Positions 1 through 39,054 of a DNA stretch of 39,054 bases are shown piece after piece. The DNA comes from Phycisphaerales bacterium (GTDB taxonomy: Bacteria; Planctomycetota; Phycisphaerae; Phycisphaerales; SM1A02). The notes beneath the pieces were generated by a model. The model saw only the letters and a list, made by a program, of their open reading frames with translations. It ran no database searches and was not told the origin of the DNA. The DNA is taken from contig SIAA01000017.1 in the NCBI GenBank assembly GCA_009692045.1, positions 1 to 39,054 of the forward strand. Direction: 5' to 3'. Within the stretch, counting starts at the first letter, position 1; every line of letters starts with the position of its first letter. Both the position numbers and the translations under genes were made by a program.

Positions 1-1395
1 TCCCAACTCGGCTTGCCGTGGCAATCGCTGGGAGACCCCATCGACTCGATCACCATCTGCCGTTCAATGTGTGCCAAGACGAATTTGCCAGCAGGGACAC
101 TTGCCTTCGGTCAATCGGCGCCCGGGGAGATGAGCCCGGATGACTCGTACGCGCTCACTGATGCTCTAGGCCGCAACAAGGACGGTTCACGCTGGGGAGT
201 TGCCGGCTGGATCTTCGGCAGCGAAGTGCGTTGCGCTTACGCGGCAATGTCCAGTCTCTTCGCTCCGCGAGAGACTTTCTGGTTGGTGAATAGTTATGGC
301 AGCGATGTCCCATGGAATGAGTACTCCATGACGGATGCCGCGAAGATCTGCCAGGAACGCGGATGGAGTCCAACTCTTGTTCAGGGTGATCAGGTGTCGG
401 TTGCCGGTTGGTTGCGCCTCGGGCTGTCAGGGTTTGCCGGTGATGTGCTGCTGGTGAACACCATGGGCAACTGGGACTTCTTTCAACTCTTCCAGCGGAG
501 CAAGGCGTTTCCCGAAGACATCCCTGTCCTCGATCAACCCACCGCACTGCACATGATCCACTCCTGGAGTCTTTGGCAGCCCAACCGTGCTGACTATATA
601 GGTGGAAGGTGGCTGGATCACGGCGTATACGCCTATGCGGGTTCGGTGCGCGAACCTGGACTGCAGGCCTTTGTACCTCCCACCCAAGTGGTGGCGCGCC
701 TTGCCGCCGGGTGTCCATTCCTGATCGCATCGCGCTGGGGCGAGGGTCCGTTTGACCGAGTGTGGAGAATCACAACTGTGGGCGACCCGCTGATGATCGT
801 TGAGCCACCATCCGGTGGATTGCGAAGACGGATTCCGCCTACCAAGATCGCACTCAGCGCCGACGAGTTGGACTTGCGCCAACTTTCGACCGAGGCGCTG
901 CGAAGGGCGAAGCAGGGGGATGTGAGCGCTTGGGGTGATGCCATGCGCAGCTTGATGTTGCTCGGGGATGATGCCATTGCTCTGAAACTGTGGGAAGTCG
1001 CCAAGCAGATCGATGCCAGCACCACAGGCGCGGCTGCCAAGCCAGCGCAGGCGGCGAGTGCTCCGTTTGTAATGGGTGCCCAGTTTCGCGCCCGCGGTCG
1101 TGAGGAGCTGCTTGCGGCGTATAGGTTGATCAGTTCACCCAGCGACTTGCAGCGGGACATGCTTTGGGCCGCGTGGACCCCCTATCTGGGTACGGTTCAG
1201 GAACCGGTGCTTCTTGAGTTTCTTGGCACGCAGGTTCGCCAGCGCCGGCCTCAGGTTGATCTGTCACGGCTTGCGCCTGAGTTGGCACGACTTCGCTCTC
1301 CCTCCGTAGCGCGCGCTCTGGTTCTGGACGCCGCCGAACACACTGACGATGCCGCGAACAAGGAGGCGCTCAGGGAGTTGGCGGACTCGCTGTAG
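1..1395 (+). CDS. Gingipain/TIGR03790-like protein, 5' end missing
   Basis: The reading frame is open from the first base, so the gene starts upstream of the window; the TTG at 13 is only the first possible start inside it. About 465 residues are visible. In the middle there is a block with HGVYAYAGSVREPGLQAF followed about 40 residues later by TTVGDPL. This order (a glycine/alanine-rich strand, a SVxEP motif, then GDPL) resembles the end of the TIGR03790/C25 caspase-like fold common in planctomycete secreted proteins. That is recognition by eye, and no catalytic Cys/His pair can be assigned with confidence. The last 180 residues are helical and alanine-rich. The 3' end overlaps the convergent SGNH gene by 26 bases. 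It could instead be an unrelated family. Confidence 0.6.
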   Translation, partial: SQLGLPWQSLGDPIDSITICRSMCAKTNLPAGTLAFGQSAPGEMSPDDSYALTDALGRNKDGSRWGVAGWIFGSEVRCAYAAMSSLFAPRETFWLVNSYGSDVPWNEYSMTDAAKICQERGWSPTLVQGDQVSVAGWLRLGLSGFAGDVLLVNTMGNWDFFQLFQRSKAFPEDIPVLDQPTALHMIHSWSLWQPNRADYIGGRWLDHGVYAYAGSVREPGLQAFVPPTQVVARLAAGCPFLIASRWGEGPFDRVWRITTVGDPLMIVEPPSGGLRRRIPPTKIALSADELDLRQLSTEALRRAKQGDVSAWGDAMRSLMLLGDDAIALKLWEVAKQIDASTTGAAAKPAQAASAPFVMGAQFRARGREELLAAYRLISSPSDLQRDMLWAAWTPYLGTVQEPVLLEFLGTQVRQRRPQVDLSRLAPELARLRSPSVARALVLDAAEHTDDAANKEALRELADSL

Positions 1396-2380
1396 CGGCC
1401 GGCAGGGCAGGAGAGGCCGTGGACGCCGCCGACGCGGGCGAAGGTTTCTCCGAAGCCGCCGCGGATTTCCGAGAAAGTTTGCTCGCGATCAGCGCTGCTT
1501 CCACTTTCTTGGGCTCAAGCACAAATGGAGACTCGGATTCAGGATGTGCCAGCTGCACCACCTCCATCGATCCGGCTAGGAGTGCGATACTTCCGGCCAG
1601 TGAGGGGTGCAATCGATCAGACTGAAGCAGCGGGCCAAAGTCACTGGCACTCCAGGTCCTGCCTGCCAAAGTAACACTCTCGCCCTCGCGCAGGGCGCGG
1701 TTCCACTCTCCCAAGGGGAGAAGGCAAACACTCGAGTGTGCGGCGGCCCACTCTTTGATGCGGGCATTCAGTAGAGCGAGGGTTTCCGGGTGTGGCACCT
1801 GAGTCTGGGAGATCATGCGTCCCACGGCATCCTGCATGTCGGGTAGGTCGCCAATCAGCAACGGCACTCCCAGCGCAAGCAATGGCTCGAGCCGCGATAG
1901 TCCCAGCTCGAGCAGATCGAGGCGCTCCGATTCCGCGCCAATGGATTCGCAGTTGCGATCCATCAGGCCGTAGGCGTGCCAGAACAGAAAATCGAGTGCC
2001 AGCACTAGTGTGGGTTTGGTGAGCAGCGCCCTTTCAATCTCCCCCTTGCCCACCACAGGCGGATTGAAAAACATAGAACCAGACGCGTAGGAGCTGATCA
2101 CAGGGCATGGCGCTCCCTCACGCACCGAGGCGATGAGGATGTCGGCTATGTCTACATGAGCAACTTCCTTCTTGCCAAGAACCTCGAACTTCACTGAGAC
2201 ACCGAATCCTGCCGACACGCTGGCGCCGATGATCGTCACTCGATCAAAGATGCCTCGGGTTGAATCAGCGGTCGGTTGCCCCGACTCCTGCACCTCGGGC
2301 GCAGCAGATTGCGCCGAGACCAATACTGCGAAGCAAAGGCTTGATAGAAGGACCAGCGATGACACCAGCCGCCGCGTCAT
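1370..2380 (-). CDS. Exported SGNH/GDSL-type hydrolase
   Basis: About 336 residues if the ATG at 2380 is used. This start gives a clean signal peptide (MTRRLVSSLVLLSSL... ending near VSAQS); the TTG at 2401 would add seven residues and overlap sucD. Block I of the SGNH fold is visible as IIGASVSAG (Ser about residue 54), a GDLPD segment lies mid-protein, and the last block is SDRLHPSLAG, supplying the Asp and His of a catalytic triad. Family members are esterases, lipases or carbohydrate deacetylases; the substrate cannot be read from sequence. The C-terminal 30 residues are a low-complexity Ala/Ser/Pro tail. It starts 10 bases after the sucD stop, so the two are probably co-transcribed although functionally unrelated. 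Confidence 0.78.
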   Translation of the reverse strand: MTRRLVSSLVLLSSLCFAVLVSAQSAAPEVQESGQPTADSTRGIFDRVTIIGASVSAGFGVSVKFEVLGKKEVAHVDIADILIASVREGAPCPVISSYASGSMFFNPPVVGKGEIERALLTKPTLVLALDFLFWHAYGLMDRNCESIGAESERLDLLELGLSRLEPLLALGVPLLIGDLPDMQDAVGRMISQTQVPHPETLALLNARIKEWAAAHSSVCLLPLGEWNRALREGESVTLAGRTWSASDFGPLLQSDRLHPSLAGSIALLAGSMEVVQLAHPESESPFVLEPKKVEAALIASKLSRKSAAASEKPSPASAASTASPALPAATASPPTP

Positions 2381-2390
2381 GCACTCGAGA

Positions 2391-3341
2391 TCAAACAACA
2401 ACGGGCACCTCTACTCCTAGTACCAGTGCCGCGCTCGTTCCCATCTCCGCTGGTGTTTCTACGACGGTGACACCGGCTGCCCGCAGCGCCGCCATCTTTG
2501 CTTGTGCCGTATCGTCAGCGCCGCCGATGATTGCTCCGGCATGTCCCATTCGCTTCCCCTTGGGAGCTGCCGCGCCGGCGATGAACGCCACAACGGGCTT
2601 GCGCATGTGCGCCTTGATCCAGTGGGCAGCTTCGATTTCGGCCGCTCCGCCGATTTCCCCGATCATCACTACGGCATCGGTGTCGGCATCATCGTTGAAG
2701 AGCGAGAGGACATCGATGAAGTCGAGACCCTTGATGGGATCCCCGCCGATTCCCACGCAGGTTGACTGTCCCAGCCCGTGCCGACTGCATTGCCACACGG
2801 CCTCATAGGTAAGGGTTCCGCTGCGACTGATGATTCCTACCGCCTTGCCAGTGGGCGAGTCGAGCCGATGAGTGTGGATGTATCCGGGCATGATGCCGAT
2901 CTTGCAACCGCCCGTGAATACATTGGCCTGGGCCGTCTTGCGTCCGGGAGTAATCACTCCGGGGCAGTTGGGACCGATCAGACTCACACCCGCGTAGCGA
3001 TCAAGCTGGGCTCGCACTCGCACCATGTCCTGGATGGGTACGCCCTCAGTGATGGCACATATCACTTTGATGCCGCCATCGGCAGCTTCGAGAATCGCAT
3101 CACCCGCATATGGTGGGGGCACAAAGATCATGCTCGCGGTTGCGCCTGTTGACTTCACAGCTTCGTGAACGGTCTCAAATATGGGCAGACCGTTGCCATC
3201 ACTATGGCCACCCTTGCCGGGACTGGTTCCACCCACCATGCGGGTGCCGTAAGCGAGACATCCTTTGGTGTGGAAAGCACCAGCGGTGCCGGTAATGCCC
3301 TGACAAATCACCTTGGTCTTGCCATCAACAAGAATTGACAT
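2391..3341 (-). CDS. sucD: Succinyl-CoA ligase (ADP/GDP-forming), alpha subunit
   Basis: This is the alpha subunit of succinyl-CoA synthetase in the citric acid cycle, which binds CoA and carries the phosphohistidine; it works with a beta subunit (SucC). Family blocks are clear: the N-terminal CoA-binding Rossmann segment ([20 protein letters not shown]), [41 protein letters not shown] and the active-site GHAGAII with His near residue 267. At 316 residues it is longer than the usual 290; extra residues sit after the [10 protein letters not shown] segment, next to the SRSGTLTYE block. No sucC lies next to it, which is unusual because sucCD are normally adjacent. It is divergent from purM across only 39 bases. 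Confidence 0.95.
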
Positions 3342-3350
3342 AGGTCAGAG

Positions 3351-3356
3351 AGAATA
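3351..3356 (-). promoter_or_regulatory. Putative -10 box of sucD (TATTCT)
   Basis: On the minus strand TATTCT ends 9 nt before the sucD ATG and there is no Shine-Dalgarno sequence between. If used, transcription would begin at or within a few bases of the start codon. No good -35 is visible. Confidence 0.4.
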
Positions 3357-3380
3357 GCCACTTTCTGTTGTAATGCCCTA

Positions 3381-4490
3381 ATGACAACTGCAAGGACAGA
3401 AGTGAAGACGAAGGGCAACGTGGCCCCTGCGAAAGGGCTGACCTACGCCGCGGCCGGTGTAGACATCGATGCCGGTGATCGGGTGGTGGATCTGATCAAG
3501 CCGCTGGTGCAGCGCACCTACGGCAAGCGCGTGATGGGAGCGCATGACGCCTTCGCTGGAATGCTGCGCCTAGACCGCGACAAGAGCCTCTTCAAGCGCA
3601 ACTGGCGGCGACCGGTACTGGTGGCCTGCACGGATGGAGTGGGGACGAAGGTGCTGCTGGCGGCCGAGCGCCGCATCTTCGACACGGTGGGAATTGACTG
3701 TGTAGCCATGAATGTGAACGACCTCATCGTGCAGCGGGCCGAGCCGCTCCTCTTTCTGGACTACCTCGGGCTGTCCAAGGTGAGTCCCGCGGACACAGCC
3801 AAGATGGTGGAGGGAGTTGTCAAGGGATGCCAACTGGCAGGCTGCGCCCTCATCGGGGGGGAGTGTGCCGAGATGCCGGACATTTACAAGCCTGGCGATT
3901 TCGACATCGCGGGATTCTGTGTGGGTGTTGTCGAACTCTCCCATGTGAAGAACGCTCCCAAGGTGCGCCGAGGCGATGTCATCATCGGACTCGCGTCCAG
4001 TGGCATTCACTCCAATGGCTATACCTTGGTGCGCCGGATAATCCGCGATGCTCGATTGAATCTCGACCGGGTTTATCCCGAGCTCTCAGACTCGCCACTC
4101 TGGCAAGTGCTGCTGGAACCGACTCGCATTTACGCCAAGCAAATTGTGGAACTGCTCTCGCAGAGCAAACGGCGAAATGCGGTGACTGCAATGGCGCACA
4201 TCACTGGGGGCGGATTGCCGGGAAATGTTTGCCGCGGTCTCCCCAAGGGGATGGACGCAGTGATTGACACCAATGCCTGGGTGCACCCAGCGATCTTTGC
4301 CTTCCTGCAGGCGCATGGCGGCGTTGCTACGGGGGAAATGTTCCGCGTATTCAACATGGGTATCGGCTACACCCTGTGCGTGCGCCCAGAATGCAGCGAG
4401 AGCGTGCTACGGAAACTGCGAAAGTTGGGAGAGACCGCGACAGTGATCGGCGTGATCGCTAAGGGCACTGGTTCGGTGGTCCTCCGCTAG
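3381..4490 (+). CDS. purM: Phosphoribosylformylglycinamidine cyclo-ligase (AIR synthetase)
   Basis: This enzyme makes aminoimidazole ribonucleotide from FGAM with ATP, the fifth step of purine synthesis, in the cytosol. Characteristic blocks are present in order: LTYAAAGVDIDAGDRVV, LVACTDGVGTKVLLA, IDCVAMNVNDLIVQRAEPLLFLDY, LIGGECAEMPDIYKPGDFD and IGLASSGIHSNGYTLVRRI, then ITGGGLPGNVCR and FRVFNMGIGY. At 369 residues it is slightly longer than E. coli PurM (345) because of an N-terminal extension of about 20 residues. The ATG at 3381 has a TGTAAT box 6 nt upstream and no Shine-Dalgarno. No other purine gene lies nearby. Its last 32 bases overlap a convergent small gene. Confidence 0.96.
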   Translation: MTTARTEVKTKGNVAPAKGLTYAAAGVDIDAGDRVVDLIKPLVQRTYGKRVMGAHDAFAGMLRLDRDKSLFKRNWRRPVLVACTDGVGTKVLLAAERRIFDTVGIDCVAMNVNDLIVQRAEPLLFLDYLGLSKVSPADTAKMVEGVVKGCQLAGCALIGGECAEMPDIYKPGDFDIAGFCVGVVELSHVKNAPKVRRGDVIIGLASSGIHSNGYTLVRRIIRDARLNLDRVYPELSDSPLWQVLLEPTRIYAKQIVELLSQSKRRNAVTAMAHITGGGLPGNVCRGLPKGMDAVIDTNAWVHPAIFAFLQAHGGVATGEMFRVFNMGIGYTLCVRPECSESVLRKLRKLGETATVIGVIAKGTGSVVLR

Positions 4491-4683
4491 GACCGTGGTT
4501 ATCTCTGACTCGCTTGGCAAATCCTGCCGCTTCTTCACGCCCCTTGCGAGCGCGTTGATCATCGCTGTCGAGTGACTTTTTCAGCTCCTCGTCTCCAAAT
4601 TCCTGCCGCTGCACGGTGCGCCACACCGCCAGGCCAATCAGCGCCATAGTGGCGATCACGATAATCATGATGAGCGCACTCAT
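4459..4683 (-). CDS. Small single-pass membrane protein, function unknown
   Basis: A 74-residue frame beginning with one hydrophobic helix (residues 2-22, ALIMIIVIATMALIGLAVW), then a charged, Lys/Glu/Asp-rich cytoplasmic-type tail. It resembles no family I can name. Support for it being real is the ATG start, the classical N-terminal anchor and a TAACAT box 9 nt upstream. It lies in the gap between purM and the redoxin gene that would otherwise be empty, and overlaps the purM 3' end by 32 bases in convergent orientation. Confidence 0.5.
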   Translation of the reverse strand: MSALIMIIVIATMALIGLAVWRTVQRQEFGDEELKKSLDSDDQRARKGREEAAGFAKRVRDNHGPSGGPPNQCP

Positions 4684-4712
4684 GGTGGCAGCATGTTAGG
4701 TGGGGGATTCAG

Positions 4713-5867
4713 TTACGGAGCCGCGAGCGGTGCGAGGAAGCAGCCAATCGCGGCAGTGGTGCGTGGCTCGGGAGTTTCACCTCTGCTGATGGCGTCGAGA
4801 GTGTCACGCAGGTCGTTACTAGTGGGAGCAGGCTCACGCTGGCCAATCTTGCGGTACAGATCATTGATGCGGCCGCGGTAGATGGTCTGGTTGCCAGCTC
4901 CGAGGACGAGGACTTCCGGGGTCACGGTAACGCCAAATCGCTTGGCCAGTTCCTGAGAGGGATCGAGCACTAATGGGGTGGGGATGGAAAACTTCTTGCC
5001 GTGCACTGCCGCCTTCTCGGCCGTCACGGCGGCATCGGGATAGGCCGAGTAAAACTTTATGGCGCCGCCGGGGAAGCGCTCGATGATGCGCTTGATTTCA
5101 GGTTGAAGGGTGTTGGCTATCGGGCAATCGGTGTTGATGAAAAAGATCACGAGGGTCTTGGTGGCAGGATCCGCCCACGGGTCGGTACTGCGGGTCGTGC
5201 CATCCTCGATCACCGGCAACGAGAGGCCCGGTGCTGGAGCTGGTGCCGGAACTGGTGCTGGAGCTGGTGCCGGAACTGGTGCTGGAGCTGGTGCTGGAAC
5301 TGGTGCTGGAACTGGTGCCACAGTGCCCGCAGGGTGCACAAAGACCTCTGCCGCATCAATGACCAGCAGACCTCCAGCGGAGACATCCCTGACCGCGCCC
5401 TTCACGGTAATCATGCTGCCTGTGGCCAACCCATGGACGCCGCTGGCGCCGGTCGCAAGCGGTTTGCCTGCAGAGTCCACAAACTCCACAGTTGCCATCT
5501 TGGCAATAAGCGACTTGCGTTCTTCGCAGCAAAAGTCCCAGGGTGTGGGGCAACGATCTCCAGAAATCTCACTGCACATACTCAGAGAGAGATCAGCGAT
5601 GGTGAATACCGCGCGCCCATTGACAAATGGTTTCTTCGACCCGCCGATGCGGCCAGCCATCACAACAACATCGCCTTTCTTGGCATCTCGTTTGACATCA
5701 ACGACACTCTTGGCGCCGGCGATGTCCGCCGCTACAAAGAGCGAATCCGGAATGGTGGCGTCTGCTGCAGCCGCGTTCAGCGGCAGCGTGCCCGTGACCA
5801 TGAGTATCGCTGCGAGGCACCCCGCCCAGGCGCGGGTGGCGGTTGATGAGAAGGGGCTGGCGGTCAT
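4713..5867 (-). CDS. Exported redoxin with N-terminal Cys-rich domain and Pro-Ala linker
   Basis: With the ATG at 5867 the protein is 384 residues with a signal peptide (MTASPFSSTATRAWAGCLAA..., cleavage near NAAAADA); a GTG at 5897 would add ten residues. Domains: residues 40-180 form a small beta-rich module containing CPTPWDFCCE (about 106-115), which could be OB-like; residues 182-213 are a (Pro-Ala) linker; residues 235-384 are thioredoxin-like, with LVIFFINTDCPIANTL at the active-site position and a cis-Pro segment (FGVTVTPEVLVL). The active site is Cys-Pro-Ile-Ala, so the second Cys of a CXXC is missing; a later Cys near the C-terminus (AAIGCFL) could serve instead. It probably handles thiols or senses redox state in the periplasm. 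It lies 51 bases after the ABC permease gene on the same strand. Confidence 0.8.
   Translation of the reverse strand: MTASPFSSTATRAWAGCLAAILMVTGTLPLNAAAADATIPDSLFVAADIAGAKSVVDVKRDAKKGDVVVMAGRIGGSKKPFVNGRAVFTIADLSLSMCSEISGDRCPTPWDFCCEERKSLIAKMATVEFVDSAGKPLATGASGVHGLATGSMITVKGAVRDVSAGGLLVIDAAEVFVHPAGTVAPVPAPVPAPAPAPVPAPAPAPVPAPAPAPGLSLPVIEDGTTRSTDPWADPATKTLVIFFINTDCPIANTLQPEIKRIIERFPGGAIKFYSAYPDAAVTAEKAAVHGKKFSIPTPLVLDPSQELAKRFGVTVTPEVLVLGAGNQTIYRGRINDLYRKIGQREPAPTSNDLRDTLDAISRGETPEPRTTAAIGCFLAPLAAP
5230..5319. repeat. 12-bp minisatellite encoding the Pro-Ala linker
   Basis: Seven and a half tandem 12-nt units alternating GGTGCTGGAGCT, GGTGCCGGAACT and GGTGCTGGAACT on the plus strand. On the coding (minus) strand they encode the PAPAPV-type linker of the redoxin. 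Near-identical codons rather than synonymous variety suggest recent expansion by slippage or unequal crossing over, so unit number may vary between strains. Confidence 0.9.
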
Positions 5868-5918
5868 TGATCGGAAGAGTATTGATGAAGTGAGCACGGT
5901 GTTCCTTATGACTTGGTT

Positions 5919-7094
5919 TCAATCGGCTTTGAGGGACTGGGGAAGGTCGAGGCGGAGGCAACGAATGGAGGGAAGAATGGCTCCGCCCAGCCCGAGCAGC
6001 AGGCCGGACGCGAGCCCGCAGGTCAGGGCGAAAGTGTCGACGCTGAGGCCGAATGTCCCCATGGAGAACTCGACATGGGCATGGCGCAGCAGCAGGATGC
6101 TGGCGGCGCTGGCAAACAACGCCCCGCTCATGGAAGTGAGCAGTGATTCCTGAATGATGCTCACCACGATGGCCGTGCGCGAGAATCCGAGAACCTGCAA
6201 CATGCCCAGCTCACGAATGCGGCTGGCAAAGGTGGCATACATGGTGTTGAGGCCGCCGATGAGTCCTCCGATGCCCACGAGCGCCGCGCTGATGACAGCC
6301 ATGACTTGGACGGGTCGAAAGAACTGGGCGAGGGCTGCGTAGTAGTCGGTCTCGCGAACGGCGGACAGCTCCAGATCAAATCGCTGCTGTGCGAAGGCGC
6401 TTACATCGTCGAACTGAGCCTGATCCAGTGATAGCACCACGGTGGAAATGGTTTCGCGCTGCGCCAGAGTGAGCAGATCCGAAATGGGCATCCACACCTC
6501 GCCGTCCATCACAGTTCCAGGTGCTCGCAGTCCGCCAACCACAGAGAAAGGGTGATGATCGATCTTGATGACCGACGGGAGAGAAGGATCGATGTTCAAA
6601 CGGCGAGCGGCAGTTGCTCCAAGCAGGACTTCGTTCGATCCCGACTCGGGCATGCGCCCCCAGGCGATTCGCACTTGTGGATGAACTAGGAATGCCACTG
6701 GGGTGATGCCTCGTATCACGCCCAGGTCATGGGAGGTCAGATCGTCGGTGGTATCGCCAGTACTTTTCCCCGTTAGAGGAAATGCCGCATGGATTTCCGG
6801 TGAGGCGAATGAACCCCCCAGAAGTGTGCGCAGCCCATCGATGCTGGCAACCGCCTCCGATGCTGCGCCCTGGGGAATCTCGCTCCGCTCAATGCTCTCC
6901 TCACTACCGGCGCCAATCAGCAACACATTGTTGTCGCTGGCACTCTGGCGCAGGCCTGAGTCCATGCCGCGTACAAATGAGATGCCGCTGATGACGAGAA
7001 GCACAACCAGCGCACACCCTGAGAGAGAGATCGCCAGTCGAATCGGAGCGCGTCCCATGTTGCGCGTGGCATAGGTGAAGGGAATCAGTTTCAT
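5919..7094 (-). CDS. ABC transporter permease (FtsX/MacB type), second of pair
   Basis: 391 residues with the four-helix FtsX-like layout: one N-terminal helix (about 18-40), a large extracytoplasmic domain (about 41-255), then three helices (about 264-285, 315-337, 355-377). The conserved cytoplasmic coupling motif between helices 2 and 3 is present (SRIRELGMLQVLGFSR). Such permeases do not translocate through a channel; they drive periplasmic conformational change to load substrate to an adaptor and TolC-like duct. It overlaps the upstream permease gene by 4 bases (ATGA), so translation is coupled. The two permeases differ in sequence and probably form a heterodimer, as in LolCE. Confidence 0.88.
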   Translation of the reverse strand: MKLIPFTYATRNMGRAPIRLAISLSGCALVVLLVISGISFVRGMDSGLRQSASDNNVLLIGAGSEESIERSEIPQGAASEAVASIDGLRTLLGGSFASPEIHAAFPLTGKSTGDTTDDLTSHDLGVIRGITPVAFLVHPQVRIAWGRMPESGSNEVLLGATAARRLNIDPSLPSVIKIDHHPFSVVGGLRAPGTVMDGEVWMPISDLLTLAQRETISTVVLSLDQAQFDDVSAFAQQRFDLELSAVRETDYYAALAQFFRPVQVMAVISAALVGIGGLIGGLNTMYATFASRIRELGMLQVLGFSRTAIVVSIIQESLLTSMSGALFASAASILLLRHAHVEFSMGTFGLSVDTFALTCGLASGLLLGLGGAILPSIRCLRLDLPQSLKAD

Positions 7095-8257
7095 GCGGCT
7101 CCCGTTCGGAAGCTAGCGGTGATTTCCCGGCGCGCCGCTGAAATAGCAGGCAGGACTCCGGCGACTAGCCCCAAGACAATCGCCAGCGCCAGACCGAATG
7201 CCGCAAGCATCGGTCGGGCACTGACATCGATGGAAACGCCCTCCATCGTGAAGGAAATGGCGCTGAAACTGACGGCGGCAAAGGCGGCAACCGCCCCGAC
7301 GATTCCCCCGGCAACTGCCAGCGCGAGTGATTCGGTGACAACTAGTGACCCGATCAGGGCACCGGGGAATCCCAGGGTCTGCAGGATGGCGTGATCGCGC
7401 ACGCGGTCGCGCACCGAGAGGGCGATGGCATTGGCTATGAGGGCAAACACCGCAATGAGACTGGCGTAACCGATCCAGCCCGCGAACGACACCAGCGTGA
7501 CGATGTCATGCGCGGCACGCGCGACAAAGGCGGTCTGGCCGCGAGTCGCGGTGGGAAACTGATCGCGCGCGAACAACTTGTCAATGCTGCTTGCTACCGC
7601 TTCGAGCCGCTGCGGGTCGTCAACCTTTACGACAAACTGCGTCACAATGCCGCCGCTGCCACCGCGCTTGGCAGACTCCTGCAAGAAGTTGAGATGAACA
7701 TAGGCGCTGTTGCGATCCTGAGCATCGTCAGAGGCGAAGATGCCGGCGATGTAAGCGGTCGCGCCCGCGGCCACCAACGGATCGCCCACCCTCAGGCCGC
7801 GCCTCTCGGCCAAGGCGCTGCCCACCAAGGCGGCGTCGCTGCGTCGATCCCATTCTTTGAAGCCTCCGGCGGTGATGTTCGAGTCTCCCAGTACATCCTG
7901 CAGCGCTGACGAGTCCGGCACCCCGCGAAAGGTCACAACATCCAGACTGGCTCGGCAGTTGCTGACGACGATTTTCATGGGAATCACATCGCGCACCCCG
8001 GGGAGCCTCTCAATGCGGTCGTCGTATGACTGCGGTAACTGGCTGGTGAATGGGCAAAAACGATTTTTGCGATAGACGATGAGAGTGGTCTCCCCGGCGC
8101 CCGCGCTCGTTGCCTGATCAACACCAGCACGCATCGACTCCACAAAGGTAAACAGGAACACGCCCGTGGCAATGCCAGCGATAGTGAGCCCGGTTCGCAT
8201 GGGACGGCGCACCATGTTGCGCCATACGAAAGGAAGGCTGCGGCTGAGGGCGCTCAT
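7091..8257 (-). CDS. ABC transporter permease (FtsX/MacB type), first of pair
   Basis: 388 residues with the same FtsX topology as its downstream partner: N-terminal helix about 20-40, periplasmic domain, three C-terminal helices, and the coupling motif SVRDRVRDHAILQTLGF. The periplasmic domain includes YRKNRFCPFTSQLP near residue 70. It overlaps the ATPase gene by 4 bases upstream and the second permease by 4 bases downstream. It is clearly a part of the tripartite exporter operon. Substrate unknown; MacB relatives export macrolides, peptides, siderophores or lipoproteins. Confidence 0.88.
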   Translation of the reverse strand: MSALSRSLPFVWRNMVRRPMRTGLTIAGIATGVFLFTFVESMRAGVDQATSAGAGETTLIVYRKNRFCPFTSQLPQSYDDRIERLPGVRDVIPMKIVVSNCRASLDVVTFRGVPDSSALQDVLGDSNITAGGFKEWDRRSDAALVGSALAERRGLRVGDPLVAAGATAYIAGIFASDDAQDRNSAYVHLNFLQESAKRGGSGGIVTQFVVKVDDPQRLEAVASSIDKLFARDQFPTATRGQTAFVARAAHDIVTLVSFAGWIGYASLIAVFALIANAIALSVRDRVRDHAILQTLGFPGALIGSLVVTESLALAVAGGIVGAVAAFAAVSFSAISFTMEGVSIDVSARPMLAAFGLALAIVLGLVAGVLPAISAARREITASFRTGAA

Positions 8258-9003
8258 CGTGATGCCCCCGTCTGGGACGCCGCGGTGGACTCGCGTCTCT
8301 CTGGCGAACCCATCCTCTCGCTAGCGCTCTCGGCATCAAGAATCCGCCCCTTGTCGAGACGAATGAGGCGCGAGGCGAAGGCGGCAGTCTTGGCATCGTG
8401 GGTCACCATTACCGTTGTCTGGCCGCGCTCGCGATTGAATCGGCAAAGGAGTTCCATGACCTGCTGGGCCGACTCACGATCAAGATCTCCGGTGGGCTCA
8501 TCGGCCAACAGCAGGCTGGGATTGGTCACGATGGCGCGAGCGATGGCCACGCGCTGCTCCTGGCCACCCGAGAGTTGCCGAGGGTAGTGCTCATACCGAT
8601 CAGAAAGCCCAACCGTCTCCAGGGCCTCAGCCACGCGCGAATGCCGCTGGGCACGAGTCATCGCTTGCAGGAGCAGCGGGAGCTCCACATTCTCATAGGC
8701 GGTGAGGACGGGAATCAAATTGTAGAGCTGAAAGATGTACCCCACGCTGGTTCCGCGCCATGCTGCCAGTGCGGCACGCGAGAGAGACACAATGTCATGG
8801 CCATCAACGATGAGGGAACCCTCCGTTGGTCGATCGATCCCAGCCAATAGGTTGAGCAGCGTTGTCTTACCCGAACCGGATGGACCCATCAGGGCGACGA
8901 AAGAGCCGCGCTCGATGGTGAGATTGACATGATCCAGCGTGCGAACAACCTGCTCTTCACGGTGATAGTCCTTCACCAGATTGCAACACTCAATGATTTT
9001 CAT
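8254..9003 (-). CDS. ABC transporter ATP-binding protein (MacB/LolD family)
   Basis: 249 residues, the usual length for a LolD/MacB-type nucleotide-binding subunit. Walker A is GPSGSGKTT (about residue 40), the signature is LSGGQEQRVAIARAI, Walker B is LLLADEPTGDLD, and the switch His follows in VMVTHD. The FQLYNLIPVLTAYENVELP segment is typical of this subfamily. It energises the two FtsX-type permeases encoded next. Its start overlaps the end of the adaptor gene by 14 bases. Confidence 0.93.
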   Translation of the reverse strand: MKIIECCNLVKDYHREEQVVRTLDHVNLTIERGSFVALMGPSGSGKTTLLNLLAGIDRPTEGSLIVDGHDIVSLSRAALAAWRGTSVGYIFQLYNLIPVLTAYENVELPLLLQAMTRAQRHSRVAEALETVGLSDRYEHYPRQLSGGQEQRVAIARAIVTNPSLLLADEPTGDLDRESAQQVMELLCRFNRERGQTTVMVTHDAKTAAFASRLIRLDKGRILDAESASERMGSPERRESTAASQTGASR

Positions 9004-10282
9004 GGGATCCCTCTGTTTCTGAGGAGAGCGAGCGTGGGGGCCGCTGCGCGTTGGCGTTTATTCGAACTCTCTCTCCATCCTTCGGAGCGTCCGTGGACAG
9101 GTCGATCAGCTGATCGCCGGGTCTGAGCCCTTCGACCACCTCGACCCACCCATCGACCTCGTTGCGGCCGAGTGTCAAGGCGCGGGTACGGGCGATTCCG
9201 GTATCCCCCTCTAGGTCCTCGACAACGAGAGCCTCGGCACTGGCACCTTCGCCGCGCAGATGAGTCCGAGGCGCGAAGAATGTGTAGCGACCGGAGGGGG
9301 CCCCGCTTGCGCTCTCTGCTGCCGCAGATTCACCCTCTGCAGTCGTAGGTGCTCCGATGGTTCCGGTGAAGATACGGACGCGCCCGAGCATCTCTGGTTT
9401 GAGAGTCGCTTCGGGGTCCACGATCAAGACCTTGACCTGAACCGTGTTCTTCGCGATGTCAGCGAAGTGCACCAGTCGCTGCACCTTGCCCGCAAACACT
9501 CTGTTGGGCAGAGCATCAAACACGATCTCCGCCGGCTGCCCCACGCCCAGAAGTGCCGCGTCAACGAGTGGAACATCAGTTCGCATCTGGAGGTGCTTGG
9601 GGTCGTATAAGTGCAAGACATGCCTGCCATGCTCTCCCTCGGCACCGAGGAAGGCGCCTGGCGAGGCAAGGCGAGTCATCACCACTCCCGACACCGGAGC
9701 AAGAATCTTGGTGCGAGCCAAGGTCAGATCTGCCATTTCCAACTCGACCCCAGCCTGGAGTCGTTTCCCCTGGGCTGCCTTCAGTTCAGTCTCAAGTGTG
9801 TTCACCTCGCCCTGCGCTACCGCGCCGTGGGCAACGAGCGGGCGCTTGCGCAGCAGCAACTGTTCGATCCGCTCAAACTCGGCGATGGCAACCTGCTCCA
9901 TCGCCTCGGCGCGGCGGCGAGCGATTACAAACTCATCGTCAAACATGGTGGCAACAACATCACCAGCCTGAACCGCCTCGCCTTCGAGCACCTTTATCTC
10001 ACGAACGACTCCCTCAATAAGGGAGGTGGCGTAGATGGGGTAGGGATCAGGTTCCACCCAGCCGGGTGCCTGCACCGTCACTCCACTGGTGATGCGTCCG
10101 TCCTTGGGGGTGCTCGCTCGAAGGGCGACCGGTGTGACACTTACCGAGTGCGCGGGTGTGAGGGAGAGCCACCCGGTGTAGAGCAGCAAGCCTACGGAGC
10201 CGAGGAGAATCGCCGCCGGTAGCGCAAGTCGGATGAAGAGGCGCGACTTCGGAGCAGCGATTGTTGAGAGGTTGGAATCCAT
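8990..10282 (-). CDS. HlyD/MacA-type periplasmic adaptor of ABC exporter
   Basis: 430 residues with one N-terminal membrane anchor (about 14-38) and the normal adaptor order: lipoyl half-motif (ATSLIEGVVREIKVLEGEAVQAGDVVATM), an alpha-hairpin of about 80 residues, the second lipoyl half (TKILAPVSGVVMTRLASPG), then a beta-barrel domain and a membrane-proximal domain. It bridges the inner-membrane ABC complex and the TolC-like factor. The start codon shares one base with the upstream stop (TAATG). An Ala/Glu/Ser-rich stretch near residues 315-330 is an unusual insertion before the final domain. Confidence 0.9.
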   Translation of the reverse strand: MDSNLSTIAAPKSRLFIRLALPAAILLGSVGLLLYTGWLSLTPAHSVSVTPVALRASTPKDGRITSGVTVQAPGWVEPDPYPIYATSLIEGVVREIKVLEGEAVQAGDVVATMFDDEFVIARRRAEAMEQVAIAEFERIEQLLLRKRPLVAHGAVAQGEVNTLETELKAAQGKRLQAGVELEMADLTLARTKILAPVSGVVMTRLASPGAFLGAEGEHGRHVLHLYDPKHLQMRTDVPLVDAALLGVGQPAEIVFDALPNRVFAGKVQRLVHFADIAKNTVQVKVLIVDPEATLKPEMLGRVRIFTGTIGAPTTAEGESAAAESASGAPSGRYTFFAPRTHLRGEGASAEALVVEDLEGDTGIARTRALTLGRNEVDGWVEVVEGLRPGDQLIDLSTDAPKDGERVRINANAQRPPRSLSSETEGSHENH

Positions 10283-11652
10283 TATGGTGTGCCTTGGGGG
10301 TTACCGATTACGCGTGAAAGTTCTATTTGAGCCAGCGCAACCTGCAGGCGCGCGTTCGTACCGTCCATGCGGGCGTCGTTGGCGGCGTGCTCGGCAGAGA
10401 GGTAGTGGCTTCGTGGAGTTTCACCTGCTTCCGCTGACCTCAAGGCGATTAGCGCAGTTGACTCGGCTGCTCCTAGTGCCAGTGTCTGCAGGGCGTGAAG
10501 TCTCAGTTGGGCCGCTCGGAGCTGGGAGTGGGCCTTATGCGCCGCAGCAACGGCGAGTTGCAGAATCTGATCAGCATCGATGCGCGCGGCTTGGAAGCGC
10601 GCCGCGGCGGCGGCGATGCGGGCGGATCCGTCATCAAAGATGGGGACCTCTGCAATCAAACCCACCGAGATCGCATCATCACCCTCCATGTCTTGCTCAT
10701 AGCCGGACGAAAGATCGAAGCGGCTGATGCGACTGCCGCGCGCGCTCGCTAACTGACTCTGCGCTGAGGCCGCCATTGCCTGCGCCGCCTGCACATCGAG
10801 TCTCCACTCTGAGACCGCGTGAACCAAGTCCTCATCCCCATCCATTGCCGTTGTCCACGCCAGGTCCTCGGCATCGCGCCACAGTGAGGTGTCCCAATCG
10901 CTCTCCACAGCGCGCCAGTTGTGGGATTGCCCCGAGCGGCCTAGCAGTGCCATCAAGTCGGCCTGGTCGCTACGAAGCCTTTCCTGCGCATCGGCGCGCC
11001 GCATCATCGCCTCAGCGATTTGCAGCCGCATTGTCTCGAGCTCGGCGCGCGGTGCCTCGCCGGCATCAACAGCGACCTGAGCGACCGCGACTAGTTGCGA
11101 TGCAATCAATTCGTCGGCGATAGAGAGTGTGACGAGGTGCTGCGCCATCACAACTCGCATTTGCAGAGAGCGCGCTGCCGCGGCGGTATCAACCGCCAAC
11201 GACCCCAGCTCCAGTAGTGCCGAGCGAAGCCGCTGTGATGCGGCACCCATGGCATCTTCGCGCTGGGCAATGAACGCCAGGTTCTGAGAGATCATGGCTA
11301 CTAGCGGAGCCACACCCATTCCCAGCGGAAACCCAGTCGCCATTTCGATCATTGGATTGGGAGCAAGTGAAGACTGTGTCAGTTCGCTCTGAGCGATATG
11401 CACCTCTTCGATAGCACGGCGAAGAGGTCGATTGTTGGCTAGAGCACACTGCACTGCAGTGAGGGCGCCAAGATCAGAAGTGCCGTCCCAGGCACTGCTC
11501 ATCTGATCGAAGGGCAACGACCAGTCTGGTGTCGATCCAACCCGAGTAGCGATGTCATCGTGAAGGGATGAAACCGTGGCGATGTCGGGTGAGTTGCAGG
11601 CGGCGAGAGCAAACACCGCTAGCGATGCCGCGAAAGCTGTTTTGTTTGTCAT
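10282..11652 (-). CDS. TolC-like outer membrane efflux lipoprotein (first system)
   Basis: 456 residues. The N-terminus is a lipoprotein signal peptide with lipobox LAAC (Cys about 19), so the protein should be acylated and outer-membrane anchored like CusC/OprM. The rest is Ala-, Gln- and Leu-rich helix in two similar halves, as in the TolC/OEP family, with NPMIEMATGFPLG and EVPIFDDGSARIAAAAARFQAARI as typical landmarks. A fair Shine-Dalgarno (AAGGA) precedes the ATG at 11652. It is followed without gap by the adaptor gene. Confidence 0.87.
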   Translation of the reverse strand: MTNKTAFAASLAVFALAACNSPDIATVSSLHDDIATRVGSTPDWSLPFDQMSSAWDGTSDLGALTAVQCALANNRPLRRAIEEVHIAQSELTQSSLAPNPMIEMATGFPLGMGVAPLVAMISQNLAFIAQREDAMGAASQRLRSALLELGSLAVDTAAAARSLQMRVVMAQHLVTLSIADELIASQLVAVAQVAVDAGEAPRAELETMRLQIAEAMMRRADAQERLRSDQADLMALLGRSGQSHNWRAVESDWDTSLWRDAEDLAWTTAMDGDEDLVHAVSEWRLDVQAAQAMAASAQSQLASARGSRISRFDLSSGYEQDMEGDDAISVGLIAEVPIFDDGSARIAAAAARFQAARIDADQILQLAVAAAHKAHSQLRAAQLRLHALQTLALGAAESTALIALRSAEAGETPRSHYLSAEHAANDARMDGTNARLQVALAQIELSRVIGNPQGTP

Positions 11653-11711
11653 ATGAAACCAAGTCCTTCAGTTGGTGCAGATGCACGGAGTGCGATGCAC
11701 AGAACTCGCGA

Positions 11712-11726
11712 TCACCACAGTGGTGA
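11712..11726. promoter_or_regulatory. Perfect palindrome in the leader of the efflux operon
   Basis: TCACCACAGTGGTGA (7-bp arms, 1-nt centre) lies between the Cys-rich gene and the TolC-like gene, about 60 bases before the latter. The short centre fits a dimeric repressor site better than a hairpin. No regulator gene lies nearby, so this is a candidate only. Confidence 0.35.
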
Positions 11727-11756
11727 CGCGCGTGAGCAACGATCAGGATTAGGTTG

Positions 11757-12188
11757 TCAGATTAGGAACACGCCAAGTGTGGCGCGTAGGCGCAAGGCAT
11801 ACGGCATTCCCGGCGGAGACTCGGGAGGCTGGTAGACGCGGGCAGCATCGGGGGCCGCAGGCGCGCTGGCAAACATGGCCGCAGGGGAGGCGGTGTTCCA
11901 GGCGATCACACCCACGGTATCAACGGGAATGTAGAGGCTCAGAACTGGTGGGGGCGCCTTGGCGCAGCAAGCACCGCAACCATTCGAGCCCGGGCAACAG
12001 GGAGCAGACTCGGACTCCTCATGCCACGGCTCGCTGTCATCTACCGGCGTTTGCGCATCGTCACAAGAGCCGCAACAACTGGTGGCACTTTCGCGTGGCG
12101 AATCAGCCAAGATGAACTTGACCTGACAGCAGCACACCTGTACCCAAAGAGCAAGTGCAATGCGGAGGATGACTGAGCGACCTATCAC
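11757..12188 (-). CDS. Cys-rich exported small protein, function unknown
   Basis: 143 residues from a GTG start. An N-terminal hydrophobic stretch (RSVILRIALALWVQVCCC) acts as signal or anchor. Residues 36-80 hold clustered cysteines: SCCGSCDD, then APCCPGSNGCGACC, separated by an acidic His-containing stretch (DDSEPWHEESES). The second half is Pro/Ala-rich with no Cys. I do not recognise the family. Paired cysteines with acidic residues and His suggest metal binding; this is inference. It is first in the minus-strand order of the ABC exporter operon, 104 bases before the TolC-like gene, so it may sense or deliver the exported substrate. Confidence 0.6.
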   Translation of the reverse strand: MIGRSVILRIALALWVQVCCCQVKFILADSPRESATSCCGSCDDAQTPVDDSEPWHEESESAPCCPGSNGCGACCAKAPPPVLSLYIPVDTVGVIAWNTASPAAMFASAPAAPDAARVYQPPESPPGMPYALRLRATLGVFLI

Positions 12189-12195
12189 GCATCAA

Positions 12196-12201
12196 ATAAT
12201 A
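12196..12201 (-). promoter_or_regulatory. Putative -10 box of the Cys-rich gene/efflux operon (TATTAT)
   Basis: TATTAT on the minus strand ends 7 nt before the GTG at 12188. No Shine-Dalgarno is present. It would give a leaderless or near-leaderless transcript of the exporter operon. Confidence 0.45.
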
Positions 12202-12280
12202 GGGACTCTTTGACAAAATGAAAGTCGAATCAGCGAAGTAGCTCGATAATGATCAGCGTTATACGGCAGCGCCGCACCTC

Positions 12281-12286
12281 TACACT
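12281..12286 (+). promoter_or_regulatory. Putative -10 box of the mannosidase operon (TACACT)
   Basis: TACACT sits exactly 6 nt before the ATG at 12293, with no Shine-Dalgarno between. The same TACACT-N6-ATG layout occurs before the gene at 36923, and TACATT-N6-ATG before malic enzyme. Confidence 0.5.
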
Positions 12287-12292
12287 CAGCGC

Positions 12293-15200
12293 ATGTACCG
12301 CGAGACCCCCTCAAGTGCTACATCTAGTGCGCGCGACTTGGAGAGCATTGTCAAGGCAGCGAAGAATCCGGAGCGTCATGTCCTGAATGTTTGCGCCTAC
12401 CGCGCCCCGCAGGGGAAGGGCGCGCATGTGTTGCCGGGGATGAAGCCAGCCCAAGTAATGAAGCAGGTCTTTGAAGAGGTTGCGCTCGGCATGCACTGGG
12501 GGCCCGTATGGTCCACGGTGTGGTTTCGATTGAGTGGAACCGTCCCTCAGGAGTGGAAGGGTTGTACTGTTGCTCTGCGTTTCTCCAGCGGCACTGAAGC
12601 GACGCTGTGGCGAGATGGAGTTCCCTTTCATGGATTTGATCCCTATAGAGACACCGCGGTTCTCTTTAGTAAAGCACAGGGCGGCGAAGTGGTTGACCTG
12701 CTGATTGAAGCAGATTGCAACCTGCCTTTGGGAGCGACCACATTCTGGTGGGATCAACCAGAGGTTCGCGCCCGCTGGTCGGAGGAAACTCCTGGTCGGC
12801 TCGAAAGCGCCGAGCTGATCCTGTTGGACGAGGATGCGTGGCGACAGGTAGAGGTGCTGGAAGTTGCGCGAAAGTCTCTGCTGCTAGAGCGTGCAGCAGA
12901 TGACGCGGCTGGGGCCGCCCTGCGAGGCCTTATAGATGATCAGACCGGCGAGCGTGGCCGGGCGCTGCAGCGTGCGGCGCGGGAGAGCCGCGCATTTGGG
13001 GGCGATGCAGATGCGTCAGCGGGCAGGACCCCGCCGAACACAGCGGCGAACACAGCCGTCTCACCCAGTGGGCCGGGCGGTCAGTGCACGGCTGTCGGAC
13101 ACGCTCACATCGATACCGCCTGGTTGTGGACCCTTGAGTGCACGCGTCGCAAGTGCCTGCGAACCTTTGCCAATGTTCTGCGCCTGATGGAGCGGTTTGA
13201 TTCGTTCCGCTTCCTTTGCAGTCAGGCGCAGCAGTACGCATTCGTCGAGGCGGACAGCCCCCCGTTGTTTGCTCAAATTCGTGCCAGAGTTGCAGAAGGT
13301 CGCTGGGAACCCGGGGGCGGCATGTGGATTGAACCGGACTGCACCGCGCCCTCAGGCGAGAGTTTCATCCGCCAGGTGCTGCACGGTGAACGGTATTGGC
13401 GGGAGCACTTTGGAGAGATTGTCCGTCAGGATTTTTTATATCTGCCCGACACATTTGGGTTCCCCGCCAGTCTGCCCCAGATCGCCCTGCTGTGCGGACT
13501 GCGCACATTCATTACCAACAAGATGAGTTGGTGCGATACCAATCGCTTCCCGTTGGTGAACTTCATGTGGCGCGGCATTGATGGCAGCGAGATCGCCACT
13601 CACTTCACTCCCGGCCACAACTACAACTCCAGCATCGAGCCAGCCGACATGAGGTTGGGCCAGACCAACCTGCTGAAGCAAGAGAGTGGTTTCAAGGGAG
13701 CCTGGCTGCAACCATTTGGATATGGAGATGGCGGCGGTGGCCCGACACAGGAGCAGTGCCTGCGGGCCGAGGTGTACTCCGCGTTCTTCGATACGCCACC
13801 GACGGTTCAGCGCAGCGTGCGCGACTTTTGCGCCGAGCTCGAGCTGGAGCGAGCGGCCGGCAATCTCCCGGTCTGGGACGGCGAGCTGTATCTGGAGTGC
13901 CACCGAGGTACCTACACGAGTCAAGCCTGGATCAAGCGTGCCAATGCCGAGGCGGAATCAGCTCTGAGGCGCATCGAATTGCTGGCGGTATTGGCACCGA
14001 AGCAGACGGCGGAGAATGAACAGGCGTGGCGTGCCCAGATGGATACGGCATGGAAGTGCGTCCTTCTGCATCAGTTTCACGACATTCTGCCCGGCTCATC
14101 CATCAAAGAGGTGTATGACGATGCTCGGATCGCGTTCGCAGGGCTGAACACCCTCTTGGAGCAGATTGAAACGGAGTCGTGTGCCCGAGTGTGCGCCGGG
14201 GCAGCGGAGGCTCAATCATGCTGCATGGTTCTCAATCCGAGCTCGGTCTCGCGCAGTGGCATCGTTGACACCTCTAGCGGTTTGATCTTCGCCCGTGATG
14301 TGCCTGGAGCGAGCGCGATTGCGGTGCCGCGCACCCGAGTAGTGCAGTCACCATCGATCCGGTTGGAAACTAGGGAGATGACTAACGGCCTCATCCACAT
14401 TCAGGTGGATTCGCTCGGACGACTCGCGCGCGTATCTCGCGCGGGAGCGGGGGATCTGTCTGACGCTTCGGTACTACCACTGAATCAACTGATGCTCTAC
14501 GAAGATAGGCCGCGAAGCTGGGAGGCATGGGAGATCGACCGCGACTATGTGACTCACGGTACCGCCGTGATCTCTCCCTGCGATATGAAGTTCGAGATCA
14601 TTGATGATCTGCTGGCGCGCTGCACGGTCAAGCGCTCTCTTGGTGATCGAAGCCACATCGAGCAGTGTTATGAGTTAGAGGCTGGTGCACCCTGGGTGCG
14701 CATCCGCACTCGTGTCGAGTGGCAGGAGGATCGCCGCCTGCTGCGAGCTCTATTCCCCACCAGCATCAGAGCGCGTCGAGCCACATTCGGCATTCAGTTC
14801 GGCTCAATCGAGCGGTCGACCTATGACAACACCTCTTGGGAGCAAGCGCAGTTTGAGGTACCCGGTCATGGCTGGATGGATCTAGCCCAACCCGGGAATG
14901 GCTTGGCAGTTCTTGATGACGGCACTAAGTTTGGGCGAAGTGTCAAGCACGGGGTTCTCGGGCTGTCGCTGCTGCGCGCCCCCCAGTTCCCCGACCCGAC
15001 TGCTGATCGAGGTACGCACTCCTTCAGTTATGGATTGATGCCGCACGGCGGTGATTGGCGCAGCGGGGGAGTGGCGGATGAGGCCGAGTGCTTCGCGCAA
15101 CCTCTCAGAGCGATCGGCAGTGCAAGAGCTGGCGCCCGCGCCCAACTGTTTACCCTCCGTGGTAGCGCATCGGTGCAGGTGAGTGCGGTGAAGCCGGCCG

Positions 15201-15454
15201 AAGATGGGCGCGGAGTGATCGTGCGCCTAGTGGAGCGAGTGGGTGCGCGCAGTGAAGCCGTCATTGATTGGACTGGGAGTGTCCGCAGCGTCGAGGCAGT
15301 CGATGCCCTGGAACGCCCGTTTACCGAGCCCTCTCAAGCAGGGGTTACAGTCACGCGCCAAGCGGCGCCCGTTCTGCACCACGATGGGGCAACATGTCGC
15401 ACGAGTCTTACGCTGCGCCCCTTTCAGATTGCCACGATTAGAGTGTTGCCGTGA
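12293..15454 (+). CDS. Alpha-mannosidase, glycoside hydrolase family 38
   Basis: 1053 residues, typical for the long GH38 class. It removes terminal alpha-linked mannose with retention of configuration using a bound divalent metal. Visible landmarks: the metal-binding GHAHIDTAWLW (His272, Asp274), EPGGGMWIEPD, the nucleophile in LYLPDTFGFP (Asp386), and HQFHDILPGSSI (His593/596, metal ligand region). The N-terminal 200 residues are the beta-sandwich seen in ER-type/bacterial GH38 enzymes. Residues 215-262 are a low-complexity Ala/Arg/Thr/Pro insertion just before the catalytic domain. There is no signal peptide, so it should act in the cytoplasm. It is first in a three-gene unit with a symporter and a beta-mannosidase. 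Confidence 0.95.
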   Translation: MYRETPSSATSSARDLESIVKAAKNPERHVLNVCAYRAPQGKGAHVLPGMKPAQVMKQVFEEVALGMHWGPVWSTVWFRLSGTVPQEWKGCTVALRFSSGTEATLWRDGVPFHGFDPYRDTAVLFSKAQGGEVVDLLIEADCNLPLGATTFWWDQPEVRARWSEETPGRLESAELILLDEDAWRQVEVLEVARKSLLLERAADDAAGAALRGLIDDQTGERGRALQRAARESRAFGGDADASAGRTPPNTAANTAVSPSGPGGQCTAVGHAHIDTAWLWTLECTRRKCLRTFANVLRLMERFDSFRFLCSQAQQYAFVEADSPPLFAQIRARVAEGRWEPGGGMWIEPDCTAPSGESFIRQVLHGERYWREHFGEIVRQDFLYLPDTFGFPASLPQIALLCGLRTFITNKMSWCDTNRFPLVNFMWRGIDGSEIATHFTPGHNYNSSIEPADMRLGQTNLLKQESGFKGAWLQPFGYGDGGGGPTQEQCLRAEVYSAFFDTPPTVQRSVRDFCAELELERAAGNLPVWDGELYLECHRGTYTSQAWIKRANAEAESALRRIELLAVLAPKQTAENEQAWRAQMDTAWKCVLLHQFHDILPGSSIKEVYDDARIAFAGLNTLLEQIETESCARVCAGAAEAQSCCMVLNPSSVSRSGIVDTSSGLIFARDVPGASAIAVPRTRVVQSPSIRLETREMTNGLIHIQVDSLGRLARVSRAGAGDLSDASVLPLNQLMLYEDRPRSWEAWEIDRDYVTHGTAVISPCDMKFEIIDDLLARCTVKRSLGDRSHIEQCYELEAGAPWVRIRTRVEWQEDRRLLRALFPTSIRARRATFGIQFGSIERSTYDNTSWEQAQFEVPGHGWMDLAQPGNGLAVLDDGTKFGRSVKHGVLGLSLLRAPQFPDPTADRGTHSFSYGLMPHGGDWRSGGVADEAECFAQPLRAIGSARAGARAQLFTLRGSASVQVSAVKPAEDGRGVIVRLVERVGARSEAVIDWTGSVRSVEAVDALERPFTEPSQAGVTVTRQAAPVLHHDGATCRTSLTLRPFQIATIRVLP

Positions 15455-15491
15455 GTGAAGCGAGCGCCGCTGACATCGAGAGGGAGTGCCC

Positions 15492-17507
15492 ATGAATATG
15501 GTCACGATCGACTGGGTCATTGTTCTTACCTTCCTAGCTGTGCTCTTTGTCGCAGGGCACGCCACCAGTTCTCACGCCCGCACAGTCTCGGGCTTCCTAG
15601 CGGCAAACCGCTGTGCCGGCCGCTACCTCGTAACAGTTGCCTACAACATGGCGCAGGTGGGAGTGATCACGCTGGTGTGGTACTTCCAAGTCGGTTACGA
15701 CGTGGGATTCACCCAAATGTGGTGGGGGTACCTCGAGGGGCCCGCCATGATCTTTCTTGCCATCAGCGGATGGGTGATCTATCGCTTTCGTCAAACTCGT
15801 GCCCTCACGCTGGCTCAGTTCTTCGAAGCCCGTTACTCCAAGCGATTCCGCATATTTTCCGGAATGGTCGCCTTCGGCAGCGGCCTGCTCAACTATGGAA
15901 TCTTCCCCGGCGTAACCGCGCGGTTCTTCATTGCGGTGTGCGGCTTTCCCGAGGCCGTCTCGGTCGCGGGCCTCTCCCTTCCTACCTTTCCCCTAGTGAT
16001 GGCGATCCTGTTGATGATCGCCCTCTACCTAGTGTTCGCGGGCGGGCAGATCGCCGTGATGGTGACGGACTTTCTCCAGGGAGTGTTCTGTAACGGGGTG
16101 TTCATCTTTCTCTGTTTCTGGTTCATGTGCACCATTCCCTGGCCAGCCATGCAGGGCGCCATGCTTTCCATGCCTGAGGGCACCTCCTTCGTAAATCCGC
16201 TGGGACTGTCGGGGGAGAAAAATTTCGACATCTTCTATTGGCTCATCAGTGCCTTCATCATCCTCTATAGCGCCCGCGCTTGGCAGGGTGACTCTGGTTA
16301 CAACGCCGCGCCCCTAAACGCCCACGAAGCGCGCATGGCCCAGCTGCTTTCGGGCTGGCGCTGGCGGGTCTTGATGTTGGTGACGATCATCGTCCCCCTG
16401 GCAGTGCGAACTTTCCTGACTCAGCCGGAGTTCGCTCCGCAGGCCGAGGCGGTGCATCAGGCCATTGCTCAGACTGCCGGTGGCAACGAGGCTCTGGCAG
16501 CAGAGATGCGCACGCCGCTAGCACTGGCGGTGATGTTGCCTGCGGGTCTGCTCGGCTTGCTGGTGGCGGCCATGCTGGGCGCAGCAGTCAGTACTGACGA
16601 AACCTATCTGCACTCGTGGGGCAGCATCTTTGTGCAAGATGTGATTCTGCCGCTGCGAGGTAAGCCGCTGCCACCTCGGCAGCACTTGCTGCTTCTGAAG
16701 ATTTCCATTTTCTTCGTAGCGGTGTTCGCCTTCTGCTTCAGCCTGTGGTTTGAGTTGGGCGAGTACATCGCTATGTTTGGAGCGCTCACCGCGGGAATAT
16801 TCGTGGGCGGAGCGGGAGCGGCGATCATCGGTGGGCTGTACTGGCGCCGTGGCAGTTTGCAGGCGGCGTGGGCGACGATGGCAGTGGGAATCACCATCAG
16901 CGTGTGGGGCATCACCATGATGAATCTCCCCAATCGAGTTCTGGACTCGATGGAGAGCGGTGCATTCAACTTTGTCCGCGAGCATTGCTTGTGGCTGCGG
17001 GGGAACATGACGGGAATGACCATTAGTTTCGTGGCGATGGCGGCATCGCTCGTCACCTACTTCCTCGTCAGCGTGCTTGGACCTCGCACCGACTTCGACC
17101 TCGACAAGTTGCTGCACCGCAAGGCTGCCGCGCGTGATACTGCTGAACCCGAGGGGCGCCGCTCCTGGCTGGAGCACTTGGGATTCGATCGTGAGTTCAA
17201 GGGAAGTGATCGGATCATCGCTGCCGTCACCGTGGCGTGGCCTCTCTTCTGGACCATCGTTCTGTTAGCGGTGACACCCTATCTGTGGTGGCGTCAGTCC
17301 CAGAATGATCCGGTCAGCGATCTGGCGTGGGCCGACTACTGGCAGGTGTGGACCTGGGGCATTCTCTGGGTGAGTGTAGGAGTATGGGTGTGGTGGACCA
17401 TTGGCGGCTTCCGCGATCTGTGGCGATTGTTCCAGAGACTCAGAGCCTATAGAGATGATGCGACAGATGACGGCTCAGTGACGCATGAGCCGAAGGGTTC
17501 CCCCTAG
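15492..17507 (+). CDS. Sodium:solute symporter (SSS family)
   Basis: About 671 residues with 13-15 predicted hydrophobic helices; the family fold is the LeuT-like inverted repeat. The N-terminal segment (IDWVIVLTFLAVLFVAGH followed by SGFLAANRCAGRYLVTVAYNMAQVG) and the AAMLGAAVSTDETYLHSWGSIFVQD segment are typical of SSS carriers. The ATG at 15492 is preferred over the GTG at 15486 because AGGGAG lies 5 nt upstream. It begins 37 bases after the GH38 stop and its stop overlaps the start of the GH2 gene (TAGTG). The context suggests uptake of a mannose-containing sugar; the family itself includes sugar, sialate, amino acid and vitamin carriers, so the substrate is inference. Confidence 0.9.
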   Translation: MNMVTIDWVIVLTFLAVLFVAGHATSSHARTVSGFLAANRCAGRYLVTVAYNMAQVGVITLVWYFQVGYDVGFTQMWWGYLEGPAMIFLAISGWVIYRFRQTRALTLAQFFEARYSKRFRIFSGMVAFGSGLLNYGIFPGVTARFFIAVCGFPEAVSVAGLSLPTFPLVMAILLMIALYLVFAGGQIAVMVTDFLQGVFCNGVFIFLCFWFMCTIPWPAMQGAMLSMPEGTSFVNPLGLSGEKNFDIFYWLISAFIILYSARAWQGDSGYNAAPLNAHEARMAQLLSGWRWRVLMLVTIIVPLAVRTFLTQPEFAPQAEAVHQAIAQTAGGNEALAAEMRTPLALAVMLPAGLLGLLVAAMLGAAVSTDETYLHSWGSIFVQDVILPLRGKPLPPRQHLLLLKISIFFVAVFAFCFSLWFELGEYIAMFGALTAGIFVGGAGAAIIGGLYWRRGSLQAAWATMAVGITISVWGITMMNLPNRVLDSMESGAFNFVREHCLWLRGNMTGMTISFVAMAASLVTYFLVSVLGPRTDFDLDKLLHRKAAARDTAEPEGRRSWLEHLGFDREFKGSDRIIAAVTVAWPLFWTIVLLAVTPYLWWRQSQNDPVSDLAWADYWQVWTWGILWVSVGVWVWWTIGGFRDLWRLFQRLRAYRDDATDDGSVTHEPKGSP

Positions 17508-20032
17508 TGTTGGTGGCGCCGTGGACCGTGCAGTCAGCCGACGGCCTAGTTGGTCCGCTGCCAGCAACTCTGCCTTCGTGTGTTCATCAAACTCTGATGC
17601 AGGCGGGAGAGATTCGTGATCCCAACGCCGCTGGTGGCGAAGCGGGGCAACTGTGGGTGGGACGAACTGGATGGGTCTACCGCGCCAGCGTGCAACTGAC
17701 GAAGCAGATGCTTGAGACCGAGTGGTTGGAGCTGGTGTTTGCGTCTATCGACACCGCGGCAACAGTGTTCATAGGCGGCATCGAAGTGGGAAGTGTGTGC
17801 AATCAGTTTTACCCGCATCGATTTGCCGTCCCCCAGTCGGTGCGCGCGCGCGCTTTGCTTCAGGCCAAGTTGGGCATCCCGATTGAAGTTCACTGTCGCG
17901 CACCGGTCGCAGAGGTGGAGTCACTTTCGAGCAGGTTGGGAGCACGACCTGTGAATGGCGACTGGACTCCCTATGTCTTCTTGCGCAAGGCCGCCTGCAA
18001 CTTCGGATGGGATTGGGCCCCGCGCGTCGCCACTTGCGGATTGGGAGAGGTGTCGATCCAGTGGGGAAAATCTTCCCGGATCGAGTCGGTCCGTCCCCAT
18101 GTGACAGAATGCGATCGAGCGCACGCGATCATTGAGGTTCATGTGGATGTTGGTCATGCAGGCGAGGAGGCGATGACCATCACCGCCCGCTTGGAGTCAG
18201 CGGATGGTGTGTTGGTTGCGTCGTCGAGTCATCTCGCGCCACCAGGTCGGCGCGCTTCCCACTGTCTGAGGCTCTCGGTAAGCAACCCGCAACTATGGTG
18301 GCCACGCGGCATGGGCTTGCAACCGCTGTATAGGCTCACTGTGCAACTCGAAGTCGAGGGTCGCCACGGCGATTCGTGGCGTGGGAGAGTGGGGATCCGC
18401 ACAGTGAAACTGAATCAGACTCCGGATGCCCGCGGAGCTGGCTTTGCCCTCGAGGTGAACGGGGAGAGAGTGTTTTGTCGCGGCGCGAACTGGGTTCCCT
18501 CGGGACTGTTCGCGGGCTACGGCGATGCAGCAGTGGTGCGGCACTCTCTCGAGTCAGCAGCTGAAGTCGGTGTAAACATGCTGCGAGTGTGGGGCGGAGG
18601 GGTTTACGAATCTCGCGCCTTCTACGACACTTGTGATGAGCTGGGGGTGATGGTCTGGCAGGACTTCATGTTTGCCTGCGCGACCTATTCAGAGCAGGAG
18701 CATTTCCCAAAGGAGATTGAAAAAGAGGCTAGGTACCAAGTCGCACGACTCTGTCGTCATCCCAGCATTGTGCTGTGGTGTGGGGGCAACGAAAATATTT
18801 GGGCGTGGCACAGTTGGGGGTTCGGATCGAGACTCACGCCTGGGCAGTCATGGGGAAAGAAGTATTGGATGGAGATGCTTCCGGCCGTTGTCAGCGAGCT
18901 CGATCCGGCGCGCCCCTACTGGAACGACAGCCCATATAGCGGGACACTCGAACTGTTTCCCAATGATCCTGATCGCGGAGACTGCCATGCGTGGGAGCAT
19001 CCGGTTGGAGCCGAGGGAGGTGCACCGCCGCGTTTTGTGAGCGAGTTCGGAAGGCAGGCGTACCCGAACCTGCAAACCCTCCGTGAAGCCGTGGGCGAGA
19101 AACACCTCCAGTCTCACTCACCAGAGATGCAGTCGAGGCAGAAGGGGACTGGCGGCGATGCGCGACTCATCGATCCTGTTCTCGGGGCAGAGTTTCCTGA
19201 TGCCGGCAGTTTTGCCGAGCGCGTCTGGCAGACTCAATGGTTACAGGCGCGCGCGGTGCGGCGCTACATCGTGTGGTTGCGAGCCAACGCGCCCGAGTCG
19301 AGCGGGGCCCTGGTGTGGCAGTGGAATGATTCTTGGGCTGGGCTTGGGTTCGGGGCTCTCGATAGCACCCAGCGCCGCAAGCCGATGTGGTACGCGATGA
19401 GAGAGGCGTGCGCCCCCCGAGCCCTCGGTCTCTGCATGCGCAATGGAGGTGAAGCCGAACACGCCCATTCAGGCAGCCTCTGTCTTGAAGCCATCAACGA
19501 CACCGGTGATGAGTGGATCGCCTCCGCCACCTTGTCGCGGATCACCTGTGATGGGTCGGTGCGCGGTGCAGTGACGGTGCCGTTTCGAGTTCCTCCTCGC
19601 GGCTGCGCCACGATCGCTCACATCGGGGAAGTGCTCCCTGGCGCTGACGGTAGTGACGAATTCGTGGTGGCAGAGTGCGCCTCGCTGCGCACGACGCGCA
19701 TGCTCGCGAGTCCGCGAACTGCGGTGGCGTTGATTGCTGAGTCGTGCGGCGGAGTAGATCGGGCCAATCAGCCGCGCACCACTGAAGTGCGCAGGGGCAG
19801 CAGCGCCATCGCGCGGGTGAACTTGATGAGTGAACTCCCCGGCGTACAGCGCTGGATGATCGAGGCAGTCACTCCTCTTCTTGATCTCTGGCTGGAGCCC
19901 CTGGGTGACTGGATCGAGGTGGAGCCAAACCTCATCAGTCTGCTGCCGGGCGAATCGCAGGTACTTGTGGTTCGGCTACGGGGGGGTGCCGCGGGGGTGC
20001 GTCTGTGGACCCCGCTGGGAGAGGTGAAATAG
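17507..20032 (+). CDS. Beta-mannosidase, glycoside hydrolase family 2
   Basis: 841 residues, the usual length of GH2 beta-mannosidases. The N-terminal jelly-roll (FASIDTAATVFIGGIEVG; WDWAPRVATCGLG) and immunoglobulin-like domain precede the TIM barrel. Acid/base Glu429 is in WCGGNENIWAW and nucleophile Glu513 in RFVSEFGRQAYP. The PFRGANWVPS-equivalent motif reads CRGANWVPSG and MLRVWGGGVYE is diagnostic of the mannosidase branch. There is no signal peptide, so it is cytoplasmic. The start is GTG at 17507, sharing one base with the symporter stop. With GH38 it could strip both alpha- and beta-mannosyl residues, for example from an imported Man-alpha-Man-beta-GlcNAc type glycan. Confidence 0.95.
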   Translation: MLVAPWTVQSADGLVGPLPATLPSCVHQTLMQAGEIRDPNAAGGEAGQLWVGRTGWVYRASVQLTKQMLETEWLELVFASIDTAATVFIGGIEVGSVCNQFYPHRFAVPQSVRARALLQAKLGIPIEVHCRAPVAEVESLSSRLGARPVNGDWTPYVFLRKAACNFGWDWAPRVATCGLGEVSIQWGKSSRIESVRPHVTECDRAHAIIEVHVDVGHAGEEAMTITARLESADGVLVASSSHLAPPGRRASHCLRLSVSNPQLWWPRGMGLQPLYRLTVQLEVEGRHGDSWRGRVGIRTVKLNQTPDARGAGFALEVNGERVFCRGANWVPSGLFAGYGDAAVVRHSLESAAEVGVNMLRVWGGGVYESRAFYDTCDELGVMVWQDFMFACATYSEQEHFPKEIEKEARYQVARLCRHPSIVLWCGGNENIWAWHSWGFGSRLTPGQSWGKKYWMEMLPAVVSELDPARPYWNDSPYSGTLELFPNDPDRGDCHAWEHPVGAEGGAPPRFVSEFGRQAYPNLQTLREAVGEKHLQSHSPEMQSRQKGTGGDARLIDPVLGAEFPDAGSFAERVWQTQWLQARAVRRYIVWLRANAPESSGALVWQWNDSWAGLGFGALDSTQRRKPMWYAMREACAPRALGLCMRNGGEAEHAHSGSLCLEAINDTGDEWIASATLSRITCDGSVRGAVTVPFRVPPRGCATIAHIGEVLPGADGSDEFVVAECASLRTTRMLASPRTAVALIAESCGGVDRANQPRTTEVRRGSSAIARVNLMSELPGVQRWMIEAVTPLLDLWLEPLGDWIEVEPNLISLLPGESQVLVVRLRGGAAGVRLWTPLGEVK

Positions 20033-20104
20033 TTCAGAAAGAGGGGCTGCTACCGGGGAATGAGCGCGAGGGCTAGCTAGTTTCGTGCGCATGGAGGAGC
20101 ACGC

Positions 20105-20569
20105 ATGAAACTCGCCGAGTGCAGGACGCAGAGCATCGAGGCCCGTGAGGAAGCCATCGATAGTTTGGTGGAGGAGGCGCACAAGAGAGGTGACATTCCC
20201 GACAGGATGTACTGGACGCTGGTTTATGACTTCGAAATCGCGCCTCAGACCACCAATCTTTCCCAACTGAGGCAAATGGGGTTCGAGTTGGCTGCTGCAA
20301 GTTCCGTAACGGAGGAGGAGATCTCGTCGGCACTGCTGGCATTGGTGCAGGCGCTGGCACGGCTGGACATCTACCTATTGCACACAAATCATCTCACTGA
20401 CCGAGAGTTGTACGACCGCCTTGAGGGCACTGTGCTCCGGGAGCTGGTACGAGATCTCCCCGCGGGCTGCGGTGTGCATGAGTACATCGACATGGCTGCA
20501 GGAGAAGCTGCTCCGCTGACAGCAGTAACCGATCGAGATAGGCATCTGCCTAGGCGGTGTGACTCATGA
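20105..20569 (+). CDS. Conserved-looking hypothetical protein, 154 aa
   Basis: I do not recognise a family. The protein is soluble and mostly helical and acidic, without signal peptide or membrane helix. Its most structured part is ALARLDIYLLHTNHLTDREL followed by YDRLEGTVLRELVRDLP and HEYIDM, with two His and several acidic residues. The start is well supported: GGAGGAG lies about 7 nt before the ATG at 20105. It follows the beta-mannosidase by 72 bases and precedes the formylglycine-enzyme-fold gene closely; a functional link with either is unproven. Confidence 0.65.
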   Translation: MKLAECRTQSIEAREEAIDSLVEEAHKRGDIPDRMYWTLVYDFEIAPQTTNLSQLRQMGFELAAASSVTEEEISSALLALVQALARLDIYLLHTNHLTDRELYDRLEGTVLRELVRDLPAGCGVHEYIDMAAGEAAPLTAVTDRDRHLPRRCDS

Positions 20570-20692
20570 ACTCGGCCAACTGTGGAGGTATTGCTAGAGT
20601 GGCCGGGCGCGTCCCCAGTGAGCGCCTTTCCTGCACTCTGCTGCTATCTTTCGCAGATAGCAACTTATTCGAGAGGTTGTCCTGTTGAGGAG

Positions 20693-21451
20693 ATGAATGA
20701 TCGGGTTGCTGGACATATGCGTCAACACCAAGTGCAACTTCTGCCTCCCACTTTCACCGATGCTCTCGGGATCGAGTTCCGAGATTTGCCGGCAGGGTCA
20801 TTCCTCATGGGGAGCCCCGACTTGGAAGCGGGAAGGGACGAGGACGAGGATCAGCACGAGGTTCAGATCGTTGGCATTTCCAGAATGGCGGTGACCCCAA
20901 TCACGCAGGCGCAGTGGATGCGCGTGATGGGGAGTAACCCCAGCCGATTCATGGGCGACAACCTGCCGGTAGATAGCGTGAGCTGGTACGAGGCAGTGGA
21001 CTTCTGCAAGCGCCTTACTAGCACCAGTGACGGGCTCTACCGTCTGCCCCATGAGGCAGAGTGGGAGTATGCGTGCCGAGCCGGGTCGAGCACAGCGTTT
21101 TTCTGTGGTGAGGAGATGCCGAGTCAATCTGGCAATGTGGACATGAGTGTCCATCATGGGCGAGCAGCCGATAGGCGCACCTCGGTGGTTCGCAGATATG
21201 CTCCAAACGCTTGGGGAATGTTTGACATGCATGGAAATGTCTGGGAGTGGTGCGGCGACTACTACGGGGGCTATTCATCGAACGGTGATGCCAATCCCCA
21301 GGGGCCTCTATATGGTTCATACCGGGTTGTTAGAGGTGGCGCTTGGGACCTCGGCACGTCCTGGGCGCGTAGTGCCAGCCGATGCGCCGCCACTCCTGAT
21401 CGAGTGATGGAGTACGGTGCCAGCGGCTTTCGGGTGGTGCGGGAGCACTAA
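20693..21451 (+). CDS. Formylglycine-generating-enzyme-fold (SUMF1-like) protein lacking catalytic Cys
   Basis: About 252 residues from the ATG at 20693; the frame is open back to a GTG at 20582 and a third choice is ATG 20717, so the start is uncertain (GAGGAG abuts the 20693 ATG). Family landmarks: FTDALGIEFRDLPAGSFLMG, VTPITQAQWMRVMG, PVDSVSWYEAVDFCKRL, YRLPHEAEWEYACRAG, NAWGMFDMHGNVWEWCGDYY and RVVRGGAW near the end. In true formylglycine-generating enzymes two Cys follow the GG motif; here the corresponding stretch reads GGAWDLGTSWARSASRC, without them. It is therefore unlikely to oxidise sulfatase Cys and may be a binding or regulatory relative. No sulfatase lies in the window. Confidence 0.85.
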   Translation: MNDRVAGHMRQHQVQLLPPTFTDALGIEFRDLPAGSFLMGSPDLEAGRDEDEDQHEVQIVGISRMAVTPITQAQWMRVMGSNPSRFMGDNLPVDSVSWYEAVDFCKRLTSTSDGLYRLPHEAEWEYACRAGSSTAFFCGEEMPSQSGNVDMSVHHGRAADRRTSVVRRYAPNAWGMFDMHGNVWEWCGDYYGGYSSNGDANPQGPLYGSYRVVRGGAWDLGTSWARSASRCAATPDRVMEYGASGFRVVREH

Positions 21452-21475
21452 TTCAGGTCAGGCTCAGCAGCCATG

Positions 21476-21519
21476 AAAAAGGCTGCGGCCGACCGACTCC
21501 CCTCGAGTCGGCCGGCCGC
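21476..21519 (-). terminator. Strong hairpin with T-tract on the minus strand
   Basis: Arms at 21485-21499 and 21505-21519 form a 15-bp GC-rich stem with one mismatch and a 5-nt loop. On the minus strand it is followed by AGCC and TTTTT (21476-21480), an intrinsic terminator shape. On the plus strand it would follow the SUMF1-like gene but lacks a T-run. It may end transcripts that read from the SprT-like gene beneath the lipoprotein gene, or act in both directions. Confidence 0.6.
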
Positions 21520-21704
21520 TCCGGACCGGAGTGTGCCGCGAAAATTCTCCGCGGGCTCTCGATCCTTGGCCCGCAACTCCCTCAATCACATGGTCAAATT
21601 CACCACGGCCCATGCAAACGAGACTTGCAACTTATTTAGAATCTCACCCCGCACCGCCCTCGCCACCCAGAATCGCCTGCCCATTCCAGCCAGTGAGCCC
21701 CAGA

Positions 21705-22118
21705 ATGCCCAAACTCGCCCAAGTTCTCCTGACCGCCATGCTCTTCACCTCGCTCGCAGCGGCAAGCGGCTGTCAATCGCAGAAGGTTCCCAAGTTCGAT
21801 AGTGCCCTAGTCGGGACTTGGCAGCGGGAAGGCGACGGGCGCAGCTCCAGCCTTTCATTTACCGACACCGGATTGTTCCTATGCAAATGGACTGACAAGG
21901 GGAGCGCCGAGTCATCGATGGTGGGGCGATACCGATTCGACGGCGAAGTGCTGCTGCTGACCTATCCACCCGAGGCGAGTGAATGCGCTGATGAGTGCGG
22001 GAGTTACTCGATCTCGCTACTCGATGGGAAGTTCGCGGCCAGCGTTCTCAATGATTCATGTGTCGCAAGGCGAGAGAACATTTCGGCGCAGTGGCTGCGC
22101 GAACGACTCGGCGGATAA
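21705..22118 (+). CDS. Small lipoprotein with lipocalin-like domain
   Basis: 137 residues from the ATG at 21705, which gives a textbook lipoprotein signal (MPKLAQVLLTAMLFTSLAAASGC, Cys about 23). The open frame extends upstream to 21531 but that part is Pro-rich and unlikely to be translated. The mature part starts with LVGTWQREGDGR, then alternating beta strands (SLSFTDTGLFLCKW; GRYRFDGEVLLLTY), the pattern of small calycin/lipocalin-like envelope proteins. Four Cys in the mature part could form disulfides. The 3' end overlaps the convergent SprT-like gene by 71 bases, which is long for two real genes. Confidence 0.6.
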   Translation: MPKLAQVLLTAMLFTSLAAASGCQSQKVPKFDSALVGTWQREGDGRSSSLSFTDTGLFLCKWTDKGSAESSMVGRYRFDGEVLLLTYPPEASECADECGSYSISLLDGKFAASVLNDSCVARRENISAQWLRERLGG

Positions 22119-22584
22119 CGCCAATCACCAGTCTCCACGCCCAGCGGTCGCGCCGCACCCGGCGGCTGCGACCATATGTTTGCGCTCGGCGAGGCAGTCC
22201 CGCTTCCATGGCGGGAACCGTTACTCGTGGTTTGAAACCAGCCGCGACCATCAGGGCGCGCCACTCCCGGCCATGTGGTCGAGCCTCGCGATCTGCGATC
22301 GAGAGTGAGTGAGCGATGATGTGGGCAAGTTCGTGACAGAGGACTTCGCGTAGAAGGTGCTCGCGGTCCCCACCTAGCAATGAGTGGTTGATGCGAACAA
22401 GGTCGCGTCCGCGATAGGCCAATCCCAGAGAGGTGCTTTGCCGTTTACTGACTTCGATTCGTATCCGTGGGATCAGATTCTGAGCTTGCCATAGCTCGCA
22501 CCACCCCACGGCCGCGCCCTTCAAGTCTGAAGATAGCTCCAGCGGCCAGCTCTTGAAGTCCACTTCGGCAGCGGTTTCTGTCAC
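22048..22584 (-). CDS. SprT-like zinc metalloprotease domain protein
   Basis: 178 residues from a GTG start. The zinc site is clear: LCHELAHIIAHSL (His84, Glu85, His88) followed by PHGREWRALM (His104), the HExxH...H arrangement of the SprT/SPRTN family. The segment VRINHSLLGGDREHLLREVL before it is also typical. Family members include DNA-protein crosslink proteases in eukaryotes; bacterial SprT proteins have unclear roles. The tail (about residues 125-178) is very basic (YGRSRRVRRDRWAWR), which could bind nucleic acid, and lacks the Cys pairs of a SprT zinc ribbon. It is divergent from malic enzyme with 40 bases between starts. Confidence 0.78.
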   Translation of the reverse strand: MTETAAEVDFKSWPLELSSDLKGAAVGWCELWQAQNLIPRIRIEVSKRQSTSLGLAYRGRDLVRINHSLLGGDREHLLREVLCHELAHIIAHSLSIADREARPHGREWRALMVAAGFKPRVTVPAMEAGLPRRAQTYGRSRRVRRDRWAWRLVIGVIRRVVRAATAPKCSLALRHMNH

Positions 22585-22612
22585 GATCGGAGATTACGCG
22601 ACTTGGCTCGCG

Positions 22613-22618
22613 TACATT
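22613..22618 (+). promoter_or_regulatory. Putative -10 box of malic enzyme (TACATT)
   Basis: TACATT ends exactly 6 nt before the ATG at 22625, with no Shine-Dalgarno. It matches the layout at 12281 and 36911. Confidence 0.45.
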
Positions 22619-22624
22619 GCACCA

Positions 22625-24247
22625 ATGAATGGCAGTGCTTCGGACTACCTGCTGAGTCCGCGTCTGAACAAGGGCACCGCCTTCACTCGTCAGGAGCGCG
22701 CGGAGTTAGGTCTTGAGGGACTTCTCCCCGATGCAGTGACCGATGTCGACATGCAGATGGACCGGCTGCGCGCGCAGATGTCGCGGATCGCCACTCCGCT
22801 GGAAAAGTACATCTACCTCTCCGAGCTGCAAGACCGAAACGAGCGGCTGTTCTTCTCCCTCCTGGCCAGCCAAATCCCCGAGTTGATGCCCATCGTCTAC
22901 ACGCCGACCGTCGGTGAGGCCTGTCAGCGATTCGACGGCATCTTCCGTCGACCAAAAGGGTTGTACCTCTCTCTGCGTCACCGGGGGCATCTGCGAAAGC
23001 TGTTGGAGAACTGGCCTCACTCGGATGTGCGCATCATTGTCGTCACGGATGGGGAGCGCATCCTTGGGCTGGGCGATCTCGGGGCGGGTGGCATGGGAAT
23101 CCCTGTGGGGAAACTGGCCCTCTACACCGCTTGCGCCGGGGTGTCGCCGGCTCTGTGTCTACCCATTGTTCTCGATGTTGGCACCAACAACGAAACACTG
23201 CTAGCCGATCCTTTATATCTAGGTCTGCGCCGCATCCGTATTAGCGGAGCGGAGTACTTGGAGTTTGTTGATGAGTTCGTCGATGCGGTCCAAGAAGTCT
23301 TCCCCACCTGCTGTATCCAGTTCGAGGACTTCTCCAAGCGAAATGCGGTGCCGCTTCTGGAGCGATATCGCGATAGGTGCTGCTGCTTCAACGATGATGT
23401 GCAGGGAACGGCAGCGGTGGCACTTGCGGGGCTCCTTGGCGCGACTCAAGTCATCGGCGGTGGATTCGAACAGCACAAGTTCCTGTTTCTTGGGGCGGGC
23501 AGCGCCGGCACTGGCATCGCCGATCTGATCTGTGCCCGACTCCGGCGCGAGGGCTTTAGTGAGACTGAGGCAAGGGAACGCTGCTGGCTGGTCAACTCCC
23601 GCGGGCTAGTGACTCATGAAACAACGGGCCTTGAGAGTTTCCAGAGTCGATATGCGCATCAACACGCCCCCGTTCTGACCCTCTTGGAAGCGATTCAGCA
23701 ACTTCGCCCGACCGCGCTCATCGGAGTGGCGGCGGTGCCTGGCGCATTTGACAGGCCAGTCATTGAAGCGATGGCGGCGATGAATCAACGGCCCATCATT
23801 TTCCCACTCGCCAATCCGGTTTCCAAGAGCGAGTGCACACCGCAGCAGGCAATCGACTGGTCCGAGGGTCGCGCCATTGTTTCCAGTGGCAGTCCCTTTC
23901 CTCCAATCACTTACTCGGGAAAGACCTGGACCGCGTCTCAGGGAAACAATGTCTACATATTCCCGGCCGTGGGACTGGCCGTGCTTGCTACCAATCCCGA
24001 GCGCATTCCCGATGAGGCGTTTCTCTGTGCCGCGGAGGCGCTGGCGGCGCAGGTGAGCGCGCAAGACTTCAGCAACAACGCCGTCTATCCCCCGATTGGG
24101 CGCATCCGCGCCTCATCCATTGAAGTCGCCATTGCAGTCGCGCAGTTCTTCTTCGATCAGTCGCTCGCCCGCGTTCCCCGGCCCACTGACCTGCGTTCAT
24201 TCATCCTTCAGCATGTGTGGAATCCGGCCTACTCAGCCACCAGGTAG
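22625..24247 (+). CDS. NAD-dependent malic enzyme (malate to pyruvate)
   Basis: 540 residues, the long form like E. coli MaeA (565) rather than the phosphotransacetylase-fused type. It decarboxylates malate oxidatively to pyruvate in the cytosol, linking the citric acid cycle to pyruvate. Landmarks: PIVYTPTVGEACQRF, VVTDGERILGLGDLGAGGMG, CIQFEDFSKRNAVPLLERYR, CFNDDVQGTAAVALAGL and the nucleotide-binding FLGAGSAGTGIADL. The cofactor call (NAD) follows from family resemblance and could be NADP. The ATG at 22625 is preferred because family proteins begin close to the LNKGTAFTRQER segment, and the upstream frame overlaps the divergent gene. The 3' end overlaps the next convergent gene by 19 bases. 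Confidence 0.94.
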   Translation: MNGSASDYLLSPRLNKGTAFTRQERAELGLEGLLPDAVTDVDMQMDRLRAQMSRIATPLEKYIYLSELQDRNERLFFSLLASQIPELMPIVYTPTVGEACQRFDGIFRRPKGLYLSLRHRGHLRKLLENWPHSDVRIIVVTDGERILGLGDLGAGGMGIPVGKLALYTACAGVSPALCLPIVLDVGTNNETLLADPLYLGLRRIRISGAEYLEFVDEFVDAVQEVFPTCCIQFEDFSKRNAVPLLERYRDRCCCFNDDVQGTAAVALAGLLGATQVIGGGFEQHKFLFLGAGSAGTGIADLICARLRREGFSETEARERCWLVNSRGLVTHETTGLESFQSRYAHQHAPVLTLLEAIQQLRPTALIGVAAVPGAFDRPVIEAMAAMNQRPIIFPLANPVSKSECTPQQAIDWSEGRAIVSSGSPFPPITYSGKTWTASQGNNVYIFPAVGLAVLATNPERIPDEAFLCAAEALAAQVSAQDFSNNAVYPPIGRIRASSIEVAIAVAQFFFDQSLARVPRPTDLRSFILQHVWNPAYSATR

Positions 24248-25338
24248 ACAAGGAACTTGTCCTTTACTTCCTGGCCGTTTGCGAGCACTGTGAAATCGAT
24301 GTGAAAGAAAACCAGACCCTTGGCATCGGGTCTGCAAGTGACACGGACATGAGCAAGTGTGCCGTCGCCATCGGCAGTCTGGCCAACGAGGGCCGCAGTT
24401 ACCCGCGGGTCCAGTGAGGTCACAGCCGTGACTCGGGCACTCCCCATCTTCTTCATGAGGACATCGAAATCCGCGCTGCCCCCAGGGGCGACGATACCGG
24501 CATTGGCGCGGTATTCACCAAAGTGAGCCTTGGTGGTAATGCGAGTGCATTCGTGCCTCACTCGCATGTCAATGAGGCGACTGTCAGATCGATCAGTCTC
24601 GATGATCAGGTAGGGAGGCATGCTCTCGCACGGCACTGCGGAAAAATCGTAGGCGAGTTCATACTTGACCCGAGGAGCCTCCGAGCCGGGTTCGAATCCC
24701 ACATACACCGGCTGGGCACCCTGCACGCTCTTCACCAGAAACGGTTTCTTATCTATCGACGCCACCATAATCGTCCCCTTGGTGCGCGACGGGTCGGAGT
24801 GGGCATCTATGAATGGAACTATGTTGCCAGCCGAGTCGACGCTAGTGCCCCGAATGGGATAACTCACCTCTCCCTGCATCGAGATGGCAACTGCGCCCGC
24901 GATCCCCTCGAACACGATTCCCACTCCTGCCGACTTCAGGCCCGTTGCAGCGGAAACCTTCATCTCCACCGGGACGGTGATGGAACCACGGGCGGGGATG
25001 GTCTTGCCTACGAGGTCCAATGTTGTGCAGGTGCAGCTTGGCTCCGCCTTGATTACCCGAACTGGCTTGTCCAGAGTGTTGTGCAGTACGAACTCCGTCT
25101 TCACGGTCGAGCGAGGCTGGATGAATCCCAGATTGGCAAGCTCAGGTACTGCCACGATTGGGAACGGCGTTCGGGGCGGCGGCGCCTTGGCAGGCGGGGC
25201 AGGTGGCACCGCTTTGGCTTGCGGCGGGAGGGCTGTCGGGGCTGACTGAGCCATGCCGGAGTGGGCAATCGCCATCAACGCAAGCATCAGGACTATCAAG
25301 TGTCTATGCAGCACAGGTGCTGTCGCGCGGGTAATCAT
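24229..25338 (-). CDS. Exported DUF1573-type protein
   Basis: 369 residues from the ATG at 25338, giving an N-terminal signal (VLHRHLIVLMLALMAIAHSG, cleavage near MAQSAP). A Pro/Ala-rich linker (about residues 32-56) precedes an immunoglobulin-like beta domain with LANLGFIQPRSTVKTEFVLH and EPSCTCTTLDLVGKTIPARG, the CxCT signature of DUF1573, a family abundant in Planctomycetota and Bacteroidota with no settled function. A second beta-rich region follows, with DFDVLMKKMGSARVTAVTSL. It is probably periplasmic or surface exposed. It is divergent from the oxidoreductase gene with only 25 bases between start codons. Confidence 0.82.
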   Translation of the reverse strand: MITRATAPVLHRHLIVLMLALMAIAHSGMAQSAPTALPPQAKAVPPAPPAKAPPPRTPFPIVAVPELANLGFIQPRSTVKTEFVLHNTLDKPVRVIKAEPSCTCTTLDLVGKTIPARGSITVPVEMKVSAATGLKSAGVGIVFEGIAGAVAISMQGEVSYPIRGTSVDSAGNIVPFIDAHSDPSRTKGTIMVASIDKKPFLVKSVQGAQPVYVGFEPGSEAPRVKYELAYDFSAVPCESMPPYLIIETDRSDSRLIDMRVRHECTRITTKAHFGEYRANAGIVAPGGSADFDVLMKKMGSARVTAVTSLDPRVTAALVGQTADGDGTLAHVRVTCRPDAKGLVFFHIDFTVLANGQEVKDKFLVYLVAE

Positions 25339-25345
25339 GGCTGCA

Positions 25346-25353
25346 AGTATGGT
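25346..25353. promoter_or_regulatory. Overlapping divergent -10-like boxes
   Basis: Within the 25-base gap between two divergent starts, the plus strand reads AGTATGGTA: TATGGT for the oxidoreductase (10 nt before ATG 25364) and, on the other strand, CATACT (7 nt) or TACCAT (10 nt) before ATG 25338. There is no room for two separate promoters, so the sites must overlap or one gene be transcribed from elsewhere. Confidence 0.35.
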
Positions 25354-25363
25354 AGGTGGCAAT

Positions 25364-26398
25364 ATGAGAGCCATCATCATCGAACGCAAGGGGAGTCCGG
25401 TCGCGCCCAATGTGAAACTGGTTCATGACATTCCCCAACCCACTCTCGGCGGCTCGGATGTGCTGGTGCGAACCGAGGCAAGTGCGCTCAACCATCTCGA
25501 CCTCTGGGTCGGCTCGGGGCTCCCGGGAATCGATACGGTCTATCCCTTCATTTCGGGCTCTGATGGTGTCGGAACCATCACCGCAGTGGGGGCCGAAGTA
25601 GACAAGTCGTGGCTCGGTGTGCGGGTGCTCCTGAATGCCGCAGTCGAAGTGACGCCGAGGCCGCTCCCGGGACTGGCAGCGCCTGCTACCGAAATCGAAA
25701 TGATCGGTGAGCACCGTCAGGGATGTCACGCTGAGTACTTCAGAGCACCGGTCGGCAATGTGATCGCGGTGGGCAACTGCGACCCGATTCAGGCGGCGGC
25801 GTTCGGGCTGACCCACCTTACTGCTTGGCGCATGCTCATTACCCGAGCGCGCATGGCGCCAGGGCAGACGGTTCTCATCCCCGGCATCGGCGGGGGAGTG
25901 GCCCTAGCAGCACTCGCCATTGCTCGGCACTTCGCCTGCAAGACAATCGTGACCAGCAGGCACCAATGGAAACTTGATCGCGCCAGCAAACTCGGTGCGG
26001 AGCATGCGATTCTTGATGATGGCGGCGACTTCAGCCGTCTGGTTCGAGCAGCCACCCAGAAGCGCGGAGTTGACATTGTCGCTGACTCTGTTGGCAAGGC
26101 GGTTCACCAGTCGTGCCTCAAGAGTCTGGCTCGAGGCGGAACTTTTGTGACTTGCGGCTGTACTACCGGGGCCGACGCCACCACGGATCTTGCCCGAATC
26201 TTCTGGGGCCAGTTGAGTGTCCTAGGAGCCACGATGGGCGGCATGGGGGAACTCTCCGCGTGTGCTAGCCTCTTTTTGCGCGGGTTTTTGCCCCCAGTAC
26301 TTGATTCGGTCCACAAACCAGCCGATGCGAGTGAAGCTTGGAGTCGTCTGGAGTCGGGCAATCACTTCGGCAAGATCGTAGTTGATTGGTGCCAATAA
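25364..26398 (+). CDS. Alcohol dehydrogenase-like (MDR) oxidoreductase
   Basis: 344 residues from the ATG at 25364 (AGGTGG lies about 5 nt upstream). It is a medium-chain dehydrogenase/reductase: GroES-like half with DVLVRTEASALNHLDLWVG and FISGSDGVGTITAVG, then a Rossmann half with PGQTVLIPGIGGGVALAALAIA (nucleotide loop near residue 172) and GVDIVADSVG. The lobe that in zinc MDRs carries four Cys is shortened and Cys-free (EVTPRPLPGLAAPATEIEM), so structural zinc is absent; the catalytic-zinc Cys is replaced too (EASALNHLD). A quinone-reductase or enoyl-reductase-like NAD(P)H role is likelier than alcohol oxidation. Substrate unknown. Confidence 0.88.
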   Translation: MRAIIIERKGSPVAPNVKLVHDIPQPTLGGSDVLVRTEASALNHLDLWVGSGLPGIDTVYPFISGSDGVGTITAVGAEVDKSWLGVRVLLNAAVEVTPRPLPGLAAPATEIEMIGEHRQGCHAEYFRAPVGNVIAVGNCDPIQAAAFGLTHLTAWRMLITRARMAPGQTVLIPGIGGGVALAALAIARHFACKTIVTSRHQWKLDRASKLGAEHAILDDGGDFSRLVRAATQKRGVDIVADSVGKAVHQSCLKSLARGGTFVTCGCTTGADATTDLARIFWGQLSVLGATMGGMGELSACASLFLRGFLPPVLDSVHKPADASEAWSRLESGNHFGKIVVDWCQ

Positions 26399-26505
26399 CT
26401 GTTCGGTCTCAGCATCTACCAATGTTGTGTTTGTGAAGTTGAGTCCATGGTTTAGATTGAAGTGTCCCGGAAGTTCGTTATTGGCTCGTTGCCTCGCACT
26501 TCCAT

Positions 26506-26517
26506 ACCTTCGAAGGT
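26506..26517. repeat. 12-bp perfect palindrome upstream of secreted protein gene
   Basis: ACCTTCGAAGGT lies about 20 bases before the ATG at 26538, between a possible promoter and the Shine-Dalgarno. It may be an operator; it may also be chance. Confidence 0.3.
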
Positions 26518-26525
26518 CAATTTTT

Positions 26526-26530
26526 AGGAG
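26526..26530 (+). promoter_or_regulatory. Shine-Dalgarno deciding the start at 26538
   Basis: AGGAG lies 7 nt before ATG 26538, which also begins a good signal peptide. This rules out the longer frame opening at 26382. Confidence 0.75.
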
Positions 26531-26537
26531 TAGAAAG

Positions 26538-28619
26538 ATGCAGAATCATCGCTTCACAATATGTGGCGCATTCATGGGCACGACCCTAGCGGCTGTGATC
26601 AGCACATCCGCTTATGGTCAGATGTGTGACCCCACCCCACCTGCCGGTTCGCTTCACCAGAGTGACAACGATGTCTGCGGTGGCGCCGGCGATGCCAACG
26701 GCGGATGCAATTACGCGCCGAGCCTTTTCCAGGACTTAGGACACATTTCCGCTGGCGGCTCGGTAGCCGTTGATGGAACCATGGGTACCTTCATTCCCGC
26801 TGGTGCGGCCGACTACACCTCCCGTGATCTGGACTGGTTCACAATCCACACGACTGAGTACGGCACGATTTCCTGCGAGTTGTCGACGATAGATGTCGCC
26901 ACCGGTATCGAGCTCGCGAACACGGTGATGTTCATCGCCAACGGCGAGGGTGTTTCTGATCCTTGTATGGCCAACTTCGTCTACGGTCAACAGGTTCCTG
27001 GATGCCCCCATGTCGGTTCGGCATTCGTAGGGCCAGGCACTCATATGGTCATCGTCTCCACTCCCTTTGAGGATGCCGACGCACTGACCCCACCCATCTA
27101 CGCCTGCGCTAACTATGTTGCTCGCATCAGCTTTGCTGGTCTGAACAACCCCACTTGCGCCGCTTCAGTTGGTGATTGCGCCGGTCTTCACGGCTCCACT
27201 GGCTGCGATTGGCCAGAGTGCTGCGAAGTCGTTTGCAACTTCTCTGCTTCCTGCTGCGACACTGCGTGGGATCAGATCTGTGTTGATCTGGCCGAGTCTG
27301 AGTGCGGACTCTTTGAGTACTCATGCCCGGATGTGGCTGGCGCCCCTGGCAACGATTGCGCGATTATGGCGCAGCTCGTCACTGCCGGTGGCACAGCCGC
27401 CTTCAACACCATCAGTGCCTCCACCGACGGACCCAACGGCTACGCCGCGGAGTGCGCAGTTGACATCGGCAACGATGTGTGGTTCATCAGCTCCTCGCCA
27501 GCCGCTGGTCAGATGACCGTCAATGTTTGCGATGCCTTCGCGGGTGCCGCCATTGATGTGTTCTATCTAGGCCAGGATTCCTCACTGCTCAATCCATCAG
27601 ACCTGCGCTACCTGCGCATTGGTTGCTGGAATGGCAACTGTGGAACGGTTGGAAATGGTGCTGCCGTCACCATCATCGACATGGGCGTTAACGATCACCT
27701 GCTCGTAAGAGTCGGTGGCGTGGTGGATGCGGCGACAGGTGTTGCGGCTTCAGGTGCGGGAACCATCGGCTTTGAGTTCCTCGGTGTGTTGTTCAGCACT
27801 GGCGTTCAGAAGTATGTCATCGCTACCGCGACTGGTGCCGGTACCAACCTCGGTCTCTCCAGCGGATACCTCTCCGCCACGAGTCCGAAGCGTTGGCTCG
27901 CTCAGGCATTTGTCTTGCCAGCCGCTCAGGATGGCTTCTCCAAGTGGACCATCTCCGCGGCTCTCGCCAAGGGCTTTATGCCAGCTGGCGTTACCAACGA
28001 GTTCATGAGCTACCACTTCTGGAAGCGTCTCGCCGGCAACCCAGCCCCCAACGGTGGTGTTGCCCCCGGCCCGACGAACTCCTTCTGGATTGCCAGTGGT
28101 TCAGTGCCTTATCCAGTTGGATTCGATGATGCCAACGACGGTGCCGCAAACGCGTCACACTTGTTCGATCTAGCCGCTCCAATCGAGTTGGATCCGGGTA
28201 ACTACTACTTCACCGTCTATGCAAGCAACTCAGCTGGCACAGCGGCCAACTTCGCGTGGTTCATCTACTCACCCGATGGCATCAATCTGGTTGATGCCAC
28301 CGGCGTGTTTGCGTGGCGTTCTGCGAACTATCCGACTCCTGGATTCGTTCGCTACACCCTCGCGGGCTACACGGTGCAGCCAGGTGATGATCCACTGGAC
28401 CTCTTCAACTGCGCATTCCAGCTGCTCGGCGTTCCTTCGTCCCCAGTTGCCGCGCCTTGCTACGGTGACTTCGATGGCGATGGAATCCGCGGCGGTGGCG
28501 ACCTTGCCATGATGCTCGGCGCTTGGGGTTCTCCAGGTGGCGATCTCGACGGTAACGGCACCACCGATGGTGGTGACCTTGCCGGTCTCTTGAGCGTCTT
28601 CAACACCGCTTGCCCATAA
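26538..28619 (+). CDS. Large secreted protein with Cys-rich module and dockerin-like C-terminus
   Basis: 693 residues with a signal peptide (MQNHRFTICGAFMGTTLAAV..., cleavage near AYGQ). Residues about 55-215 and 260-400 are beta-rich with repeated references to Cys and NDC/GNDVWF patterns, similar to planctomycete proteins carrying a GNDCA..A...G...F.T..A.TD module. Residues 222-255 hold a compact Cys-rich unit (CDWPECCEVVCNF then CCDTAWDQICVDLA). A beta-sandwich region about 430-630 follows. The end (about 640-693) has two Ca-binding-type repeats, DFDGDGIRGGGDLAMMLGAW and DLDGNGTTDGGDLAGLLSVF, which resemble type I dockerin and probably act as a sorting or attachment tag. Function is unknown. 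A terminator follows closely. Confidence 0.88.
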   Translation: MQNHRFTICGAFMGTTLAAVISTSAYGQMCDPTPPAGSLHQSDNDVCGGAGDANGGCNYAPSLFQDLGHISAGGSVAVDGTMGTFIPAGAADYTSRDLDWFTIHTTEYGTISCELSTIDVATGIELANTVMFIANGEGVSDPCMANFVYGQQVPGCPHVGSAFVGPGTHMVIVSTPFEDADALTPPIYACANYVARISFAGLNNPTCAASVGDCAGLHGSTGCDWPECCEVVCNFSASCCDTAWDQICVDLAESECGLFEYSCPDVAGAPGNDCAIMAQLVTAGGTAAFNTISASTDGPNGYAAECAVDIGNDVWFISSSPAAGQMTVNVCDAFAGAAIDVFYLGQDSSLLNPSDLRYLRIGCWNGNCGTVGNGAAVTIIDMGVNDHLLVRVGGVVDAATGVAASGAGTIGFEFLGVLFSTGVQKYVIATATGAGTNLGLSSGYLSATSPKRWLAQAFVLPAAQDGFSKWTISAALAKGFMPAGVTNEFMSYHFWKRLAGNPAPNGGVAPGPTNSFWIASGSVPYPVGFDDANDGAANASHLFDLAAPIELDPGNYYFTVYASNSAGTAANFAWFIYSPDGINLVDATGVFAWRSANYPTPGFVRYTLAGYTVQPGDDPLDLFNCAFQLLGVPSSPVAAPCYGDFDGDGIRGGGDLAMMLGAWGSPGGDLDGNGTTDGGDLAGLLSVFNTACP

Positions 28620-28627
28620 GTTGGGCC

Positions 28628-28645
28628 GGATCGGTTCGCCGATCC
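28628..28645 (+). terminator. UUCG-tetraloop hairpin after the secreted protein gene
   Basis: GGATCGG-TTCG-CCGATCC, a 7-bp stem (8 with the flanking pair) with the very stable UUCG loop, starts 8 bases after the stop at 28619. It has no T-run and probably protects the 3' end or aids the terminator that follows. Confidence 0.55.
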
Positions 28646-28664
28646 GCATTTCTCTGAGTTCACG

Positions 28665-28698
28665 CCCCCCGATCGCAAGGTCGGGGGGCTTTCTTTTT
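28665..28698 (+). terminator. Rho-independent terminator of the secreted protein gene
   Basis: CCCCCCGA and TCGGGGGG form an 8-bp GC stem with an 8-nt loop, followed by CTTTCTTTTT. It separates the secreted protein from the ABC exporter operon, whose first start is only 20 bases downstream. Confidence 0.88.
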
Positions 28699-28702
28699 GG
28701 GG

Positions 28703-28708
28703 TAAACT
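28703..28708 (+). promoter_or_regulatory. Putative -10 box of second exporter operon (TAAACT)
   Basis: TAAACT lies 10 nt before ATG 28719, directly after the terminator. The intervening CCCCGCCCCA has no Shine-Dalgarno, so a near-leaderless mRNA is likely. Confidence 0.4.
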
Positions 28709-28718
28709 CCCCGCCCCA

Positions 28719-30038
28719 ATGTCGATGCAAGCAAAGATACTTATGACTGTAGCGGCACTCATGGCCGCGGGCATCACGCTAACTTCGGGGTGGTACTTCT
28801 ACGCCACCGCAAGAACGTCTCAAGTCGTGCGGGTGCAAGCGGTCTCGATGGCGGATCTCGTGCAAACGATTAGCGCTCCGGGGGCGCTCGACCCCGAAAC
28901 TAAGGTGGACATGTCGGCGGAGGTGTCAGCCCGCATCGTTGAGTTGCCCTTCCAATCGGGCGACCAGATCACGGCCGGGTCGGTGGTGGTGCGACTGGAC
29001 GACCAGGACTTACGGGCGAGGTACGACTCCTCTGTCGCTAGGCGCGATGCGGAACAGTCGCGCTTGGAATCGGAGATGGCAAGGTTGCAAGGGCCCCGCA
29101 CGACGCTGGCAAATGCCCAAGCAAACCTAGAACGCCAGCGCAATCTCTTCAAGACGGGTGATATCAGCAAGCAGGCGCTTGATGACCTGGAGGCGAGAGT
29201 GACCGAGCAGGAGGCATCTCTTGCGGCGGGCGAAAAGAACATTTCGGTGCTACGAAGCCAGATCGTGGCGAGCGAGGCTGACATCGCGCGCGCTCGAAAG
29301 GAACTTCAGAGGGCGACGATCATTGCTCCCATCGATGGTCGCATGGTGCGGCTGAATGCCGAAGTGGGCGAGCTGGTCATGGTTGGCACCATGAACAACG
29401 CCGGCACGGTGATTCTCACGATCGCCGACCTCACCAAGATGAACATGAACGCCGAGGTGGCTGAGGCTGACATCGCGCGGGTGAGGGTGGGGCAGACTGC
29501 CGAAGTGCGGGTCAATGCCTATAAGGATCGCGTGTTCAAGGGGGTTGTTACCGAGGTTGCTCTCGCTAGAACAAAGGGGCTCGGCGCTCAGGCAGGGGCG
29601 GGTAGCTTTGAGGTGAAAGTGTCTCTCGAGCTGGGTGGCGATCAGGTTCTCGCTGGCCTCGCCGCCAATGTTGACATTGCCACCGCGACCGAGCATGGTC
29701 TGGCTGTTCCAGCACAAGCGGTCGTCGATCGCAAGTTGGAGGATCTGCCCGAGACGGTTGCGTCCAGTCCACTGATAGATAGAGCGCGGCGCGCCGTCAA
29801 CATTGTGTTTCTCATGGTCGACGGCAAGGCGGTGGCAACCCCGGTGAAAACGGGTGCGAGCAACCTCACCCAGACTTTGGTGTTGCAGGGATTGAAGGAG
29901 GGTGATCTGGTGGTGACGGGCCCATACAAGGTCTTGGAGCATCTGCGAGATGGAGCGGAAATTGCGGTGGAGTCTGATGCATCAGGATCGAAGGGTGATG
30001 CCGGCCAACCCGCTGCCCGCGTCGGGATTCCCTTCTGA
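28719..30038 (+). CDS. MacA/HlyD-type periplasmic adaptor (second system)
   Basis: 439 residues: an N-terminal anchor helix (about 8-29), a lipoyl half (SARIVELPFQSGDQITAGSV), a long alpha-hairpin coiled coil (about 95-190), the second lipoyl half (TIIAPIDGRMVRLNAEVGEL) and a beta-barrel with LTKMNMNAEVAEADIARVRV, the classic MacA/AcrA order. It links the inner-membrane ABC transporter to the TolC-like lipoprotein encoded at the end of the operon. Followed immediately by the ATPase gene (stop TGA, next ATG adjacent). Substrate unknown. Confidence 0.92.
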   Translation: MSMQAKILMTVAALMAAGITLTSGWYFYATARTSQVVRVQAVSMADLVQTISAPGALDPETKVDMSAEVSARIVELPFQSGDQITAGSVVVRLDDQDLRARYDSSVARRDAEQSRLESEMARLQGPRTTLANAQANLERQRNLFKTGDISKQALDDLEARVTEQEASLAAGEKNISVLRSQIVASEADIARARKELQRATIIAPIDGRMVRLNAEVGELVMVGTMNNAGTVILTIADLTKMNMNAEVAEADIARVRVGQTAEVRVNAYKDRVFKGVVTEVALARTKGLGAQAGAGSFEVKVSLELGGDQVLAGLAANVDIATATEHGLAVPAQAVVDRKLEDLPETVASSPLIDRARRAVNIVFLMVDGKAVATPVKTGASNLTQTLVLQGLKEGDLVVTGPYKVLEHLRDGAEIAVESDASGSKGDAGQPAARVGIPF

Positions 30039-30779
30039 ATGATTACCGTTCGCAAGCTGTCTAAGGTGTATCGAGTCGGCATCGAGGAGATTCACGCCCT
30101 TCGTGAGGTTGATCTTGTCGTAGGGAACAACGAGATGTTGGCGATCATGGGGGCATCGGGCAGCGGCAAGAGCACCCTGATGAACATCATCGGTTGTCTT
30201 GATCGCCCCACCAGCGGCGAGTACGAACTGGATGGCCGCGCCGTGGAGAGCATGGATGCCGATGAACTAGCGGTGGTGCGCAACGAGAAAATCGGCTTTG
30301 TGTTTCAGTCGTTTGAGTTGCTTCATAGGCAGACGGCGCTGCAGAATGTGGAGCTGCCACTGGTGTATTCGCGGGCGCGGCTAACAGTGAGCGCGCGCCG
30401 CGCGCGCGCGGTGGGGGCACTGACCAAAGTCGGCTTGGCCGATCGTATGGATCACCGCCCTAACCAGTTAAGCGGTGGTCAGAAACAGCGAGTGGCCATC
30501 GCCAGGGCCATCTTGAATAATCCCAAGATTCTGATGGCTGATGAGCCCACGGGCAATCTGGACTCGCGCACCACGGCGGAGATTCTGGCGATATTTCTGC
30601 GCCTGCATGCCGAGGGTCAGACAATCGTGATTGTCACTCACGAGAATGAAGTGGCGGCGCACTGCCGCCGCATCGTGCGACTTCGCGATGGGATGATCCA
30701 GTCCGACTTGCCCGTTGAGAGGGACGAGGCGGGGCGAATCTTTCAGGAGATCGTCTCGAGGGTCGGGAGGGCATCGTGA
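30039..30779 (+). CDS. ABC transporter ATP-binding protein (MacB-type, stand-alone)
   Basis: 246 residues. Walker A is GASGSGKST, the Q-loop segment FVFQSFELLHRQTALQNVELP, signature LSGGQKQRVAIARAI, Walker B ILMADEPTGNLD and switch His in VIVTHE. It corresponds to the N-terminal ATPase half of E. coli MacB; here ATPase and permease are separate polypeptides, as is common outside enterobacteria. It overlaps the permease start by 4 bases (GTGA). Confidence 0.94.
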   Translation: MITVRKLSKVYRVGIEEIHALREVDLVVGNNEMLAIMGASGSGKSTLMNIIGCLDRPTSGEYELDGRAVESMDADELAVVRNEKIGFVFQSFELLHRQTALQNVELPLVYSRARLTVSARRARAVGALTKVGLADRMDHRPNQLSGGQKQRVAIARAILNNPKILMADEPTGNLDSRTTAEILAIFLRLHAEGQTIVIVTHENEVAAHCRRIVRLRDGMIQSDLPVERDEAGRIFQEIVSRVGRAS

Positions 30780-32020
30780 GTTTCGGCGCCTATTTCTGGG
30801 CGCAAGCCATGCGTCTGGCTCTCTCCCAGATATGGGCCAACAAGATGCGCGCCGGCCTGACGGCGTTGGGCATTATCGTGGGTGTGGCTAGTGTTACGGC
30901 GGTGATCGCCGCCCTAACCGGGCTCAAGTCAAAGGTTCTCAACGAGTTTGAGTCGATCGGCGCCAATCGGCTCTTTATCTTTCCCAATCGCCCCGATAAC
31001 GCGCCGAGGAATCTCTACCCGTGGGAGAAAATCCGTCTCAAGCCGGAGGAGGCGGCAGCCATTCGCGATGGCTGTCCCCATATCAAGGCGATAACTCCCG
31101 TCACCGAGCTGGCGATCGATGTGGAGTTCGGCGTGAAGAAGGTGGAGGGCATCTCCGCGGTTGGCATCTGGCCTGACTGGCATCAAACCGACAATCGCCA
31201 AGTGATGATCGGTCGGCAGTTCAGTCAGGTCGATGAGGACAGCGAGCGGCAGGTCTGCCTCATCAACGATCGTGCCATCGAGGAGTTGGAGCTGCCGCCG
31301 GATCCCGTGGGGCAGAACCTGACCCTCGGGGGAAGAAGATTCCTGATAGTTGGAGTAGTTGAGACTTTGCAATCTCGCATGTTTGGCATGGGCACCCAGG
31401 AGACGGAGGTGTTCATCCCGTTCTCAGTAGCAGCCAAGCTGCAGAGCCCGGGCTACTTCATCATGAACCACGCGATCACCACCGAGCCGAATGTGTCGGA
31501 GGAGGCCAAGAGTGAGGTCACCTATGTGCTTCGGCGGATGCGCGGATTGAAAGCGGGCGAGCCCGATACTTTCCAGGTTGAGGCCATAGAACAATATGTG
31601 CAGCAGTTCACCATGCTCGCGACGGCGATCACCGCCATTGCGGGGGGGATCGTGGGGATCAGCCTGCTGGTCGGCGGCATCGGCATCATGAACATCATGC
31701 TGGTATCAGTGAGCGAGCGCACACGCGAGATCGGGCTGCGCAAGGCAGTAGGCGCGACGCCGACGGCGATTCTGCTGCAGTTCCTGCTGGAGGCGGTGAC
31801 CATTTGCTTTGTGGGCGGCGCCATAGGAGTAGGTCTTGGGGAGGCGATGGCATTGGCGCTGTCTCTGATTCCCGCGGCTTCCCTAGCTGAGGCATCGGTT
31901 CCATGGTGGGCGGTGGTGCTCAGTTTCCTGTTCAGTGCCGGAGTCGGGGTGGTGTTCGGAATGTGGCCCGCCGTGAAGGCTTCGCGGCTTGATCCGATAG
32001 AGGCTCTCAGACATGAGTGA
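30776..32020 (+). CDS. MacB-type ABC permease
   Basis: 414 residues from a GTG with GGGAGGG just upstream. Topology is MacB/FtsX: N-terminal helix followed by NKMRAGLTALGIIVGVASVT, a periplasmic domain (about 60-280) and three C-terminal helices with the coupling motif SVSERTREIGLRKAVGATP. The end (WPAVKASRLDPIEALRHE) is typical of the MacB permease half. It probably forms a homodimer, unlike the first system in this window, which has two distinct permeases. Confidence 0.94.
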   Translation: MSFGAYFWAQAMRLALSQIWANKMRAGLTALGIIVGVASVTAVIAALTGLKSKVLNEFESIGANRLFIFPNRPDNAPRNLYPWEKIRLKPEEAAAIRDGCPHIKAITPVTELAIDVEFGVKKVEGISAVGIWPDWHQTDNRQVMIGRQFSQVDEDSERQVCLINDRAIEELELPPDPVGQNLTLGGRRFLIVGVVETLQSRMFGMGTQETEVFIPFSVAAKLQSPGYFIMNHAITTEPNVSEEAKSEVTYVLRRMRGLKAGEPDTFQVEAIEQYVQQFTMLATAITAIAGGIVGISLLVGGIGIMNIMLVSVSERTREIGLRKAVGATPTAILLQFLLEAVTICFVGGAIGVGLGEAMALALSLIPAASLAEASVPWWAVVLSFLFSAGVGVVFGMWPAVKASRLDPIEALRHE

Positions 32021-33680
32021 TCTGCACCGCCGAGTTTTACGCATCACTCTGCGCCCGCTCCTAGGCGTGGCGGCGACACTCGCGGTCAGCGGTTGCCAGA
32101 ACGAGTTGTTCGCACCCGAGGAGTCCGTGGCGCAGTTGGAGCCAGGTCGCATCGATCGCATCGAGCCCGTCGATGCCGGATCCCTGGCTCCCGGGGCGCG
32201 AGTCACTCCCGACGCGGCCCTCGAACGCGCCATCGAGTCCGGCTGGCATCCGCCTGTGTATCCCCAGAAGGCGGAAGTGTCGATTGAGTCGGTGCGAGTC
32301 TCCACACTGCAGAACAATCTGGACTTGAAAGTGCAGCGCTACAACCCCACGCTGGGTGTAACCAGACTCGACGCGGAGCTCGCCAAGTTTGAGGCGGTGT
32401 TGAATGCCTCCGCCACCCGCAACTCTAATGGCGTGCTCACCGATCTGGAGGAGGGGTCTCCGACGACCACGAACTCCGGGAGTCTCTCGGTTGATGTGCC
32501 GCTCGCCACCGGCGGCACCCTCAGCGCCGGAACACTTTTCAGCGAAACAGACAGCAATCTGTCCAACCTCTTGGGAGAGGAACCGTTCGAGGCGGGGATG
32601 GAGTTCTCCATCAGTCAGCCACTCTTGCGTGGGGCCGGCATTCGAACCAACACCGCGTCAATCCGAATCGCCAAGATCGATTCGCAGATAGTGGACTCCC
32701 GCACCAAGCTGGAGACCATTCGCATTCTGGCCAACGCCGACAAGTCCTACTGGGGCCTCTATCGCGCCTGGAGGCAACTGGGGGTGCGGGTGCAGCAGCA
32801 CGAACTTGCGGTTGAACAGCTGGCCCGCGCCAAGAGGCGCGTTGCCGCAGGAGACGCCGCAGAGATAGAAGTGGTGCGTGCAGAGAGCGGGTTGGGTTCA
32901 ACGATTGAGCAGGTCATCGTGGCCGACAACTCACTTCGCCTGCGCCAGCGCGAGCTGAAGCGCATCATGAACGACCCAGTTGTTACCGTGCAGTCCGATA
33001 CCGCGCTTCGGCCCATGTCTGATCCCAATCCGCTGGGATTGAATCTGGATGCTGCCCGTCTAACCGAGTTGGCCCTGGTGAATCGCATGGAGATGCTGGA
33101 GCTGGAACTGCAGCTGGCCATCGATGCCGAGCAGATTGACCTGCGGCGAAATGCGGCGCTCCCTCTGTTCACTCTGGACTTCAGTTACAACTATTCGGGT
33201 GACGACACTTCGCTGGGGAGTGCCTACGCCGCCATGGGAAACTCAGATGGATACGCCATCACCGCCAATGCCCAGGTTCCTCTGGGGAACGAAGCTGCCC
33301 GAGCGCGCATCAGCGGCGCCATCGCCACGCGATTGCAGCGGCTGGCAACGCGCGATGCGCGCCGACTCGCCATCATTCAAGAGACTTACAACGCGGTAGA
33401 TGCCGTGCAAAACGCCTGGCAGCGCATTCTGGCTGCCCGACTTGAGAGCACGCTAGCGGCGCGCACTCTAGCGGCGGAGCAGCGCCAGTTTGAACAGGGG
33501 ATCCGCACCAGCACCGATGTTCTCGATGCATCCGCGCGACTCGCCGATGCGCAGAGCCGCGAGGTTGACGCGCTCACGGGTTATGAAATCGCCCTCATTG
33601 ATCTGTCATTTGCCACCGGCACGCTTCTGGGCGGAGCCCACATTGACATTGCGGGCGAGAGGGTCCCCGATCCCGATTGA
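32013..33680 (+). CDS. TolC-like outer membrane efflux lipoprotein (second system)
   Basis: 555 residues, last gene of the exporter operon, overlapping the permease gene by 8 bases. The signal peptide ends in lipobox AVSGC (Cys about 28). After a linker with SLAPGARVTPDAALERAIESG come two OEP halves: SVRVSTLQNNLDLKVQRYNP, GMEFSISQPLLRGAG, long helices with QLGVRVQQHELAVEQLARA, then FTLDFSYNYSGDD, NAQVPLGNEAARARI and a second helical hairpin. It is about 100 residues longer than the first OEP and clearly not a recent duplicate of it. Confidence 0.92.
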   Translation: MSDLHRRVLRITLRPLLGVAATLAVSGCQNELFAPEESVAQLEPGRIDRIEPVDAGSLAPGARVTPDAALERAIESGWHPPVYPQKAEVSIESVRVSTLQNNLDLKVQRYNPTLGVTRLDAELAKFEAVLNASATRNSNGVLTDLEEGSPTTTNSGSLSVDVPLATGGTLSAGTLFSETDSNLSNLLGEEPFEAGMEFSISQPLLRGAGIRTNTASIRIAKIDSQIVDSRTKLETIRILANADKSYWGLYRAWRQLGVRVQQHELAVEQLARAKRRVAAGDAAEIEVVRAESGLGSTIEQVIVADNSLRLRQRELKRIMNDPVVTVQSDTALRPMSDPNPLGLNLDAARLTELALVNRMEMLELELQLAIDAEQIDLRRNAALPLFTLDFSYNYSGDDTSLGSAYAAMGNSDGYAITANAQVPLGNEAARARISGAIATRLQRLATRDARRLAIIQETYNAVDAVQNAWQRILAARLESTLAARTLAAEQRQFEQGIRTSTDVLDASARLADAQSREVDALTGYEIALIDLSFATGTLLGGAHIDIAGERVPDPD

Positions 33681-33683
33681 GAA

Positions 33684-33735
33684 GCAGGGAGCCAGCCGAG
33701 TGCCACTGAATGCACTCGCATGCTGAACCCCCTGC
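33684..33735. terminator. Nested hairpin between convergent exporter operon and ssrA
   Basis: An inner stem (33697-33703 with 33712-33718, CGAGTGC/GCACTCG) lies inside an outer GCAGGG/CCCTGC pair (33684-33689 with 33730-33735). It has no proper T-run in either direction, but it lies exactly between the two convergent transcripts and may act as a shared terminator. Confidence 0.4.
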
Positions 33736-33741
33736 AAAAAA

Positions 33742-34088
33742 TGGAGCCGGGGGGAGTCGAACCCCCGTGCCGGGCCAGTCATCAAGTCGCCTCTACGCGT
33801 GTAGTCGTCGGTTCTGTCTCGATTCAAGCTCCGCCGTCGACCGCGTGCTTTGAATCCAGATAGCCAGTTTTCTCAACTCCGTGGTGGATATCAGCCCACA
33901 GAATCCAGCCTGATAGGTTGCGGGTCCCTGCCTCATCAGGCATCGGGCAGGGAACCGTGCAGCCAATTAGGCTGCGAGTGCGAACTGCGTGTTGGCAGTT
34001 TTTGTTTTGCATCCTTTTTACGTGGCCGGGATGCTCCACGACGCGCCACGACAGGACGAACATGTCCGGTCGAACCCAGTTCGGCCCC
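33742..34088 (-). ncRNA. ssrA: Transfer-messenger RNA (tmRNA), tag ANTQFALAA
   Basis: About 347 nt. Read on the minus strand, the 5' end GGGGCCG pairs with the 3' CGGCUCC to make the seven-pair acceptor stem, with a G-U as third pair (the alanine identity element), discriminator A and no encoded CCA. The 5' conserved stretch (CTGGGTTCGACCGG) and the T-arm (GGGGGTTCGACTCCCCC) match the tmRNA consensus. The tag frame at 33997-33968 is GCC AAC ACG CAG TTC GCA CTC GCA GCC TAA, encoding Ala-Asn-Thr-Gln-Phe-Ala-Leu-Ala-Ala and stop, ending in the usual ALAA degron. After the tag, CCCTGCC/GGCAGGG is a pseudoknot stem. The molecule rescues ribosomes stalled on broken mRNA, with SmpB. A T6 run directly after the 3' end may help termination. 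Confidence 0.97.
33968..33997 (-). other. tmRNA proteolysis-tag reading frame (ANTQFALAA)
   Basis: The nine-codon resume frame inside tmRNA, GCC to GCC followed by TAA. The tag ends FALAA, the recognition end for ClpXP-type proteases; E. coli uses ANDENYALAA. Confidence 0.92.
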
Positions 34089-34112
34089 AGTTGTCAAAGA
34101 GCGAGAGGAAGC

Positions 34113-34140
34113 ATTATAGACACCTCCACCGCTATGGCAA
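34113..34140 (-). promoter_or_regulatory. Promoter of ssrA
   Basis: On the minus strand, TTGCCA (34140-34135), 16-nt spacer, TATAAT (34118-34113): five of six and six of six to the sigma-70 consensus. Transcription would start about 17 nt before the mature 5' end at 34088, leaving a short leader for RNase P to remove. It is the best sigma-70 match I found in the window. Confidence 0.8.
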
Positions 34141-34217
34141 ACTTCAAAAGCCCATGTTGGCAGGGTGGAGATTCGTACCGCTCCATCCATCAATCGCTCC
34201 GAACTGACAGAGCCTGC

Positions 34218-34245
34218 TTGGACTGAGGGCATACGGAGTTACACT
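34218..34245 (+). promoter_or_regulatory. Putative promoter of the 34268 gene
   Basis: TTGGAC, 16-nt spacer, TACACT (34240-34245). Transcription would start near 34252, just before the GGAGGA Shine-Dalgarno, giving a leader of about 16 nt. Confidence 0.4.
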
Positions 34246-34254
34246 TTCAACTCT

Positions 34255-34260
34255 GGAGGA
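34255..34260 (+). promoter_or_regulatory. Shine-Dalgarno deciding the TTG start at 34268
   Basis: GGAGGA lies 7 nt before TTG 34268. The next residues form a signal peptide, so the rare TTG start is well supported. Confidence 0.8.
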
Positions 34261-34267
34261 TTCACCT

Positions 34268-35668
34268 TTGAGCAAGCCCATTCACATTCTCAGCATTGCC
34301 TCCCTCGCGATTGTCACCGGAGTTATCTCCGCCCTTCCAGGAGACGGGGGCGGCTCCTCTCTCGTCATCGGCCCCGATGTGATCGTCGGGTCCGTGTCAG
34401 ATATTGCGAAGTACGGCACAGTGAGTGGCGTCTCCGCCTATGCGCTGGGCACTACCAGCTGCAACATCGGCGATCAGATTGCCTGGTGGATCGACACCGG
34501 TGCTGATGATGCTCACCATCCGGTGATTGCCCAGAACATCTATCGACTCAAGAACGGCCGTATGGAGCAGGTAGGAATGTCATGGGTCAAGCATGGATTC
34601 TGCGCGCTTGATGGCTCACTCTGCGGAACCTGCAACTCCGACCCATACGGATGCGATGCGCTCGGCGTCGGCTGCTCCGACCCCTATGGTGCCAGTTTGA
34701 ACGGAAGCCAGTCCTATCTCGGGCCCCGCTCCCAGATCAATGCAAATACGGGAGTGTTCCCATATCCATTCTCCGCTCCGGCAGCACCTGCCACCGTAGG
34801 GCGCCGCATCCAGGTTCTCATGGCCGATCTCGATCCCGCGCAGAACGCGGGGGCTTTTTACTTTGGAGAGGGCCACTACATCACAATCGATGACTGCAAT
34901 GCCGGCACCGACAACAACAATGGATCCTTCCGCCGCATTACCGTGGGTGCGATCTCATCAGGGTCTTACACGCTGTCCCTGACGGGCGGCACCTACATGC
35001 AGAAGTACGGCATTCATGCTTGGAAGGATCACGGCTTGGGCATTGGCATCCCCGACCCCAGCGTCACCATTGCCAATGCCGATGTTCAGGGCGATGGACG
35101 GTTCCACGTGGCAAGCAAGGTCACCTCGCTCGGTGGCGGTCAGTACCGCTACGACTATGCAGTGCACAATCAGAACAGCGATCGCTGCGCCCGCTCGTTC
35201 TCTGTGCCGGTGAACCCCGCGGTCATTGCCTCGGAGTTGTATTTCCATGGCGTGACCCATCACTCCGGTGAGCCCTTCGCCACCACTGCTTGGAGCAGTG
35301 GCCAGAGCGCCGTGGCGGTGGGCTGGGAGACGCAGAGCGTTACTCAGAATGCCAACGCCAACGCGATCCGCTGGGGAACGATGTTCAACTTCAGTTTCGT
35401 GTGCAACCGCGAGCCGGTCTCGGGCACTGCAAGTATCGGGTTGTTCAAAGCTGGCGCGGCTGGTGATCCGGTCAGTGTGTCGGTGACTGTGCCGGTTCCC
35501 AGCAGTCCCGCCAATCCTGCCGACCTTGATGGCAATGGAGTGATTGACGGAGCCGATCTCGGTGCGCTTTTCGCCAACTGGGGCGGCACAGGTGCGAGCG
35601 ACATCAACGCCGATGGCATCACAGACGGCGAGGACCTCGCCGTGCTCCTCGGCAACTGGACGGTTTGA
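34268..35668 (+). CDS. Secreted protein with dockerin-like C-terminus, function unknown
   Basis: 466 residues from a TTG start with a strong Shine-Dalgarno. Signal peptide MSKPIHILSIASLAIVTGVI, cleavage near residue 24. The body (about 25-400) is Gly/Ser/Asn/Cys-rich beta protein with YGTVSGVSAYALGTTSCNIG, a Cys cluster (CALDGSLCGTCNSDPYGCDA) and RRIQVLMADLDPAQNAGAFY; I recognise no enzyme motif. The last 50 residues carry two Asp/Asn repeats (DLDGNGVIDGADLGALFANW and DINADGITDGEDLAVLLGNW) of the same type as the protein at 26538, suggesting a shared sorting or anchoring route. The downstream Msr gene starts within or just after its stop. Confidence 0.85.
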   Translation: MSKPIHILSIASLAIVTGVISALPGDGGGSSLVIGPDVIVGSVSDIAKYGTVSGVSAYALGTTSCNIGDQIAWWIDTGADDAHHPVIAQNIYRLKNGRMEQVGMSWVKHGFCALDGSLCGTCNSDPYGCDALGVGCSDPYGASLNGSQSYLGPRSQINANTGVFPYPFSAPAAPATVGRRIQVLMADLDPAQNAGAFYFGEGHYITIDDCNAGTDNNNGSFRRITVGAISSGSYTLSLTGGTYMQKYGIHAWKDHGLGIGIPDPSVTIANADVQGDGRFHVASKVTSLGGGQYRYDYAVHNQNSDRCARSFSVPVNPAVIASELYFHGVTHHSGEPFATTAWSSGQSAVAVGWETQSVTQNANANAIRWGTMFNFSFVCNREPVSGTASIGLFKAGAAGDPVSVSVTVPVPSSPANPADLDGNGVIDGADLGALFANWGGTGASDINADGITDGEDLAVLLGNWTV

Positions 35669-35709
35669 GTTGGGGCACAATCCCATGCTCACCTATCGGA
35701 GCGCATAGT

Positions 35710-36831
35710 GTGACAAGGGTCGATCTACTTTCGCGTTCGATCGCTGGTTTCGTTGGCATCTCTCTAATCATCGGCGGCTTGGCGACATCATCAATGCAAA
35801 CTGGATCAGACAAGGCATCCTCTGGCTCCAACGCGGCCGCTGCGTCGGCGCCTAACAAGACCGCTTCGCGGCACAAGTACTCGGCATCAGGATTCGATGT
35901 AACTCCACTGGGGAAGGAGCGCGTGGAGGAACTGGCTGCGAAACTCACCCCCGAGGCTTTTCGCGTCACCCAAACTGCTGGCACCGAAGCGGCCTTCTGT
36001 GGCAACCTGGTTGACAACAAGACCGATGGCACTTACTGCTGTGTGGTTTGTGGATTGCCTCTGTTTGCCAGCAACGCCAAGTTTCATTCGGGAACCGGCT
36101 GGCCCAGTTTCTTCAAACCGTTCGATGACGCTCATCTTCGGGCCAAGGTTGACAGCACTCATGGGATGGTGCGCGACGAAATCAACTGCGCCCGCTGTAA
36201 CGCCCACCTAGGGCATGTATTCGATGACGGCCCCAAGCCGACAGGATTGCGCTTCTGTCTCAACAGCGCGGCGCTGGTGTTTTTTGCCACCGTAGCCACC
36301 ATGCCACCCGAGGGTTCCCCCGTGAAAACGCAAACTGCTTACTTTGCGGGGGGATGTTTCTGGGGAGTCGAGCACGCCTTCAGCATCGCGCCCGGAGTCG
36401 TCGACGCTGCCAGCGGCTATATGAATGGATCCACGGAGGGCCCAACCTACGCTGAGGTTTGCGCTCACAAGAGTGGCCACGCCGAGGCGGTTCGCGTGGT
36501 ATTCGATCCATCAGTGATCTCATTCCGGCAACTGCTGGAGGGATTCTTTCAGATGCATGATCCCACTCAGTTCAACCGGCAGGGCCCGGATGAAGGCGAT
36601 CAGTACCGAAGCGCCGTGTTCACATCTGACGATGCCCAGGCGACTGCGGCGCGGGCCTATGTGGCAGAACTCACCGCTAAGAATGCGTTCCCAGCCCGCA
36701 TCGTCACTCTCATCGAGCCAGCACGGAAGTTCTGGAAGGCTGAGGAATACCATCAAGACTATGTGGAGCGCACAGGTCGCGCCTGCCACCTCGGTCAGCC
36801 GTGGTGGCTTGTTGGTGCGACCGCCCGTTAG
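35710..36831 (+). CDS. Exported methionine sulfoxide reductase, MsrB-MsrA fusion
   Basis: 373 residues from the GTG at 35710; a TTG at 35665 would overlap the previous stop. An N-terminal hydrophobic segment (LLSRSIAGFVGISLIIGGLA) exports or anchors it. MsrB is first (about 50-195): zinc Cys pairs in YCCVVCG and NCARC, GTGWPSFF, and catalytic Cys183 in LRFCLNSAAL. MsrA follows (about 205-373): catalytic Cys216 in FAGGCFWGVEHAF, GYMNGSTEGPTY, and EEYHQDYV. Together the halves reduce both R- and S-sulfoxides of methionine, here probably repairing oxidised periplasmic proteins. The B-A order occurs in several bacteria; Neisseria PilB has A before B. No thioredoxin domain is fused; the exported redoxin at 4713 is far away. 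Confidence 0.95.
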   Translation: MTRVDLLSRSIAGFVGISLIIGGLATSSMQTGSDKASSGSNAAAASAPNKTASRHKYSASGFDVTPLGKERVEELAAKLTPEAFRVTQTAGTEAAFCGNLVDNKTDGTYCCVVCGLPLFASNAKFHSGTGWPSFFKPFDDAHLRAKVDSTHGMVRDEINCARCNAHLGHVFDDGPKPTGLRFCLNSAALVFFATVATMPPEGSPVKTQTAYFAGGCFWGVEHAFSIAPGVVDAASGYMNGSTEGPTYAEVCAHKSGHAEAVRVVFDPSVISFRQLLEGFFQMHDPTQFNRQGPDEGDQYRSAVFTSDDAQATAARAYVAELTAKNAFPARIVTLIEPARKFWKAEEYHQDYVERTGRACHLGQPWWLVGATAR

Positions 36832-36910
36832 TCGATTGTGTTTGTGAATGTGAGGGGATTTGCCATCGACCCATGCTCGGTGTGCGGGTGCGGATCGACA
36901 TCCCTATCGG

Positions 36911-36916
36911 TACACT
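36911..36916 (+). promoter_or_regulatory. Putative -10 box of the repeat protein gene (TACACT)
   Basis: TACACT ends 6 nt before ATG 36923 with no Shine-Dalgarno, the same layout as at 12281. Confidence 0.45.
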
Positions 36917-36922
36917 CCGCCA

Positions 36923-39054
36923 ATGACGAAGTTGAGTGTGACTCTCACCATTCGCGGCGCCATCGCAACTTCGTTCGGACTACTCCTGCTCGCCGCCGCC
37001 CTGCCTGCGCACGCTCAGATTGTGATTGATAGTGCCGGGCTCACAGCTGCTACTGACGCGGCGATCGGGCCGCCTGGGGAAAGTTTGATATTCAATAACA
37101 CCACCGGGGTGACACCAACGCTCTCCATCACCGGCGAGGTCATTTCGGCCCGCGACATCCTCCTCACCAATACCGGCAATATCTCTGTTGGGGGCGGGCT
37201 TTCATTCGCCGTCAGTGGGATTGTGTCGGGAACAGGCGGGCTCGAAGTCGGCGGTGCTGGAACCCTTACGCTCAGTGGAGTCAACACATATTCGGGCGGA
37301 ACTGAACTGACAGGCGGCGGGATTCTCTCCATTCGCGATAGTGTGAGCCTGGGCAGCTCGGCCGGCTCAATCGAGTTCAGCGGTCTCGGGGGACAACTTG
37401 CGGTGACTTCGTCCACCACGGTAGTTCAGGACATTCTGCTCACTTCGAGCGGGGCACTCTCAGCCGCCGTGGGTCAAACCGCGATCTTTGCCGGAGACAT
37501 CACAGGCGCAGGCGGGCTCACTGTTTCTGGCGCGGGCACCAAGGTACTCACGGGGACAAATACCTATCACGGCGGTACATCAATCGGAGGTTCGCTTTCT
37601 GTTGCCTCGGCGGCGAGCCTAGGCGATGCCGCAGGTTTGGGCATCACCTTCATGGGAGGCGGCGGGAGCCTGATTGTTACAGATTCAACTGTGATAACTC
37701 AAGACATCCTGCTGCTGGGAGCAGGAGGATTGGCGACCGCAGTTGGCGAGACGGCAACCTATTCGGGCATCATTTCCGGCGCGAGCAATCTCACTGTTTC
37801 GGGTGGGGGCACGACCGTGCTAACTGGTGCCAACCTCTATTCGGGAGGCACGATTGTGAGTGGCGTGGGAACTCTCTCCATTGGTGACGCGACAAGCCTC
37901 GGCTCGACGACGGGGATCACATTCAGTGGCGCCGGCGCGGGGCAGTTCGGAACCCTAGCTATCACGGGAACAACTACGGTCTCGCAAGACATCGCTTTGA
38001 CTGGCGACGGTGGTGTTAGCGCGGCGGCGGGGCAAACAGGCACGCTCACTGGCGCTATCGCCGGCGTGGGCAATCTGACAATTTCCGGCGCGGGCACTAC
38101 CGTGCTGGTCGGGACCAACACCTACACGGGTACGACTACAGTTGGCGCGGGAAGCACTCTGGCGCTGAGCGTGGGTGCTTTCAGTACCACCGAGTATTCG
38201 GGCGGATTGCTTGGGTCCGGCAGCCTCAGCATCACGGGCGGCGGGACGACGCTGCTGTCGGGAGAGAGCAACTTTTCTGGCGCAACTGCGATCGATGCGG
38301 GAAGCACTCTCTCTCTCGGCGTGGGAGCTGGGAACTCGGCGATCTATGCCGGAGCTATCACCGGATCAGGCGCCCTCGAAGTATCGGGAGCTGGAACGAC
38401 CATCTTCTCCGGCACGAACACCTATTCGAGCGGGACAGTTATCAATGGCGGCGGCACGCTTTCAATCAGTGCCGGCAGCAATCTTGGGGACGCGGCGGGG
38501 GCGGTGACCTTTGCCGTAGGTGCCGCAGGCGGCACGCTAGCGGTGTCGGCGACAACTGCAATTGCCCAGAACATCGTGCTGGACTCCAACGCCTCGCTCA
38601 ACACTGCTGGCGGCAGGACCGCGACTTTCAACGGCGTCATCAGCGGAGCGAACGATCTCACGATTGCTGGCACCGGCAATGCCGTGCTGGCGGGCATCAA
38701 CACCTTCACTGGTGCAACGAACATCTCCGGGGGCGGGACACTGTCGATCGCCTCGAACGGGGTGATTGGCGCAAGTTCGGGGATTGTGTTCTTCGCCGCG
38801 GGCGGAACCTTGAGTGTGACAGACACTGCGACGATCAGCAGTGATGTCTCCCTGCTCGTAGGCGGGACGATCGCCAGCGCGGCAGACGAAACGGTGACGA
38901 TGTCAGGCGTGATTTCAGGCGCAGGAAACCTGGCCATCTCTGGTGCGGGCACCACTGTGATTACGGGTCTGGCAAACACCTACACGGGTGCGACGATCCT
39001 CAGCGGTGCTGCAACGCTGAGATTGAGCGATCTCGCCACGCTCGGCACAAGCAG
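36923..39054 (+). CDS. Secreted autotransporter-type beta-strand-repeat protein, 3' end missing
   Basis: The frame runs without a stop from ATG 36923 to the window end (about 710 residues visible). A signal peptide is clear (ATSFGLLLLAAALPAHAQ). The rest is Gly/Thr/Ser/Ala-rich passenger made of tandem repeats; the diagnostic unit GAGTLTLSGVNTYSGGT of autotransporter-associated beta-strand repeats recurs at least eight times (near 37254, 37530, 37801, 38089, 38238, 38389, 38671, 38942), alternating with a T(T/A)xxxQDIxL strand. Such repeats build a long right-handed beta-helix on the surface. Whether an autotransporter barrel, a PEP-CTERM tail or a dockerin-like tail lies at the C-terminus cannot be seen. 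Low codon variety between units indicates internal duplication. Confidence 0.92.
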   Translation, partial: MTKLSVTLTIRGAIATSFGLLLLAAALPAHAQIVIDSAGLTAATDAAIGPPGESLIFNNTTGVTPTLSITGEVISARDILLTNTGNISVGGGLSFAVSGIVSGTGGLEVGGAGTLTLSGVNTYSGGTELTGGGILSIRDSVSLGSSAGSIEFSGLGGQLAVTSSTTVVQDILLTSSGALSAAVGQTAIFAGDITGAGGLTVSGAGTKVLTGTNTYHGGTSIGGSLSVASAASLGDAAGLGITFMGGGGSLIVTDSTVITQDILLLGAGGLATAVGETATYSGIISGASNLTVSGGGTTVLTGANLYSGGTIVSGVGTLSIGDATSLGSTTGITFSGAGAGQFGTLAITGTTTVSQDIALTGDGGVSAAAGQTGTLTGAIAGVGNLTISGAGTTVLVGTNTYTGTTTVGAGSTLALSVGAFSTTEYSGGLLGSGSLSITGGGTTLLSGESNFSGATAIDAGSTLSLGVGAGNSAIYAGAITGSGALEVSGAGTTIFSGTNTYSSGTVINGGGTLSISAGSNLGDAAGAVTFAVGAAGGTLAVSATTAIAQNIVLDSNASLNTAGGRTATFNGVISGANDLTIAGTGNAVLAGINTFTGATNISGGGTLSIASNGVIGASSGIVFFAAGGTLSVTDTATISSDVSLLVGGTIASAADETVTMSGVISGAGNLAISGAGTTVITGLANTYTGATILSGAATLRLSDLATLGTS
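37254..39000 (+). repeat. Eight-copy beta-helix repeat region
   Basis: Imperfect repeats of about 150-290 nt centred on GGCGCGGGCACNACNGTGCTN...AACACCTA. They are diverged at DNA level (roughly 60-80% by eye), so the protein repeat is older than the DNA repeat at 5230. Confidence 0.75.

Follow-up and report, generated by a model that had tools for sequence, protein, structure and literature searches.

The locus and its genes

The window analysed here is the whole stretch of 39,054 nt from a Phycisphaerales bacterium (contig C53 of a 2.17-Mb assembly). On its minus strand, a small Cys-rich gene, hereafter the head gene, stands in front of the genes of an export machine. The features are as follows.

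11757..12188, minus strand: head gene, an open frame with a GTG start, encoding a 143-aa Cys-rich protein
11745..11759, minus strand: 5' arm of a predicted RNA stem, with the head stop codon UGA (11757-11759), AACC (11752-11755) and the anti-Shine-Dalgarno (anti-SD) sequence UCCU (11745-11748)
11654..11667, minus strand: 3' arm of the same stem, immediately before the OEP start codon, with the SD-like AGGA (11664-11667) and GGUU (11657-11660)
10282..11652, minus strand: TolC/OEP-type outer-membrane factor (PF02321) with a lipoprotein-type N-terminus
8990..10282, minus strand: HlyD_D23 (CusB/HlyD-type) periplasmic adaptor, above the cut-off of TIGR01730
8254..9003, minus strand: LolD/MacB-type ABC ATPase on a separate polypeptide (Pfam, NCBIfam)
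7091..8257, minus strand: FtsX permease 1 with a MacB_PCD periplasmic domain, above the Pfam cut-offs
8054..8056 and 7955..7957, minus strand: codons of the invariant C68 and C101 of permease 1
5919..7094, minus strand: FtsX permease 2 with a MacB_PCD periplasmic domain, above the Pfam cut-offs, with no pair of the C68/C101 type
4713..5897, minus strand: last gene, an OB domain fused to an AhpC-TSA/thioredoxin-like domain (Pfam)
5337..5768, minus strand: the OB-fold domain with the motif C-x-x-P-W-D-x-C-C, residues 44-187 of the last gene

The sequence-only reading of this DNA had placed a Cys-rich exported protein before a TolC-lipoprotein, an adaptor, an ATPase and two permeases. Pfam matches bear out this gene order, with all genes on the minus strand. 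The pump is a LolCDE/MacB-type tripartite ABC unit, and no RND gene was found among the Pfam-scanned operon proteins. In NCBIfam, the ATPase (8254-9003) falls short of the MacB equivalog cut-off. The outer-membrane factor carries a lipobox-like Cys, C19, which is kept in 15/15 rows of its alignment.

The head protein

The head frame is real and its translation holds the motifs that had been read in it, SCCGSCDD and CCPGSNGCGACC. The protein has 143 residues, 11 of them Cys, and its CxxC motifs are CGSC and CGAC. Judged by sequence, its N-terminus is a hydrophobic stretch. Pro-Pro (PP) occurs at residues 121-122 and 125-126, with 21 and 17 residues, respectively, between it and the C-terminus, and 45 residues intervene between the last Cys and PP. 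We propose that the gene encodes a nascent-chain metal sensor.

Database models did not recognise this protein: it has no family match in Pfam at E 1 or in NCBIfam at E 0.01, and positions 11000-12500 have no Rfam match at E 1. A single-sequence search with the head protein returned few clear relatives, the better of which adjoin adaptor matches.

Conservation of the head position

Operons related to that of the window were collected either by their adaptor (38 operons, the window and 37 others) or by permease 1 (80 loci, partly overlapping with the first set). Upstream of the 37 adaptor-selected operons, wherever the contig extends far enough, lies a same-strand Cys-rich ORF of about 120-190 aa. 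A rule was then written for the head, requiring 85-220 aa, at least six Cys with CC or CxxC, a hydrophobic N-terminus, PP in the last 35 residues, the same strand and a position directly upstream of the operon. Because the family had already been seen when the rule was written, large ORFs served as a control that gives its false-positive rate. In the adaptor-selected set, window included, the rule holds for 33 of 34 testable operons (four lacked enough upstream sequence and were left out) vs 0/203 control large ORFs. In the permease-selected set it holds for 56/61 vs 1/319 controls, 19 loci being untestable; removal of the 10 testable loci common to both sets leaves 46/51. A profile built from 15 heads and run against six-frame translations of the window and the loci gave 37 rows at E <=0.01, all of them operon heads, a number that counts the 15 seeds and several places present under two locus names.

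The rule fails in one adaptor-selected locus (L084) and in five permease-selected ones (L144, L177, L182, L183 and L184). A Cys-rich ORF is visible by eye at the head position in L084, L144, L177 and L184. At L182 and L183 the place of the head is taken by a different, larger gene that ends in a Cys motif, CPI...FCCPPC in L182 and CPIS...FCCPPC in L183. The L183 gene, the one of this pair that was scanned, has weak YtkA/TRASH-like matches below the cut-off.

Anatomy of the head family

Twenty-eight heads were aligned, and eight further heads were left out. The invariant positions are M1, two Cys and one C-terminal Pro, and PP is nearly invariant. All 28 aligned heads carry Cys clusters, the positions of Cys varying in the first clusters, and the mature part is barely conserved, with a mean column identity of 21%. 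The tail after PP measures 1-30 residues. According to the sequence-only reading, its proposal would suffer if homologues were absent or randomly placed, or if their Cys clusters were not conserved; homologues were found beside the same ABC genes with their clusters retained, so neither objection applies.

The distance between Cys and PP is a further regularity. In the permease-selected set, 41/56 heads have 40-55 residues between the last Cys and PP (median 46), counting only Cys at least 25 residues before PP, a criterion set with the family already in view and lacking a separate null. Under a simpler rule that accepts any Cys before PP, 25/56 heads fall within 40-55 residues, where shuffled sequences gave a mean of 0.7 and a maximum of 4; this rule catches only 25 because many heads have a late Cys.

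Two designs can be distinguished among the 55 heads with a measured junction. Thirteen end no more than four residues from PP, often as LRPPRx, and none of the 13 is followed by OEP. The other 42 carry a longer tail, and OEP is the next gene in 40 of them.

A probable metal link through relatives of the head

A scan of the phylum with the head profile matched 34 of 392 genomes at 35 places, including genomes whose heads had built the profile. The search is insensitive: genomes G019, G040 and G050 gave no match, though heads are seen there by eye (L057, L060 and L086). Twenty of the 35 neighbourhoods were examined, and they contained the same ABC operon (8), RND-type heavy-metal efflux genes (6), a multicopper oxidase (2), a YHS-like gene (1) or an unclear context (3). 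In five of the eight ABC operons the genes are reordered as head, permease 2, OB, adaptor, ATPase and permease 1.

Pfam finds ACR_tran in five of the head-led RND loci, and all four of those scanned with NCBIfam exceed the CusA/CzcA cut-off. L127 encodes HMBD and HlyD_D23, a CusB-like adaptor; only the adaptor and OEP are visible before the contig ends. Cu-oxidase domains occur in head-led loci L128 and L139, and the YHS match of L135 is below the cut-off. At the RND and oxidase loci the head profile matches weakly, with E values of 1e-10 to 2e-5 per genome.

Near the ABC operon itself, a P1B-ATPase or RND gene was found in only 2/80 permease-selected loci, 40 of which span at least 15 kb. In L069, L081, L083 and L140, the head comes right after the end of a long frame that resembles a metal P-type ATPase. 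The frames of L069 and L140, which were scanned with NCBIfam, exceed the heavy-metal and Cd-type cut-offs and stop just short of the Cu-type one. L140 also has an RND gene further upstream, below the CusA/CzcA cut-off. Elsewhere in the window genome there are three heavy-metal P-type ATPases above the cut-off and three RND genes below the CusA/CzcA cut-off. The metal link is thus guilt by association, drawn from gene neighbourhoods. The metal- or thiol-linked function suggested earlier finds its metal half supported by the relatives at RND pumps, a CusB-like/HMBD adaptor and multicopper oxidases.

These neighbourhoods also bear on the idea that the ABC unit secretes the head, which would then be the precursor of a Cys-rich peptide. 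MacB/LolD-type ATPases include peptide exporters, and among NCBIfam models a darobactin exporter ranks second for the window ATPase, below that model's cut-off. Yet no maturation or protease gene was recognised among the Pfam-scanned operon proteins, the head family also precedes RND pumps and oxidases, and Cys positions are inconstant in the first clusters. We regard this possibility as highly improbable.

A cysteine pair in permease 1

Permease 1 carries C68 (in NRFCPFTS) and C101 (in SNCRASLD), both inside the stretch matched by MacB_PCD and both kept in 46/46 rows (the window, the 37 adaptor-selected loci and eight from the head-profile search). Their conservation in another alignment (A3) is biased, as its loci had been collected with patterns containing these very Cys. 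The pair is absent from permease 2 and from six other FtsX stretches of the same genome; one of these six, L231, carries a Cys that aligns with C101 and none at C68. The window holds a further FtsX-type permease domain on the plus strand (31649-31996), also without the pair.

A structural model of permease 1 has a mean pLDDT of 88.6. Its top Foldseek matches are LolCDE chains, a non-canonical ABC transporter of Streptococcus and MacB, with HrtBA lower. HrtBA exports heme, and this fold can therefore serve a metal compound. C68 and C101 could form a disulfide or a metal site, and their invariance is consistent with the metal link.

The last gene of the operon

At its end the operon conserves an OB-fold domain (mean pLDDT 91.7) that carries a C-x6-CC motif. 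C116 and C123 are present in 45/45 rows, C124 in 44/45 and a lipobox-like Cys in 34/45. Fold searches ranked generic OB folds best, namely OBody, tRNA synthetases, Ten1, CcmE (Z 8.9) and YgiW (Z 8.5), with scores too even to name a relative. The domain has no NCBIfam match at E 1e-20, its gene has only redoxin-type Pfam matches, and its relatives in L062, L071 and L076 have no Pfam match at E 0.01. The OB domain with C-x-x-PWD-x-CC, found in the window and 49 related loci, is possibly an undescribed domain family. In relatives it mostly stands alone, though some have two copies in tandem or a second type of domain behind it, for example cytochrome c' in L077.

The redoxin domain was considered as a conserved partner of the operon and rejected, only the N-terminal OB domain of the last gene being conserved. 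The OB-redoxin fusion of the window was seen in none of the relatives examined. Of the other last-gene proteins, 41/44 have at most 235 aa, with starts chosen by script; three are longer, L076 (284 aa), L077 (511 aa) and L088 (587 aa), and scans of L076 and L077 found no AhpC-TSA. The earlier statement that the operon ends in a redoxin gene is accordingly right for the window and does not extend to its relatives. With the redoxin domain a fusion in the window and most other last genes short, the argument from redoxin to a thiol-linked function falls away.

A leader that senses the thiol/disulfide state or the export status, coupled to a pump that removes oxidised peptides or lipids, would account for the fusion in the window. 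It would also fit a disulfide between the two permease 1 Cys, and RAPP-type arrest peptides are described in PMC12992588 as preceding thioredoxin-domain genes too. The lack of conservation of the redoxin domain within the operon family and the place of head relatives before CusA/CzcA pumps and multicopper oxidases make such sensing quite unlikely.

A predicted RNA stem at the head junction

The head and OEP genes of the window are separated by 104 nt. The sequence-only reading had not anticipated an RNA structure here. In the predicted structure, AGGA pairs with UCCU and GGUU with AACC, from the UGA stop onward, in eight pairs with probabilities of 0.92-1.0. Taken alone, this junction has a folding z of -1.32, which is not significant; other frames give -0.42 to -1.86. 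With the frame applied to the whole family, its z is -0.93, equal to that of the window's own ABC-to-FtsX1 junction (-0.94).

The family gives a stronger signal. The junction between the head and the next gene has a mean folding z of -2.12 (n=55; 58% below -2), vs values near zero at the other junctions of the same operons: -0.13 for OEP-HlyD (n=39), 0.05 for HlyD-ABC (n=56), -0.02 for ABC-FtsX1 (n=55), -0.07 for FtsX1-FtsX2 (n=55) and 0.34 for FtsX2-OB (n=52). The ribosome-binding site (RBS) has an accessibility of 0.27 at the head junction vs 0.35-0.52 at the others. Pairing of the next gene's RBS with the arm around the head stop codon is predicted in 40/52 loci vs 1-13/52 in 20 shuffled sets, at a mean probability over 0.4 and with 52 of the 55 junctions entered (gap of 25-140 nt). 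The loci are related, so p values at these junctions overstate independence.

Pair types vary between loci at equal anchor offsets, for example C-G, U-A and A-U at (0,-7). Offsets from an anchor were used since a MAFFT alignment of nine junctions was too gappy; the count is descriptive, as it uses pairs already predicted by folding in related loci.

The two head designs differ at this junction, the mean z being -2.56 for long-tail heads vs -0.70 for PP-ending heads (p 0.0009), of which 3/13 have a z below -2. The stem is weak on average in these 13, and PP-ending heads may therefore rely on another route, for example Rho. In heads with a tail, 11-30 residues separate PP from the end. A ribosome that pauses at PP would thus stop short of the stem, and the tail after PP would have to matter for its opening.

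Comparison with known sensors

The closest parallels are two copper sensors that act in cis. According to PMC9973294, CutF of Rhodobacter capsulatus acts via an SD-masking stem-loop between cutF and cutO and is degraded after export. Like CutF and the CutF-like proteins of that paper, the head is a small, putatively exported protein with Cys motifs and PP near its C-terminus, encoded first in a candidate metal operon. It shares with CutF a short intergenic region with a stem masking the SD of the next gene, which in the window is predicted only and has a modest z. Against the CutF-like criteria as given there, the window head is shorter than 150 aa (143) and has a same-strand downstream gene within 1000 nt (104); unlike the proteins kept by that filter, its PP lies outside the last 15 residues. 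A further difference from CutF is that the genes behind the window head encode a MacB/LolCDE-type ABC pump; the words ABC transporter, MacB and FtsX are absent from the main text of PMC9973294.

CruR of Bordetella pertussis, a DUF2946 protein, has 45 residues between CXXC and RAPP, thus 47 to PP, and switches off an import operon by Rho-dependent termination (PMC9426467). The head likewise has a Cys motif about 45 residues before a C-terminal Pro-Pro, and several heads with no OEP behind them end in LRPPRx, recalling the RAPP end of CruR. The spacing in the head family spreads more widely than the one or two residues reported for DUF2946 in that source, which also mentions a few homologues in Planctomycetes. 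The window head has no match to DUF2946 (PF11162) at E 1 and stays below the Pfam threshold; weak matches were seen in 2/28 heads (best E 0.0025) and in 1/13 members (E 0.14, below the cut-off). The PP-ending design, with PP at the end and a long gap, resembles CruR, and the long-tail design, with the SD masked by a stem, resembles CutF.

Small proteins encoded upstream of metal-type genes are also represented by CopL (Xanthomonas/Stenotrophomonas) and CzcI (Cupriavidus), upstream of a copper oxidase and czcCBA, respectively. Both are thought to be regulatory, and CzcI is described as having no C-terminal Pro motif (PMC9973294). The CopL model NF033807 does not match the window head at E 0.01 or E 1 and matches 1/28 members at E 0.41.

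By Pfam DUF2946 score and by the CutF filter on PP position, the head is not a member of either family. Its length, gap, Cys-to-PP spacing and predicted stem agree with CutF and CruR. By analogy, it most likely works as they do, as a nascent exported metal sensor.

The same features can be set against a stable protein of the periplasm, akin to a chaperone or a metallothionein, which would bind metal and deliver it to the adaptor and the outer-membrane factor, as CusF does for CusCBA. Cys clusters in 28/28 aligned heads and relatives that lead metal-type operons would be expected of such a protein. Three observations make it unlikely: the low identity of the mature part (21%), the SD-masking arm at the stop codon, which a chaperone would not need, and the degradation after export of CutF, which has the same layout (PMC9973294). 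The head looks more like a cis-acting leader read during its synthesis than like the metal-binding surface or export partner of the earlier proposal, to judge by the distance from its Cys to PP, the arm complementary to the SD at its stop codon and its very poorly conserved mature part.

Comparison with known pumps

With MacAB-TolC and LolCDE (type VII ABC systems), the window pump shares MacB_PCD/FtsX permeases, a LolD-like ATPase, a HlyD-type adaptor and a TolC-type factor. MacB has its ATPase and permease on one chain; the window pump, unlike these systems, combines a separate ATPase and two unequal permeases with an adaptor. The Cys pair of permease 1, the extra OB-domain protein and the metal-type leader also set it apart. 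A MacB-type machine takes its substrate from the periplasm, which suits a periplasmic metal sensor.

The tripartite layout, the CusB-type adaptor domain and the presence of the same leader family in planctomycete relatives are shared with CusCBA and CzcCBA, whereas the inner-membrane motor is an ABC unit and not an RND pump. Among the papers listed by literature searches, no title or opening of an abstract describes a MacB/FtsX-type ABC metal exporter with such a leader. New here are the class of pump that the leader would control, the Cys-marked permease, the OB-domain protein and the presence of two leader designs in one operon family.

Proposed mechanism

We consider that the head gene is a cis-acting, soft-metal-sensing leader that is read during its own synthesis and opens a stem to turn on the ABC exporter, with a probability of roughly 0.6. 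This reading starts from what was computed, namely a conserved operon, the pattern of Cys and PP, their spacing, a predicted stem and the invariant permease Cys. From these features we infer that the leader binds metal, that the ribosome pauses, in which direction regulation works and what the pump exports.

The leader would bind a soft metal ion while being translated and exported, most likely Cu(I), with Zn, Cd and Ag as alternatives. Its Cys clusters would already be outside the ribosome when the Pro-Pro stretch near the C-terminus and the hydrophobic tail are read. Bound metal would alter the dwell time of the ribosome near the head stop codon, and a ribosome at this place would open the stem in which the SD of the next gene is otherwise paired with the region of the stop codon. 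The open stem would permit translation of the outer-membrane factor, the adaptor, the ATPase, the two permeases and the OB-domain lipoprotein, and the resulting pump would clear the metal or a metal-thiol complex from the periplasm.

More tentatively, and at somewhat less than an even chance, the operon may represent a new class of tripartite metal exporter. In such a class, a LolCDE/MacB-type ABC unit with a permease Cys pair and an OB-domain lipoprotein would move a soft metal or metal-thiolate from the periplasm, and would be turned on by a metal sensor that acts as an exported nascent chain and has its stop codon inside an SD-masking stem. The sensor family would be common to ABC and RND pumps in the phylum. 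If true, MacB/LolCDE-type ABC machines, which are not known as metal transporters, would gain a metal-efflux branch, and nascent-chain copper sensing, represented by CruR in Bordetella and CutF in Rhodobacter, would extend to a planctomycete operon family with two designs. Particular residues and bases would then stand out as targets for mutation, and an operon of wide occurrence would have a function open to testing.

Distribution and neighbourhood of the operon

In a one-genome-per-species collection, at least 563 stretches encode a relative of permease 1. Judged by the 80 named loci that permease 1 retrieved, operon relatives lie mainly in Planctomycetota; most locus titles read Phycisphaerales, Phycisphaerae or Planctomycetes/Planctomycetota, and a few read Sumerlaeota or other names. 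The operon also occurs at L177 and L181, titled Pseudomonadales and Proteobacteria, which may be mis-binned MAGs or cases of transfer.

On the far side of the window head lie divergent sugar genes on the plus strand (12293-20032), encoding a GH38 alpha-mannosidase, an SSF symporter and a GH2-type enzyme. GH38 adjoins the operon in L053, L062, L068, L079, L082 and L129 as well.
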